Of a stretch of DNA of 41,087 bases, positions 1 to 41,087 are shown in pieces. The position numbers and the translations under genes were made by a program. The stretch comes from an uncultured Porphyromonadaceae bacterium (lineage in GTDB: Bacteria > Bacteroidota > Bacteroidia > Bacteroidales > Muribaculaceae): positions 1-41,087 of the forward strand of contig CAMWXI010000004.1 of NCBI GenBank assembly GCA_947178175.1. Direction: 5' to 3'. A model generated the notes under the pieces. That model searched no databases, was not told where the DNA came from, and saw only the letters and a list, made by a program, of their open reading frames with translations. Each line of letters starts with the position of its first letter. Position 1 is the first letter of the stretch.

Positions 1-5
1 CGATA

Positions 6-3000
6 ATGGAGGTCCGGACGTTCGATATGCTGGTTTATCATCCCGGGAGCGAGACCTATCTTCCGATGTCGGAGCTGACGGGAGAGGGTGTCTTCCGCAC
101 CCTCGCAGACGGGAGTGAGGAACTTGACGGTTCGGGAATGCCATTACTTAAGGATGAATTGTCAACCGCCCTCTATTCAAATTTTGATGCTGACAGCGAG
201 GGCTTCATCAATATCAATAATCTCGGCTCATACAGAGTTGCGCGACGTGGGGAAAACGGTGTGTCGGAGCCTGTCGAGGCCTTCCGTCTTCTCGTAGGGC
301 GATGGTTGCCGATGCCGATGTTTGAATGTAGTGATTCGGGAAGCACTATAGATTCTCCTGAGGGATGGTGCAGAATGAAGATAGAGAGGATAGGTGAGGG
401 TGTAAAAAAGGGGGAGGAGCGTTTTCGTCTTATCTGGGCGTTTGACACCACACTTTCCGAAGACCCGTTAGACACGATGCAACCCTACTTCTATGAAGAA
501 GAGGAGAGTGAGAAACGGTTCAGGTTGTGCAACTACCCTTATGCAATGCTTAAATTCCTATCCACGGATGCCGACGGCTATTCCGGTTTCAGCGACTATC
601 TGGCATCGTTGCTTGAGATAGACCCGGTGAAAGACGGATATAAATATTTAGCTTATTATATCTATCTGGTCAATTTCATAAGACTGAAGGGTGGGTCACC
701 GGAAGTTACGCTCCATAATCCGCCTGAAGATAAGGATATTCCGGTGGATATGGTGTTGGATATCGGCAACTCGCGCACCTGCGGAGTGCTTTTTGAGGAT
801 GGTGACTTTACGAGGGCAGAGATGTTGGAGCTCAGGGATCTGACCCATCCGGAAAGAGTATACAATGAGCCGTTTGATATGCGTCTTGCTTTCCGCAAGC
901 CTGACCTCGGCAACGACATCCCCGGTATGCCTGATATGTTCAACTGGAAGAGTTTCGTACGCTTGGGCAGGGAAGCGGCCGATCTGATTTACAGTACCAT
1001 TGACGCGGAGGGGTTGTCACGGCGCACCACCAACTATTCCTCTCCGAAGCGATATTTATGGGATGAAGCTGCTTTTGACGGAGTCTGGGAGTTTCTGACC
1101 ACGGATGAAGACCCTTCGAATGTGAGATTATCCGGGAATGTATATATCCCCGGCCTTAGTGAACTGTTTAATTCCCGCGGGGAATATTTAGGTTACGTTC
1201 CGGCAGTGGAGCGGGAGTTTGACGATGCGCCGGCAGCCTTCAGCCGATCGTCACTTATGACGTTTGTGATGCTTGAAATCTTCATGCAGGCCTTATCGCA
1301 GATAAATTCACCCCGTTTCAGAAACCGACATGGCGACATAGATCTTCGCAGGGTCCTGAGGAATGTGATTATCACATGTCCTACAGCGATGCCTGTAAGT
1401 GAACAGATACGTTTGCGCCGGACGGCGGCAGATGCGGCTCATGCGTTGCACAAGGAATTGAATTCTCCAAGGATAGAAGTTATACCCTCGGTGGAATCCC
1501 TGACAGCCGGAGATTCATTTGATGTAAGCAAGCGCAGCTGGAGTTATGACGAAGCATCATGTTGTCAGCTTGTGTATCTCTATGCGGAGTTAGCACAGCG
1601 ATATGAGGGAGAGATAGAGAAGTTCTTCGAACTTAAGGGGCACCGGCGTCCTGAGTTTGCGGAACAGGGATATGACAGGCCCTCTCTGACGATAGGCACG
1701 ATAGATATCGGTGCCGGCACTACCGACATAATGATATGCTCATATCAGTATGAAGGGAAAGAGAAGCCGGTGCTTCGTCCGGTACCCTTGTTCTGGGATA
1801 GCTTCTATCAGGCCGGCGATGATATATTGCGGGCTATAGTACAGAATCAGGTAATAGAGGGTAAGTATTTGGAATTGCCCGGTAGCGGGAATATCACTTC
1901 GGCACTGACAGCACGCCTTCTGCAGATGGAAGTTTCGGAGATTGAGAAGATTCCTGGAGTTGCGGGAAGCGAGGTGCTGAGTTCGAAAGCACGCGACCTG
2001 CACAGAATCTCCGACCCCGAGGAGAATCGGAATGCAAGACGCAGGTTGGCGGCAAACATAGTTCATGCCTTCTTCGGGGAAGATTCGGCCTTAATGAGTT
2101 TCAGCGACCGCCGCACGCGGGTAGATTTCAACACCCAGATTTCTCTTCCCTTGGCACAATTCTTCATGGAGGAGTTGAGACGGGGAAATCCCGCAAAGAG
2201 TTTCAGTTTCGAGGAGATATTCGGCAGGGTTAGGCCGTCAGCTAAGTTGCTTGACAGATTTGCCGGGCATTTTGGTTTCCGTTTTGAGGAGCTCGGCTGG
2301 CGCTTTGAGCCGGAGGAGACGGCAGAAATTGTGAAGGGAGTGATGGAGCCGCTGATGCGACAGCTGGCTATGGTGGTCTATGCCTACGATTGCGACATCC
2401 TTGTGCTTGCCGGACGCCCGACGTCCCTCAATGCAATAACCGACCTCTTTATCAAATATCTTCCCCTGACGCCTGACCGACTGGTGCGACTCAATAATTA
2501 TAGAGTAGGGAAATGGTTCCCCTTCGCTGACGGACAGGGATATTTTCATGACCAGAAGGCTGTGGTGGCTGTAGGGGCGATGGTAGGACATATAGCCTCG
2601 CATGAAGGATTCAACGGAATGTGGCTTGACTTCACGGAGATGAAAAAGAAGATGCATTCCACGGCACGATATATGGGTATCTACCGTTCAGGGCAGAATA
2701 GTGTTGGGGAGAGTTTACTGAGTCCTGTAAAATCCTCGGTGACATTGGAACTACACACATTCCCGACATTTATCGGTTGCCGTCAATTTGATTCAGAAAA
2801 ATATCAGGCACGTCCGGTCTACGGGATTTTCAATCATACTTCAAAAAATATGCTGAGGATTACTTTGAGCCGGAGTTATCACGAGGATCGTGAGACATTG
2901 ACTCTGGAGGAGGTGACAGATGAAGATAGAAATCCGATAGCCCGCAAAAATGTGGAACTAAAGCGCATGAGTCTTGCCGACGATGGTAAATATTGGCTTG

Positions 3001-3038
3001 ACAAAGGAGAGTTTAATCTTTCAGTTATCGGGAAGTAG
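6..3038 (+). CDS. srfB: SrfB-like actin/Hsp70-fold ATPase
   Basis: A 1010-residue protein with the nucleotide-binding signatures of the actin/Hsp70/hexokinase superfamily: a phosphate-1 motif DIGNSRT near residues 252-258, a phosphate-2 motif DIGAGTTD near 568-575, and an adenosine-type LVLAGRPTS near 799-807. Length, wide spacing of these motifs and the directly following SrfC-like gene fit the 'virulence factor SrfB' family (PF07520), whose biochemical role is not established. It has no signal peptide or membrane span, so it is probably cytoplasmic. The ATG at base 6 is the first visible start, but the frame stays open to the window edge, so a start further upstream cannot be excluded. It is the first visible gene of a ten-gene operon. 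Inferred role: ATP-driven conformational switch or chaperone-like engine of the complex. Family assignment is fairly firm; function is not. Confidence 0.72.
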   Translation: MEVRTFDMLVYHPGSETYLPMSELTGEGVFRTLADGSEELDGSGMPLLKDELSTALYSNFDADSEGFININNLGSYRVARRGENGVSEPVEAFRLLVGRWLPMPMFECSDSGSTIDSPEGWCRMKIERIGEGVKKGEERFRLIWAFDTTLSEDPLDTMQPYFYEEEESEKRFRLCNYPYAMLKFLSTDADGYSGFSDYLASLLEIDPVKDGYKYLAYYIYLVNFIRLKGGSPEVTLHNPPEDKDIPVDMVLDIGNSRTCGVLFEDGDFTRAEMLELRDLTHPERVYNEPFDMRLAFRKPDLGNDIPGMPDMFNWKSFVRLGREAADLIYSTIDAEGLSRRTTNYSSPKRYLWDEAAFDGVWEFLTTDEDPSNVRLSGNVYIPGLSELFNSRGEYLGYVPAVEREFDDAPAAFSRSSLMTFVMLEIFMQALSQINSPRFRNRHGDIDLRRVLRNVIITCPTAMPVSEQIRLRRTAADAAHALHKELNSPRIEVIPSVESLTAGDSFDVSKRSWSYDEASCCQLVYLYAELAQRYEGEIEKFFELKGHRRPEFAEQGYDRPSLTIGTIDIGAGTTDIMICSYQYEGKEKPVLRPVPLFWDSFYQAGDDILRAIVQNQVIEGKYLELPGSGNITSALTARLLQMEVSEIEKIPGVAGSEVLSSKARDLHRISDPEENRNARRRLAANIVHAFFGEDSALMSFSDRRTRVDFNTQISLPLAQFFMEELRRGNPAKSFSFEEIFGRVRPSAKLLDRFAGHFGFRFEELGWRFEPEETAEIVKGVMEPLMRQLAMVVYAYDCDILVLAGRPTSLNAITDLFIKYLPLTPDRLVRLNNYRVGKWFPFADGQGYFHDQKAVVAVGAMVGHIASHEGFNGMWLDFTEMKKKMHSTARYMGIYRSGQNSVGESLLSPVKSSVTLELHTFPTFIGCRQFDSEKYQARPVYGIFNHTSKNMLRITLSRSYHEDRETLTLEEVTDEDRNPIARKNVELKRMSLADDGKYWLDKGEFNLSVIGK

Positions 3039-3070
3039 GGTAATATAAAATTGAGCATAGAAAATGTGCC

Positions 3071-6016
3071 ATGAATATGAAGAACAGGATAGAACGGAAG
3101 ATAGAGAGTGTTAATGAATCAATGAACTGGCTCCGTGAAAATGAGCCGGAGCATTATGCGTCCCGCTTCGGGGAATTGATAGAGGAGCGTCGTCGGCTCC
3201 GACGTCTGAGCAGGGCTTTGGCGGAGAAGCCGGCCATTGCTGCTTTCGGAGAGTCACAGAAGGGGAAGTCATATCTTATCGGAAATCTTCTTCAGAAGGA
3301 TCATAAGCCGTTTATGGTGCGTTCCGGAGAGAACGGGGAGGAGGTGAATTTCGTAGCGAGTGTAAATCCTATCGGCAATAAGAAAGAGGCAACGGGCGTC
3401 GTGACACGTTTCACGAGCTTCACATCTGATGATGAACGATATGACGAGCGTTATCCGGTGATTGTGAAATTACTGACGGCATCGGAGTTAGGTACAATCT
3501 TAGGTGACGGTTACTATAACGATATATCGGATTTCCGTTCATATACCATAGAAGAGTGTAATTCCATAGCAGAGGGGCTCCAGCAGCGTTACGGCAATCG
3601 GAGCGCACTGCACAGGAGTCTGATGAACGCAGATGATGTGATGGATATGCGGGAATATTTCAAAAATTTCTCGGGTGCAGCCACACGCAATATGCGTCAT
3701 TCCGAATACTTCACCACCGTTGCTGAGATAGCAGATCGTTTAACGGGGGAGGAGATAGTGGATGTGTTGAAATATCTTTGGCATGAGAATGAAGAGATAA
3801 CCGCCTTGTTCCGGCGTCTCATAAGATTGTCAGAACGTCTTAAAGGGGCAAAAGAGGTGTATGCAACCTTGGAATCCGTGAGGCATTATGGAGACAACCG
3901 CAACACGTGTATGAGTGTGGACTGTCTTAATGAGCTGGATGATGACACACCGCAGCGACTGATGGATATCTATCTGAAGGATGGGACTTCAGGGACTCAT
4001 GAGAAGATAGAGAATGTTGCCAAATGCGAGTTGAGCGCCTTATGTGCCGAGGTGATTTTCAAGGTAAGAGAGCAATATCTGTCGGGGAAAGAATCTTATT
4101 TCACGGAGGGTCATACCGGTCATGGTGGCGAGATACGCCCGCAGACTGCCGGACTTCTGTCAGAGAGTGTCAGCAAAGACTTGCTGAAAGAGGTTGATTT
4201 GTTAGACTTCCCCGGCGCCCGAAGCAGGTTGAAGCTACGCGAAAGTTTCCTCAACCGCAAGGATGAGGAGGCCGGTGCATCCAATGTGGTTCAGATGCTG
4301 CTGAGAGGGAAGGTAGCCTTTCTGTTCAATAGTTATAATGAAAACAGGGGAATAAATATCCTCTTGTTCTGTCATGACGGCGAGCAGCCGGCAGTGACCG
4401 ATATGTATAACCTTATAGACTCCTGGGTAGGGAAATATGTAGGGACTACACCGGAAGGGAGACGCGGGACGATAGATTCTTACGGAGGAATCTCTCCATT
4501 ATTTGTGGTAGGCACCAAGTTTAATGTCGACATGATCGAGAGCAAGGAGTCGGAGGAGAATAATGAGAGTGCGCTTCAGCAGCGTTGGGACGGAAGGTTT
4601 GAGAAGGTTCTGCACCGTCAGGTTTTCAAAGGTTCAGACGTGAAATGGTTTGGCAACTGGGAGCGTGAGGGTGAGAGCTTCAAGAATACCTATCTTTTGC
4701 GGGATTATAAATTTTCAGATTGCAGCAGTTCCGGAAATAACCTGTATGAGGGTTATGACCTCAATGATGAGCATCCGCAGGAAGAGCGAATGAAGTTGAC
4801 AGAGGAGTTTTATGAGCGTTTGCGTCGTACTTTTGAGGAGAACGAATGGGTGAGGAAATTTTTCCGTAATCCGGCATTGTCATGGGATGTGGCGGCCACA
4901 CGCAATAATGACGGCTCACTCTTCATTATTGAGAATCTGAGGAATGCATCACAAAGTGCTGTTCCGGCACGTGCCAGGATAATGGAACGTGAGATGGATG
5001 CGGCCGTGAGACGTGTAAAGGGAATCATGGAGACTTATCATGTGGATGAAAATCTTGACCGTATTCTTGAGAATAATATCCGGAAAGGTATGGCTGTGAT
5101 GAGAGAGCTGGACTTCTCCTGCAACACTGACAATTATTTCTTCGGACACCTTCTGCAGGCTATGATGATGACCGAAACCGAGACCTTGGAATTTGTGCAT
5201 AAGAAGATTCAGAGTCCGGAACTCATCGGGGAGACCAATGACTGGAAAGAATATGAACTGATAAAAGAGAGGTGTGACGAATTCCGGGGTTGTCCCGACG
5301 AGGATTCAAAATGGGACAGGCTTCAGAAGGTGTATTACTTCCGTGACAGGGAAGATGCACGAAGTTATCTTCAGCGACGCGGTGTGGACGAGAAGGTATT
5401 ATTCAGTGGAGAGACAAGAAGGAAAAGTAATTCTGCCGTGATATCGGCAGATGTGCTTGACCATTGGACCGGCCGGTTAGTCTCACGGAGATTCCGCGGG
5501 ACTGTGATAGGGGAGAGCGGGTTTGACGAATCAGTGCTTTCCGATCTGATAGAAAATCTGCGGAATGTGGCGGAAAAGTCAGGACTTATCCGAAAGATGG
5601 AAAAATTGATATCCCCCTATGTGGATGTGGTGAATGTAGCCAACGTCAATGAGGGGTTGGTAGCAGACATACTGGCTGACGCAATAAATGATTTTGTGAC
5701 CGATTTTGGTTTTGAGATGCTTGACGACGATAAGCGTAGGAAGGCCTTGAGTGTGGTGGCACAGACACCGTTTGGCGATTTTCTTAACCGGGAAGAGCCG
5801 CGACATGGCGACTTCACGGAGGAGGAATTGACAGAACTTTTCACCCGTATGTCTGATCCTGAGAGCGGAGCGATGACCCCCTCGTTCAGCAATCGTTATT
5901 ATGACTGGCTGGAGAAGATGTTTATAAGCTTTGTCGCACATTCAGAAATTCCGGAATATGACAGAATAGCGAATGAGCGACTCGGTAAGGTCATTGAAAA
6001 CTTGGAAGCGAATTAG
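3071..6016 (+). CDS. srfC: SrfC-like large P-loop GTPase
   Basis: A 981-residue protein that begins with a basic helical region (residues 1-52), then a Walker A/G1 motif GESQKGKS at about 60-67. A G3-type DFPG lies near 379-382 and a G4-like TKFN near 483-486, so more than 300 residues separate G1 from G3. The rest is mostly helical and highly charged. This layout and the position 32 bases after a SrfB-like gene match the SrfC/putative virulence factor family (PF10139), distantly dynamin-like. No membrane span is visible. It probably acts in the cytoplasm with SrfB as a paired ATPase-GTPase module. The start at 3071 (Met-Asn-Met) has a nearby alternative two codons later. Function is unknown; the GTPase call rests on the motifs. 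Confidence 0.68.
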   Translation: MNMKNRIERKIESVNESMNWLRENEPEHYASRFGELIEERRRLRRLSRALAEKPAIAAFGESQKGKSYLIGNLLQKDHKPFMVRSGENGEEVNFVASVNPIGNKKEATGVVTRFTSFTSDDERYDERYPVIVKLLTASELGTILGDGYYNDISDFRSYTIEECNSIAEGLQQRYGNRSALHRSLMNADDVMDMREYFKNFSGAATRNMRHSEYFTTVAEIADRLTGEEIVDVLKYLWHENEEITALFRRLIRLSERLKGAKEVYATLESVRHYGDNRNTCMSVDCLNELDDDTPQRLMDIYLKDGTSGTHEKIENVAKCELSALCAEVIFKVREQYLSGKESYFTEGHTGHGGEIRPQTAGLLSESVSKDLLKEVDLLDFPGARSRLKLRESFLNRKDEEAGASNVVQMLLRGKVAFLFNSYNENRGINILLFCHDGEQPAVTDMYNLIDSWVGKYVGTTPEGRRGTIDSYGGISPLFVVGTKFNVDMIESKESEENNESALQQRWDGRFEKVLHRQVFKGSDVKWFGNWEREGESFKNTYLLRDYKFSDCSSSGNNLYEGYDLNDEHPQEERMKLTEEFYERLRRTFEENEWVRKFFRNPALSWDVAATRNNDGSLFIIENLRNASQSAVPARARIMEREMDAAVRRVKGIMETYHVDENLDRILENNIRKGMAVMRELDFSCNTDNYFFGHLLQAMMMTETETLEFVHKKIQSPELIGETNDWKEYELIKERCDEFRGCPDEDSKWDRLQKVYYFRDREDARSYLQRRGVDEKVLFSGETRRKSNSAVISADVLDHWTGRLVSRRFRGTVIGESGFDESVLSDLIENLRNVAEKSGLIRKMEKLISPYVDVVNVANVNEGLVADILADAINDFVTDFGFEMLDDDKRRKALSVVAQTPFGDFLNREEPRHGDFTEEELTELFTRMSDPESGAMTPSFSNRYYDWLEKMFISFVAHSEIPEYDRIANERLGKVIENLEAN

Positions 6017-6022
6017 AGCCTG

Positions 6023-7591
6023 ATGAAAAAGATACCTTTTGGAAGAGATAGGAAAGGGATTCGCAGACCTTTCTGGCAGCCGTGGGGAGCATGGGGATAT
6101 CTGCGGAAATTATTGTTGTTTCTGCTCCTTATCGGGATATTGATATTGTTGCTGAGTCTGTTCAGACGTTGTGGGAATGACAGGGCCACGGTCATTCCTG
6201 ATGATATTCTTCATCCGGATGTGGAGGAGGGAGCTTATCCTGAGGATGACAGTCTGATCGGTGGCAATCTTTCCGACCCGGGAGAATTTTTGCCCGGCGA
6301 GGATAACAATTTCCTGATTCCAATAGACGAGGGGGATGTGCGGACCGATCCGGAGGATGGGCGCAGGTTTGTAGCCGACAAGTTGAACGTGATGCTTGAT
6401 TCAGAATCGGATGATTCCACCTTCAGGGAATGGTCCGAGCGTTTTAAGACCGCCTATCCGGGGGATGAATATAAAGTGACATATTACGACACCCTGACCA
6501 AGCTTATGCAGATTCAGGTGCCCGGTTCGGAGGCGGAGAAGATTATGGCGGAGTTGCCGTCAAAGATTCCGGAAATTAAATTCTTTGTTTTCCCCGAGGG
6601 GTTGATGGGAGAATGGTCGAAACCCTCGGACCCGGCCTTCTCCAAGGTGGATTTAAGTTGGTATTTCCCGGCGATAGAGGCATATTCCGCCTGGGATGTG
6701 ACCATGGGTGACCCTAATGTAACGGTAGCGGTGGTAGACACTTATTTTGATTTGCGCCATCCGGAACTCAGTGGAGGAAACAAAGTGAGGAAACCATATA
6801 ATTTAGTTAAACGTAACCGGGACGTAATGGTTCCGCCGACCGCCGGGGGAAATTCCGCGCAGAAGGCTATGCGGAGCCATGGCACCTCTGTGGCGTGTCT
6901 GGCAGTCGGAAATGCCGGAAATCGCGCAGGGGCTTCCGGAATAGCACCTAAATGCTCACTGATGCCTGTGGCTATGGAGAATCATCTGACTTCGCTGGTA
7001 ATGCTCCAGGGATTGTTATATAGTATCTATCAGGGTGCTGACGTGGTGAATATCTCAGCCGGAGCTATGTATGGACAGAATGTAGCGCAAATGAGCCCGA
7101 GGGAACAGGTGGAGCTGTCAAAGAACATAGGTATTGAGGAACAGAGAGTATGGGACTACGCTTTCAGGCTTGCCGACGAAAGGAGAGTGACAATAGTATG
7201 GGCTGCCGGAAACGAGAACATATTCACAGCTCTCGACCCCTCGAAAAGGGGTAAGAATACAGTGAAGGTGTCGTCGACCGACCGCCACGGTAAGAAGGCG
7301 GAATTTTCCGATTATGGAAACTTCCCGCAATGGAATGTGTATGAGTCAACTGTGTCCGCTCCCGGGGTGGGTATATTCAGTGCCATTCCCGGAAAGACTT
7401 TTGGACTTCAGGATGGCACGAGTTTTTCGGCGCCGATAGTGGCGGGAGGCATAGCTTTGCTTAAGAGTAAGAAAAGGAATCTCACTAATCAGGAGATAAT
7501 CAAGCTTCTGCGTTCCACCGGGAAGCCGGTTGGAGAGAGGTCGACAATAGGGCCGATCCTTCAATTGCGCAGGGCTTTGGATAAGATATGA
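6023..7591 (+). CDS. membrane-anchored subtilisin-like (S8) serine protease
   Basis: A 522-residue S8 peptidase with the full triad: Asp239 (VVDTYFD), His286 (SHGTS) and Ser467 (GTSFSAP), plus the oxyanion Asn in VWAAGNEN. A strongly basic N-terminus (about 28 residues) precedes one hydrophobic span (about 29-48), so the positive-inside rule puts the catalytic domain in the periplasm on a tether. Residues of about 110-195 look like a subtilase pro-domain, suggesting self-activation. The gene starts 6 bases after the preceding stop, so it is translated from the same message. Inside this operon it probably processes a partner or an outside target. Protease identity is secure; substrate and regulation are unknown. 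Confidence 0.85.
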   Translation: MKKIPFGRDRKGIRRPFWQPWGAWGYLRKLLLFLLLIGILILLLSLFRRCGNDRATVIPDDILHPDVEEGAYPEDDSLIGGNLSDPGEFLPGEDNNFLIPIDEGDVRTDPEDGRRFVADKLNVMLDSESDDSTFREWSERFKTAYPGDEYKVTYYDTLTKLMQIQVPGSEAEKIMAELPSKIPEIKFFVFPEGLMGEWSKPSDPAFSKVDLSWYFPAIEAYSAWDVTMGDPNVTVAVVDTYFDLRHPELSGGNKVRKPYNLVKRNRDVMVPPTAGGNSAQKAMRSHGTSVACLAVGNAGNRAGASGIAPKCSLMPVAMENHLTSLVMLQGLLYSIYQGADVVNISAGAMYGQNVAQMSPREQVELSKNIGIEEQRVWDYAFRLADERRVTIVWAAGNENIFTALDPSKRGKNTVKVSSTDRHGKKAEFSDYGNFPQWNVYESTVSAPGVGIFSAIPGKTFGLQDGTSFSAPIVAGGIALLKSKKRNLTNQEIIKLLRSTGKPVGERSTIGPILQLRRALDKI

Positions 7592-7622
7592 CGAACAGGA
7601 TCGAAAAGAAAACAGGATATAG

Positions 7623-8603
7623 ATGAAGAGTAAGAAGAAAGATGGAGTGTCAATAGCCGATTTGGTGACACTGTCGGGGGTGTTGGTATCAACAGTCACA
7701 GCCGGACTCGGGATGTATTATATCACTTTTGATTTGTTGACAGCCGTGTTGTGCGCGTTAGGATTGGCGGCCCTGGAGGGATGCCTGGTGTGGCTTATTG
7801 TGAAATTCAAGCAGAAGGATTCATCTTTTAGAAACTGGCGAATTGCGGAAATTTCATTGTTGGTGGTGATGGGAGTTGTGTTGGCAGCAACCGTTATACC
7901 GGTGTCGGCTTTCTTGGGGGTGTCGGGTCACAAGGGAGAGATACAGCAGAGCGCACATAGGGAGATAAAGCAAATACGGGATGGAATCTCAAATTTCCAG
8001 CAGCAGGAGCGGGAAGCGTTGACAGTGACCTGCAGCGGGTTGAAGAATATGTTGAGCAGTCATGCTTCACGCACAGTTGGACTGATAAATTTTGTGAGCA
8101 AATATGGAATAACAAGTGAGCAAAGGCTCACTGATTATAAGTCCCAGCAGGAACAACTCATCAACGATATGAGCATTAAATCGGGCACAGGTGTCGGAAC
8201 TGAGATGTATAAACCGACATGGGACAGGGAACTCGAGGAGATAGAAAGGATAGTGGAAAATTGGAATTTCCTGATGATTCCGAGTGCGGTGACTCGTCTG
8301 GAGGAGGTGAATGAGCAGGTGGAGGCAGTGAGTACAATCATGAATCGTGAGCTGATATATCCTGTGATAAAAAGGGAACATAACACCTATCATATAGTAG
8401 AGATGAGACAGGATGTGAGGCAATACACGGGAGAGGTGAATTTTCGCGCGGCCTTTAACGGTATAGCGAAATGCAGTCTTCCGGGAGTGGGACTGACCGT
8501 TTTGACAGGCTTTTTTGTATTGTTTAAATATCTCGTTTGTCCCCGGTCGCGGAGAGTGGGGATTTCCAGGAATAAGAGTGGAGATTTCGGAAGATTGTTA
8601 TAG
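7623..8603 (+). CDS. multi-pass membrane protein with long helical extracytoplasmic region
   Basis: 326 residues of no family I recognise. Hydrophobic spans are visible at about 13-33, 37-60 and 76-99, followed by a polar, Gln/Glu-rich, probably coiled-coil stretch (about 105-280) and a last span near 288-308 with a basic tail (PRSRR). Three spans from a basic N-terminus place the long helical region outside the cytoplasmic membrane and the C-terminus back inside. It sits 31 bases downstream of the protease gene, after an A-rich leader. Inferred role: membrane scaffold or platform that couples the protease and other periplasmic parts to the cytoplasmic NTPases. Confidence 0.6.
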   Translation: MKSKKKDGVSIADLVTLSGVLVSTVTAGLGMYYITFDLLTAVLCALGLAALEGCLVWLIVKFKQKDSSFRNWRIAEISLLVVMGVVLAATVIPVSAFLGVSGHKGEIQQSAHREIKQIRDGISNFQQQEREALTVTCSGLKNMLSSHASRTVGLINFVSKYGITSEQRLTDYKSQQEQLINDMSIKSGTGVGTEMYKPTWDRELEEIERIVENWNFLMIPSAVTRLEEVNEQVEAVSTIMNRELIYPVIKREHNTYHIVEMRQDVRQYTGEVNFRAAFNGIAKCSLPGVGLTVLTGFFVLFKYLVCPRSRRVGISRNKSGDFGRLL

Positions 8604-8622
8604 AAAAGATATTTAATGGACT

Positions 8623-10476
8623 ATGAATGAACGTCAGTTGGAGACCCTTAACGCAAGATGTAATATCATGCCTTTGGGTCAGATAAAAAAATATATAGCT
8701 TCCGGTCAGGTTACCCTCAATGAATTGACTGCATTGAAAGAGGAGCGTCGCAGGGAACTTGAACGTATGTTGAACGATATGCCCAATCCGGAGGAGACCG
8801 GTCAATGGGGGAGAATTCAGGACTCTTTGCCGCGTATTGAAGACAGCATGGAGGGAATATCCGACATATTATCCCGTTTAGACGAATATATAGTTAGATG
8901 GAAAGATTCGCGCCCCAACGGAAATCATCTGGAAGAGGCTATGAGGTTGCGGGAAGACTATGAGATAAAACTCCGGAAGAAATCTCAGGCGGAGGAAGAA
9001 GCGGATTGGGAAAGAGTCTGGAATGAATTTGACGGAAGTACCGAAGCCCTTCTCAGTCATAGAGACCGTTATCCATATTCAGCCTATATGGAAGATATAG
9101 ATGACGGTGTGTGGAATAATCTGGTGATGAGCAAGGGATTGTCTGGAGCCTGTGAAGATTATATCCGGGAATTTCCTGACGGACTTCATGTGAAAGAGGT
9201 GGAGGATATCAGGAAAGCGGCAGAAGAATGGGAGGATGTCAAATATTACAGGGAATGTGCGGAGGTGAAGGAATATATCTCGAATCACTCCGGTTCCCCG
9301 TTTCTGCATGAAGCGGAGGAATTGCTCAATGAGCTGAAGAGGGAGGAGATAGAGAAGATGAAGGGGCAGGCCTCAGCCTATGAGTCATCCTATCTTTTGC
9401 GACTGGTTGACAGCGGTGTTTTCTCGGAACGCGAGTTAGTGGTCCAGGGAGTGATAGAACGTGGAGATATTCAGAATATCCGCAATATAGAGGAAACGCG
9501 CCGCACCCTTCCCGATATTCTTACCGAGATAGCAAACTGCCGGAAGGAGTGTCTTGCAGATGCAACAGATGTTTTTTTCTTTGGAATCCCGTCAACGGGG
9601 AAAAGCTGTATATTGATGGGACTGACAGGAACCGATACCCTGAACTATAATGCAGTGAAGGGAGGGGGTCCGTATGCGGCGGCGCTTAATCAATATCTTG
9701 TCGGAGGAATCACTGTCGGTCAGACTCCGGGCGATTTCATAGCGACAATACCGGCGGAGATAGTGCTTGAGGATTCTGTGCATCCTCTGAATCTCGTGGA
9801 AATGTCGGGAGAGGAGTTTGCTTTCAAGCTTGCAGGAAACGAGGAGGGTAAGGTCAGCTTCGAGGATATGGGAACCGGCGCTTCACAGCTTCTGCGTAAT
9901 TCCAACCGGAAGGTGTTTTTTATAATCATCGACCCGACAACGATGACAATATCGTTCAATCATGATGTGCCGGAAAGAGATGCCGACGGGAATGTAAAGC
10001 TTAATGCCGACGGGAATCCCATTATGATGATTCGCAAGTTTAATATCAATCAGAGAATCACACTCAAGAAGCTGGTGGATGTGCTGATGGATCCGGACAA
10101 TAAGGATGTAATGGAGAAGGTTGATGCCATCAACTTCATTGTCACCAAGGCGGATGTGTTAGACAGGAATCAGAATGGGAACGACAGGGAGAGCGAGGCA
10201 TATGAGCGCTTTGTAACCAATTTCGGACAGGAGCTTAAAAGGTTGATAAAGTTCTGTGCGGCAAACGGGATCAATATCACTTCAGATACCAAGACTAACG
10301 GTCATCCACGACTCTACACATTCAGTCTCGGACGTTTTAAGGTCGGTGGATTTTTCACATACGACTCATATGATTCCGAGAAACTCGTGCAGGTCATAAA
10401 GGAGAATACAGTCTCCGAGAAAGATGAGAATTGGTGGGGTAAGTTCCTCGGAATGTTAAACAGACCCTTGTTCTGA
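8623..10476 (+). CDS. P-loop GTPase with helical-repeat N-terminus
   Basis: A 617-residue protein. The C-terminal half is a GTPase-like domain: G1 GIPSTGKS at 321-328 and a G4-type TKAD at 508-511. The expected DxxG of switch II is replaced by VEMSGEE near 392-398. The first 300 residues are helical and charged, with repeated units of the type Y(I/L)xxxPxxxxxxEx, which suggest a TPR-like protein-interaction surface. There is no membrane segment. It is unrelated in detail to the SrfC-like protein of the same operon, so the locus encodes two different GTPases. The lost G3 Asp suggests altered hydrolysis or a partner-activated switch; that is inference. A GTPase-like fold is well supported, exact family not assigned. 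Confidence 0.62.
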   Translation: MNERQLETLNARCNIMPLGQIKKYIASGQVTLNELTALKEERRRELERMLNDMPNPEETGQWGRIQDSLPRIEDSMEGISDILSRLDEYIVRWKDSRPNGNHLEEAMRLREDYEIKLRKKSQAEEEADWERVWNEFDGSTEALLSHRDRYPYSAYMEDIDDGVWNNLVMSKGLSGACEDYIREFPDGLHVKEVEDIRKAAEEWEDVKYYRECAEVKEYISNHSGSPFLHEAEELLNELKREEIEKMKGQASAYESSYLLRLVDSGVFSERELVVQGVIERGDIQNIRNIEETRRTLPDILTEIANCRKECLADATDVFFFGIPSTGKSCILMGLTGTDTLNYNAVKGGGPYAAALNQYLVGGITVGQTPGDFIATIPAEIVLEDSVHPLNLVEMSGEEFAFKLAGNEEGKVSFEDMGTGASQLLRNSNRKVFFIIIDPTTMTISFNHDVPERDADGNVKLNADGNPIMMIRKFNINQRITLKKLVDVLMDPDNKDVMEKVDAINFIVTKADVLDRNQNGNDRESEAYERFVTNFGQELKRLIKFCAANGINITSDTKTNGHPRLYTFSLGRFKVGGFFTYDSYDSEKLVQVIKENTVSEKDENWWGKFLGMLNRPLF

Positions 10477-10509
10477 TAAAATAATATTAAAAAGAAAAAC
10501 AGGAAGAAG

Positions 10510-12342
10510 ATGAAAGTTCCTTTGATGAGATATGGCAATCCTCAGTCACAGGCCGGATATACCTCACTTTTCTATATAAATAATCCCCAATTTACGGCAC
10601 CGTTGAATTTGTCGCCGGGAGGAATGGGAAATAATGAATATTATTTTCAGGTCAGCATAAGCAAGGGCTACACTAATATTGTGTTGATAGAGAATAATGT
10701 GAGGAGTGAGGGTGCCGCGCGTATGGGTGTGTTGAAGATAGCCACTGCCTTTCCGGTGGGATATAAGCTTGCGGATAACAAGAGTCCGTATGATTTGCTG
10801 AAGGATGTCAGGGATGTATTTGTCAGTAAATATATGGAACCGCTTCGCGGAGTGCCGGGCCATCGTTTTCTCAAGGAGTTCCCCGGTCCGGAGGCATTGA
10901 TAGAGGCAGTGGACAGGTATTCGTTGGTGGAAGCGGGAATCCCCCACAGAGTGATGGAGGGAAGAGAGTCTGTTTTTCTTCGTACGGACAGAATCAGAGA
11001 GTTTCTCAGGGATTTTCAGTATCCTGAACTCACAGGATATAAAGACGTTATAGTGGCGGCCGAGGGGGATTATATGCCACGTATAGAATTACAGGAGATT
11101 CCGCGCAGACCAAAATGGCGTCTTTCGGTCAATGGCATTGCTCAGAAGTGGCCCTCACATGTGAGAGATCCGTTTATGGAAATCGTGGAGGTGAGTAAAG
11201 AGTCAGGTTCCCCTTATTATACATATTCTGCTGTCACTGTGAATTTGAGAAGTCTTCTGGAAAATGGAGGCAACGATAAGGTAAAGGTGGACACCACTAC
11301 AGAAACTGTGTGTGTCACACTTGAGAAAATACCGGTGGAGAGAAAACTTCGCCTTCGGTTTAGGGGGGAAGGGAGCCGTGAAACCCTGATGCGCGGATTG
11401 CACTTTAATTTGGAAAAACGTGAGATTTATCCCGACAGGGATGGAAATCTTCGTCTTAACGGTACGGATATTGATAAGCCCGTGAGAGTTAAATATGAGG
11501 GAAAAGATTATAAAATAGAGAGCGAAACGGTGGGGGATGAAATAGTCATAACCTCCACGCGCAGGAATTCCAGGAGTAAGTCAAAACGCTTCATATCCGA
11601 TTATAATACGTCAGGAGGAGATGGAGGAAACAATATTTCCGGGAATGGCTGGGGAAGTATAGGCAGAGAGGGCGCCGGAAGAGAAGAGAACTCCGGTATA
11701 TCAGATTTTTGGCAACATCCGGCAGTTCTCGGTGGAGTAATCTTTGTGGCTCTCATTATCGGATATGTTATAGGTTGTTTCTTCCCGTTTACATCCTTTT
11801 TCAAGGGGGAGAAAGAGGAGGCTGCCGAAGTTGTAGCGGTGGAAGATTCTCTTAATAAGGAAGAACAGGATTATGAAGTTAAGGAGGAGGTATGGTTTTC
11901 CACTGCTGAGGGATGGGAGGAGATACGCAACCTTCTGAAGCGGGACAATCTGAGTTTTGATGTTGTGAATAAGACCGCCGACCGAATCTCATCCCTCAGA
12001 CGAGACACGACAGAGCTGGCAAAGGCAGCGCTGGATGAGAATAAAGAGTTGGTGGACAGTGTTATGGGCTATAAAGCTGTGGTGGATGCGCTGGTCAATG
12101 GAGAAGTAGGCACTATCAAAAAGAGTGAGAAATTTCTCAATCCGAATCACAAATGGATGGTTTGGGAGATTCACACCGGCTGGAGGGACAGTAATGGAGA
12201 ACATTACTATTACAAAGAGGGGTGTGACATAGCAACCAGGGAATTCAAGGATAAGGCAGGTGCTTATAAGAGTTTCAAGGAGCTGGAAACCCTTCACTTG
12301 GGAAAGAAGGAGAACAAGGATGACACTCGACTTAAAAAATAA
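10510..12342 (+). CDS. single-span operon protein of unknown family (central membrane anchor)
   Basis: 610 residues. The N-terminal 380 or so residues look like a folded mixed alpha/beta domain without signal peptide, then comes a Gly/Asn/Ser-rich linker (about 355-400), one hydrophobic span (about 404-425), an acidic stretch and a helical C-terminal domain (about 460-610). The large N-terminal domain is therefore most likely cytoplasmic and the C-terminal part periplasmic. It directly follows the GTPase gene, so a GTPase-partner role is possible. It could be a distant relative of the GTPase-associated proteins (GAP1-N type) of bacterial conflict systems, but I cannot show that from sequence alone. 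The start follows an AAAAAGAAAAACAGGA leader. Confidence 0.55.
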   Translation: MKVPLMRYGNPQSQAGYTSLFYINNPQFTAPLNLSPGGMGNNEYYFQVSISKGYTNIVLIENNVRSEGAARMGVLKIATAFPVGYKLADNKSPYDLLKDVRDVFVSKYMEPLRGVPGHRFLKEFPGPEALIEAVDRYSLVEAGIPHRVMEGRESVFLRTDRIREFLRDFQYPELTGYKDVIVAAEGDYMPRIELQEIPRRPKWRLSVNGIAQKWPSHVRDPFMEIVEVSKESGSPYYTYSAVTVNLRSLLENGGNDKVKVDTTTETVCVTLEKIPVERKLRLRFRGEGSRETLMRGLHFNLEKREIYPDRDGNLRLNGTDIDKPVRVKYEGKDYKIESETVGDEIVITSTRRNSRSKSKRFISDYNTSGGDGGNNISGNGWGSIGREGAGREENSGISDFWQHPAVLGGVIFVALIIGYVIGCFFPFTSFFKGEKEEAAEVVAVEDSLNKEEQDYEVKEEVWFSTAEGWEEIRNLLKRDNLSFDVVNKTADRISSLRRDTTELAKAALDENKELVDSVMGYKAVVDALVNGEVGTIKKSEKFLNPNHKWMVWEIHTGWRDSNGEHYYYKEGCDIATREFKDKAGAYKSFKELETLHLGKKENKDDTRLKK

Positions 12343-12356
12343 TAAAAAGAACAGAG

Positions 12357-13202
12357 ATGAAGGTTGTTAAGTTGATAATCATCGCACTGGGAATTTTGGT
12401 TTTAATCGGTGTGGTTTTTATGGTTAAGGATATGGTGACTCCTAAGCTGAATCCGGAGCACCGGCAGCATGTCAAGGAGCTGCAGGAGGGTATAGAGCAA
12501 TTCTGGAGTAAGTCACCCGGATGGAATGGGAATCAGTTTGAAGACGATTTAAGTGGTATCCGGTCAGCTTTAAACAATCAGTTCATCTCAGAGGAAGAAG
12601 CCGGTGTGTGTGAAAATCAGCTTGGAGAGCTTGCCCTGCGGGCTACTTGTGAAGCACTTGACCGTTTATATGCCAATCCGGATTGCAGAATTTCGGAGGT
12701 AAAGAAAGAGTATGACGGAATTCTCAGGATAGAGAAGATGGAAGGGTTTGCCGGTGATAGCGACATTCATACTCAGCAGGAGATATTTAAACTTTACAAC
12801 GATGCTTTGCAGTTTAAAAAGAAGGGACTGTCGGCATCTCCCGGTTTCTCATTTCCTGATAAGTGGAATAATTTCGCCGAGTTAGTGTCGAATTATAGGT
12901 CACAGGCCTCAAGTATCCGTAATAATGAATATTGGATTCGTCTGAGCGATATCAGGGAGATAAACGGTCCGGTGGAGGAATCGGCGGTAGAGGCAAGGAT
13001 TCAGAAGGCCCGATCAGCATTTGCATCTGCTCTTGCAGAGCAGATAGAAAGGTCTTACTCCGGGAGAAGCCGCACAGTGGAGAATAAGCGCTTACTACAT
13101 TCGGCGATTGTGAAATATCAGAATCAGTTTCCCGCCAACCCCGGTCTGGATGGTTTTGAGCAGGATTTCATGTTGGAAACGGATGAGGGAATTTTTGACT
13201 AA
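12357..13202 (+). CDS. N-terminally anchored helical protein of unknown family
   Basis: 281 residues. One hydrophobic segment at about 4-24 is followed by a wholly helical, charged domain with several Trp residues. The short basic N-terminus suggests the anchor stays uncleaved with the helical domain outside the cytoplasm, though a cleaved signal cannot be excluded. The gene is 14 bases after its neighbour and preceded by an A-rich AAAAAGAACAGAG leader. No recognised family or active-site motif. The context suggests a structural component of a membrane complex. Confidence 0.5.
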   Translation: MKVVKLIIIALGILVLIGVVFMVKDMVTPKLNPEHRQHVKELQEGIEQFWSKSPGWNGNQFEDDLSGIRSALNNQFISEEEAGVCENQLGELALRATCEALDRLYANPDCRISEVKKEYDGILRIEKMEGFAGDSDIHTQQEIFKLYNDALQFKKKGLSASPGFSFPDKWNNFAELVSNYRSQASSIRNNEYWIRLSDIREINGPVEESAVEARIQKARSAFASALAEQIERSYSGRSRTVENKRLLHSAIVKYQNQFPANPGLDGFEQDFMLETDEGIFD

Positions 13203-13208
13203 AGGATT

Positions 13209-14492
13209 ATGGCAAAGGTAAAACAGGCGTCAATCAAGGAGATACATTGGAAGATACCGACCTGGAATCAGGGAGAGGGTGCCAATTCCCGGCTTCAGGG
13301 ATTGCTGGGATCTGACTCACGATATTTTGCCCGGGTCAGTGTAGGCCCGACAGCGGTTTTCTGGAATCATCCCCGTCCGGGATGGAAAGCACTTTCGCAG
13401 GCTCCGGACTATGAGAGAGGAGCTGTGGAAGCGGAGTTGCTCAAAGTCAGTAAACTGTTGACGGAGAAAGCCGGGAAATATGGTGAGATGCTGCTTACCC
13501 GCCCTAATGATGATTATGTGTTTTATCAGATTTCGCCGGAAGGGTGTGTGGAAATTCTGTTTTCAGGGTGGGGCTATGATAATTATAAGAAAGCTACCGG
13601 ACGGGCGTTCGTAGACAAGAGGGTGCAGCCGTCAACCGGTGAGGCACGCCTTTTGTTTCTGCACGACGGCAGCCCCGTAGGGTATCGTGATTTTGAGGTT
13701 CATCTCCCTGGCGGAAGAGTCAATATCCTTCAGACTGATGGAGATGGTGTCTATCGTCTGCCGAGTGTGGTGGTGGGAAAAACTCTTCATGTTAAGGATA
13801 TTCCGACAGCGAGGGAATTTGACCTGACATGGAAAAAGGGGGAGACAGACTATCCCTTGGATGTGACACGCAAAGCTACGTTGTGTGTGACAGTCAGAGA
13901 AAACGGAGAGCCGACGGATACTTATCCAGTAAGAGCAGTGATAAACGATAAGATCTATCCTGTCTCACTCTTTAATGGAGAGGGTGAGATTCAGGTTGCC
14001 GTGTTGGATTCCGATGAGATAAGGGTGGAATGCAATGAAGAGATGCAGGTCCTGACAATTCCATATGGGGAAGAAAGGAGGACTATAGAGTTTGACTTCA
14101 CAAAAGAACGGGAAGTTCCTCCCTTACCCTCAAAGTATATAACGGTTACGGTCTTCAATAAAGATGATAAGCCAATGTCAGGTGCAAAAATTGTGTTGCG
14201 ATCAAATGAGAGTGTAGTCGAGGGGATGCTCGACGGCTCTGGAAAGATTCGATTTAAGGAAGAATCGTTCAAGCCGGGCAATCCGATTAATACTACCATA
14301 GTTTCATCAGAGACAACATATCCAGAACTGACCTGGTGTATTGATGAAGGGGAGTATGAGTATCTTCTGAAAGAGGAAACTGATGAAAAGAGGAGTATAT
14401 GGAAAACCCTCTGCATGATAGTGGGAATAATGGCTCTCACTGCACTGGCGGGGTTGATTCTAAGGTTTTTAATTCCGATGTTAATATATTGA
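13209..14492 (+). CDS. tail-anchored protein with beta-sandwich repeats
   Basis: 427 residues. An N-terminal domain (about 1-130) of unknown type is followed by about three beta-rich modules (about 135-210, 215-300, 305-390) with patterns such as DGDGVYRLP and MLDGSGKIRF, typical of Ig-like or CarboxypepD_reg/CNA-B-like beta-sandwiches. A single hydrophobic segment ends the protein (about 397-427), as in tail-anchored proteins. With no signal peptide, the beta modules should be cytoplasmic unless an unusual export route is used; that is odd, since such domains are usually extracellular. Starts 6 bases after the previous stop. Family unknown. Confidence 0.5.
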   Translation: MAKVKQASIKEIHWKIPTWNQGEGANSRLQGLLGSDSRYFARVSVGPTAVFWNHPRPGWKALSQAPDYERGAVEAELLKVSKLLTEKAGKYGEMLLTRPNDDYVFYQISPEGCVEILFSGWGYDNYKKATGRAFVDKRVQPSTGEARLLFLHDGSPVGYRDFEVHLPGGRVNILQTDGDGVYRLPSVVVGKTLHVKDIPTAREFDLTWKKGETDYPLDVTRKATLCVTVRENGEPTDTYPVRAVINDKIYPVSLFNGEGEIQVAVLDSDEIRVECNEEMQVLTIPYGEERRTIEFDFTKEREVPPLPSKYITVTVFNKDDKPMSGAKIVLRSNESVVEGMLDGSGKIRFKEESFKPGNPINTTIVSSETTYPELTWCIDEGEYEYLLKEETDEKRSIWKTLCMIVGIMALTALAGLILRFLIPMLIY

Positions 14493-14499
14493 GAAAGAG

Positions 14500-14763
14500 A
14501 TGTTGGCGTTGATATATATTTTTTTATTACTGAACCTGATCAGCTGGATGCTTGTGGGATATAACAAGCATTTGCAAATCTATGGACGCGACCGTTCAAA
14601 TGAAGTGTGGATAATGATTTTAAGCATAGTATTAGGCTCGTTCGGAGCGTTATGCGGGATGGTTCAGTTCAGGAATGAGCTGACACGCAGCGTGGGGAGG
14701 TGGATAGCAGTTTTGGCATGTGTTCAGGTTTTTTTATTGGCAATTATTATTTATCTTACGTAA
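14500..14763 (+). CDS. DUF1294-like small membrane protein
   Basis: 87 residues with three hydrophobic stretches. The centre matches the DUF1294 pattern: a GYNK box near residues 19-22 (usually YDK), an R-x-x-E (about 33-36), then LGSFGALCGMVQFRNEL, corresponding to the family's GGxxGAxxGMxxFRHKT with the basic His-Lys changed to Asn-Glu. DUF1294 proteins are small inner-membrane proteins of unknown role. Starts 7 bases after the previous stop, in the same operon. The divergent motif suggests an operon-specific variant. Confidence 0.55.
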   Translation: MLALIYIFLLLNLISWMLVGYNKHLQIYGRDRSNEVWIMILSIVLGSFGALCGMVQFRNELTRSVGRWIAVLACVQVFLLAIIIYLT

Positions 14764-14776
14764 ATAAGGACGAGGA

Positions 14777-15448
14777 ATGAAAGCGCAAAAGCGGGTCTTG
14801 ACAGGGATTTATGCCGGATTGATATTACTGTTGTTGCTACTGTCGTTGCATAGATGTGACGGAGGATGCAGCCGCAGTGATAGAGGTGTTGAAGAGTATG
14901 AGGATGTAGATAATGTAAATGAAGACAGTGTCGATTCTACAGTTGAGAATGAGGTGGAGGTGCCGGATACGTTGCCCGGAGAGAGCGGGAATTTGCGGGT
15001 GGCTTTGTTGTGGGATCATCCCGGCGACATGGATCTGCACGTGGTCCAACCCAACGGGAGATGTGTGGACTTTGCACGTATGAGAGACAGACAGACCGGA
15101 GGCCGTAAGGATATCGACAATGTGTTCGGAGGCCGGGGAAGTGCTGAGAATATCTATTGGGAGAAGCCCGGTAATGGAGAATATGAGATATTTTTGAATT
15201 ATTATCCCCATCCGGAGCGCTCTTCGTCAGATAGCGAGGGAACGTGTCTGGTGATTGTGGAATGGAAGGATGACCGGGGGCATGAACAGGAAAAGAAATT
15301 TAAGGTTCAGATGACTCATGCCGGACAATGGTCGGCTATCACTAAAATGAAATATACTGACGGAAAGGTGATTTTTGAAAAAGGAAGCAGAAGGTGTCCT
15401 GAAAAGGAGGAATGTGACGGAAGAAGAAAAGCTGATCAGCCGATATAA
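14777..15448 (+). CDS. membrane-anchored DUF2135/YfaP-like protein
   Basis: 223 residues: a short basic N-terminus, a Leu-rich hydrophobic segment (about 10-26), an acidic linker, and a beta domain (about 70-200). The beta domain shows the series LLWDHPGDMDLHVVQPNG, a DNVFGG segment, ENIYW and GEYEIFLNYY, as in the DUF2135/YfaP family. The Asp-rich loop may bind metal. The Cys residues after the hydrophobic segment (HRCDGGC) do not form a clean lipobox, so it is better read as an anchored periplasmic protein. Last gene of the operon, 13 bases after its neighbour. Function unknown. Confidence 0.58.
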   Translation: MKAQKRVLTGIYAGLILLLLLLSLHRCDGGCSRSDRGVEEYEDVDNVNEDSVDSTVENEVEVPDTLPGESGNLRVALLWDHPGDMDLHVVQPNGRCVDFARMRDRQTGGRKDIDNVFGGRGSAENIYWEKPGNGEYEIFLNYYPHPERSSSDSEGTCLVIVEWKDDRGHEQEKKFKVQMTHAGQWSAITKMKYTDGKVIFEKGSRRCPEKEECDGRRKADQPI

Positions 15449-15484
15449 AATCGTAACAAAAACAGGTAAAACCTTAAGGAATAG

Positions 15485-15516
15485 TTTGCATTTTAAGTGA
15501 AGAATTGTTAAATTTG
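15485..15516 (+). promoter_or_regulatory. sigma-ABfr promoter of the YeiH-type exporter gene
   Basis: TTTG at 15485-15488 and TAAATTTG at 15509-15516, separated by exactly 20 bases: a full match to the Bacteroidetes -33/-7 consensus. The start of transcription would fall near 15523, giving a leader of about 100 bases before the ATG at 15622. It marks the end of the srf-like operon's exclusive transcription. Confidence 0.75.
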
Positions 15517-15621
15517 CTTGTTATAAATAGTGCAGATGGCATATAGTCAGGAACTGAAATTTATAAGTTGTTGAGTCTCCTGAAATTTGATGAGAACAGG
15601 TTCTCTATAAACTTAAGAATT

Positions 15622-16665
15622 ATGAACAAGAAAGAAGCGGGGAAAGTGAAAGAACTACTCCCTCTTAATACAAGAAAGACACTATATTGGATTTTTCTGG
15701 TGCTGATGGCCATTCCTTACGATATGATTTTCGGTGAGGAATACCAGATAATAACTCCACCTGTAGCATTATTCACCGGTTTGGTGTTTGCCTTCATTTT
15801 CGGAGTGCCATGTCCCGGATTTAACAAGAAACTCTCAAAGTATCTTCTTCAGGCCTCAGTTGTAGGTCTTGGTTTCGGGATGAATCTACAGCGGTCACTT
15901 CAGTCGGGAGCAGACGGCATGCTCTTTACCATCATATCGGTGATTGGAGTGATGTTTTTCGGAATCCTTTTGGGTAAATATATGAAGATAGATGGTCGCA
16001 CGTCTTATCTGATATCTTCCGGCACTGCTATTTGTGGAGGGTCTGCAATAGCAGCCGTAGGGGGTGTCATGAAGGCGAATGAGAATGAGATGGCAGTGTC
16101 ATTGGGAGTAATCTTCATACTGAATGCGATAGCCCTCTTTATCTTCCCGCCGTTAGGCCATTTCTTCAATCTCACTCAGGAGCAGTTCGGCACATGGGCC
16201 GCTATTGCTATTCATGACACAAGTTCAGTGGTGGGAGCCGGTGAGGCATACGGCGCGCGCGCCTGTGAATTGGCGACCCTCATAAAATGTACCCGCGCTC
16301 TCTGGATAATTCCTCTTGCATTTTTCACAATGTGGTATTATGGTCGGTCAAAGCGCAAAGGAACTGAATCTCAACAAGAGGGGAAGGCAAAAGTGAATAT
16401 TCCGTGGTTTATTCTCCTTTTTGTAGTGGCTATGATAATATATAGCTATACTCCGGAATCAGCAATGGGAGTGATGGGTCCGGTGTATGAAATAATAGTT
16501 AAGATGGCAAAGAAAGCCTTGATCGTGGTGCTGTTTGCCATCGGGGCCGGATTGAGCCTTAAGGTAGTTAAGCAGGTCGGTGTTCGCCCGCTGATCCAGG
16601 CGCTGACACTCTGGATGCTGATTGGGGCCACCAGTCTCTATGTGGTGATGCTCACAGTGGCTTAA
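15622..16665 (+). CDS. yeiH: YeiH/UPF0324-family putative exporter
   Basis: 347 residues from the ATG at 15622; a longer in-frame start at 15568 would add a non-hydrophobic 18-residue tail and is less likely. About ten hydrophobic segments, with the family landmarks PCPGFNKKLSKYLLQASVVG near residues 55-75, SSGTAICGGSAIAA near 130-145, and HDTSSVVGAG near 195-205. This matches the UPF0324/YeiH family (PF03601), often described as putative sulfate exporters. It has its own consensus promoter and is followed by a UbiA-like gene 71 bases on. Family identity is firm; the transported substrate is not proven. Confidence 0.85.
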   Translation: MNKKEAGKVKELLPLNTRKTLYWIFLVLMAIPYDMIFGEEYQIITPPVALFTGLVFAFIFGVPCPGFNKKLSKYLLQASVVGLGFGMNLQRSLQSGADGMLFTIISVIGVMFFGILLGKYMKIDGRTSYLISSGTAICGGSAIAAVGGVMKANENEMAVSLGVIFILNAIALFIFPPLGHFFNLTQEQFGTWAAIAIHDTSSVVGAGEAYGARACELATLIKCTRALWIIPLAFFTMWYYGRSKRKGTESQQEGKAKVNIPWFILLFVVAMIIYSYTPESAMGVMGPVYEIIVKMAKKALIVVLFAIGAGLSLKVVKQVGVRPLIQALTLWMLIGATSLYVVMLTVA

Positions 16666-16736
16666 AATACCCTTGATGCATATTAAAGTACAAATCTGAA
16701 TATCTTTTTTTTTCGTTTTCTCTTAAGACTTAATAT

Positions 16737-17732
16737 ATGAATCGTAAAAGCGTAATATATAAGTGTATCGACCCGATGACCATGCTGTTGCCACTGTCAA
16801 TGACTATTGTAGGGACAGCCGCCGCGGCATTCAGAGGGGAGATGGAATTATTGCTTGCTATCGTGATGCTCGTGTTTGGAATTACGGCCCAGCTCACCAT
16901 GAATTTTGCCAAGACAGCAACAGACCTTTCTCATCATCGCGGACTTTATCTCAATCAGGATGTGTATGATGGGAAATCAGATAACGAACAGGTTATGAGT
17001 TTTGCCCGGGAGGGAGCGCGTGGAATGGTTCTTTTGTCGCTCACGATTGGCGTGACTATTATGGGGATGGTTGGCACGTGGGTGTTGATCCCGGCAGTGG
17101 CCGTACTCCTTGTAGGTTGGCTATATGTTTCAGGTCCATATCCTTTGAATCGTACATATTTCGCACCATTTGCCTGCTTTGTGCTCTATGGCGTGTTGTG
17201 TGTGGGTACCACCGGTTTTATGGAAGAGCAACATGATAATCCGGACTTCGCGAACCGCTATTTCCTTTTGCCGATATGGGTATATTCCGCCGCTACCGGT
17301 TTACAGGTGATAAATGCCTGGCTTTTGAAGGCATTTGAAAGTCAGGAAGAGGACAAGTCGGAGGCAGTGAGTTCCATTCCCCTTCTTTTTGGACGTCGTG
17401 CCACTGTCGTTTTAATTGTCTTTAATGCATTAGCCTCGATAGCATGCCTGGCATGGTTCGCCTTTACCCATAGCGAGTCTAATCTCAGGTGGTTGTTGTT
17501 ACTCCCCCCTGTCGCCTCTTTTCTTGTGGGTAGATACGTGACATATCGTCTGACTAAGAGAAAACCATTTGGTAAATACTCATTCTTTGAGGTGGGATTG
17601 TTGGTTGTGCTTGGTTATTCGGTTTTATTACTCATTGTGTCGCTGATTTGCGGAGATTCCGACCGAAGCGAACTCTTTATCTACAATGAGAGCCAGATTA
17701 TGCATTCGTTAAGGTCAATCGGGAAATATTAG
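16737..17732 (+). CDS. UbiA-like membrane prenyltransferase homologue with degenerate motifs
   Basis: 331 residues with eight or so hydrophobic spans. Features of the MenA branch of the UbiA superfamily are visible: an Asn56-starting segment where the NDxxD motif belongs, a GWLYVSGPYPL segment near 126-136 followed by FAPFACFVLYGVLCVGT, and a second polar loop near 195-220 ending in FGRRAT. Both Asp-rich motifs are altered: the first reads N...KTATD, the second ESQEEDKSE. These motifs normally bind Mg-diphosphate, so activity may be changed or lost. Nine bases before nudC and probably co-transcribed. Could also be a non-catalytic paralogue; the fold call is moderate. Confidence 0.5.
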   Translation: MNRKSVIYKCIDPMTMLLPLSMTIVGTAAAAFRGEMELLLAIVMLVFGITAQLTMNFAKTATDLSHHRGLYLNQDVYDGKSDNEQVMSFAREGARGMVLLSLTIGVTIMGMVGTWVLIPAVAVLLVGWLYVSGPYPLNRTYFAPFACFVLYGVLCVGTTGFMEEQHDNPDFANRYFLLPIWVYSAATGLQVINAWLLKAFESQEEDKSEAVSSIPLLFGRRATVVLIVFNALASIACLAWFAFTHSESNLRWLLLLPPVASFLVGRYVTYRLTKRKPFGKYSFFEVGLLVVLGYSVLLLIVSLICGDSDRSELFIYNESQIMHSLRSIGKY

Positions 17733-17741
17733 AATCATATT

Positions 17742-18548
17742 ATGAAAAATATTATTCTTAAAAATGGAAAGATATTGCTGAAAGAGGATGGCGGGTTACC
17801 CTGCCATCTTCCGTTTTCAGACGAAGAGACAGATTCTCTTTTTCCTATAGGATTTACTTTTGTCATTCCCGCAGGTGACAAGTCCGGCGGTGGAGTTGAG
17901 AGATATTCTGTGAGAGAATTTAAAAGTGACATATCCGTTGAGACGTCTTCAGACTCAGAATTTCTTAAGGGTTTTGAATGGAGGGATGTCAGGAGCGCAT
18001 GGCATTCGCTCGGGGATAAGGAATGGATAGCGGTTGCCAAAGGGGTTGAACTGCTTAACTGGGATAAAGAGGAGCGATACTGCAGAACCTGTGGCAAGGA
18101 GCTTGAACCGCATGAGGGGATATGCAAGAGGTGTAGCGGATGTGGAGCGGAATGGTTTGCGCCTATGACTCCGGCAATCATGGTGCTTGTGGAAGATGAG
18201 AGAGGAAGGATATTGCTTGCCCATAACGTCGGTTTCAGGGGAAACTTCTACTCTTTGATTGCAGGATTTGTAGAGACCGGGGAAACGCTTGAGGAGTGTG
18301 TGATGCGCGAGGTGAAAGAGGAGACAGGACTGGATGTGGAGAATATAAGATATGTCGGGAGTCAGTCATGGCCTTTCCCTCATCAGTTGATGATAGGTTT
18401 CAGAGCTTCGCTTCGAGGTGGGAAACTGGAATTTCAGGATGGTGAGCTTTCTGACGGGGGATTCTTTGATAAGGCTAATCTTCCTGAATTGCCGGGTATG
18501 CCGAGTCTGGCCCGCAGGATGATAGAGGCCTGGAAAAACGGGGAATAA
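17742..18548 (+). CDS. nudC: NAD(H) pyrophosphatase / RNA deNADding enzyme NudC
   Basis: 268 residues. A zinc ribbon has Cys114, Cys117, Cys131 and Cys134 (with an extra Cys128). The Nudix box GX5EX7REUXEEXGU is complete at 175-197, and the NudC-specific SQSWPFPHQ follows at about 207-215, the motif that separates NADH pyrophosphatases from other Nudix hydrolases. NudC cleaves NAD(H) to NMN(H) and AMP and removes NAD caps from RNA. Cytoplasmic. It follows the UbiA-like gene by 9 bases and converges with the SemiSWEET gene 32 bases later. Confidence 0.93.
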   Translation: MKNIILKNGKILLKEDGGLPCHLPFSDEETDSLFPIGFTFVIPAGDKSGGGVERYSVREFKSDISVETSSDSEFLKGFEWRDVRSAWHSLGDKEWIAVAKGVELLNWDKEERYCRTCGKELEPHEGICKRCSGCGAEWFAPMTPAIMVLVEDERGRILLAHNVGFRGNFYSLIAGFVETGETLEECVMREVKEETGLDVENIRYVGSQSWPFPHQLMIGFRASLRGGKLEFQDGELSDGGFFDKANLPELPGMPSLARRMIEAWKNGE

Positions 18549-18580
18549 TCGGGATTGGAAGATAGAAGCGGCGGCTTCGA

Positions 18581-18862
18581 TTATTTCTTCTTTTTGAAAA
18601 AGTCGTTATATACTTTTATTCCGAAGACAATCGCAGAACATGAGAATGTGATTAGGTTGGTGATAAAGAGCGGCATATTGTCGGTCAGCAATCCCTGGAT
18701 GCAGAAAAATATCGCACCAAATCCCATTAACAGAAATGTTGGAAGAGCAATTCCGTCAGTGTCGCGGGTTCTGATAGTGTAGATAGCTTGCGGGAGATAC
18801 CCGAGAACCATACAGATAGCTGCCAGATAGCCAAAAATAAGAGTCCATATCTCAGTGCTCAT
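18581..18862 (-). CDS. SemiSWEET-type PQ-loop sugar transporter
   Basis: 93 residues from the ATG at 18862, a length typical of bacterial SemiSWEETs; an in-frame ATG at 18916 would add 18 polar residues and is less likely. Three hydrophobic segments form one triple-helix bundle, with the PQ-loop motif GYLPQ (Pro24-Gln25) at the end of the first helix and a basic C-terminus ending in four Lys. Such proteins dimerise to make a sugar uniporter. Convergent to nudC and divergent from the M24 peptidase gene. Confidence 0.83.
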   Translation of the reverse strand: MSTEIWTLIFGYLAAICMVLGYLPQAIYTIRTRDTDGIALPTFLLMGFGAIFFCIQGLLTDNMPLFITNLITFSCSAIVFGIKVYNDFFKKKK

Positions 18863-19109
18863 AGTTATAGTGGGGTTAGGGATTTTATGAATTTCTGAAA
18901 GATTAACAAATTTCATAGTCCGAGAGTTTAGACGATTCCGTTGTGGAGCAGAGCCTGAGTAGAGGGAACAGGAGAAATTTGGCGGGTAATATTATAATTG
19001 CTATCTTCGTTGAGATAATTGCCCCCGGTCTCTGTTGTAAAGCCCGGCATTCGGCAACAGCAGGGCCTTTTCAGCCTAATCCCATGGCATATGGAGAGTA
19101 TAGCAATTG

Positions 19110-19117
19110 TAAATTTG
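19110..19117 (+). promoter_or_regulatory. possible -7 element before the M24 peptidase gene
   Basis: TAAATTTG matches the Bacteroidetes -7 box, but no TTTG lies 19-21 bases upstream, and the implied transcript would begin only about 8 bases before the ATG. It sits next to one arm of an inverted repeat (ATAGCAATT at 19100-19108). A weak call. Confidence 0.3.
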
Positions 19118-19131
19118 AATAGAAGAATATT

Positions 19132-20334
19132 ATGGAACAGAATAGATTTATGTCTCCCGAAATGAAGGAGGAAACCGGACGAAGAATAGAAGCTTTGCAA
19201 AGGCTGATGAAAGACTCTGCTTATGGTGAGCCTTCGGCATTACTGATAGGCTCCAATGCAAATCTTTTTTATGCTTCGGGGCGTTTTTTCCGAGGTTATG
19301 TCTATGTTCCCGCTCAGGGAGAGGCAATTTATTTTTTGATTCGTCCGACAGTGTTCGGGGAAGCACCAAATATCAGATATATACGCAAGCCGGAGATGAT
19401 AGGAGATTTGCTTAATGAGATGAATCTCAAATTGCCGGAGGCCATTGGGCTTGAGGAGGATGAACTGTCATATTCAGATATTACCCGTCTTAGAAAATGT
19501 TTTCCTGAGTCAAAGGTGGTGAATGTGTCCGCTCTTTTGCGAAGAGGGAGAATGGTCAAGACGCCATATGAGATAGCGGAGATGAAGAAAGACGGACTTC
19601 ATCAGGCTGCGGTCTATCATAAGATTCCCGGTCTGTATAAGCCTGACATGACAGATCTGGAATTTCAGATTGAGATAGAACATGAATTACGTCTGGAAGG
19701 GTGTTTGGGCTATATCCGCACCGCCGGCAATCTAATGGAAATCAATATGGGAAGTGTGGTCAACGGAAATAATGCAGATGCTCCGTCCCCCTACGACTTT
19801 TCAATGGGAGGAGCGGGAGTTGACCCGTCACTTCCTGTCGGTGCCGACGGATCAATTATGCATAACGGGACCACTGTGATGGTAGACATGAACGGATCGT
19901 TTAACGGCTATCAGACAGATATGACACGCGTATGGAGCATTGGGGAAATTCCTCCTCTTGCCATGAAGGCTCATGAGTGTTCACGAAGAATTTTGCGGGA
20001 ACTGGAGCAGTCAGTGCGACCGGGTATGGAGATATGCGAGCTCTACAAGCGATCAATAGCTATCGTTGAGGAAGAAGGATTGGAGAAATATTTTATGGGC
20101 CATCGTCAGCAGGCCGGATTCATAGGTCATGGCGTGGGTATAGAGCTGAATGAGCAACCTCCCATCACCGGGAGAAACCGTCAGCAGGTTCTGGAGAACA
20201 TGACACTCGCTATCGAGCCTAAATTTGTAATTCCCGGCGTTGGTGCTGTAGGAGTGGAGAATACTTATGTCGTAAGGAAAGAGGGGTTGGAGTGTATCAC
20301 CCCCTTCCCTGAAGAAATTGAAAATCTTCTATGA
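19132..20334 (+). CDS. M24-family metallopeptidase (Xaa-Pro aminopeptidase type)
   Basis: 400 residues. An N-terminal creatinase-like domain (about 1-150) precedes a pita-bread catalytic domain with all five metal ligands: Asp252 and Asp263 (VDMN...QTDMTR), His333 (IGHGVG), Glu362 (AIEPKF) and Glu376 (GVENTY). This fits Xaa-Pro dipeptidase/aminopeptidase enzymes that bind two Mn or Co ions and release N-terminal residues ahead of proline. No signal peptide, so cytoplasmic. Its stop overlaps the cca start as ATGA, implying translational coupling. Confidence 0.88.
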   Translation: MEQNRFMSPEMKEETGRRIEALQRLMKDSAYGEPSALLIGSNANLFYASGRFFRGYVYVPAQGEAIYFLIRPTVFGEAPNIRYIRKPEMIGDLLNEMNLKLPEAIGLEEDELSYSDITRLRKCFPESKVVNVSALLRRGRMVKTPYEIAEMKKDGLHQAAVYHKIPGLYKPDMTDLEFQIEIEHELRLEGCLGYIRTAGNLMEINMGSVVNGNNADAPSPYDFSMGGAGVDPSLPVGADGSIMHNGTTVMVDMNGSFNGYQTDMTRVWSIGEIPPLAMKAHECSRRILRELEQSVRPGMEICELYKRSIAIVEEEGLEKYFMGHRQQAGFIGHGVGIELNEQPPITGRNRQQVLENMTLAIEPKFVIPGVGAVGVENTYVVRKEGLECITPFPEEIENLL

Positions 20335-21749
20335 ATCTGAAGGAAGACCTGAAACATCCGGTGTTTCGTCAAATCGGCAGAGTTGCCGACGGGATGGGAC
20401 GCGAGGTATATGTTGTCGGAGGGTACGTCAGAGATATTTTTCTTGAGCGTCCCTCAAAGGATATAGATTTTGTGACTGTGGGTTCAGGCATAGAACTTGC
20501 AAAGAAAGTTGCCGAAAGTTTTGGACGTCCGACATCACTTTCGGTATATGCCAATTACGGTACGGCCCAGATTCGCCACGGACAGCTGGAGCTGGAGTTT
20601 GTGGGTGCGCGGAAGGAATCTTATCACAGGGAGAGTCGTAATCCAATAGTAGAGGATGGCACTCTTGACGATGACATGCAACGCCGTGACTTTACAATCA
20701 ATGCGATGGCAATCTGCCTGAACGAGGATAGATTCGGCGAAGTGATAGACCCTTTTGGCGGTCTCGCAGATCTGGCCAGAAAAAGGATTGTGACTCCTTG
20801 CGACCCTGATATAACTTTTAGTGACGACCCTTTGCGAATGTTGCGTGCTATCAGATTTGCCACCCAACTGGGCTTTCAGATAGACCCTGTGACTTTCAAG
20901 GCAATTTGTGCCAACAGCAGACGATTGGAGATAATAACCCGTGAGCGGATAAACGATGAGCTTGGCAAGATTATCCGCTCTCCAAAACCGTCAATAGGTT
21001 TCCGGCTGCTGGATATGGCAGGATTGTTGGAAATGATAATGCCTGAACTGGTGGCTCTCAAAGGGATTGAAACCAAAGAGGGAAAGGGACATAAGGATAA
21101 TTTTCTGCATACGCTTCAAGTGCTTGACAATGTGGCGGAGAAATCGGATGATGAATGGTTGCGCTGGAGTGCGTTGCTACATGATATAGCAAAGCCACGC
21201 ACCAAGAAGTTCGAACCCGGCATCGGGTGGACTTTTCACAATCATAATTTCATAGGAGAGAAGATGATTCCCGGCTTGTTTAAGCGGATGAAAATGCCGC
21301 TGAACGAGAAGATGAAGTTTGTAGCCAAGATGGTAGGGCTTCACATGCGTCCGCAATCTGTGGGGGAAGAGGGAGTATCGGATTCCGGGGTCAGGAGATT
21401 ACTGACTGATGCGGGTGAAGACCTGGAATCGTTAATGTTGTTGTGTGAAGCAGACATAACCTCTAAAAACCCGGCAAAGGTGAGAAGGCAACTTGAGGGT
21501 TTCGCAGCACTCCGGGAGCGGATGGCGAATTTGAGGGATGCGGATGCTTATAGAAATTGGAAGCCACCGGTAGGGGGGCATGAACTGATGGAGAGACTGG
21601 GTCTTCCTCAGGGAAAAAGAATCGGGGAGATATTGGCGGCAGAGAAGGAAGCGATTCTCAGTTGTGAAGTGGAAAATGAACATGATGCCGCTTGGGAATA
21701 TGTGCTGTCCCTTCTGACACCCGAAGAGCGGGCAAATGCCAATATATAA
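20331..21749 (+). CDS. cca: CCA tRNA nucleotidyltransferase with HD domain
   Basis: 472 residues. The nucleotidyltransferase head shows GGYVRD at 30-35, the catalytic DID at 44-46 and RRDFTINAMA near 121-130, all class II CCA-adding landmarks. A C-terminal HD phosphohydrolase-type domain carries LLHDIAKPRTK with His284-Asp285. The enzyme adds or repairs the 3' CCA of tRNAs. Both tRNA genes in this window lack an encoded CCA, and one lies 122 bases downstream. Overlaps the M24 peptidase stop by four bases. Confidence 0.94.
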   Translation: MNLKEDLKHPVFRQIGRVADGMGREVYVVGGYVRDIFLERPSKDIDFVTVGSGIELAKKVAESFGRPTSLSVYANYGTAQIRHGQLELEFVGARKESYHRESRNPIVEDGTLDDDMQRRDFTINAMAICLNEDRFGEVIDPFGGLADLARKRIVTPCDPDITFSDDPLRMLRAIRFATQLGFQIDPVTFKAICANSRRLEIITRERINDELGKIIRSPKPSIGFRLLDMAGLLEMIMPELVALKGIETKEGKGHKDNFLHTLQVLDNVAEKSDDEWLRWSALLHDIAKPRTKKFEPGIGWTFHNHNFIGEKMIPGLFKRMKMPLNEKMKFVAKMVGLHMRPQSVGEEGVSDSGVRRLLTDAGEDLESLMLLCEADITSKNPAKVRRQLEGFAALRERMANLRDADAYRNWKPPVGGHELMERLGLPQGKRIGEILAAEKEAILSCEVENEHDAAWEYVLSLLTPEERANANI

Positions 21750-21758
21750 TCTTGCCCG
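21729..21758 (+). terminator. possible terminator of cca
   Basis: CGGGCAA (21729-21735) pairs with TTGCCCG (21752-21758) and is followed by TTTATGTT. The stem starts inside the end of cca. A second small hairpin, 8-bp arms with a GGGA loop, lies at 21774-21793. Both are modest compared with the strong hairpin at 21831-21864. Confidence 0.4.
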
Positions 21759-21830
21759 TTTATGTTAAGAGGGGGATTCTCGGGAGAGAATCCAGTGAAT
21801 GATAAAATAACTTAAAAAAGGGTAGAACTA

Positions 21831-21864
21831 AAAAAGGGGTAGTTCGTCAGAACTATCCCTTTTT
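21831..21864. terminator. bidirectional terminator between cca and tRNA-Pro
   Basis: AAAAAGGGGTAGTTC (21831-21845) and GAACTATCCCTTTTT (21850-21864) pair along 15 positions (one G-U) around a four-base loop. A-run on one side and T-run on the other make it work as an intrinsic terminator in both directions: for cca on plus and tRNA-Pro on minus. Confidence 0.82.
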
Positions 21865-21870
21865 CGGCTG

Positions 21871-21943
21871 TCGGGGTTAGGCGACTCGAACGCCCGACCT
21901 CTACGTCCCGAACGTAGCGCGCTACCAACTGCGCTAAACCCCG
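21871..21943 (-). tRNA. tRNA-Pro (anticodon CGG)
   Basis: Folds as a complete cloverleaf: acceptor CGGGGTT/AACCCCG, D stem GCGC/GCGC, anticodon stem CTACG/CGTAG with loop TTCGGGA (anticodon CGG), T arm with GTTCGAGTC, discriminator A. The 73 bases lack an encoded CCA, which cca would add. Own promoter at 21959-21990 and terminator at 21831-21864. Confidence 0.95.
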
Positions 21944-21958
21944 ATTGCAATTACGTTG

Positions 21959-21990
21959 CAAAGTTAAAATAAAATCTCCAACTGTGCAAA
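21959..21990 (-). promoter_or_regulatory. sigma-ABfr promoter of tRNA-Pro
   Basis: Read on the minus strand, TTTG (21990-21987) and TAACTTTG (21966-21959) are separated by 20 bases, an exact consensus. Transcription would begin about 9 bases before the tRNA 5' end. The -33 box lies in the loop of a hairpin (21974-22020). Confidence 0.8.
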
Positions 21991-22020
21991 TTCTTTGTGG
22001 AATTTTACTCAGTCGGAGAT
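21974..22020 (-). terminator. possible terminator of the secreted-protein gene, overlapping the tRNA-Pro promoter
   Basis: ATCTCCAACTG (21974-21984) and CAGTCGGAGAT (22010-22020) are complementary at 10 of 11 positions. On the minus strand the hairpin is followed by TTTATTTTAA, as in an intrinsic terminator. The 25-base loop is long, which lowers confidence. Confidence 0.45.
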
Positions 22021-22123
22021 AATTTGAGATTTGAGCGAGGTTTGTTACCTGAATTCCGGCATGGGGATTTCCTGATAGATAACAGTCACGCCGTTATTGC
22101 TTTAATGATTGCCGCGGGAGCAA

Positions 22124-22774
22124 TCAGATAGCTTTCTTAACTGTTTTGTTTCCTTGACGAAGGATGTAGATACCCTTTTCCGGGTTTGCTACCTTGCGTC
22201 CGGCAAGGTCGAAATATTCTACCGGGAGGTTTTCGTCAATAGCCACTCCTTCAATTCCTGAGTGGATGTCGAAACGGATAGTGAATTCAAGAATGGCATC
22301 AGTTTCTTCATCCTCTTCGTAGGGAACGAGCAGAATCTTATAGGTAGAGGGTTGATCAATTGTGCTGAAGTAGTTGTGGATGTCCCATGTGAGTGTGGCT
22401 TTAGCGGGAATTGTAACTGTTCCGCAACCGAGAATGTTAGGGTTGCTCTGGTCCGCGGGAAGACATTGATTTCCATCTTCCGATTCATAACAGAGCTGAC
22501 ACATTCCCCATGTGGGATCATCTTTAATCTCCTGAATGGAGGGATTGCCTGTGACGAGCATGGCAGCATAGAGCTTGCGGGCTTCTTCCTGATTGTTGGT
22601 TACCGGGATTTCAATATGATAAGTCCCGAATTCGTCGCGTTCGCTGCAGATGATTTGAGAACCGTCTGTGATAACCTTATTGTCATATTTAGCTTCGAAA
22701 TACTCGGAGAAGTCCTGAGCGTTAACAGAGAGAGCTGCGGCGGCAAGGCCTGCGAAAAGTAAAAGTTTCTTCAT
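22124..22774 (-). CDS. secreted protein with type IX-like C-terminal sorting tail
   Basis: 216 residues. The N-terminus is a clear Sec signal peptide (MKKLLLFAGLAAAALSVNAQ, cleavage near residue 19-20). The C-terminal 35 residues (VEYFDLAGRKV ... GIYILRQGNKTVKKAI) have the pattern of Bacteroidetes type A sorting tails (T9SS/Por). The middle region is a small beta-type domain with four Cys (C-x-x-C, then two more), possibly two disulfides. Exported, then probably surface-attached or released. Family unknown. It has a strong promoter and a leader of about 140 bases. Confidence 0.7.
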   Translation of the reverse strand: MKKLLLFAGLAAAALSVNAQDFSEYFEAKYDNKVITDGSQIICSERDEFGTYHIEIPVTNNQEEARKLYAAMLVTGNPSIQEIKDDPTWGMCQLCYESEDGNQCLPADQSNPNILGCGTVTIPAKATLTWDIHNYFSTIDQPSTYKILLVPYEEDEETDAILEFTIRFDIHSGIEGVAIDENLPVEYFDLAGRKVANPEKGIYILRQGNKTVKKAI

Positions 22775-22842
22775 ATTGTTGTTTGTTTAAATGTTTTCTT
22801 TTCCTTTCAATGAGATGTATGGTCAGAACAGATTATGTTCTC

Positions 22843-22869
22843 CCGGAAACATTATAGCCGGAAACATTA
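22843..22869. repeat. 12-bp direct repeat in the leader of the secreted-protein gene
   Basis: CCGGAAACATTA occurs at 22843-22854 and again at 22858-22869, three bases apart. It lies between the predicted transcription start (about 22913) and the ATG (22774) on the minus strand. Could be a short tandem duplication or a paired protein-binding site. Confidence 0.6.
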
Positions 22870-22919
22870 AAGTTTTGTGAGCTACGCGGGTAAAAGACGA
22901 TACACATCTGTTGTGAATG

Positions 22920-22951
22920 CAAACTTACAAACTTTTAAAATTGTCTGCAAA
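22920..22951 (-). promoter_or_regulatory. sigma-ABfr promoter of the secreted-protein gene
   Basis: On the minus strand, TTTG (22951-22948), a 20-base spacer and TAAGTTTG (22927-22920) match the consensus exactly. The start of transcription would be near 22913. Confidence 0.75.
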
Positions 22952-23046
22952 TCGGATATGTGAAAATTTTAAAAAATAGATATAAAAACATGATAAATGA
23001 ATCTGAAAATATTGACGGCAGACTCTTAAATGTCAAAAAAAATCAT

Positions 23047-23054
23047 TATTTTTG
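23047..23054 (+). promoter_or_regulatory. likely -7 element of pckA
   Basis: TATTTTTG matches TANNTTTG. No TTTG is present at the -33 distance, so the promoter may need an activator, which would suit a gluconeogenic gene. The predicted transcript starts near 23061. Confidence 0.45.
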
Positions 23055-23228
23055 CAGTGCAAATCAGTCATTAACGGATTTAAAAAATGTCAAAATTGTC
23101 CGGAGTATAATCCAATTGTGAGTATGGATTGTTAAAGACTGAGAAATAGAAGAATGCCGGTCTTCCGGAAAATGTTGAGAACAGTTTTAAACAGGTAAAA
23201 ATATAAACCCCAAAATTCTAAAGCTACT

Positions 23229-24833
23229 ATGGCAGAATTAGATTTATCCCGCTACGGGATTAAGGATGTAAAAAAGATCATCCACAACCCCTCTTACGAA
23301 GAATTATTTAAGGATGAAACCAATCCGGAACTCAAGGGTTTTGAGAAAGGAATTGAGACCGACCTTGGAGCTGTTGACGTTTTTACAGGCGTCTACACCG
23401 GTCGTTCGCCCAAGGATAAATATCTGGTAAAGGATGAGGAGACAGAAAATACCGTATGGTGGACCACAGACGAGTATAAGAATGATAATAAACCCATCAC
23501 GACTGAAGTATGGGATCATCTCCGTGAAAAAGCGGTTAAGGAGCTTTCAGACAAGGTTCTTTATGTAGTTGATTGTTATTGTGGAGCTAACCCTTCCACT
23601 CGTCTTCGCGTGCGCTTCATCATGGAAGTGGCATGGCAGGCTCACTTCGTGACCAATATGTTCATCCGTCCCTCAAAGGAAGAATTGGAGGACTTTGAGC
23701 CCGATTTCGTAGTATTCAACGCATCAAAGGCTAAGGTTGAGGATTATAAAGAATTAGGTCTCCATTCAGAGACTGTTGTAGCGTTCAATATTAAGGAGCG
23801 TCAGCAAGTTATTCTTAATACTTGGTATGGCGGTGAGATGAAGAAGGGTCTTTTCTCAATGATGAACTACTTCAATCCTCTTCGTGGCATTGCTTCAATG
23901 CACTGCTCTGCCAATACCGATCTTGAAGGGAAGAATACAGCCGTATTCTTCGGTCTTTCCGGAACAGGAAAGACAACTCTTTCAACCGACCCGAAACGTC
24001 TTCTCATCGGTGACGACGAACATGGTTGGGATGATGACGGGGTCTTCAACTATGAGGGTGGTTGCTATGCCAAAGTAATTGACCTTGATAAGGAATCAGA
24101 ACCCGATATTTACAACGCTATCACACGCGATGCACTTCTCGAAAATGTGACAGTGCTTCCCGATGGGAAATGTGATTTCCATGATAAGAGTGTAACTGAG
24201 AATACACGTGTATCTTATCCTATCTATCACATCAAGAATATCGTTAAGCCCGTGTCCAAGGGTCCGGCTGCAGAGCGTGTAATCTTCCTTTCAGCCGACG
24301 CGTTCGGAGTGCTTCCTCCGGTTGCAATCCTTAATAACGAGCAGGCAAAATATTACTTCCTTTCCGGCTTCACGGCAAAGCTTGCCGGAACCGAACGCGG
24401 TATTACCGAGCCTACTCCTACCTTCTCAGCATGCTTCGGCCAGGCTTTCCTTTCTCTCCATCCTACAAAATATGCAGAGGAATTGGTGAAGAAGATGAAT
24501 CTCAGCGGTGCCAAGGCCTATCTTGTGAATACCGGTTGGAATGGCACAGGGAAGCGTATCTCAATTAAAGACACACGCGGTATCATTGATGATATCCTCA
24601 ACGGTGACATAGATAAGGCTCCTACAAAGGTACTTCCTTACTTTGACTTTGTAATCCCGACGGAATTGCCCGGAGTAGATCCCAAGATTCTTGATCCGCG
24701 TGACACTTACGCTGATCCTAAGGAGTGGGATGAGAAGGCACAGAAGCTCGCCGGAATGTTTATCGAAAACTTCAAGAAGTTTGAGAACAACGAGGCCGGC
24801 AAAGCCCTTGTAGCCGCAGGTCCGCACATTTGA
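23229..24833 (+). CDS. pckA: ATP-dependent phosphoenolpyruvate carboxykinase
   Basis: 534 residues, the usual length for the ATP-type enzyme. Landmarks: TGRSPKDKY near 57-65, the PEPCK-specific P-loop [11 protein letters not shown] from residue 242, and DDEHGW near 263-268 as metal-binding segment. It interconverts oxaloacetate plus ATP with PEP, CO2 and ADP; in gut Bacteroidales it mainly runs toward oxaloacetate, feeding succinate formation while making ATP. Cytoplasmic. Codon use is more biased to preferred codons than its neighbours, in line with high expression. Alone in its transcription unit. Confidence 0.97.
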
Positions 24834-24838
24834 TTCTC

Positions 24839-24858
24839 AAATCTCATTGTTGAGATTT
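24839..24858 (+). terminator. small hairpin after pckA
   Basis: AAATCTCA and TGAGATTT pair around a TTGT loop, five bases after the pckA stop, followed by AATTAC. Weak by itself; it probably acts with the larger palindrome just downstream. Confidence 0.4.
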
Positions 24859-24872
24859 AATTACAGATAACC

Positions 24873-24908
24873 GAGGGTGTTTCAAAATGATCATTTTGAA
24901 ACACCCTC
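24873..24908. terminator. 36-bp perfect palindrome between convergent pckA and lpxB
   Basis: The arms GAGGGTGTTTCAAAATGA and TCATTTTGAAACACCCTC are exact reverse complements with no spacer. The position between two convergent genes suggests a bidirectional terminator or mRNA-stabilising structure, though neither side has a long T-run. It could also be a dispersed repeat of this genome. Confidence 0.6.
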
Positions 24909-24942
24909 AATTATTATGATACGTCAGGTGTGAAATTATTAA

Positions 24943-26085
24943 TTATTTCCCTTCTTTGATGGTATTGACGATGAGGTTGGCGGCGTAGTCGGAGGCAATG
25001 AAGGTGCCTAATTTGCGTCGCAGGGCCTTGTAGTCGGAAAGCTGTCGGTCTCGTCGCGGAGATGGCTGCAGAAGCGGGGAGAGCTCGCGTGAGATGGCAG
25101 TGGGAGTGCAGAAGTGCAGAAGCAATTCCGGAACCATCGGATTCCCAACAATCAGGTTTGGCAAAGACACATATTTCACTTTGAGGAGCTTCTCCATAAT
25201 CTTGTATGAAAGTGCTGAGCCGTTAGCGCGATAGCACACCACCTGTGGAGTCCCTATCAAGGCAGTTTCAAGAGTGGCGGTTCCGGAAGTGACCAGAGCC
25301 GCTTTGCTATATTTCACCAGAGTGTGGGTTGAACCGAAGACTATTGTCAGTCCGGGGTCTTGCGCGACTTCACGATAGAACTTTTCGGGGATAGAGGGGG
25401 CGCCGGCAACTATATACTGGAATTCGGGATACTTCTTTGCGGCCTCGATCATAAGAGGAAGGTTGTTGCTTATTTCACTGCGGCGGGAGCCTGGAAGAAG
25501 AGCTATTAGCGGACGTTCGTCTGTGATGCCATTGCGCTCACGGAAATGACGCAGGGGAGCTATATGCTTCAGGGAATAGTCAATCTCCTCAACCGTGGGA
25601 TTCCCCACGTAGACTGCCTTATTGAAATCATGCTTCTTAAAGTAAGGGATTTCAAAGGGGAGGATAGAGTGAAGGCGATCAATATTTTTTTTCATTGACG
25701 GAATGCGCCACTCTTTCCATGCCCATACTTTCGGAGAGATATAGTATTCAGTCCGTATGCCGTGTTTATGGGCAAATTTAGCAAGCTTGAGATTGAATCC
25801 GGGGAAGTCAATCAGGATTAAAACATCAGGTCTGAAGTCCAGAAGAAGGCGTTTTGCCATCTTGAGATTCCGCCAGATTGCCGGGAGTTTACGGATGACT
25901 TCGCTGAATCCCATCACATTCATCTCCTTATAGTGGAGATTAGGGGAGCGTCTTGCAGCGTTAGCCATGAGGTCACCTCCGAAGAATCGGAAGTCTGCTT
26001 CCGAATCCAGTTCAGATATTGCTTTGATAAGACGGGAGCCGTGGAGATCTCCGCTGGCTTCTCCCGCCACTAACATATATTTCAT
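24943..26085 (-). CDS. lpxB: lipid-A-disaccharide synthase
   Basis: 380 residues, normal LpxB length. It begins with MKYMLVAGEASGDLHG, containing the LpxB signature GEASGDLHG at 8-16, and further shows YYISPKVWAWKEWR, LPGSRRSEI near 200-208 and TSGTATLET near 260-270, the GT19 landmarks. It joins UDP-diacylglucosamine and lipid X to form the lipid A disaccharide at the inner face of the cytoplasmic membrane. Alone on the minus strand; I found no consensus promoter in the 250 bases before it. Confidence 0.96.
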   Translation of the reverse strand: MKYMLVAGEASGDLHGSRLIKAISELDSEADFRFFGGDLMANAARRSPNLHYKEMNVMGFSEVIRKLPAIWRNLKMAKRLLLDFRPDVLILIDFPGFNLKLAKFAHKHGIRTEYYISPKVWAWKEWRIPSMKKNIDRLHSILPFEIPYFKKHDFNKAVYVGNPTVEEIDYSLKHIAPLRHFRERNGITDERPLIALLPGSRRSEISNNLPLMIEAAKKYPEFQYIVAGAPSIPEKFYREVAQDPGLTIVFGSTHTLVKYSKAALVTSGTATLETALIGTPQVVCYRANGSALSYKIMEKLLKVKYVSLPNLIVGNPMVPELLLHFCTPTAISRELSPLLQPSPRRDRQLSDYKALRRKLGTFIASDYAANLIVNTIKEGK

Positions 26086-26335
26086 TTGAAATCAGTACAA
26101 TATGTTTGATACGACCGGAGAGAGTGATGGGTCGGTGAGCATAGTTAAGCCTGAGGAGGGAGCAGCATCATAAAGTTATAAACGCTAATTTAGAAAAAAA
26201 TTATGAAACAGCCAATTTTGACGAGTATCCCGAAAAATGAAAATTAAAGGGGGTTGCGCCTTATAATGCACTAAACTTCCTGATTGATGCGTTATTGAAG
26301 AAAGATAATCAATTGATCGCAGATCAGCCTTTTAT

Positions 26336-27754
26336 ATGCGCTCCTTCCTTTATTGTATGATATTAATCCTGGGGATTGTGGCAAACGGGTGTATTTCAGA
26401 CGGATTCACGAATTCTCCATCGGATATATTGTCATTCTCCACCGACACAGTAAGTTTTGACACGGTATTCACCGGCGTCGGGACGCCTACAGCACGTCTA
26501 AAGGTATATAACCGGGCTAAGAAGTCTGTCAACATCTCATCCATCAGCTTCAGCAAAGATGACGGCACATTTCAGATGAATGTGGACGGGGTCAGCGGAA
26601 AGCGCTTTTCCGATGTGGAGATAAGAGGGGGCGACAGCATCTTCGTGTTTATAGAATGTCTGATTCCGGAGGGAAGTTCTGCTACCCCTTCGCTTGTCGA
26701 AGATAAGGTAGTGTTCGTGACCAACGGGGTGTCGCAGGATGTTCTGGTGGAAGCCTGGGGTCAGAATGTGACACGCCTTAAGGGAGTCAACATAAAAGAG
26801 GATATGCGGCTTACGGCCGACCGACCATATATTGTGTTTGACTCATTGACTGTCGAACAGGGTGCCACACTAAGGATAGACCCGGGAGTGCAGTTGTTGT
26901 TTCATGACAAGGCTTCCATGCGTGTGCGCGGAAAAATAGAAGCAATCGGCGAGGTCGGAAGGATGATAGATATGCGTGGCGACCGTCTTGACAATGTGTT
27001 GCCAAATGTAGGGTATGACATATTGGCCGGTCAGTGGAAAGGTATCACAATAGAGGCTGAATCGTTTGACAACAGACTGGAATATGTGGATATGCGCTCC
27101 ACGGAGCATGGATTAGTGGTGGATTCCTGTGGTAATCTTGAAAGGAGCAAACTTCTGATTGTGAATTCCTGGTTGCATAATTCTCAGGAATCGGCCCTGA
27201 AGTCGGAGTATGCCAAGGTGGATGCTTACGGTTCTGTATTCTCAGAATCGGCCGGTGCAACCGTATCATTGAAGGGTGGAAGTCATGAATTTGTACAATG
27301 CACATTAGCCAACTATTATCTGTTCTCAGCCATCTCCTCTCCGATATTGTCGCTTTACCATTGTTTGCCGGCAGACAAGGAGGAAGACCCCATGAATGAT
27401 AATCCCCTGATGAGGGCGAATTTTGAGAATGGTATCATATATGGCCTTGCAAAGGATTTGAATATAGGAGATTTTGCAGACAGTGATGTCTATATGCGGA
27501 ATATGCTCCTGAAATCCAATGGTGAGGATGATGAGCATTTTATAGATTGTGTATGGGGAGAAGACCCTCTCTTTAAGACCGACAGACCGAGTTATTATTT
27601 CAATTATAGGGTTCAGGAAGATTCTCCGGCAATCGGTGCAGGTAACTATGGATATGTCGTACCGCTCTGTGAAAGGGATATGGATGGCAATTTAAGACAG
27701 AATCCCCCTACACTCGGTGCATATTGTTATGTGGAGGAAGAGAAGGATAAATAG
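26336..27754 (+). CDS. lipoprotein with beta-helix-like body
   Basis: 472 residues. A hydrophobic signal segment ends in IVANGC, so Cys19 is probably the lipidated residue, though the lipobox is not ideal. Residues of about 35-125 look like an Ig-like/HYDIN-type domain (SFDTVFTGVGTPTARLKVYN). The remainder has repeated short beta strands and DMRGD-, EYVDMR- and SLKGGSH-like turns as in right-handed parallel beta-helices, and the C-terminus (PAIGAGNYG ... PTLGAYCY) is typical of choice-of-anchor beta-helix proteins. Probably at the outer membrane. Two bases before a glycosyltransferase gene. Role unknown. Confidence 0.7.
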   Translation: MRSFLYCMILILGIVANGCISDGFTNSPSDILSFSTDTVSFDTVFTGVGTPTARLKVYNRAKKSVNISSISFSKDDGTFQMNVDGVSGKRFSDVEIRGGDSIFVFIECLIPEGSSATPSLVEDKVVFVTNGVSQDVLVEAWGQNVTRLKGVNIKEDMRLTADRPYIVFDSLTVEQGATLRIDPGVQLLFHDKASMRVRGKIEAIGEVGRMIDMRGDRLDNVLPNVGYDILAGQWKGITIEAESFDNRLEYVDMRSTEHGLVVDSCGNLERSKLLIVNSWLHNSQESALKSEYAKVDAYGSVFSESAGATVSLKGGSHEFVQCTLANYYLFSAISSPILSLYHCLPADKEEDPMNDNPLMRANFENGIIYGLAKDLNIGDFADSDVYMRNMLLKSNGEDDEHFIDCVWGEDPLFKTDRPSYYFNYRVQEDSPAIGAGNYGYVVPLCERDMDGNLRQNPPTLGAYCYVEEEKDK

Positions 27755-27756
27755 TC

Positions 27757-28584
27757 ATGGTCAGTATAATTACGGCAATATATAATCAGCTCCCGATGAA
27801 CCGTCTTTACTACGAGACGATAAAGAAACATACGGATGGCGATTGGGAACTGATAATAATTGACAATGGTTCAACCGACGGTTCTCCGGAATTTTTTGAG
27901 AAACTCGGCGACAGCCGGATAAGGGTTATACGCAACGATGGTAATTATTCTTATCCCTATTGTCAGAATAAGGGTATAAGTCATGCCCGGGGTGAAGTCT
28001 TGGCCTTTCTCAATAATGATATACTTCTTCCTCCCCATTGGGATTCCAGAGTGGGTCAGGTGTTAGGAAAGAATGGTTATGAAGTGTTGTCAGTTTCCTC
28101 AAACGATCATCTTCCTTCAAAATCCGAGACAAAACGTTTGGCTCACAGATTCAAGAGAATCAAATACCCTTTGTTGTCGCTATTCGGTTCACGTAAATGG
28201 GTCTTAAAACTCATCACCCGGCTGACCTACGGAAATTGGGATAAGTTTACCGGGAATATATGGGAAAAATATGGCACAGGGCTGACACGTGGCTTCTCCG
28301 GTTCGGTAGTGATAATGAGTCGTAAAGGAATAGAGCTCTTCGGCGGGTGGGATCCCTCGCAACAGGGGGCCGATTTTGACATGTATCTCCGCACTTCTAA
28401 GCGATGGGAGGAAAAAGGAGATGTAAAGCCTATGTCATTAGTGGGGGGAGTCTTCTCCCATCATTTCCGTCGCCTGACTATGAGGGAGAGTTATCCTCCC
28501 TTTAAAGATGTCGACAAGTTGATGCCGCTTGAAGAGAAATGGGATAAAGAAACAAGAGAAAAATATCTTTCCCTTATGGAGTAA
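27757..28584 (+). CDS. family 2 glycosyltransferase
   Basis: 275 residues. The GT-A fold is clear: VSIITAIYN at the start, IIDNGSTDG at 34-42 (nucleotide-sugar binding) and LNNDIL at 85-90 as the DxD-like metal site, then ARG upstream of it. No membrane spans, so cytosolic or peripheral. Acceptor and donor cannot be told from sequence. Directly follows the lipoprotein gene and is closed by a strong terminator. Confidence 0.85.
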   Translation: MVSIITAIYNQLPMNRLYYETIKKHTDGDWELIIIDNGSTDGSPEFFEKLGDSRIRVIRNDGNYSYPYCQNKGISHARGEVLAFLNNDILLPPHWDSRVGQVLGKNGYEVLSVSSNDHLPSKSETKRLAHRFKRIKYPLLSLFGSRKWVLKLITRLTYGNWDKFTGNIWEKYGTGLTRGFSGSVVIMSRKGIELFGGWDPSQQGADFDMYLRTSKRWEEKGDVKPMSLVGGVFSHHFRRLTMRESYPPFKDVDKLMPLEEKWDKETREKYLSLME

Positions 28585-28604
28585 TCCGCAGATGAAAATG
28601 ATAA

Positions 28605-28645
28605 AAAAGGTCCTTTCCGGCAGATGATGTGGGAAAGGACCTTTT
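28605..28645. terminator. bidirectional terminator between glycosyltransferase and GH31
   Basis: AAAAGGTCCTTTCC (28605-28618) and GGAAAGGACCTTTT (28632-28645) are exact reverse complements with a 13-base loop. A T-run follows on both strands (six T on the minus strand), so it ends the converging transcripts from both sides. Confidence 0.88.
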
Positions 28646-28671
28646 GTTTAGCTACTGTTGCGACAAAAGCC

Positions 28672-31083
28672 TCAGAATGTTGCCTTGAAGCCGTTGAAAG
28701 AGTTGGGTACCACTATGCTCAGACGTCGAGTCTCAGCATCGTAAGTCCAACCGTAAAGTCTGATACTTTTGAGCGACACACCTTCCTGAAGTTCGGTGCC
28801 ATCCTCAGCCACCACTTTGCCCGGAGCCTTCGCAACATTCTCAATCTCGAAGGTGAAGGAGCGATATGAAGGCTTGTCGGAATAGTCACCATTTTCCCGG
28901 AATGAGATTTCAAGTTCTTTAGAATTCATCTTTCCACGGAAGGTGGTCAACGAAAATGCATTGTCCGCCAGAGAAGTCGGAGATTTGCGGTCGTCATCAT
29001 AAAGAGTGTAGGATGTTTCGGAATCTGATGGGAAATATTTAATAGTCAGAAACATCGGGTTGTATTCGGATGTATTGTTGAGGGGGAGGGTATATTGGGG
29101 TATGAAAGCTCCTGCCTTTACGAACAGGGGAAGACGATCCAACGGAGCTTTAACGGAATACTCTTTTCCGCCTGCGTATGAAACAGCGGGATTATACCAG
29201 TCAAACCATTTTCCGGCGGGGAAGAGCACCTTGCGTCCGGTTGCGCCCTTCTTCATTACGGGAGCTACCAGCACTTCGTCTCCCCAAAGGTATTCATCAG
29301 TGATATTCGCAAATTTGTCACCCGGATTCTCGCCTCTGAAATTCAGGGGGCGTGCCAGCGGAAGGCCGAATGCGGCGTTCTCGTATGCCAGGGTATAGTT
29401 ATAGGGGAGCCATTCGTATCTCATTTTAATGAACCTGCGTAGAATATCCTCCTTTTCGGGGAAATTGAACGGTTCGGGTTGCAGTTGCGCGTGCGTGCGG
29501 AGGACAGGCGTGAAGACGCCCATCTGAAGCCAACGGGTATAAAGCTCCGGGTCAAGAGGAGCGGACGGGTCAACGGCAAATCCACCGATGTCAGAACTCA
29601 TATATCCCAGTCCGGAAAGACCGGAGTTGAGCATCAGTTTCACCTGGGGTCCGAAACCTTCCCAGGAGCGGGCAACGTCTGTAGTCCAGGGGAATACGGA
29701 ATAACGTTGCAGGCCGGCAGTGCCACCGCGCATCATTAGCAACGGGCGTGTCTCCGGGAAATCGGCACGAAGTCCGTCGTATATCAGTCGCGACCATTCA
29801 TTGCCATAGACGTTGTGATATTGTTCCGCTGTAAGTCCGTTATGGTGCATGATTGTCAGAGGGTGTACTTCCGGTTCGCCAAGGTCTCCCCACCAACCGG
29901 CAATTCCTTCGGAAGTGAGAGGACGAAGGCGGTTCCAAAGCCATGTACGGGTATCGGGGTTTGAGATATCAAACATTCCGGCTTCTCCTACCCATGTGGT
30001 GACATCATGCACATTTCCGTCAGCATCTTTTGTCAGCATTCCTTGTGAAGCAAGAGTGTTGTAGTTGTCGATAGCACCCTTCTTGTTAATATAAGGCTGA
30101 GTGATATTGACCACATTTATTCCGAGACTTTTGAGAGAATCAAGCATCCCTTTATGGTCGGGCCATTTCTGTTTGTCCCATTCGAGACGTCCCATGTCGG
30201 TTTCAACTCCATACCAGTATAGGTCAAGCACCAGACCGTCAAGCGGGTATCCGTGGCGACGCAGGGTGTCTACAGCTCCGAGCGTTTCTGCTTGATTATG
30301 ATAGCCATATTTGGAAGTGATGTATCCGAGCGCCCAGAAGGGGGGGAGATCCTGATGGCCTGTCAGGTCTGCATATTTTTCTGTATTCCCTGCCAGAGTC
30401 CCCTTTCCGTTGATGAAATAATATGATAAGGGGTAAGGCGTTTCGGAGGTGTAAATCAGCGTGTCGCCCGGAGTCATCACGGCAGAGGTGAAGTCATCGA
30501 AAAGAACTCCATACCCTTTGTCGGAGGAGAACCAGGGGACTGTGATACCCATCTGGGAAATCCGGGGGTCGCCTTCGCCATAACCGTAGTTCTGCCGGTT
30601 ATACATCACCAGGGTGTCATTTCCGAGAGCAAGACGATGGCCTCGCTCACCGGCACCATAGATGTTTTCACCTTTGTTTCCTAATAGAGTTACGGTCTTA
30701 AGGAAATTATCGTTGTTGACCCCTTCGGCCTCACGAAGAAGGAGGTTGCCGAGATTGTCGAAGAAGGACACCTTGCCGGAATTGCGCTCGACGACAATGC
30801 GGGTGGACTCTGATAGAATAACAAGAGAATCATTGTCGGAGAAAGTTCTTAATTCCGGATTTACAGATGACATGATCGCACTTTGCGACTCAAGGAAAGG
30901 GAGCAAAGAGTCGGCCGGCAGGGTTGTAACCTTAAAGATGTCGGAGGAGATAGGTTCAATTTCCACAATTCCTTTATCGGTAGGCACCTGAAAAGGGAGA
31001 GGGGAAGAGTTGACGGCGGAGATAGCTCCGGCAACGCAGACGGCGGCAAGTGCCGCCGTCAGGATATGAGAATATAGTTTCAT
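28672..31083 (-). CDS. secreted glycoside hydrolase family 31 (alpha-glucosidase type)
   Basis: 803 residues with a Sec signal peptide (about 1-24). An N-terminal beta domain precedes the catalytic barrel: LDLYWYG near 288-294, the nucleophile Asp400 in WWGDLGEPE, and the acid/base Asp498 in SSDIGGF. A C-terminal beta region (FPAGKWFDWY, PLFVKAGAFIPQ, YTLYDDD) matches GH31 with a DUF5110-type module. It would cleave alpha-glucosidic or alpha-xylosidic bonds in the periplasm or at the cell surface. It starts 11 bases after the carboxynorspermidine dehydrogenase stop. The exact substrate is open. Confidence 0.9.
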   Translation of the reverse strand: MKLYSHILTAALAAVCVAGAISAVNSSPLPFQVPTDKGIVEIEPISSDIFKVTTLPADSLLPFLESQSAIMSSVNPELRTFSDNDSLVILSESTRIVVERNSGKVSFFDNLGNLLLREAEGVNNDNFLKTVTLLGNKGENIYGAGERGHRLALGNDTLVMYNRQNYGYGEGDPRISQMGITVPWFSSDKGYGVLFDDFTSAVMTPGDTLIYTSETPYPLSYYFINGKGTLAGNTEKYADLTGHQDLPPFWALGYITSKYGYHNQAETLGAVDTLRRHGYPLDGLVLDLYWYGVETDMGRLEWDKQKWPDHKGMLDSLKSLGINVVNITQPYINKKGAIDNYNTLASQGMLTKDADGNVHDVTTWVGEAGMFDISNPDTRTWLWNRLRPLTSEGIAGWWGDLGEPEVHPLTIMHHNGLTAEQYHNVYGNEWSRLIYDGLRADFPETRPLLMMRGGTAGLQRYSVFPWTTDVARSWEGFGPQVKLMLNSGLSGLGYMSSDIGGFAVDPSAPLDPELYTRWLQMGVFTPVLRTHAQLQPEPFNFPEKEDILRRFIKMRYEWLPYNYTLAYENAAFGLPLARPLNFRGENPGDKFANITDEYLWGDEVLVAPVMKKGATGRKVLFPAGKWFDWYNPAVSYAGGKEYSVKAPLDRLPLFVKAGAFIPQYTLPLNNTSEYNPMFLTIKYFPSDSETSYTLYDDDRKSPTSLADNAFSLTTFRGKMNSKELEISFRENGDYSDKPSYRSFTFEIENVAKAPGKVVAEDGTELQEGVSLKSIRLYGWTYDAETRRLSIVVPNSFNGFKATF

Positions 31084-31094
31084 GGTCCGTAGCT

Positions 31095-32291
31095 TTAAAG
31101 TTCGATGTCACCGTTGGTTATGACATGCCAGGGAAGACCGGACTTGGCAAGCATCTCCAGGAATGGGTCGGGATTGAACTCTTCAACGTTATGCACACCG
31201 GGCTTTACCCACTGGCCGGTAAGGAACATATATGCCCCCACCATGGCCGGCACACCGGTAGTGTAGCTTACGGCCTGGGCACCGGTCTCCCTGTATGCTT
31301 CTTCGTGAGAGCAGTTGTTATAGATATAATAAGTAGATTCCTTTCCCTCCTTGTCAAGACCGCGGATACGACATCCGATTGAAGTCTCGCCGGTGTAGTT
31401 TTCACCGAGAGAGCCGGGGTCGGGAAGCACAGCCTTGAGGAATTGGATAGGGATGATTTCGCGTCCTTCATACATCACGGGGTCAATACGCGCCATTCCG
31501 ATGTCTTGGATCACACGGAGGTGAGTGATGTATTCCTGTCCGAAGGTCATCCAGAAACGTGCGCGACGGATTGTCGGGAAGTTCTGAACCAATGATTCCA
31601 GCTCTTCGTGATAGAGAAGATATGACTCTCTCTCCCCTATGTTGGGATAATTAAGCGGACGGTGAATTTCAAGGTTTTCGGTTTCAATCCATTTCCCGTC
31701 TTCCCAATATTTACCTTTCTGAGTGATTTCTCGAATGTTGATTTCGGGGTTGAAGTTGGTGGCGAAAGCTTTGCCATGGTTCCCGGCGTTGCAGTCTACG
31801 ATATCAAGATATCTCATTTCGGAGAAGTGATGCTTGGCGGCGTAAGCCACGAACACAGCAGAAACTCCGGGGTCGAAGCCACAACCGAGAATAGCTGTGA
31901 GACCTGCTTTTTCAAATCTTTCGCGATAGGCCCATTGCCATGAGTATTCGAAATGGGCCTCATCTTTAGGCTCATAGTTGGCGGTGTCCAGATAGTTGAC
32001 TCCACATTTCAGGCAGGCTTCCATGATTGTGAGGTCCTGATAGGGGAGGGCAACGTTAATGCAGATGTCAGGGCGGTGTTTTTCAAATAGCGCCACAATT
32101 TCTTCAACGATGTCGGCGTCTACACGGTCGGTGACGATGTTGGAGGCACCGATTTTCTCAGCGAGACGGTCACACTTCTCCTTGGTGCGGGATGCGAGCA
32201 CAATCTCATTGAACACTTCCGGATGTTGCGCACACTTGTGGGCTACAACTGAGCCGACCCCTCCGGCTCCTATGATGACAACTTTTCCCAT
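31095..32291 (-). CDS. saccharopine dehydrogenase family, probably carboxynorspermidine dehydrogenase
   Basis: 398 residues from the ATG at 32291 (MGKVVIIGAGGVG); an in-frame ATG at 32315 would add eight residues ahead of the Rossmann strand. The NAD(P) motif GAGGVGS is at 8-14. Other landmarks, such as NVALPYQDL, LDTANYEPKDEA and GCGFDPGVSAVF, match Bacteroidetes carboxynorspermidine dehydrogenases, which reductively condense aspartate semialdehyde with a diamine in the alternative spermidine route. Cytoplasmic. The pairing with a GH31 gene looks incidental. Confidence 0.85.
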   Translation of the reverse strand: MGKVVIIGAGGVGSVVAHKCAQHPEVFNEIVLASRTKEKCDRLAEKIGASNIVTDRVDADIVEEIVALFEKHRPDICINVALPYQDLTIMEACLKCGVNYLDTANYEPKDEAHFEYSWQWAYRERFEKAGLTAILGCGFDPGVSAVFVAYAAKHHFSEMRYLDIVDCNAGNHGKAFATNFNPEINIREITQKGKYWEDGKWIETENLEIHRPLNYPNIGERESYLLYHEELESLVQNFPTIRRARFWMTFGQEYITHLRVIQDIGMARIDPVMYEGREIIPIQFLKAVLPDPGSLGENYTGETSIGCRIRGLDKEGKESTYYIYNNCSHEEAYRETGAQAVSYTTGVPAMVGAYMFLTGQWVKPGVHNVEEFNPDPFLEMLAKSGLPWHVITNGDIEL

Positions 32292-32331
32292 AGATTTACG
32301 TTTGATTAAATTCAAATGAGCGAATGAAGAA

Positions 32332-32339
32332 CAAAATTA
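32332..32339 (-). promoter_or_regulatory. likely -7 element of the carboxynorspermidine dehydrogenase gene
   Basis: On the minus strand this reads TAATTTTG, a TANNTTTG match, giving a leader of about 35 bases to the ATG at 32291. The -33 TTTG is missing at standard spacing. Confidence 0.45.
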
Positions 32340-32352
32340 ACAAAAATATTTG

Positions 32353-32360
32353 TAAATTTG
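32353..32360 (+). promoter_or_regulatory. likely -7 element of the flippase-like gene
   Basis: TAAATTTG, 14 bases from the divergent minus-strand -7 box. The transcript would start near 32367, about 44 bases before the ATG at 32411. No clear -33 box. Confidence 0.5.
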
Positions 32361-32410
32361 CAGTTTCAGAAATTATTCTTTTCTGACAATCAGAAAGCAG
32401 TCATGATTTT

Positions 32411-33526
32411 ATGGATATGAAAGAAGACAATATAGCCGGGGAATCCCTGAAAGAGTCTGCGGAAGAGCTTGAGGGAGGTAGGAAAGCCCCCTTGTGGAAG
32501 CGGCTTATGGGCTTGGCTTTGCGCTATCTGGTGCCTCTGTTGCTGACGGTGGCCTTGGTGTGGTACATGTTTCAGAAGGTAGATTTCTCGGACATGATGG
32601 ATATCATCCGTCATGGAGCGAACTATTATTGGATTCTGTGTGCCATGGGTATCAGTGTTCTTTCCCATGTGTGTCGTGCGGCCCGCTGGCGCCTGCAGCT
32701 GAAGGCCTTGGGAATCAAGCCCCCGTTTATGGCCTTATGCTGCTCTATCTTTGGTTGCTATGCCCTCAATCTGGTCTTCCCTCGTTTGGGAGAGGTGTGG
32801 CGCTGCACTTATATTTCCAATCGTCAGAAAGCACCGTTTACTACGGTCTTGGGTTCGATGGTTGCCGACCGACTGGCAGATACGGTGATGGTCGGACTCC
32901 TTACAGTCCTGACATTCGTCGTAGCTACCCGGGCTATCAATGACTTCCTTGTGAAATATCCAATAGGGAAGGACCTTGTGGAATTGGTTTCCAATCCAAT
33001 GTTCTGGATTGTCATTGGTGCGGGTGTTTTGATTGTGTGGTGTATGTTTTATTTTCTACGCCACACGTCTGTGATTAAGAAAGTGAGGGAATGGACAGGC
33101 CAGCTGTGGCAAGGTTTTACGGCCGTGCTCCATATGGAGGGCCGGGGAATGTTTCTCGTCTACACTTTAGCAATCTGGAGTTGCTATTTCATACAGCTCT
33201 ATGTGGCGTTCTATGCTTTCAGTTTTACCGCCGCACTCTGCCATGAACAGGGTCTGGCATGGGGTCTGGTGCCATGTCTTGTAGCATTTGTGCTTTCATC
33301 CATCGGTATGGCCGTTCCCTCAAATGGAGGTTTGGGACCATGGAATATCGCCGTGATGTTCGGTCTGGCTGTTTATGGAATATCCGACCAGGACGGCACA
33401 GCTTTCTCAATGCTCCAATGGTCCGGCCAGACTGTGATGCTTATCATTCTGGGAATCTATACGATGATATATATTTCACTTTCCAATCCTTCGCGTAAGA
33501 AGGGAAATGCAGAAGCTCATGTTTGA
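32411..33526 (+). CDS. flippase-like membrane protein (LPG synthase TM / YbhN family)
   Basis: 371 residues with about eight spans. The family signature is visible near residues 90-155: CRAARWRLQLKALG, then NLVFPRLGEVWRCTYISN and GSMVADRLADT, matching the lysylphosphatidylglycerol synthase transmembrane/UPF0104 family (PF03706). The aminoacyl-transferase domain of MprF is absent, so it is more likely a lipid or lipid-linked sugar flippase than a synthase. Its last 20 bases overlap the next gene. Confidence 0.83.
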   Translation: MDMKEDNIAGESLKESAEELEGGRKAPLWKRLMGLALRYLVPLLLTVALVWYMFQKVDFSDMMDIIRHGANYYWILCAMGISVLSHVCRAARWRLQLKALGIKPPFMALCCSIFGCYALNLVFPRLGEVWRCTYISNRQKAPFTTVLGSMVADRLADTVMVGLLTVLTFVVATRAINDFLVKYPIGKDLVELVSNPMFWIVIGAGVLIVWCMFYFLRHTSVIKKVREWTGQLWQGFTAVLHMEGRGMFLVYTLAIWSCYFIQLYVAFYAFSFTAALCHEQGLAWGLVPCLVAFVLSSIGMAVPSNGGLGPWNIAVMFGLAVYGISDQDGTAFSMLQWSGQTVMLIILGIYTMIYISLSNPSRKKGNAEAHV

Positions 33527-34136
33527 TATAGAAGAAGAGAAGGAGCGTGACGATTTTTTTGAAAGTCCGCCGCCTGAGGAAAAACCGAAGGTTGAGAAGA
33601 AACCGGAATTCAAGTCAGACGACCCGGGATATTGGGAACAGGAGGAGTCGGAATGGGAGCATCTGCGACCTCACAATCATTTTAAACTGTATGCCTGGTT
33701 GGGGGTCAGTCTGTTGATTATTGTGATAATGATTGGAGTATACCTCCGGTTCTATTCGGCAAAAGTGGAGGATGCGGATATGTACGGATACGTGGAGAGT
33801 ATTCGCAGGGAGGGTACGGTCTTTAAAACATACGAAGGTGTTCTTCTCCCTTACCGTGAGATAATGGACACCACAAGGGTCTATCGGGAAGATTTCATAT
33901 TCTCGGTAGAGGCTGACAGCCTGGCAATAGAGATTAAGAAATTGTCACGCAGCGGAGTGCCGGTAAGGCTGGGATATGTGGAATATCACTCCACTTTGCC
34001 ATGGAGAGGTAAAAGCAGGGTTGTTGTGACGGAAGTGGAGAGAGTGGATCCTAAAGTTATTCTTCCTCCTGAGTTCAGACCTGAGTTCACACCTGAATAT
34101 CAGCCTGAGCAGCAAACTGAGGGAACTCCGGAGTAG
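33507..34136 (+). CDS. single-span membrane protein of unknown function
   Basis: 209 residues: an acidic, Pro/Lys-rich cytosolic N-terminus (about 1-62), one hydrophobic span (about 68-88), then an extracytoplasmic domain with VESIRREGTVFKTYEGVLL, conserved-looking but without a family name I know, and a Pro-Glu repeat tail. ATG 33507 follows an AAGAAGGGA stretch; an ATG at 33519, also in the overlap with the upstream gene, is an alternative. Translationally coupled to the flippase-like gene, suggesting a partner role. It ends two bases before the convergent birA stop. Confidence 0.65.
   Translation: MQKLMFDIEEEKERDDFFESPPPEEKPKVEKKPEFKSDDPGYWEQEESEWEHLRPHNHFKLYAWLGVSLLIIVIMIGVYLRFYSAKVEDADMYGYVESIRREGTVFKTYEGVLLPYREIMDTTRVYREDFIFSVEADSLAIEIKKLSRSGVPVRLGYVEYHSTLPWRGKSRVVVTEVERVDPKVILPPEFRPEFTPEYQPEQQTEGTPE
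34068..34115 (+). repeat. four 12-bp tandem units at the 3' end of the small membrane protein gene
   Basis: Four imperfect units beginning CCTGA encode PEFR, PEFT, PEYQ and PEQQ. The first two differ at one base. A likely slippage-prone, extended Pro-Glu tail. Confidence 0.7.
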
Positions 34137-34138
34137 TC

Positions 34139-34888
34139 TTATTCTTGCACGGGCAGGATGAATTCTATTTCTTTGAAGGCGAAGGAGGAAATGGTGCCGT
34201 CTTCAAACTTCAGGGATATGGGACCGGAGGAGTCAACGTTGACGATTCGGGCATTTCTCTCTCTGTTTTCAGCTACGATGCGATAGGGATGGAAGTTTCC
34301 GTCCCCCCGATATAAATTAGCCATAAAAGAGGAATGGAGAGCTTCGCGACCGTCGGGTGTGGAAACCAACGGGAGAAGATTATCAAGTTCTTGGCAAAGT
34401 GTGGCTGTAATGTCCGGGATTGAGAATTCATGGCCGGCAATATCAGCCATTGAAACGGGATTCGGAGCGTTGCTTCTGAAAACTCTCTGATTGATATTAA
34501 GGCCGGCACCGGCAATGGTGCGGTCAATGGATTCAGGATTGCTTATGGCATGGTCTATAAGTATTCCACAGATTTTTTTGTGCCCGACGTAGATATCGTT
34601 GGGCCATTTTATTTTTGCTAAAATGCCGTAACGGCTGAGAGTGTTCAGGATAGCAAGCGAGAGAGCTTCGCTGATGGCAAATTGCAGACGCGGGGGGAGA
34701 TTCTGGGGATAGTGAAGGAAACTGAAAGTAAGGTTTTTATCTGGTTCGGCTTCCCAGGAATTTCCGCGTTGGCCCCGTCCTGCAGTCTGTGCGCGTGCGA
34801 TTATGAGAGTGTCAGGCTCAATTTCAGAAACGTTGTTTTTCAGCCAGGTATGGGTTGACTCAAGTTCGGTGTATATCTTAGTTTTCAT
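34139..34888 (-). CDS. birA: biotin-[acetyl-CoA-carboxylase] ligase
   Basis: 249 residues without the DNA-binding domain of the E. coli repressor-ligase, so a class I enzyme. The biotin/ATP-binding motif GRGQRGNSW starts at 37, KWPND is at 94-98 and KKICGIL with the catalytic-type Lys at 104-110. It attaches biotin to carboxylase carrier proteins. The start overlaps the tsaE stop as ATGA (34885-34888). Confidence 0.94.
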   Translation of the reverse strand: MKTKIYTELESTHTWLKNNVSEIEPDTLIIARAQTAGRGQRGNSWEAEPDKNLTFSFLHYPQNLPPRLQFAISEALSLAILNTLSRYGILAKIKWPNDIYVGHKKICGILIDHAISNPESIDRTIAGAGLNINQRVFRSNAPNPVSMADIAGHEFSIPDITATLCQELDNLLPLVSTPDGREALHSSFMANLYRGDGNFHPYRIVAENRERNARIVNVDSSGPISLKFEDGTISSFAFKEIEFILPVQE

Positions 34889-35304
34889 GGCATGAAAGAA
34901 ACGGTTCGGGAGCCGTCAGGCTCTTCATGGATATTGACTTCGAGAGTGTCTTCCGGGAGCAGAGGAGCGATGATGTCGGGCCATTCTATAAGGCATAGAT
35001 TGCCGGAATAAAGGTAGTCCTCCGTGCCCATATCCATAGCCTCTTCAAGTTCCTCAAGACGATAGCAGTCAAAATGGAATATTTTCCTGTCGGAATTCTT
35101 AATACTGTATTCGTTGACAATAGCGAAGGTAGGACTTGAGGGTTCGTCTTCTATTCCGGCCTGACGACAGATTTCGGAAATGAAGGTTGTTTTTCCTACA
35201 CCCATTCCGGCAGAAAAGGTGATGACTTTATGACTGCCTATTTTCTTAAGAAACGTGCGTGCCGCTTCCGGGATGTCCGAGAGGGAGTTTATTCTGATTT
35301 CCAT
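34885..35304 (-). CDS. tsaE: tRNA t6A-modification ATPase TsaE
   Basis: 139 residues with Walker A GMGVGKTT at 33-40, the TsaE-type SSPTFAIVNEY near 57-67 and HFDCYRLEE near 77-85. It powers threonylcarbamoyladenosine formation at tRNA position 37, together with TsaB and TsaD. Cytoplasmic. Third gene of a four-gene minus-strand operon and coupled to birA. Confidence 0.95.
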   Translation of the reverse strand: MEIRINSLSDIPEAARTFLKKIGSHKVITFSAGMGVGKTTFISEICRQAGIEDEPSSPTFAIVNEYSIKNSDRKIFHFDCYRLEELEEAMDMGTEDYLYSGNLCLIEWPDIIAPLLPEDTLEVNIHEEPDGSRTVSFMP

Positions 35305-35321
35305 AACAGGAACATGAAGTA

Positions 35322-36092
35322 TTAAAGGAAACGTTTGTGTTTAAAGTAGAAATACAGGAGAGCTTTGGCATGAAGCCTTGATTGGCGGGAAAACGGTCTC
35401 TTACGGCTTGAACGTTGCCAGTCGTGGATGATGGAGAGAGAGGGGAGATAGTCAACAGTAAAGCCGGCTTTACGCATGCGGATGCAGAAGTCAGCGTCTT
35501 CCGGCCCGAAAAATATCTCCGGGTCTAACATGCCGACGTGTGAGAGGGAATTGCGTGAAATCATCTGGCAAGCTCCTATGAGATAGAAGGGATGGAGCGC
35601 TTGCATGGCTTCGCGTTCGGAGGGTGATGTTTTGGAGGAAAAGAGGTGCCTGATTTTCTGGAGAATACCCGGGAACGGTTTGGCGGAATTTTGCAACGTG
35701 CCGTCGGGGGCAATGAGAGATGGAGCCGCTAATCCACATTCCGGTGACTGCTTCATGTGGGATATCAGTCCTTCGATGGCTTCTGCCGAAGGAATGGTGT
35801 CGTTGTCGAGAATCAGTATATATTCCCCTTTACATTTCTGAAGACCGAGGTTGCGTCCTCTTGCCACTCCCACATTCTCCGGAGAGGAGATAAGGGTGAA
35901 CATGTTGCCCCAGCCGGAAGTCAGAGCGGAGATTGCCGGATATGAAGCATCGTCCGACCCATTATCAATCATCACGACTTCCCAGGGCTCCAATGAGAGT
36001 GCTTTTCCACGAATCAGAGGGTCAATCGCGTTGAACAGCCGAAGAGTCACTTCCGGCTGACTGCAGGTCAGAACTATGATAGAGAGCTGCAT
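35322..36092 (-). CDS. family 2 glycosyltransferase
   Basis: 256 residues. LSIIVLTCSQP at the N-terminus, MIDNGSDD near 41-48, ILILDNDT with the DxD at 96-98, a GACQMISR acceptor-site segment and FGPEDADFCIRMRKAGF near 190-205, together a classical GT2 (rhamnosyltransferase-like) pattern. No membrane span. Seven bases after the radical SAM gene and in the same operon, which suggests a joint role in making a glycan or glycolipid. Donor unknown. Confidence 0.87.
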   Translation of the reverse strand: MQLSIIVLTCSQPEVTLRLFNAIDPLIRGKALSLEPWEVVMIDNGSDDASYPAISALTSGWGNMFTLISSPENVGVARGRNLGLQKCKGEYILILDNDTIPSAEAIEGLISHMKQSPECGLAAPSLIAPDGTLQNSAKPFPGILQKIRHLFSSKTSPSEREAMQALHPFYLIGACQMISRNSLSHVGMLDPEIFFGPEDADFCIRMRKAGFTVDYLPSLSIIHDWQRSSRKRPFSRQSRLHAKALLYFYFKHKRFL

Positions 36093-36098
36093 GAATGA

Positions 36099-37559
36099 TT
36101 AATGGAATAGTTTGAGCTTTAATGCTTTGGCCGCGCTTATAAACTCGGTGAAGGAGGAGAAGCGTCGAATCTGTTTCCAGATAAAAGCAGGGTCAAGGAA
36201 AAAACTCAGATTGTTTTGGAAAAGAAGCTTTTCCATCTGTTTTGCCGAGAGATTGGGGAGATTGAGGATTGATTCATGCTGCACGTCGGTAGGACGGTAT
36301 TCATCACCCTTTATCCATCCGTTCTCCTTGCAGGTCTTGTAATATTCCGTGCCGGGGAAAGGAGACACGATGTTAAACATCACCTGGTCCACTTTCAGGC
36401 GTTTTGCTTCGCGGAAGGTCTGCCGCACGGTTGCAGTAGTCTCAAGCGGAGAACATCCGATGAGGATGTTCAGCTTAACGGGAACGTTATATTTCTTGAG
36501 GAGATTGACAGCGCGATAGATGTCGGCAGGAGTGATTCCCTTATTTATACTTTTCAGGATGTCGGCATCGAAGGATTCCACCCCGAGGTCAACATACATA
36601 CACCCGGATTCACCGAGCATGCGGGCTATGGGTTCGGTGATAGCGTCAACGCGCGCCTGGCAACCCCATTTCATGCCATGTCGGCGCAGCGGCTTGCAGA
36701 TTTCGGCGGTGCGGGTTTCATTCCAGATGAAATTGTCGTCCATAAATCCGATAGCCTTATAGCCTTGTGAAGCCAGAAGATTGATCTCTTCTGTCACATT
36801 TTCTACCGACCGAAATCCGATAGTCGGCTTGCGGTTGTTGTTGGCAGGGTCGGCTTTGAATTCAATTTCGCGGGCAAATGTCAGTGAAGATGGGACACAG
36901 TATTTGCATCCGTAGGGGCAATTGCGCGATGTGAACATCGTGGTGTAAGGGCCTGTCTTAAGTTTGGGATTATGATACACCTGATCTCCCAGAAGGTCTC
37001 TCGCAGGGAAGGGGAGCGCATCTAAATCCTTGATAAGAGGGCGCGGAGGGTTGGTGGTCACCTTGCCGTCGTTCAGAAATGTAAGCCCTTTTATTCCGGA
37101 AAGTGTTTCCTGGGTAGGGCGGGGATTCCCTGACAGTACTTTAAAGAATTCTACGGCAGTGGCTTCCGGTTCTCCACGGAGGATATAGACATTCCTGTCG
37201 GCAAGGCATTTATGAGGAAAGTAGGTTGGGCCCGGTCCACACATCACGATAGGGATTAGAGGATGACTCTTCCTGATGTCGGCAACTGCTCGGAGGTCAC
37301 TTTCTATCGATAGATTGACCATCCAGATGATATATGCATCGGAATCATCGTTTGCAATGAAGTTTCTGAAATCAGCAAACGAATGATTATGAAACACGAA
37401 ATCTTTGTAGGCAACATCATAACCCTCGTTACGCAACACGGCAGCCAGCGTAAGTTCATAGATATTAATCATGGGGTAGACAACACGGGTGCATCCGGCG
37501 GATCGTTCAGCCGGTTGCGGGTTGTCGTAACAGGGTGGAATAAGGAATGTAATCTTCAT
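36099..37559 (-). CDS. B12-binding-domain radical SAM protein
   Basis: 486 residues. The N-terminal half resembles a cobalamin-binding Rossmann domain (TFLIPPCYDNPQP, then PIVMCGPGPTYFP). The radical SAM domain has the cluster motif at Cys214, Cys218 and Cys221 (CPYGCKYC), followed by GFMDDNF and VDLGVESFD. Such B12-dependent enzymes often methylate or rearrange lipids, cofactors or natural products; the cobalamin-ligand His is not obvious, so cobalamin use is uncertain. First gene of the operon with GT2, tsaE and birA. Confidence 0.85.
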   Translation of the reverse strand: MKITFLIPPCYDNPQPAERSAGCTRVVYPMINIYELTLAAVLRNEGYDVAYKDFVFHNHSFADFRNFIANDDSDAYIIWMVNLSIESDLRAVADIRKSHPLIPIVMCGPGPTYFPHKCLADRNVYILRGEPEATAVEFFKVLSGNPRPTQETLSGIKGLTFLNDGKVTTNPPRPLIKDLDALPFPARDLLGDQVYHNPKLKTGPYTTMFTSRNCPYGCKYCVPSSLTFAREIEFKADPANNNRKPTIGFRSVENVTEEINLLASQGYKAIGFMDDNFIWNETRTAEICKPLRRHGMKWGCQARVDAITEPIARMLGESGCMYVDLGVESFDADILKSINKGITPADIYRAVNLLKKYNVPVKLNILIGCSPLETTATVRQTFREAKRLKVDQVMFNIVSPFPGTEYYKTCKENGWIKGDEYRPTDVQHESILNLPNLSAKQMEKLLFQNNLSFFLDPAFIWKQIRRFSSFTEFISAAKALKLKLFH

Positions 37560-37641
37560 ATTCGGATGTGTCTGAATGGTGGGAGAAAGGCACTTTCTTT
37601 AATGTTTTCTAATAAAATCAACGTAATCAAAATAAAAAAAT

Positions 37642-37649
37642 TATATTTG
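37642..37649 (+). promoter_or_regulatory. likely -7 element of the RNA methyltransferase gene
   Basis: TATATTTG matches TANNTTTG. The transcript would start near 37656, about 15 bases before the ATG, just ahead of the Shine-Dalgarno. No -33 TTTG at the right distance. Confidence 0.5.
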
Positions 37650-37658
37650 CAATATAGT

Positions 37659-37665
37659 AGGAGGG
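37659..37665 (+). promoter_or_regulatory. consensus Shine-Dalgarno deciding the methyltransferase start
   Basis: The sequence AGGAGGG ends six bases before ATG 37671. This fixes that ATG over longer in-frame options reaching back to 37383, and is notable because nearly every other gene here has an A-rich leader instead. Confidence 0.65.
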
Positions 37666-37670
37666 TCGTT

Positions 37671-38480
37671 ATGCAGATAATAGAAATAGAAGATATAAGA
37701 GATGAGAGGGTTCGGGAATACGCCGGCTTGACAGAGAGGGAATTGCGTAGAGGGGAGAAGGGATTCTCCGGATTGTTTATCGCAGAGAGCCCGAAGGTTA
37801 TACGTGTAGCGCTGGCGAGTGGTTGTCGGCCGGTGTCTTTCCTTTGTGAGAGAAAGCATATCGAGGGGGATGCGCGTGATATTCTAGAGAAGACGGATGT
37901 GCCTGTTTTCACAGGTGAACGCAAGGTTTTGGAAAAGCTGACCGGGTATGTCCTGACTCGAGGGGTTTTATGCGCTATGGAGCGTCCTGTTCTGCCTGAT
38001 GTCAGGGATTTGTGCAGGGATGCCCGTCGTGTGGCGGTCATAGACGGAGTGTGCGACACCACCAATATCGGAGCCATCTTCAGGTCTGCCGCCGCTTTGG
38101 GTATGGATGCGGTGTTGCTGACCGGGGGTAGTTGCGACCCTCTGAACAGAAGGTCGGTAAGAGTGTCTATGGGTTCGGTGTTTCTTGTGCCCTGGACGTG
38201 GATTGATAATCCTGTGGAGACACTCCGGGAGTTAGGGTTTGCAACAGCGGCAATGGCCTTGCGGGAGGATTCAGTCAATATAACCGATGAGAAATTGAAT
38301 GGAGAGAAACGCCTGGCAGTTATCTTGGGGACGGAAGGAGACGGCCTGAGCAATCATATTATCGAGGGGTGCGACTATACGGTTTGTATTCCGATGGCTC
38401 ATAATGTCGATTCATTAAATGTTGCTGCCGCCTCGGCAGTAGCATTCTTTCAGTTGTCGAAAAATAATGACCATCCTTGA
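37671..38480 (+). CDS. SpoU/TrmH-family RNA 2'-O-methyltransferase
   Basis: 269 residues from ATG 37671. An N-terminal substrate-binding-like part (FIAESPKVIRVAL) precedes the knotted SPOUT domain: DTTNIGAIFRSAAALG (motif 1), LGTEGDGLS (motif 2) and CIPMAHNVDSLNVAAASAV (motif 3), so SAM binding and the trefoil knot look intact. Methylates ribose in tRNA or rRNA; which nucleotide cannot be told. Its last 31 bases overlap the end of the leucine-rich-repeat gene on the other strand. Confidence 0.92.
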   Translation: MQIIEIEDIRDERVREYAGLTERELRRGEKGFSGLFIAESPKVIRVALASGCRPVSFLCERKHIEGDARDILEKTDVPVFTGERKVLEKLTGYVLTRGVLCAMERPVLPDVRDLCRDARRVAVIDGVCDTTNIGAIFRSAAALGMDAVLLTGGSCDPLNRRSVRVSMGSVFLVPWTWIDNPVETLRELGFATAAMALREDSVNITDEKLNGEKRLAVILGTEGDGLSNHIIEGCDYTVCIPMAHNVDSLNVAAASAVAFFQLSKNNDHP

Positions 38481-39223
38481 GCCGATTGATAATAAGGGAT
38501 GGCTGTCGGAGGGACTATGAGTCTGCATCTTTTGTAGGCTGTCGTGTCTGCAGGGGAAAAGATGAAGCTGTCGCAGTCAAAAGCCGGAGGTGTTTGTGAG
38601 GGCTGGGAGAGAAGGGTCATTGATGAACAACCGTTAAATATCAATTCTCCGAGCATGCGGCTGTTATTAGGCAGGCGTGCGGAAGTAAGCGACATGCAGT
38701 CGGCAAAGGCATAGCTCTCAATCTCAATTACGCTGTCCGGAATATAGATTTCCGATAGTGACAGGTCACGGCAGAAGGCGTTCAGTCCGATGTGGGTAAG
38801 GCCCTGAGGGAGAGCTACAGAGTCAAGAAGTTCGCAATATATGAAGGCAAAGGATTTGATGTCCTTAAGCTTTTTGGGCAGATTGATTCTTCTGAGGGAG
38901 GAACATTCGCGAAAAGTGCCTTCACGAATCTCTGTCACTCCCGTGGGGATAGAGATTTCGGAAAGGTTCTCGCATCCGGCAAAGGCATATTCACCGATGG
39001 ATGTGCATTTTGAATTTCGTGGGAATACTACATGCCTGAGAGATTTGCAGTCGAAGAAGGCGAAGGGTGGAATGTGTCTGATGTCAGCGGGAATGGTGAC
39101 AACTGTGTCTCCGGCTTTATAACCTATGGAGGATGCAAAAGAATGGTTTTGCAAAGGAGAAGGTTCAACGGAGGCGCTACACAAAAGAGTGAGAGGAATC
39201 AGAAGCAGTAATAAAAATCTCAT
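38450..39223 (-). CDS. BspA-type leucine-rich-repeat secreted protein
   Basis: 257 residues from ATG 39223; an in-frame TTG six bases further upstream is less likely. A Leu-rich signal peptide (about 1-20) is followed by five or six LRR_5/BspA-type repeats of about 23 residues (IGEYAFAGCENLSEISIP and similar), ending in a capping region with Cys. Surface LRR proteins of this type are linked to adhesion in Bacteroidetes. It has no sorting tail that I can see. The C-terminus overlaps the convergent methyltransferase gene. Confidence 0.85.
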   Translation of the reverse strand: MRFLLLLLIPLTLLCSASVEPSPLQNHSFASSIGYKAGDTVVTIPADIRHIPPFAFFDCKSLRHVVFPRNSKCTSIGEYAFAGCENLSEISIPTGVTEIREGTFRECSSLRRINLPKKLKDIKSFAFIYCELLDSVALPQGLTHIGLNAFCRDLSLSEIYIPDSVIEIESYAFADCMSLTSARLPNNSRMLGELIFNGCSSMTLLSQPSQTPPAFDCDSFIFSPADTTAYKRCRLIVPPTAIPYYQSAQGWSLFFDN

Positions 39224-39273
39224 GTTCAAAAATAGTTAAAAAAAGAGCGATTCAAAATAAAAAATAGGATAAA

Positions 39274-39305
39274 TTTGTGAGAAGATTAAAAAATAGTTAA
39301 CTTTG
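39274..39305 (+). promoter_or_regulatory. sigma-ABfr promoter of tRNA-Arg
   Basis: TTTG at 39274-39277 and TAACTTTG at 39298-39305, 20 bases apart: exact consensus. Transcription would start near 39312, about 7 bases before the tRNA. Confidence 0.82.
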
Positions 39306-39318
39306 CGGAACAAAAAGG

Positions 39319-39392
39319 GGTCTGGTAGCTCAGCTGGATAGAGCAACAGCCTTCTAAGCTGTGGGTCCTGGGTTCGAATCCCAGCCGGATCA
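39319..39392 (+). tRNA. tRNA-Arg (anticodon TCT)
   Basis: Complete cloverleaf: acceptor GGTCTGG/CCGGATC (two G-U pairs), D stem GCTC/GAGC, anticodon stem ACAGC/GCTGT with loop CTTCTAA (anticodon TCT), T stem CTGGG/CCCAG with TTCGAAT loop, discriminator A. 74 bases, no encoded CCA. Reads AGA codons. Confidence 0.95.
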
Positions 39393-39393
39393 C

Positions 39394-39422
39394 AAGAGGG
39401 TCAGTAACGACCCTCTTTTTTT
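39394..39422 (+). terminator. terminator of tRNA-Arg
   Basis: AAGAGGGTC (39394-39402) pairs with GACCCTCTT (39409-39417) around a six-base loop, followed by a run of T. A strong intrinsic terminator two bases after the tRNA. Confidence 0.9.
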
Positions 39423-39507
39423 ATATCCCTATCGCAACATATTGCCAAATATTGTAGTATATCATATTGATATTTAGATGGTTGAAAATTCGAATCAATG
39501 CTAAGAC

Positions 39508-39567
39508 GTGTCTCACCCTGAAAAAAGCTGACCCGTTTATGAGTCAACTTTTTTCAGGGCGAGACAC
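39508..39567. repeat. long imperfect inverted repeat between tRNA-Arg and ugd
   Basis: Two 25-base arms (39508-39532 and 39543-39567) are complementary at 23 positions around a 10-base loop. The arms contain CCCTGAAAAAAG and its complement CTTTTTTCAGGG. It lies in the 290-base gap between tRNA-Arg and ugd, not beside a gene end, so it may be a dispersed palindromic repeat or a terminator of unclear use. Confidence 0.65.
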
Positions 39568-39630
39568 CGGGTATGTCGGCAATGAGCTGAAGTCTATATA
39601 TGAGCTGATGAAGAAGTGAATAATTTTTTT

Positions 39631-39638
39631 TAAATTTG
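39631..39638 (+). promoter_or_regulatory. likely -7 element of ugd
   Basis: TAAATTTG preceded by a T-run. The transcript would start near 39645, about 39 bases before the ATG. No -33 TTTG at the usual spacing. Confidence 0.5.
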
Positions 39639-39683
39639 CACTCGAAGCGCTCATCTGAGTTCATCTTTTTTATCTCTGATTTT

Positions 39684-41018
39684 ATGAATGAGACAAATCT
39701 TGATAAACGATATGACATAGCAGTGGCCGGCACAGGATATGTCGGACTGAGTATCGCCACACTGCTCGCACAGCATAATCACGTCACGGCCGTAGATGTG
39801 GTGCCGGAAAAAGTGGAATTGATAAATAAGCGGCAATCACCCATCCAGGATGATTATATAGAGGAATACCTTCTGGAGAAGAATCTTGACCTTCGGGCCA
39901 CACTTGACGGAGCGGAAGCCTATAAGAATGCAGACTTTGTGGTCATAGCCGCACCCACCAATTATGACCCCGTGAAAAATTATTTCGACACTCACTGCAT
40001 TGAAGAGGTGATTGATCTTGTGCTGAGTGTGAACCCGGGGGCTGTAATGGTGATCAAATCCACTATTCCTGTAGGTTATTGCCGTTCACTCTATTCAGAA
40101 TATGAGAAACGGGGAGTAAAGAGATTAAATCTGCTGTTTTTCCCTGAATTTCTCAGAGAAAGCAAGGCTCTCTACGATAATCTCTATCCTTCGCGCATAA
40201 TAGCCGGAGTCCCCAAAATCATAGATAAACCGGAATTTTCAGATGAGAACAACGCCATCCTTAAGCTTACGGATATCGGGATGCTCGAGGAGAAAGCGGA
40301 GATATTCGCAGACCTGCTGAAGCAGGGAGCGATAAAAAAGGATATCCCCACAATTTTTATGGGATTGAAAGAGGCTGAGGCGGTGAAGCTGTTTGCCAAC
40401 ACTTATCTTGCCTTGCGCGTGAGCTATTTTAATGAACTTGACACTTACGCGGAGGTGAAAGGACTGGACTCCCGTTCAATAATTGAAGGAATAGGACTTG
40501 ATCCTCGCATCGGCACTCACTACAACAACCCCTCCTTCGGCTACGGGGGATATTGCCTCCCCAAGGATTCCAAGCAATTGCTCGCCAATTATGCGGATGT
40601 GCCTCAGAACATGATGTCGGCGATTGTCGAGAGCAACCGCACGCGTAAGGATTTCATAGCAGACCAGGTGTTGAAAAAGGCAGGATATTATGACTATACG
40701 GCTGCCAATACTTACGGCACACGAAAAGAGGAAGAGTGTGTGATAGGAGTCTACCGCCTGACGATGAAGTCAAATTCCGACAATTTCCGGCAGTCGTCGA
40801 TTCAGGGAGTCATGAAGCGCATCAAGGCCAAAGGGGCGACCGTCATAATCTATGAGCCAACCCTGGAAGACGGCACGACATTCTTCGGGAGCCGTGTGGT
40901 GAATAATCTGGAAGACTTCAAGCGGAAGAGCCGTGCGATAATCGCCAACCGAACCTCGGAGGAGCTTCAGGACGTTAAGGAGAAGGTCTATACACGCGAC
41001 ATCTTCAATCAGGATTAA
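39684..41018 (+). CDS. ugd: UDP-glucose 6-dehydrogenase
   Basis: 444 residues from ATG 39684; a TTG at 39636 lies inside the predicted -7 box and is rejected. The NAD motif GTGYVGLS is near 15-22, KSTIPVG near 127-133, FPEFLRES near 154-161, and the catalytic Cys291 sits in GGYCLPKDS, with [15 protein letters not shown] as the dimer helix. It oxidises UDP-glucose to UDP-glucuronate (a related UDP-sugar cannot be excluded), a precursor of capsule and surface glycans. Cytoplasmic. The 69 bases after the stop hold no visible feature. Confidence 0.92.
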
Positions 41019-41087
41019 GACTCCTTTCCACAAAAAAATGTTAATGCAAGGGCGGCGTATTTTCGAGGGATTTTCGCAAGTCGAAGA

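What the first reader, a model, noticed from the sequence alone, without database searches (positions are those of the whole stretch)
6..15448. Ten-gene operon combining SrfB/SrfC-like NTPases, a second GTPase, a tethered subtilase and five or more membrane proteins
Ten genes on one strand, gaps of 6-33 bases and no internal terminator imply one message and one machine. SrfB- and SrfC-like proteins are known families of unclear role. Here they sit with a periplasm-facing S8 protease, an unrelated GTPase, three single-span proteins anchored at different places, and DUF1294- and DUF2135-like parts. A membrane-spanning, NTP-gated proteolytic defence, conflict or envelope-stress system is plausible, but the function is inference.
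Basis: partly seen in the sequence, partly recalled or inferred. Interest (0 to 1): 0.85.

Follow-up and report, generated by a model that had tools for sequence, protein, structure and literature searches.

The report
Extended SrfABC membrane protease operon
A gut bacterium carries an operon that looks like an enlarged relative of the poorly understood SrfABC system: enzymes that use ATP or GTP inside the cell, together with membrane proteins that hold a protein-cutting enzyme on the outer side of the inner membrane, which suggests how this puzzling gene family may work.

Summary
The ten same-strand genes are real (gaps 6-33 bases), but gene 1 (SrfB) is cut by the contig edge: about 43 residues are missing, so 6 is a false start. 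Related loci show a seven-gene core (SrfB, SrfC, S8 protease, four-span protein, GTPase, large single-span protein, N-anchored protein) with a variable 3' part; all ten recur in order in 3 of 44 other loci read, a lower bound. Presence is patchy (36 of 297 family genomes, its own included). Catalytic motifs are conserved. New link: the cytosolic N-terminal domain of SrfA is fused to the protease in 20 of 38 S8 loci and carried by gene 8 in 17 of the other 18, this one included; gene 10 matches the outer domain of SrfA-like proteins of alphaproteobacteria. So this is an enlarged, partly split SrfABC system. Most likely (inferred) it is an NTP-switched assembly at the inner membrane that passes on an envelope signal and controls an outward-facing protease. 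Defence is not supported by 14 flanks tested, though one Runella plasmid copy lies beside BREX. A real new variant of a known, unexplained system.

The parts
1..3038 (+). g1, SrfB-like actin/HSP70-type ATPase, 5' end cut by the contig edge (listed ORF 6-3038)
   Evidence: PF07520 1.5e-168; DxGNSxT 39 of 39, DIGxGTxD 38-39 of 39 sequences of 800 aa or more; truncation
3071..6016 (+). g2, SrfC-like P-loop GTPase
   Evidence: PF10139 1.5e-110; GxSQxGKS, DxLDFPG, T482 and N485 in 45 of 45
6023..7591 (+). g3, S8 subtilase with one N-terminal span (residue 29); short form without the SrfA N-domain
   Evidence: PF00082 1.8e-37; Asp239, His286, Ser467 and Asn397 in 38 of 38 sequences of 450 aa or more; N-side more positive at 35 of 43 spans of the family
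7623..8603 (+). g4, four-span membrane protein (3 + 1 spans, large loop between)
   Evidence: spans at 9, 33, 74, 288; conserved position
8623..10476 (+). g5, GTPase with a long N-terminal region; DO-GTPase-like
   Evidence: G321, G326, K327, T368, G396, E397, K509, D511 in 25 of 25; DO-GTPase1 32.4 bits, cut-off 27, for relative L036; YfiO-type repeat hits in 4 of 25 members and none for the window protein
10510..12342 (+). g6, N-domain with longin/TagF-like fold, Ig-like domain, span at 400, helical C-domain
12357..13202 (+). g7, N-anchored protein
   Evidence: span at 3; cluster of 25 proteins in 25 loci
13209..14492 (+). g8, SrfA N-domain (about residues 1-150), further domain(s), C-terminal span at 400
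   Evidence: CarboxypepD_reg 0.0013, below cut-off; NCBI's SrfA model does not hit it directly
14500..14763 (+). g9, three-span DUF1294 protein
   Evidence: PF06961 28.4 bits, cut-off 25; spans 1, 36, 69
14777..15448 (+). g10, N-anchored domain like the outer domain of alphaproteobacterial SrfA-like proteins
   Evidence: A10 vs A9 97.4%, E 8.9e-12; span at 7

Best explanation
It is an enlarged, partly split SrfABC system. Shown by sequence: conserved order, intact motifs in SrfB, SrfC, g5 and the S8 protease, membrane spans in g3, g4, g6-g10, and the SrfA N-domain on g8. Inferred: SrfB and SrfC assemble on the SrfA N-domain (here g8) at the inner face of the inner membrane; g5 acts on the longin-like domain of g6 as a second switch; g4, g6, g7 and g10 form the membrane and outer frame that senses an envelope change or a surface partner; when triggered, nucleotide turnover rearranges the assembly and frees or positions the S8 protease to cut targets outside the inner membrane.
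For: SrfB-SrfC-S8-g4-g5 in 32 of 45 loci; S8-g4-g5-g6-g7 in 25. Motifs kept: S8 38 of 38, SrfB 38-39 of 39, SrfC 45 of 45, g5 25 of 25. SrfA N-domain fused to the protease in 20 of 38 S8 loci and on g8 in 17 of the other 18. NCBI's SrfA model, not built by me, hits the long S8 proteins of L039 (122.3 bits, 3.4e-35) and Runella (86.5 bits, 2.5e-24), two stretches each, both below its cut-off of 150. The N-domain also heads trypsin-like proteases and a vWA protein beside proteobacterial SrfBC. SrfA, B and C of Xenorhabdus form a complex (PMC6950479, abstract and first quarter). srfB/srfC with tagQ, ppkA and often tagRST, in all but one genome without a T6SS (PMC3608642 section 16). g6 resembles longin and TagF folds.
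Confidence: 0.4

Rival explanations
1. A defence or conflict system: infection or attack is sensed, the GTPases switch and the protease acts as effector, as proposed for GTPase-centred conflict systems.
For: DO-GTPase-like g5, membrane partners and exchangeable domains resemble the make-up of those systems (PMC7159879, sections 27-29 read); patchy presence; Runella plasmid copy behind BREX pglZ and brxL.
Against: No defence enrichment in 14 flanks against 14 controls; no GAP1 hit in Pfam scans of the ten window proteins or 15 g6 proteins; in PADLOC the only strong hit is the generic subtilase model.
Confidence: 0.22
2. A surface-behaviour machine (swarming, adhesion, surface protein processing): the protease matures or sheds surface proteins under SrfBC control.
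For: A Salmonella srfC mutant swarms poorly but swims normally (PMC4219756, passages); srfB/srfC in all human-associated but no environmental Deltaproteobacteria of one comparison (PMC3608642); the S8 domain has a match to the tethered T7SS mycosin, 110 bits, far below the cut-off of 278.75.
Against: No motility or adhesin family among the Pfam hits of the ten proteins; at least 20 same-genus genomes lack SrfC.
Confidence: 0.2
3. Part of type VI secretion control, since g6 looks like TagF and proteobacterial SrfBC loci carry Tag genes.
For: TagF-type entries among the best fold matches; Tag genes near srfBC.
Against: PF05943 sheath found in 0 of 23 operon-bearing genomes while one control genome rang; PF17541 also 0 of 23, but its controls were silent, so that test is inconclusive.
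Confidence: 0.05
4. A secreted or injected toxin complex, as claimed for Xenorhabdus SrfABC.
For: Cytotoxicity of SrfA, B and C on HeLa cells reported (PMC6950479, abstract and first quarter).
Against: No span was found in the window's SrfB and SrfC, several partners are membrane-anchored, and nucleotide motifs are kept; this fits a resident machine better.
Confidence: 0.05

Closest known systems
SrfABC operon (Salmonella, Xenorhabdus, Leclercia; SrfA-like variants in alphaproteobacteria)
   Same: SrfB and SrfC adjacent; SrfA N-domain present; a tethered serine protease with the same N-domain stands beside SrfBC in Mesorhizobium and Cereibacter
   Different: S8 instead of trypsin-like protease; SrfA parts spread over separate genes; extra g4-g7 with a second GTPase; no vWA, ABC transporter or SUMF1 gene in the ten
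GTPase-centric conflict systems (DO-GTPase/GAP1; Kaur et al. 2020, PMC7159879)
   Same: GTPase with Glu after the Walker B Gly, membrane partners, exchangeable domains, patchy presence
   Different: no GAP1 hit; SrfB/SrfC core instead; no zinc ribbon or FNIII hit in Pfam
T6SS threonine-phosphorylation control genes (TagQRST, PpkA) and TagF
   Same: such genes accompany proteobacterial SrfBC; g6 N-domain resembles the TagF fold
   Different: no kinase or FHA hit among the ten proteins; no T6SS sheath found
T7SS mycosin
   Same: membrane-tethered S8 protease facing outward
   Different: 110 bits against a cut-off of 278.75

Membership tests
SrfABC system | SrfB family protein | tested here: met
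   PF07520 563.3 bits, cut-off 27.1
SrfABC system | SrfC family protein next to SrfB | tested here: met
   PF10139 371.3 bits, cut-off 28.1; adjacent in 35 of 45 loci
SrfABC system | SrfA as one polypeptide (N-domain, span, outer domain) | tested here: not met
   NCBI's SrfA model hits none of the ten window proteins; N-domain on g8 by profile; long S8 of relatives 122.3 and 86.5 bits, cut-off 150
SrfABC system | heteromeric A-B-C complex | not testable with these tools
   reported for Xenorhabdus in PMC6950479 (abstract)
DO-GTPase system | DO-GTPase domain over curated cut-off | tested here: inconclusive
   window g5 no hit; L036 relative 32.4 bits, cut-off 27; 6 of 25 members hit DO-GTPase2 and 3 of 25 DO-GTPase1 at E<=0.1
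DO-GTPase system | conserved Glu in the Walker B region | tested here: met
   G396 E397 invariant in 25 of 25
DO-GTPase system | GAP1 partner | tested here: inconclusive
   no Pfam GAP1 hit; no GAP1 profile was compared directly
T6SS | contractile sheath protein in the genome | tested here: inconclusive
   PF05943 0 of 23 (one control rang), PF17541 0 of 23 (controls silent)
TagF/longin fold | longin-like fold in g6 | tested here: inconclusive
known anti-phage systems (PADLOC 2.0.0) | a specific model match | tested here: not met
   generic subtilase model 1.5e-14 on g3; next best LeoBC 0.001 on g6

The most novel reading that the evidence does not exclude
SrfABC systems are a general class of plug-in transmembrane switches: a SrfB/SrfC core reads or drives a set of proteins that share one cytosolic docking domain (the SrfA N-domain) but expose exchangeable outer domains (S8, trypsin-like, vWA, SrfA outer domain, others). 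The Bacteroidales version is an NTP-gated trans-membrane protease with a second GTPase switch on a longin-like partner.
Probability: 0.3. Interest if true: 0.8.

Novelty: new variant of a known kind. Interest (0 to 1): 0.58.

Why it matters
SrfB and SrfC are widespread 'virulence factor' families whose function PMC3608642 calls still unclear. The shared SrfA N-domain, its fused-or-split relation with an S8 protease, its presence on unrelated trypsin-like proteases, and the conserved membrane core give a concrete, testable picture: cytosolic NTPases controlling proteolysis outside the inner membrane. If right, these families would be read as a resident envelope machine rather than as a toxin or effector.

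Tried and rejected
Defence island: 14 flanks of 10 kb (12 upstream, 2 downstream; 112 ORFs of 100 aa or more) against 14 control stretches of the same contigs (104 ORFs): 8 PADLOC families against 28 at E<=1e-15, so no enrichment. The two sets of unrelated proteins were put through align_proteins only so that they could be scanned; those alignments (A6, A7) mean nothing.

Foreign base composition: operon GC 0.475, rest of window 0.468; no sign of recent import.

Insertion site: the gene after the operon matches in 26 of 31 genus genomes, its own included, 15 relatives at 67% identity or more. Of these 15, 13 stretches were taken; the script read 12 (L146 showed no such gene). None of the 12 has an ORF matching a window operon protein, and upstream genes differ; three of the 12 reach only about 0.3-3.4 kb upstream. 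The left edge of the operon is off the contig, so no empty site could be shown.

g6 as GAP1: no Pfam hit, not compared by profile. g6 against PDB sequences: six weak hits, best FliL 0.0043, the rest 0.06 or worse. g5 against single DO-GTPases by hhalign: 6.2% and 22.9%, the motif blocks align but not significantly. SrfA N-domain against g7 as negative control: 0.1%. No Pfam hit covers the N-domain in window g8, three trypsin-like or SrfA-like proteins or the Runella g8-like protein; in NCBIfam it is covered as part of NF040486.

Structures of g4 and of the SrfA N-domain were wanted but never accepted by the busy machine.

Printed record: search listings 10, 11, 22, 23, 70, 71 showed no title or abstract that joins SrfB/SrfC with a subtilase or DO-GTPase; the library holds open-licence PMC papers only, and lists were capped (20 of 37; 20 of 309).
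Full report
What is there. The window is the start of contig C4 of a 1.9 Mb, 205-contig draft genome, about 84% complete. Ten ORFs on the + strand fill it to 15448, with gaps of 6-33 bases. Pfam confirms SrfB, SrfC, an S8 subtilase and DUF1294; genes 4-8 and 10 have no match above cut-off. Gene 1 is incomplete: relative L076 has 43 more residues before the window's first, and relatives with a full start begin with a LIADSGIQF-like stretch.

How common. In samples drawn by the tool, SrfC matches occur in 36 of 297 genomes of the family, 15 of 247 of the order and 3 of 395 of the phylum, one of them below the family's cut-off; each count includes the window's own genome. Within the genus, 4 others have it and at least 20 do not, and the four carry very different copies (56, 54, 30 and 28% identity). 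So it comes and goes; transfer or loss was not decided, and base composition gives no hint.

Conserved core. I read 45 loci: the window, 14 loci from 13 of the 14 other hit genomes (G066 left out, contig 4.7 kb) and 30 loci from 30 of the 35 other hit genomes (G368, G378, G392, G470 and G538 not fetched). L030-L032 were dropped from counts (two are the same contigs as L076 and L077, one is a 3.6 kb fragment). SrfB and SrfC are adjacent in 35 of 45, SrfC is followed by S8 in 38, and SrfB-SrfC-S8-g4-g5 are consecutive in 32. Of the three others with SrfB-SrfC-S8, L086 has no readable g4, L094 ends at its contig edge and L096 has no recognised g4. In L037, L039 and L043 an ORF of about 330 aa stands between SrfB and SrfC. 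Seven loci show no S8 next to SrfC; L044 of these ends 1.1 kb after SrfC. With broader profiles 25 loci have S8-g4-g5-g6-g7 in order, some with an extra ORF, and the g6 families of the near and far types are related (98.1%, E 7e-14). The complete ten-gene order recurs in L079, L081 and L082, of another genus; many stretches end before the 3' part, so 3 of 44 is a lower bound.

Enzymes look active. The S8 triad and oxyanion Asn are kept in 38 of 38; SrfB nucleotide motifs in 38-39 of 39; SrfC motifs in 45 of 45 (after length filters of 450, 800 and 800 aa); g5 G1, G2 Thr, GE and K.D in 25 of 25 (a chosen set of 25).

The SrfA link. The profile of the S8 family unexpectedly hit SrfA-type proteins, two trypsin-like proteases and a vWA protein encoded beside proteobacterial SrfBC. 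Separate alignments confirmed a shared N-terminal domain ahead of the span: SrfA set vs long S8 98.7%, E 2.8e-16; long S8 vs trypsin-like N-terminus 97.6%, E 4.4e-12; SrfA set vs g8 93.5%, E 2.2e-7; long S8 vs g8 91.5%, E 8.7e-7; control vs g7 0.1%. NCBI's own SrfA model hits the long S8 proteins of L039 (122.3 bits) and Runella (86.5 bits) in two stretches each, in L039 best at the C-terminus, below its cut-off of 150. It does not hit window g8 or the Runella g8-like protein, so g8 rests on the profile comparisons. Of the SrfA set only the Leclercia protein passes the model (480.3 bits); the three alphaproteobacterial ones score 31.8, 76.7 and 36.6, over the N-domain. g10 matches the outer domain of these alphaproteobacterial proteins, 97.4%, E 8.9e-12, and not that of Leclercia SrfA.

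Counted at E<=1e-3 with two domain profiles, the N-domain sits on S8 in 20 of 38 S8 loci and on g8 in 17 of the other 18, including the window; L080 is the miss, and the L036 hit is weak (2e-4); four loci have both; the seven loci without S8 have none. Many of these sequences were in the profiles and match by construction, but the SrfA/S8/trypsin profile also hit eight g8 proteins that it was not built from, at 2e-4 to 9e-16 (L031, L036, L037, L039, L043, L076, L079, L096). The window's g8 was hit only by the g8 profile. The fused-or-split pattern is the best evidence that g3 and g8 work together.

Other bacteria. A Runella plasmid has SrfB, SrfC, S8 (1.3e-240), g4 (2.1e-26) and g5 (6.7e-50) in the same order, a 784-aa single-span ORF at the g6 position that the g6 profile did not match, and g7-like (1.6e-9) and g8-like (3.6e-55) genes, right after BREX pglZ and brxL. 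Cereibacter and Leclercia plasmids show SrfA-type, SrfB and SrfC genes followed by vWA, ABC ATPase, permease and SUMF1 genes; in Mesorhizobium and Cereibacter a trypsin-like protease gene precedes. PMC3608642 (section 16 read) reports srfB/srfC with a Hap-like gene, tagQ, ppkA and mostly tagRST in host-associated Deltaproteobacteria, only one of which has a T6SS.

Mechanism. Shown: co-occurrence, motif conservation, domain relations, membrane spans. Inferred: topology by charge (N-side more positive at 35 of 43 spans for g3, 12 of 15 for g7, 13 of 18 for g6 with the window's own g6 against, 7 of 18 for g8), assembly of SrfB/SrfC on the SrfA N-domain, a g5-g6 switch, and control of the protease. 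Trigger and substrate are unknown. Envelope signalling is preferred over defence because of the Tag-gene company elsewhere and the lack of defence neighbours in 14 flanks.

Verdict. The operon is real and conserved, a new variant of the SrfABC kind.

Noticed in passing
L114 (NZ_CP031031.1) 1764-35055: Runella sp. SP2 plasmid: Srf-S8-GTPase operon directly behind BREX pglZ and brxL on the same strand, with an M12 metallopeptidase gene downstream and a DDE transposase after it.
   Followed up: partly
L094 1-3531 (-): One ORF of 1177 aa reads from the S8 protease straight into the g4-like four-span region; a real fusion or a lost stop in a draft genome. It would clash with the inferred topology.
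   Followed up: partly
L099 12602-13303, L101 12527-13360, L105 6490-7200: Three loci have an extra ORF of 234-278 aa with two or three spans that matches the g5 profile just before g5, reminiscent of paired DO-GTPases, one of them membrane-bound.
   Followed up: no
L106/L183 (G568), L184/L192 (G1010): DO-GTPase pairs over the Pfam cut-off in two other Bacteroidia genomes; not checked for Srf genes nearby.
   Followed up: no
15568-31083: Most genes scanned after the operon are ordinary: PF03601, UbiA, NUDIX, M24 peptidase, polyA polymerase, PEPCK, LpxB, GH31; two of ten had no hit at 1e-5. tRNA-Pro and tRNA-Arg at 21870 and 39319.
   Followed up: partly
L040 10252-18485: A SrfC locus without S8 is followed by two related very large ORFs (1202 and 1540 aa) of unknown nature.
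   Followed up: no
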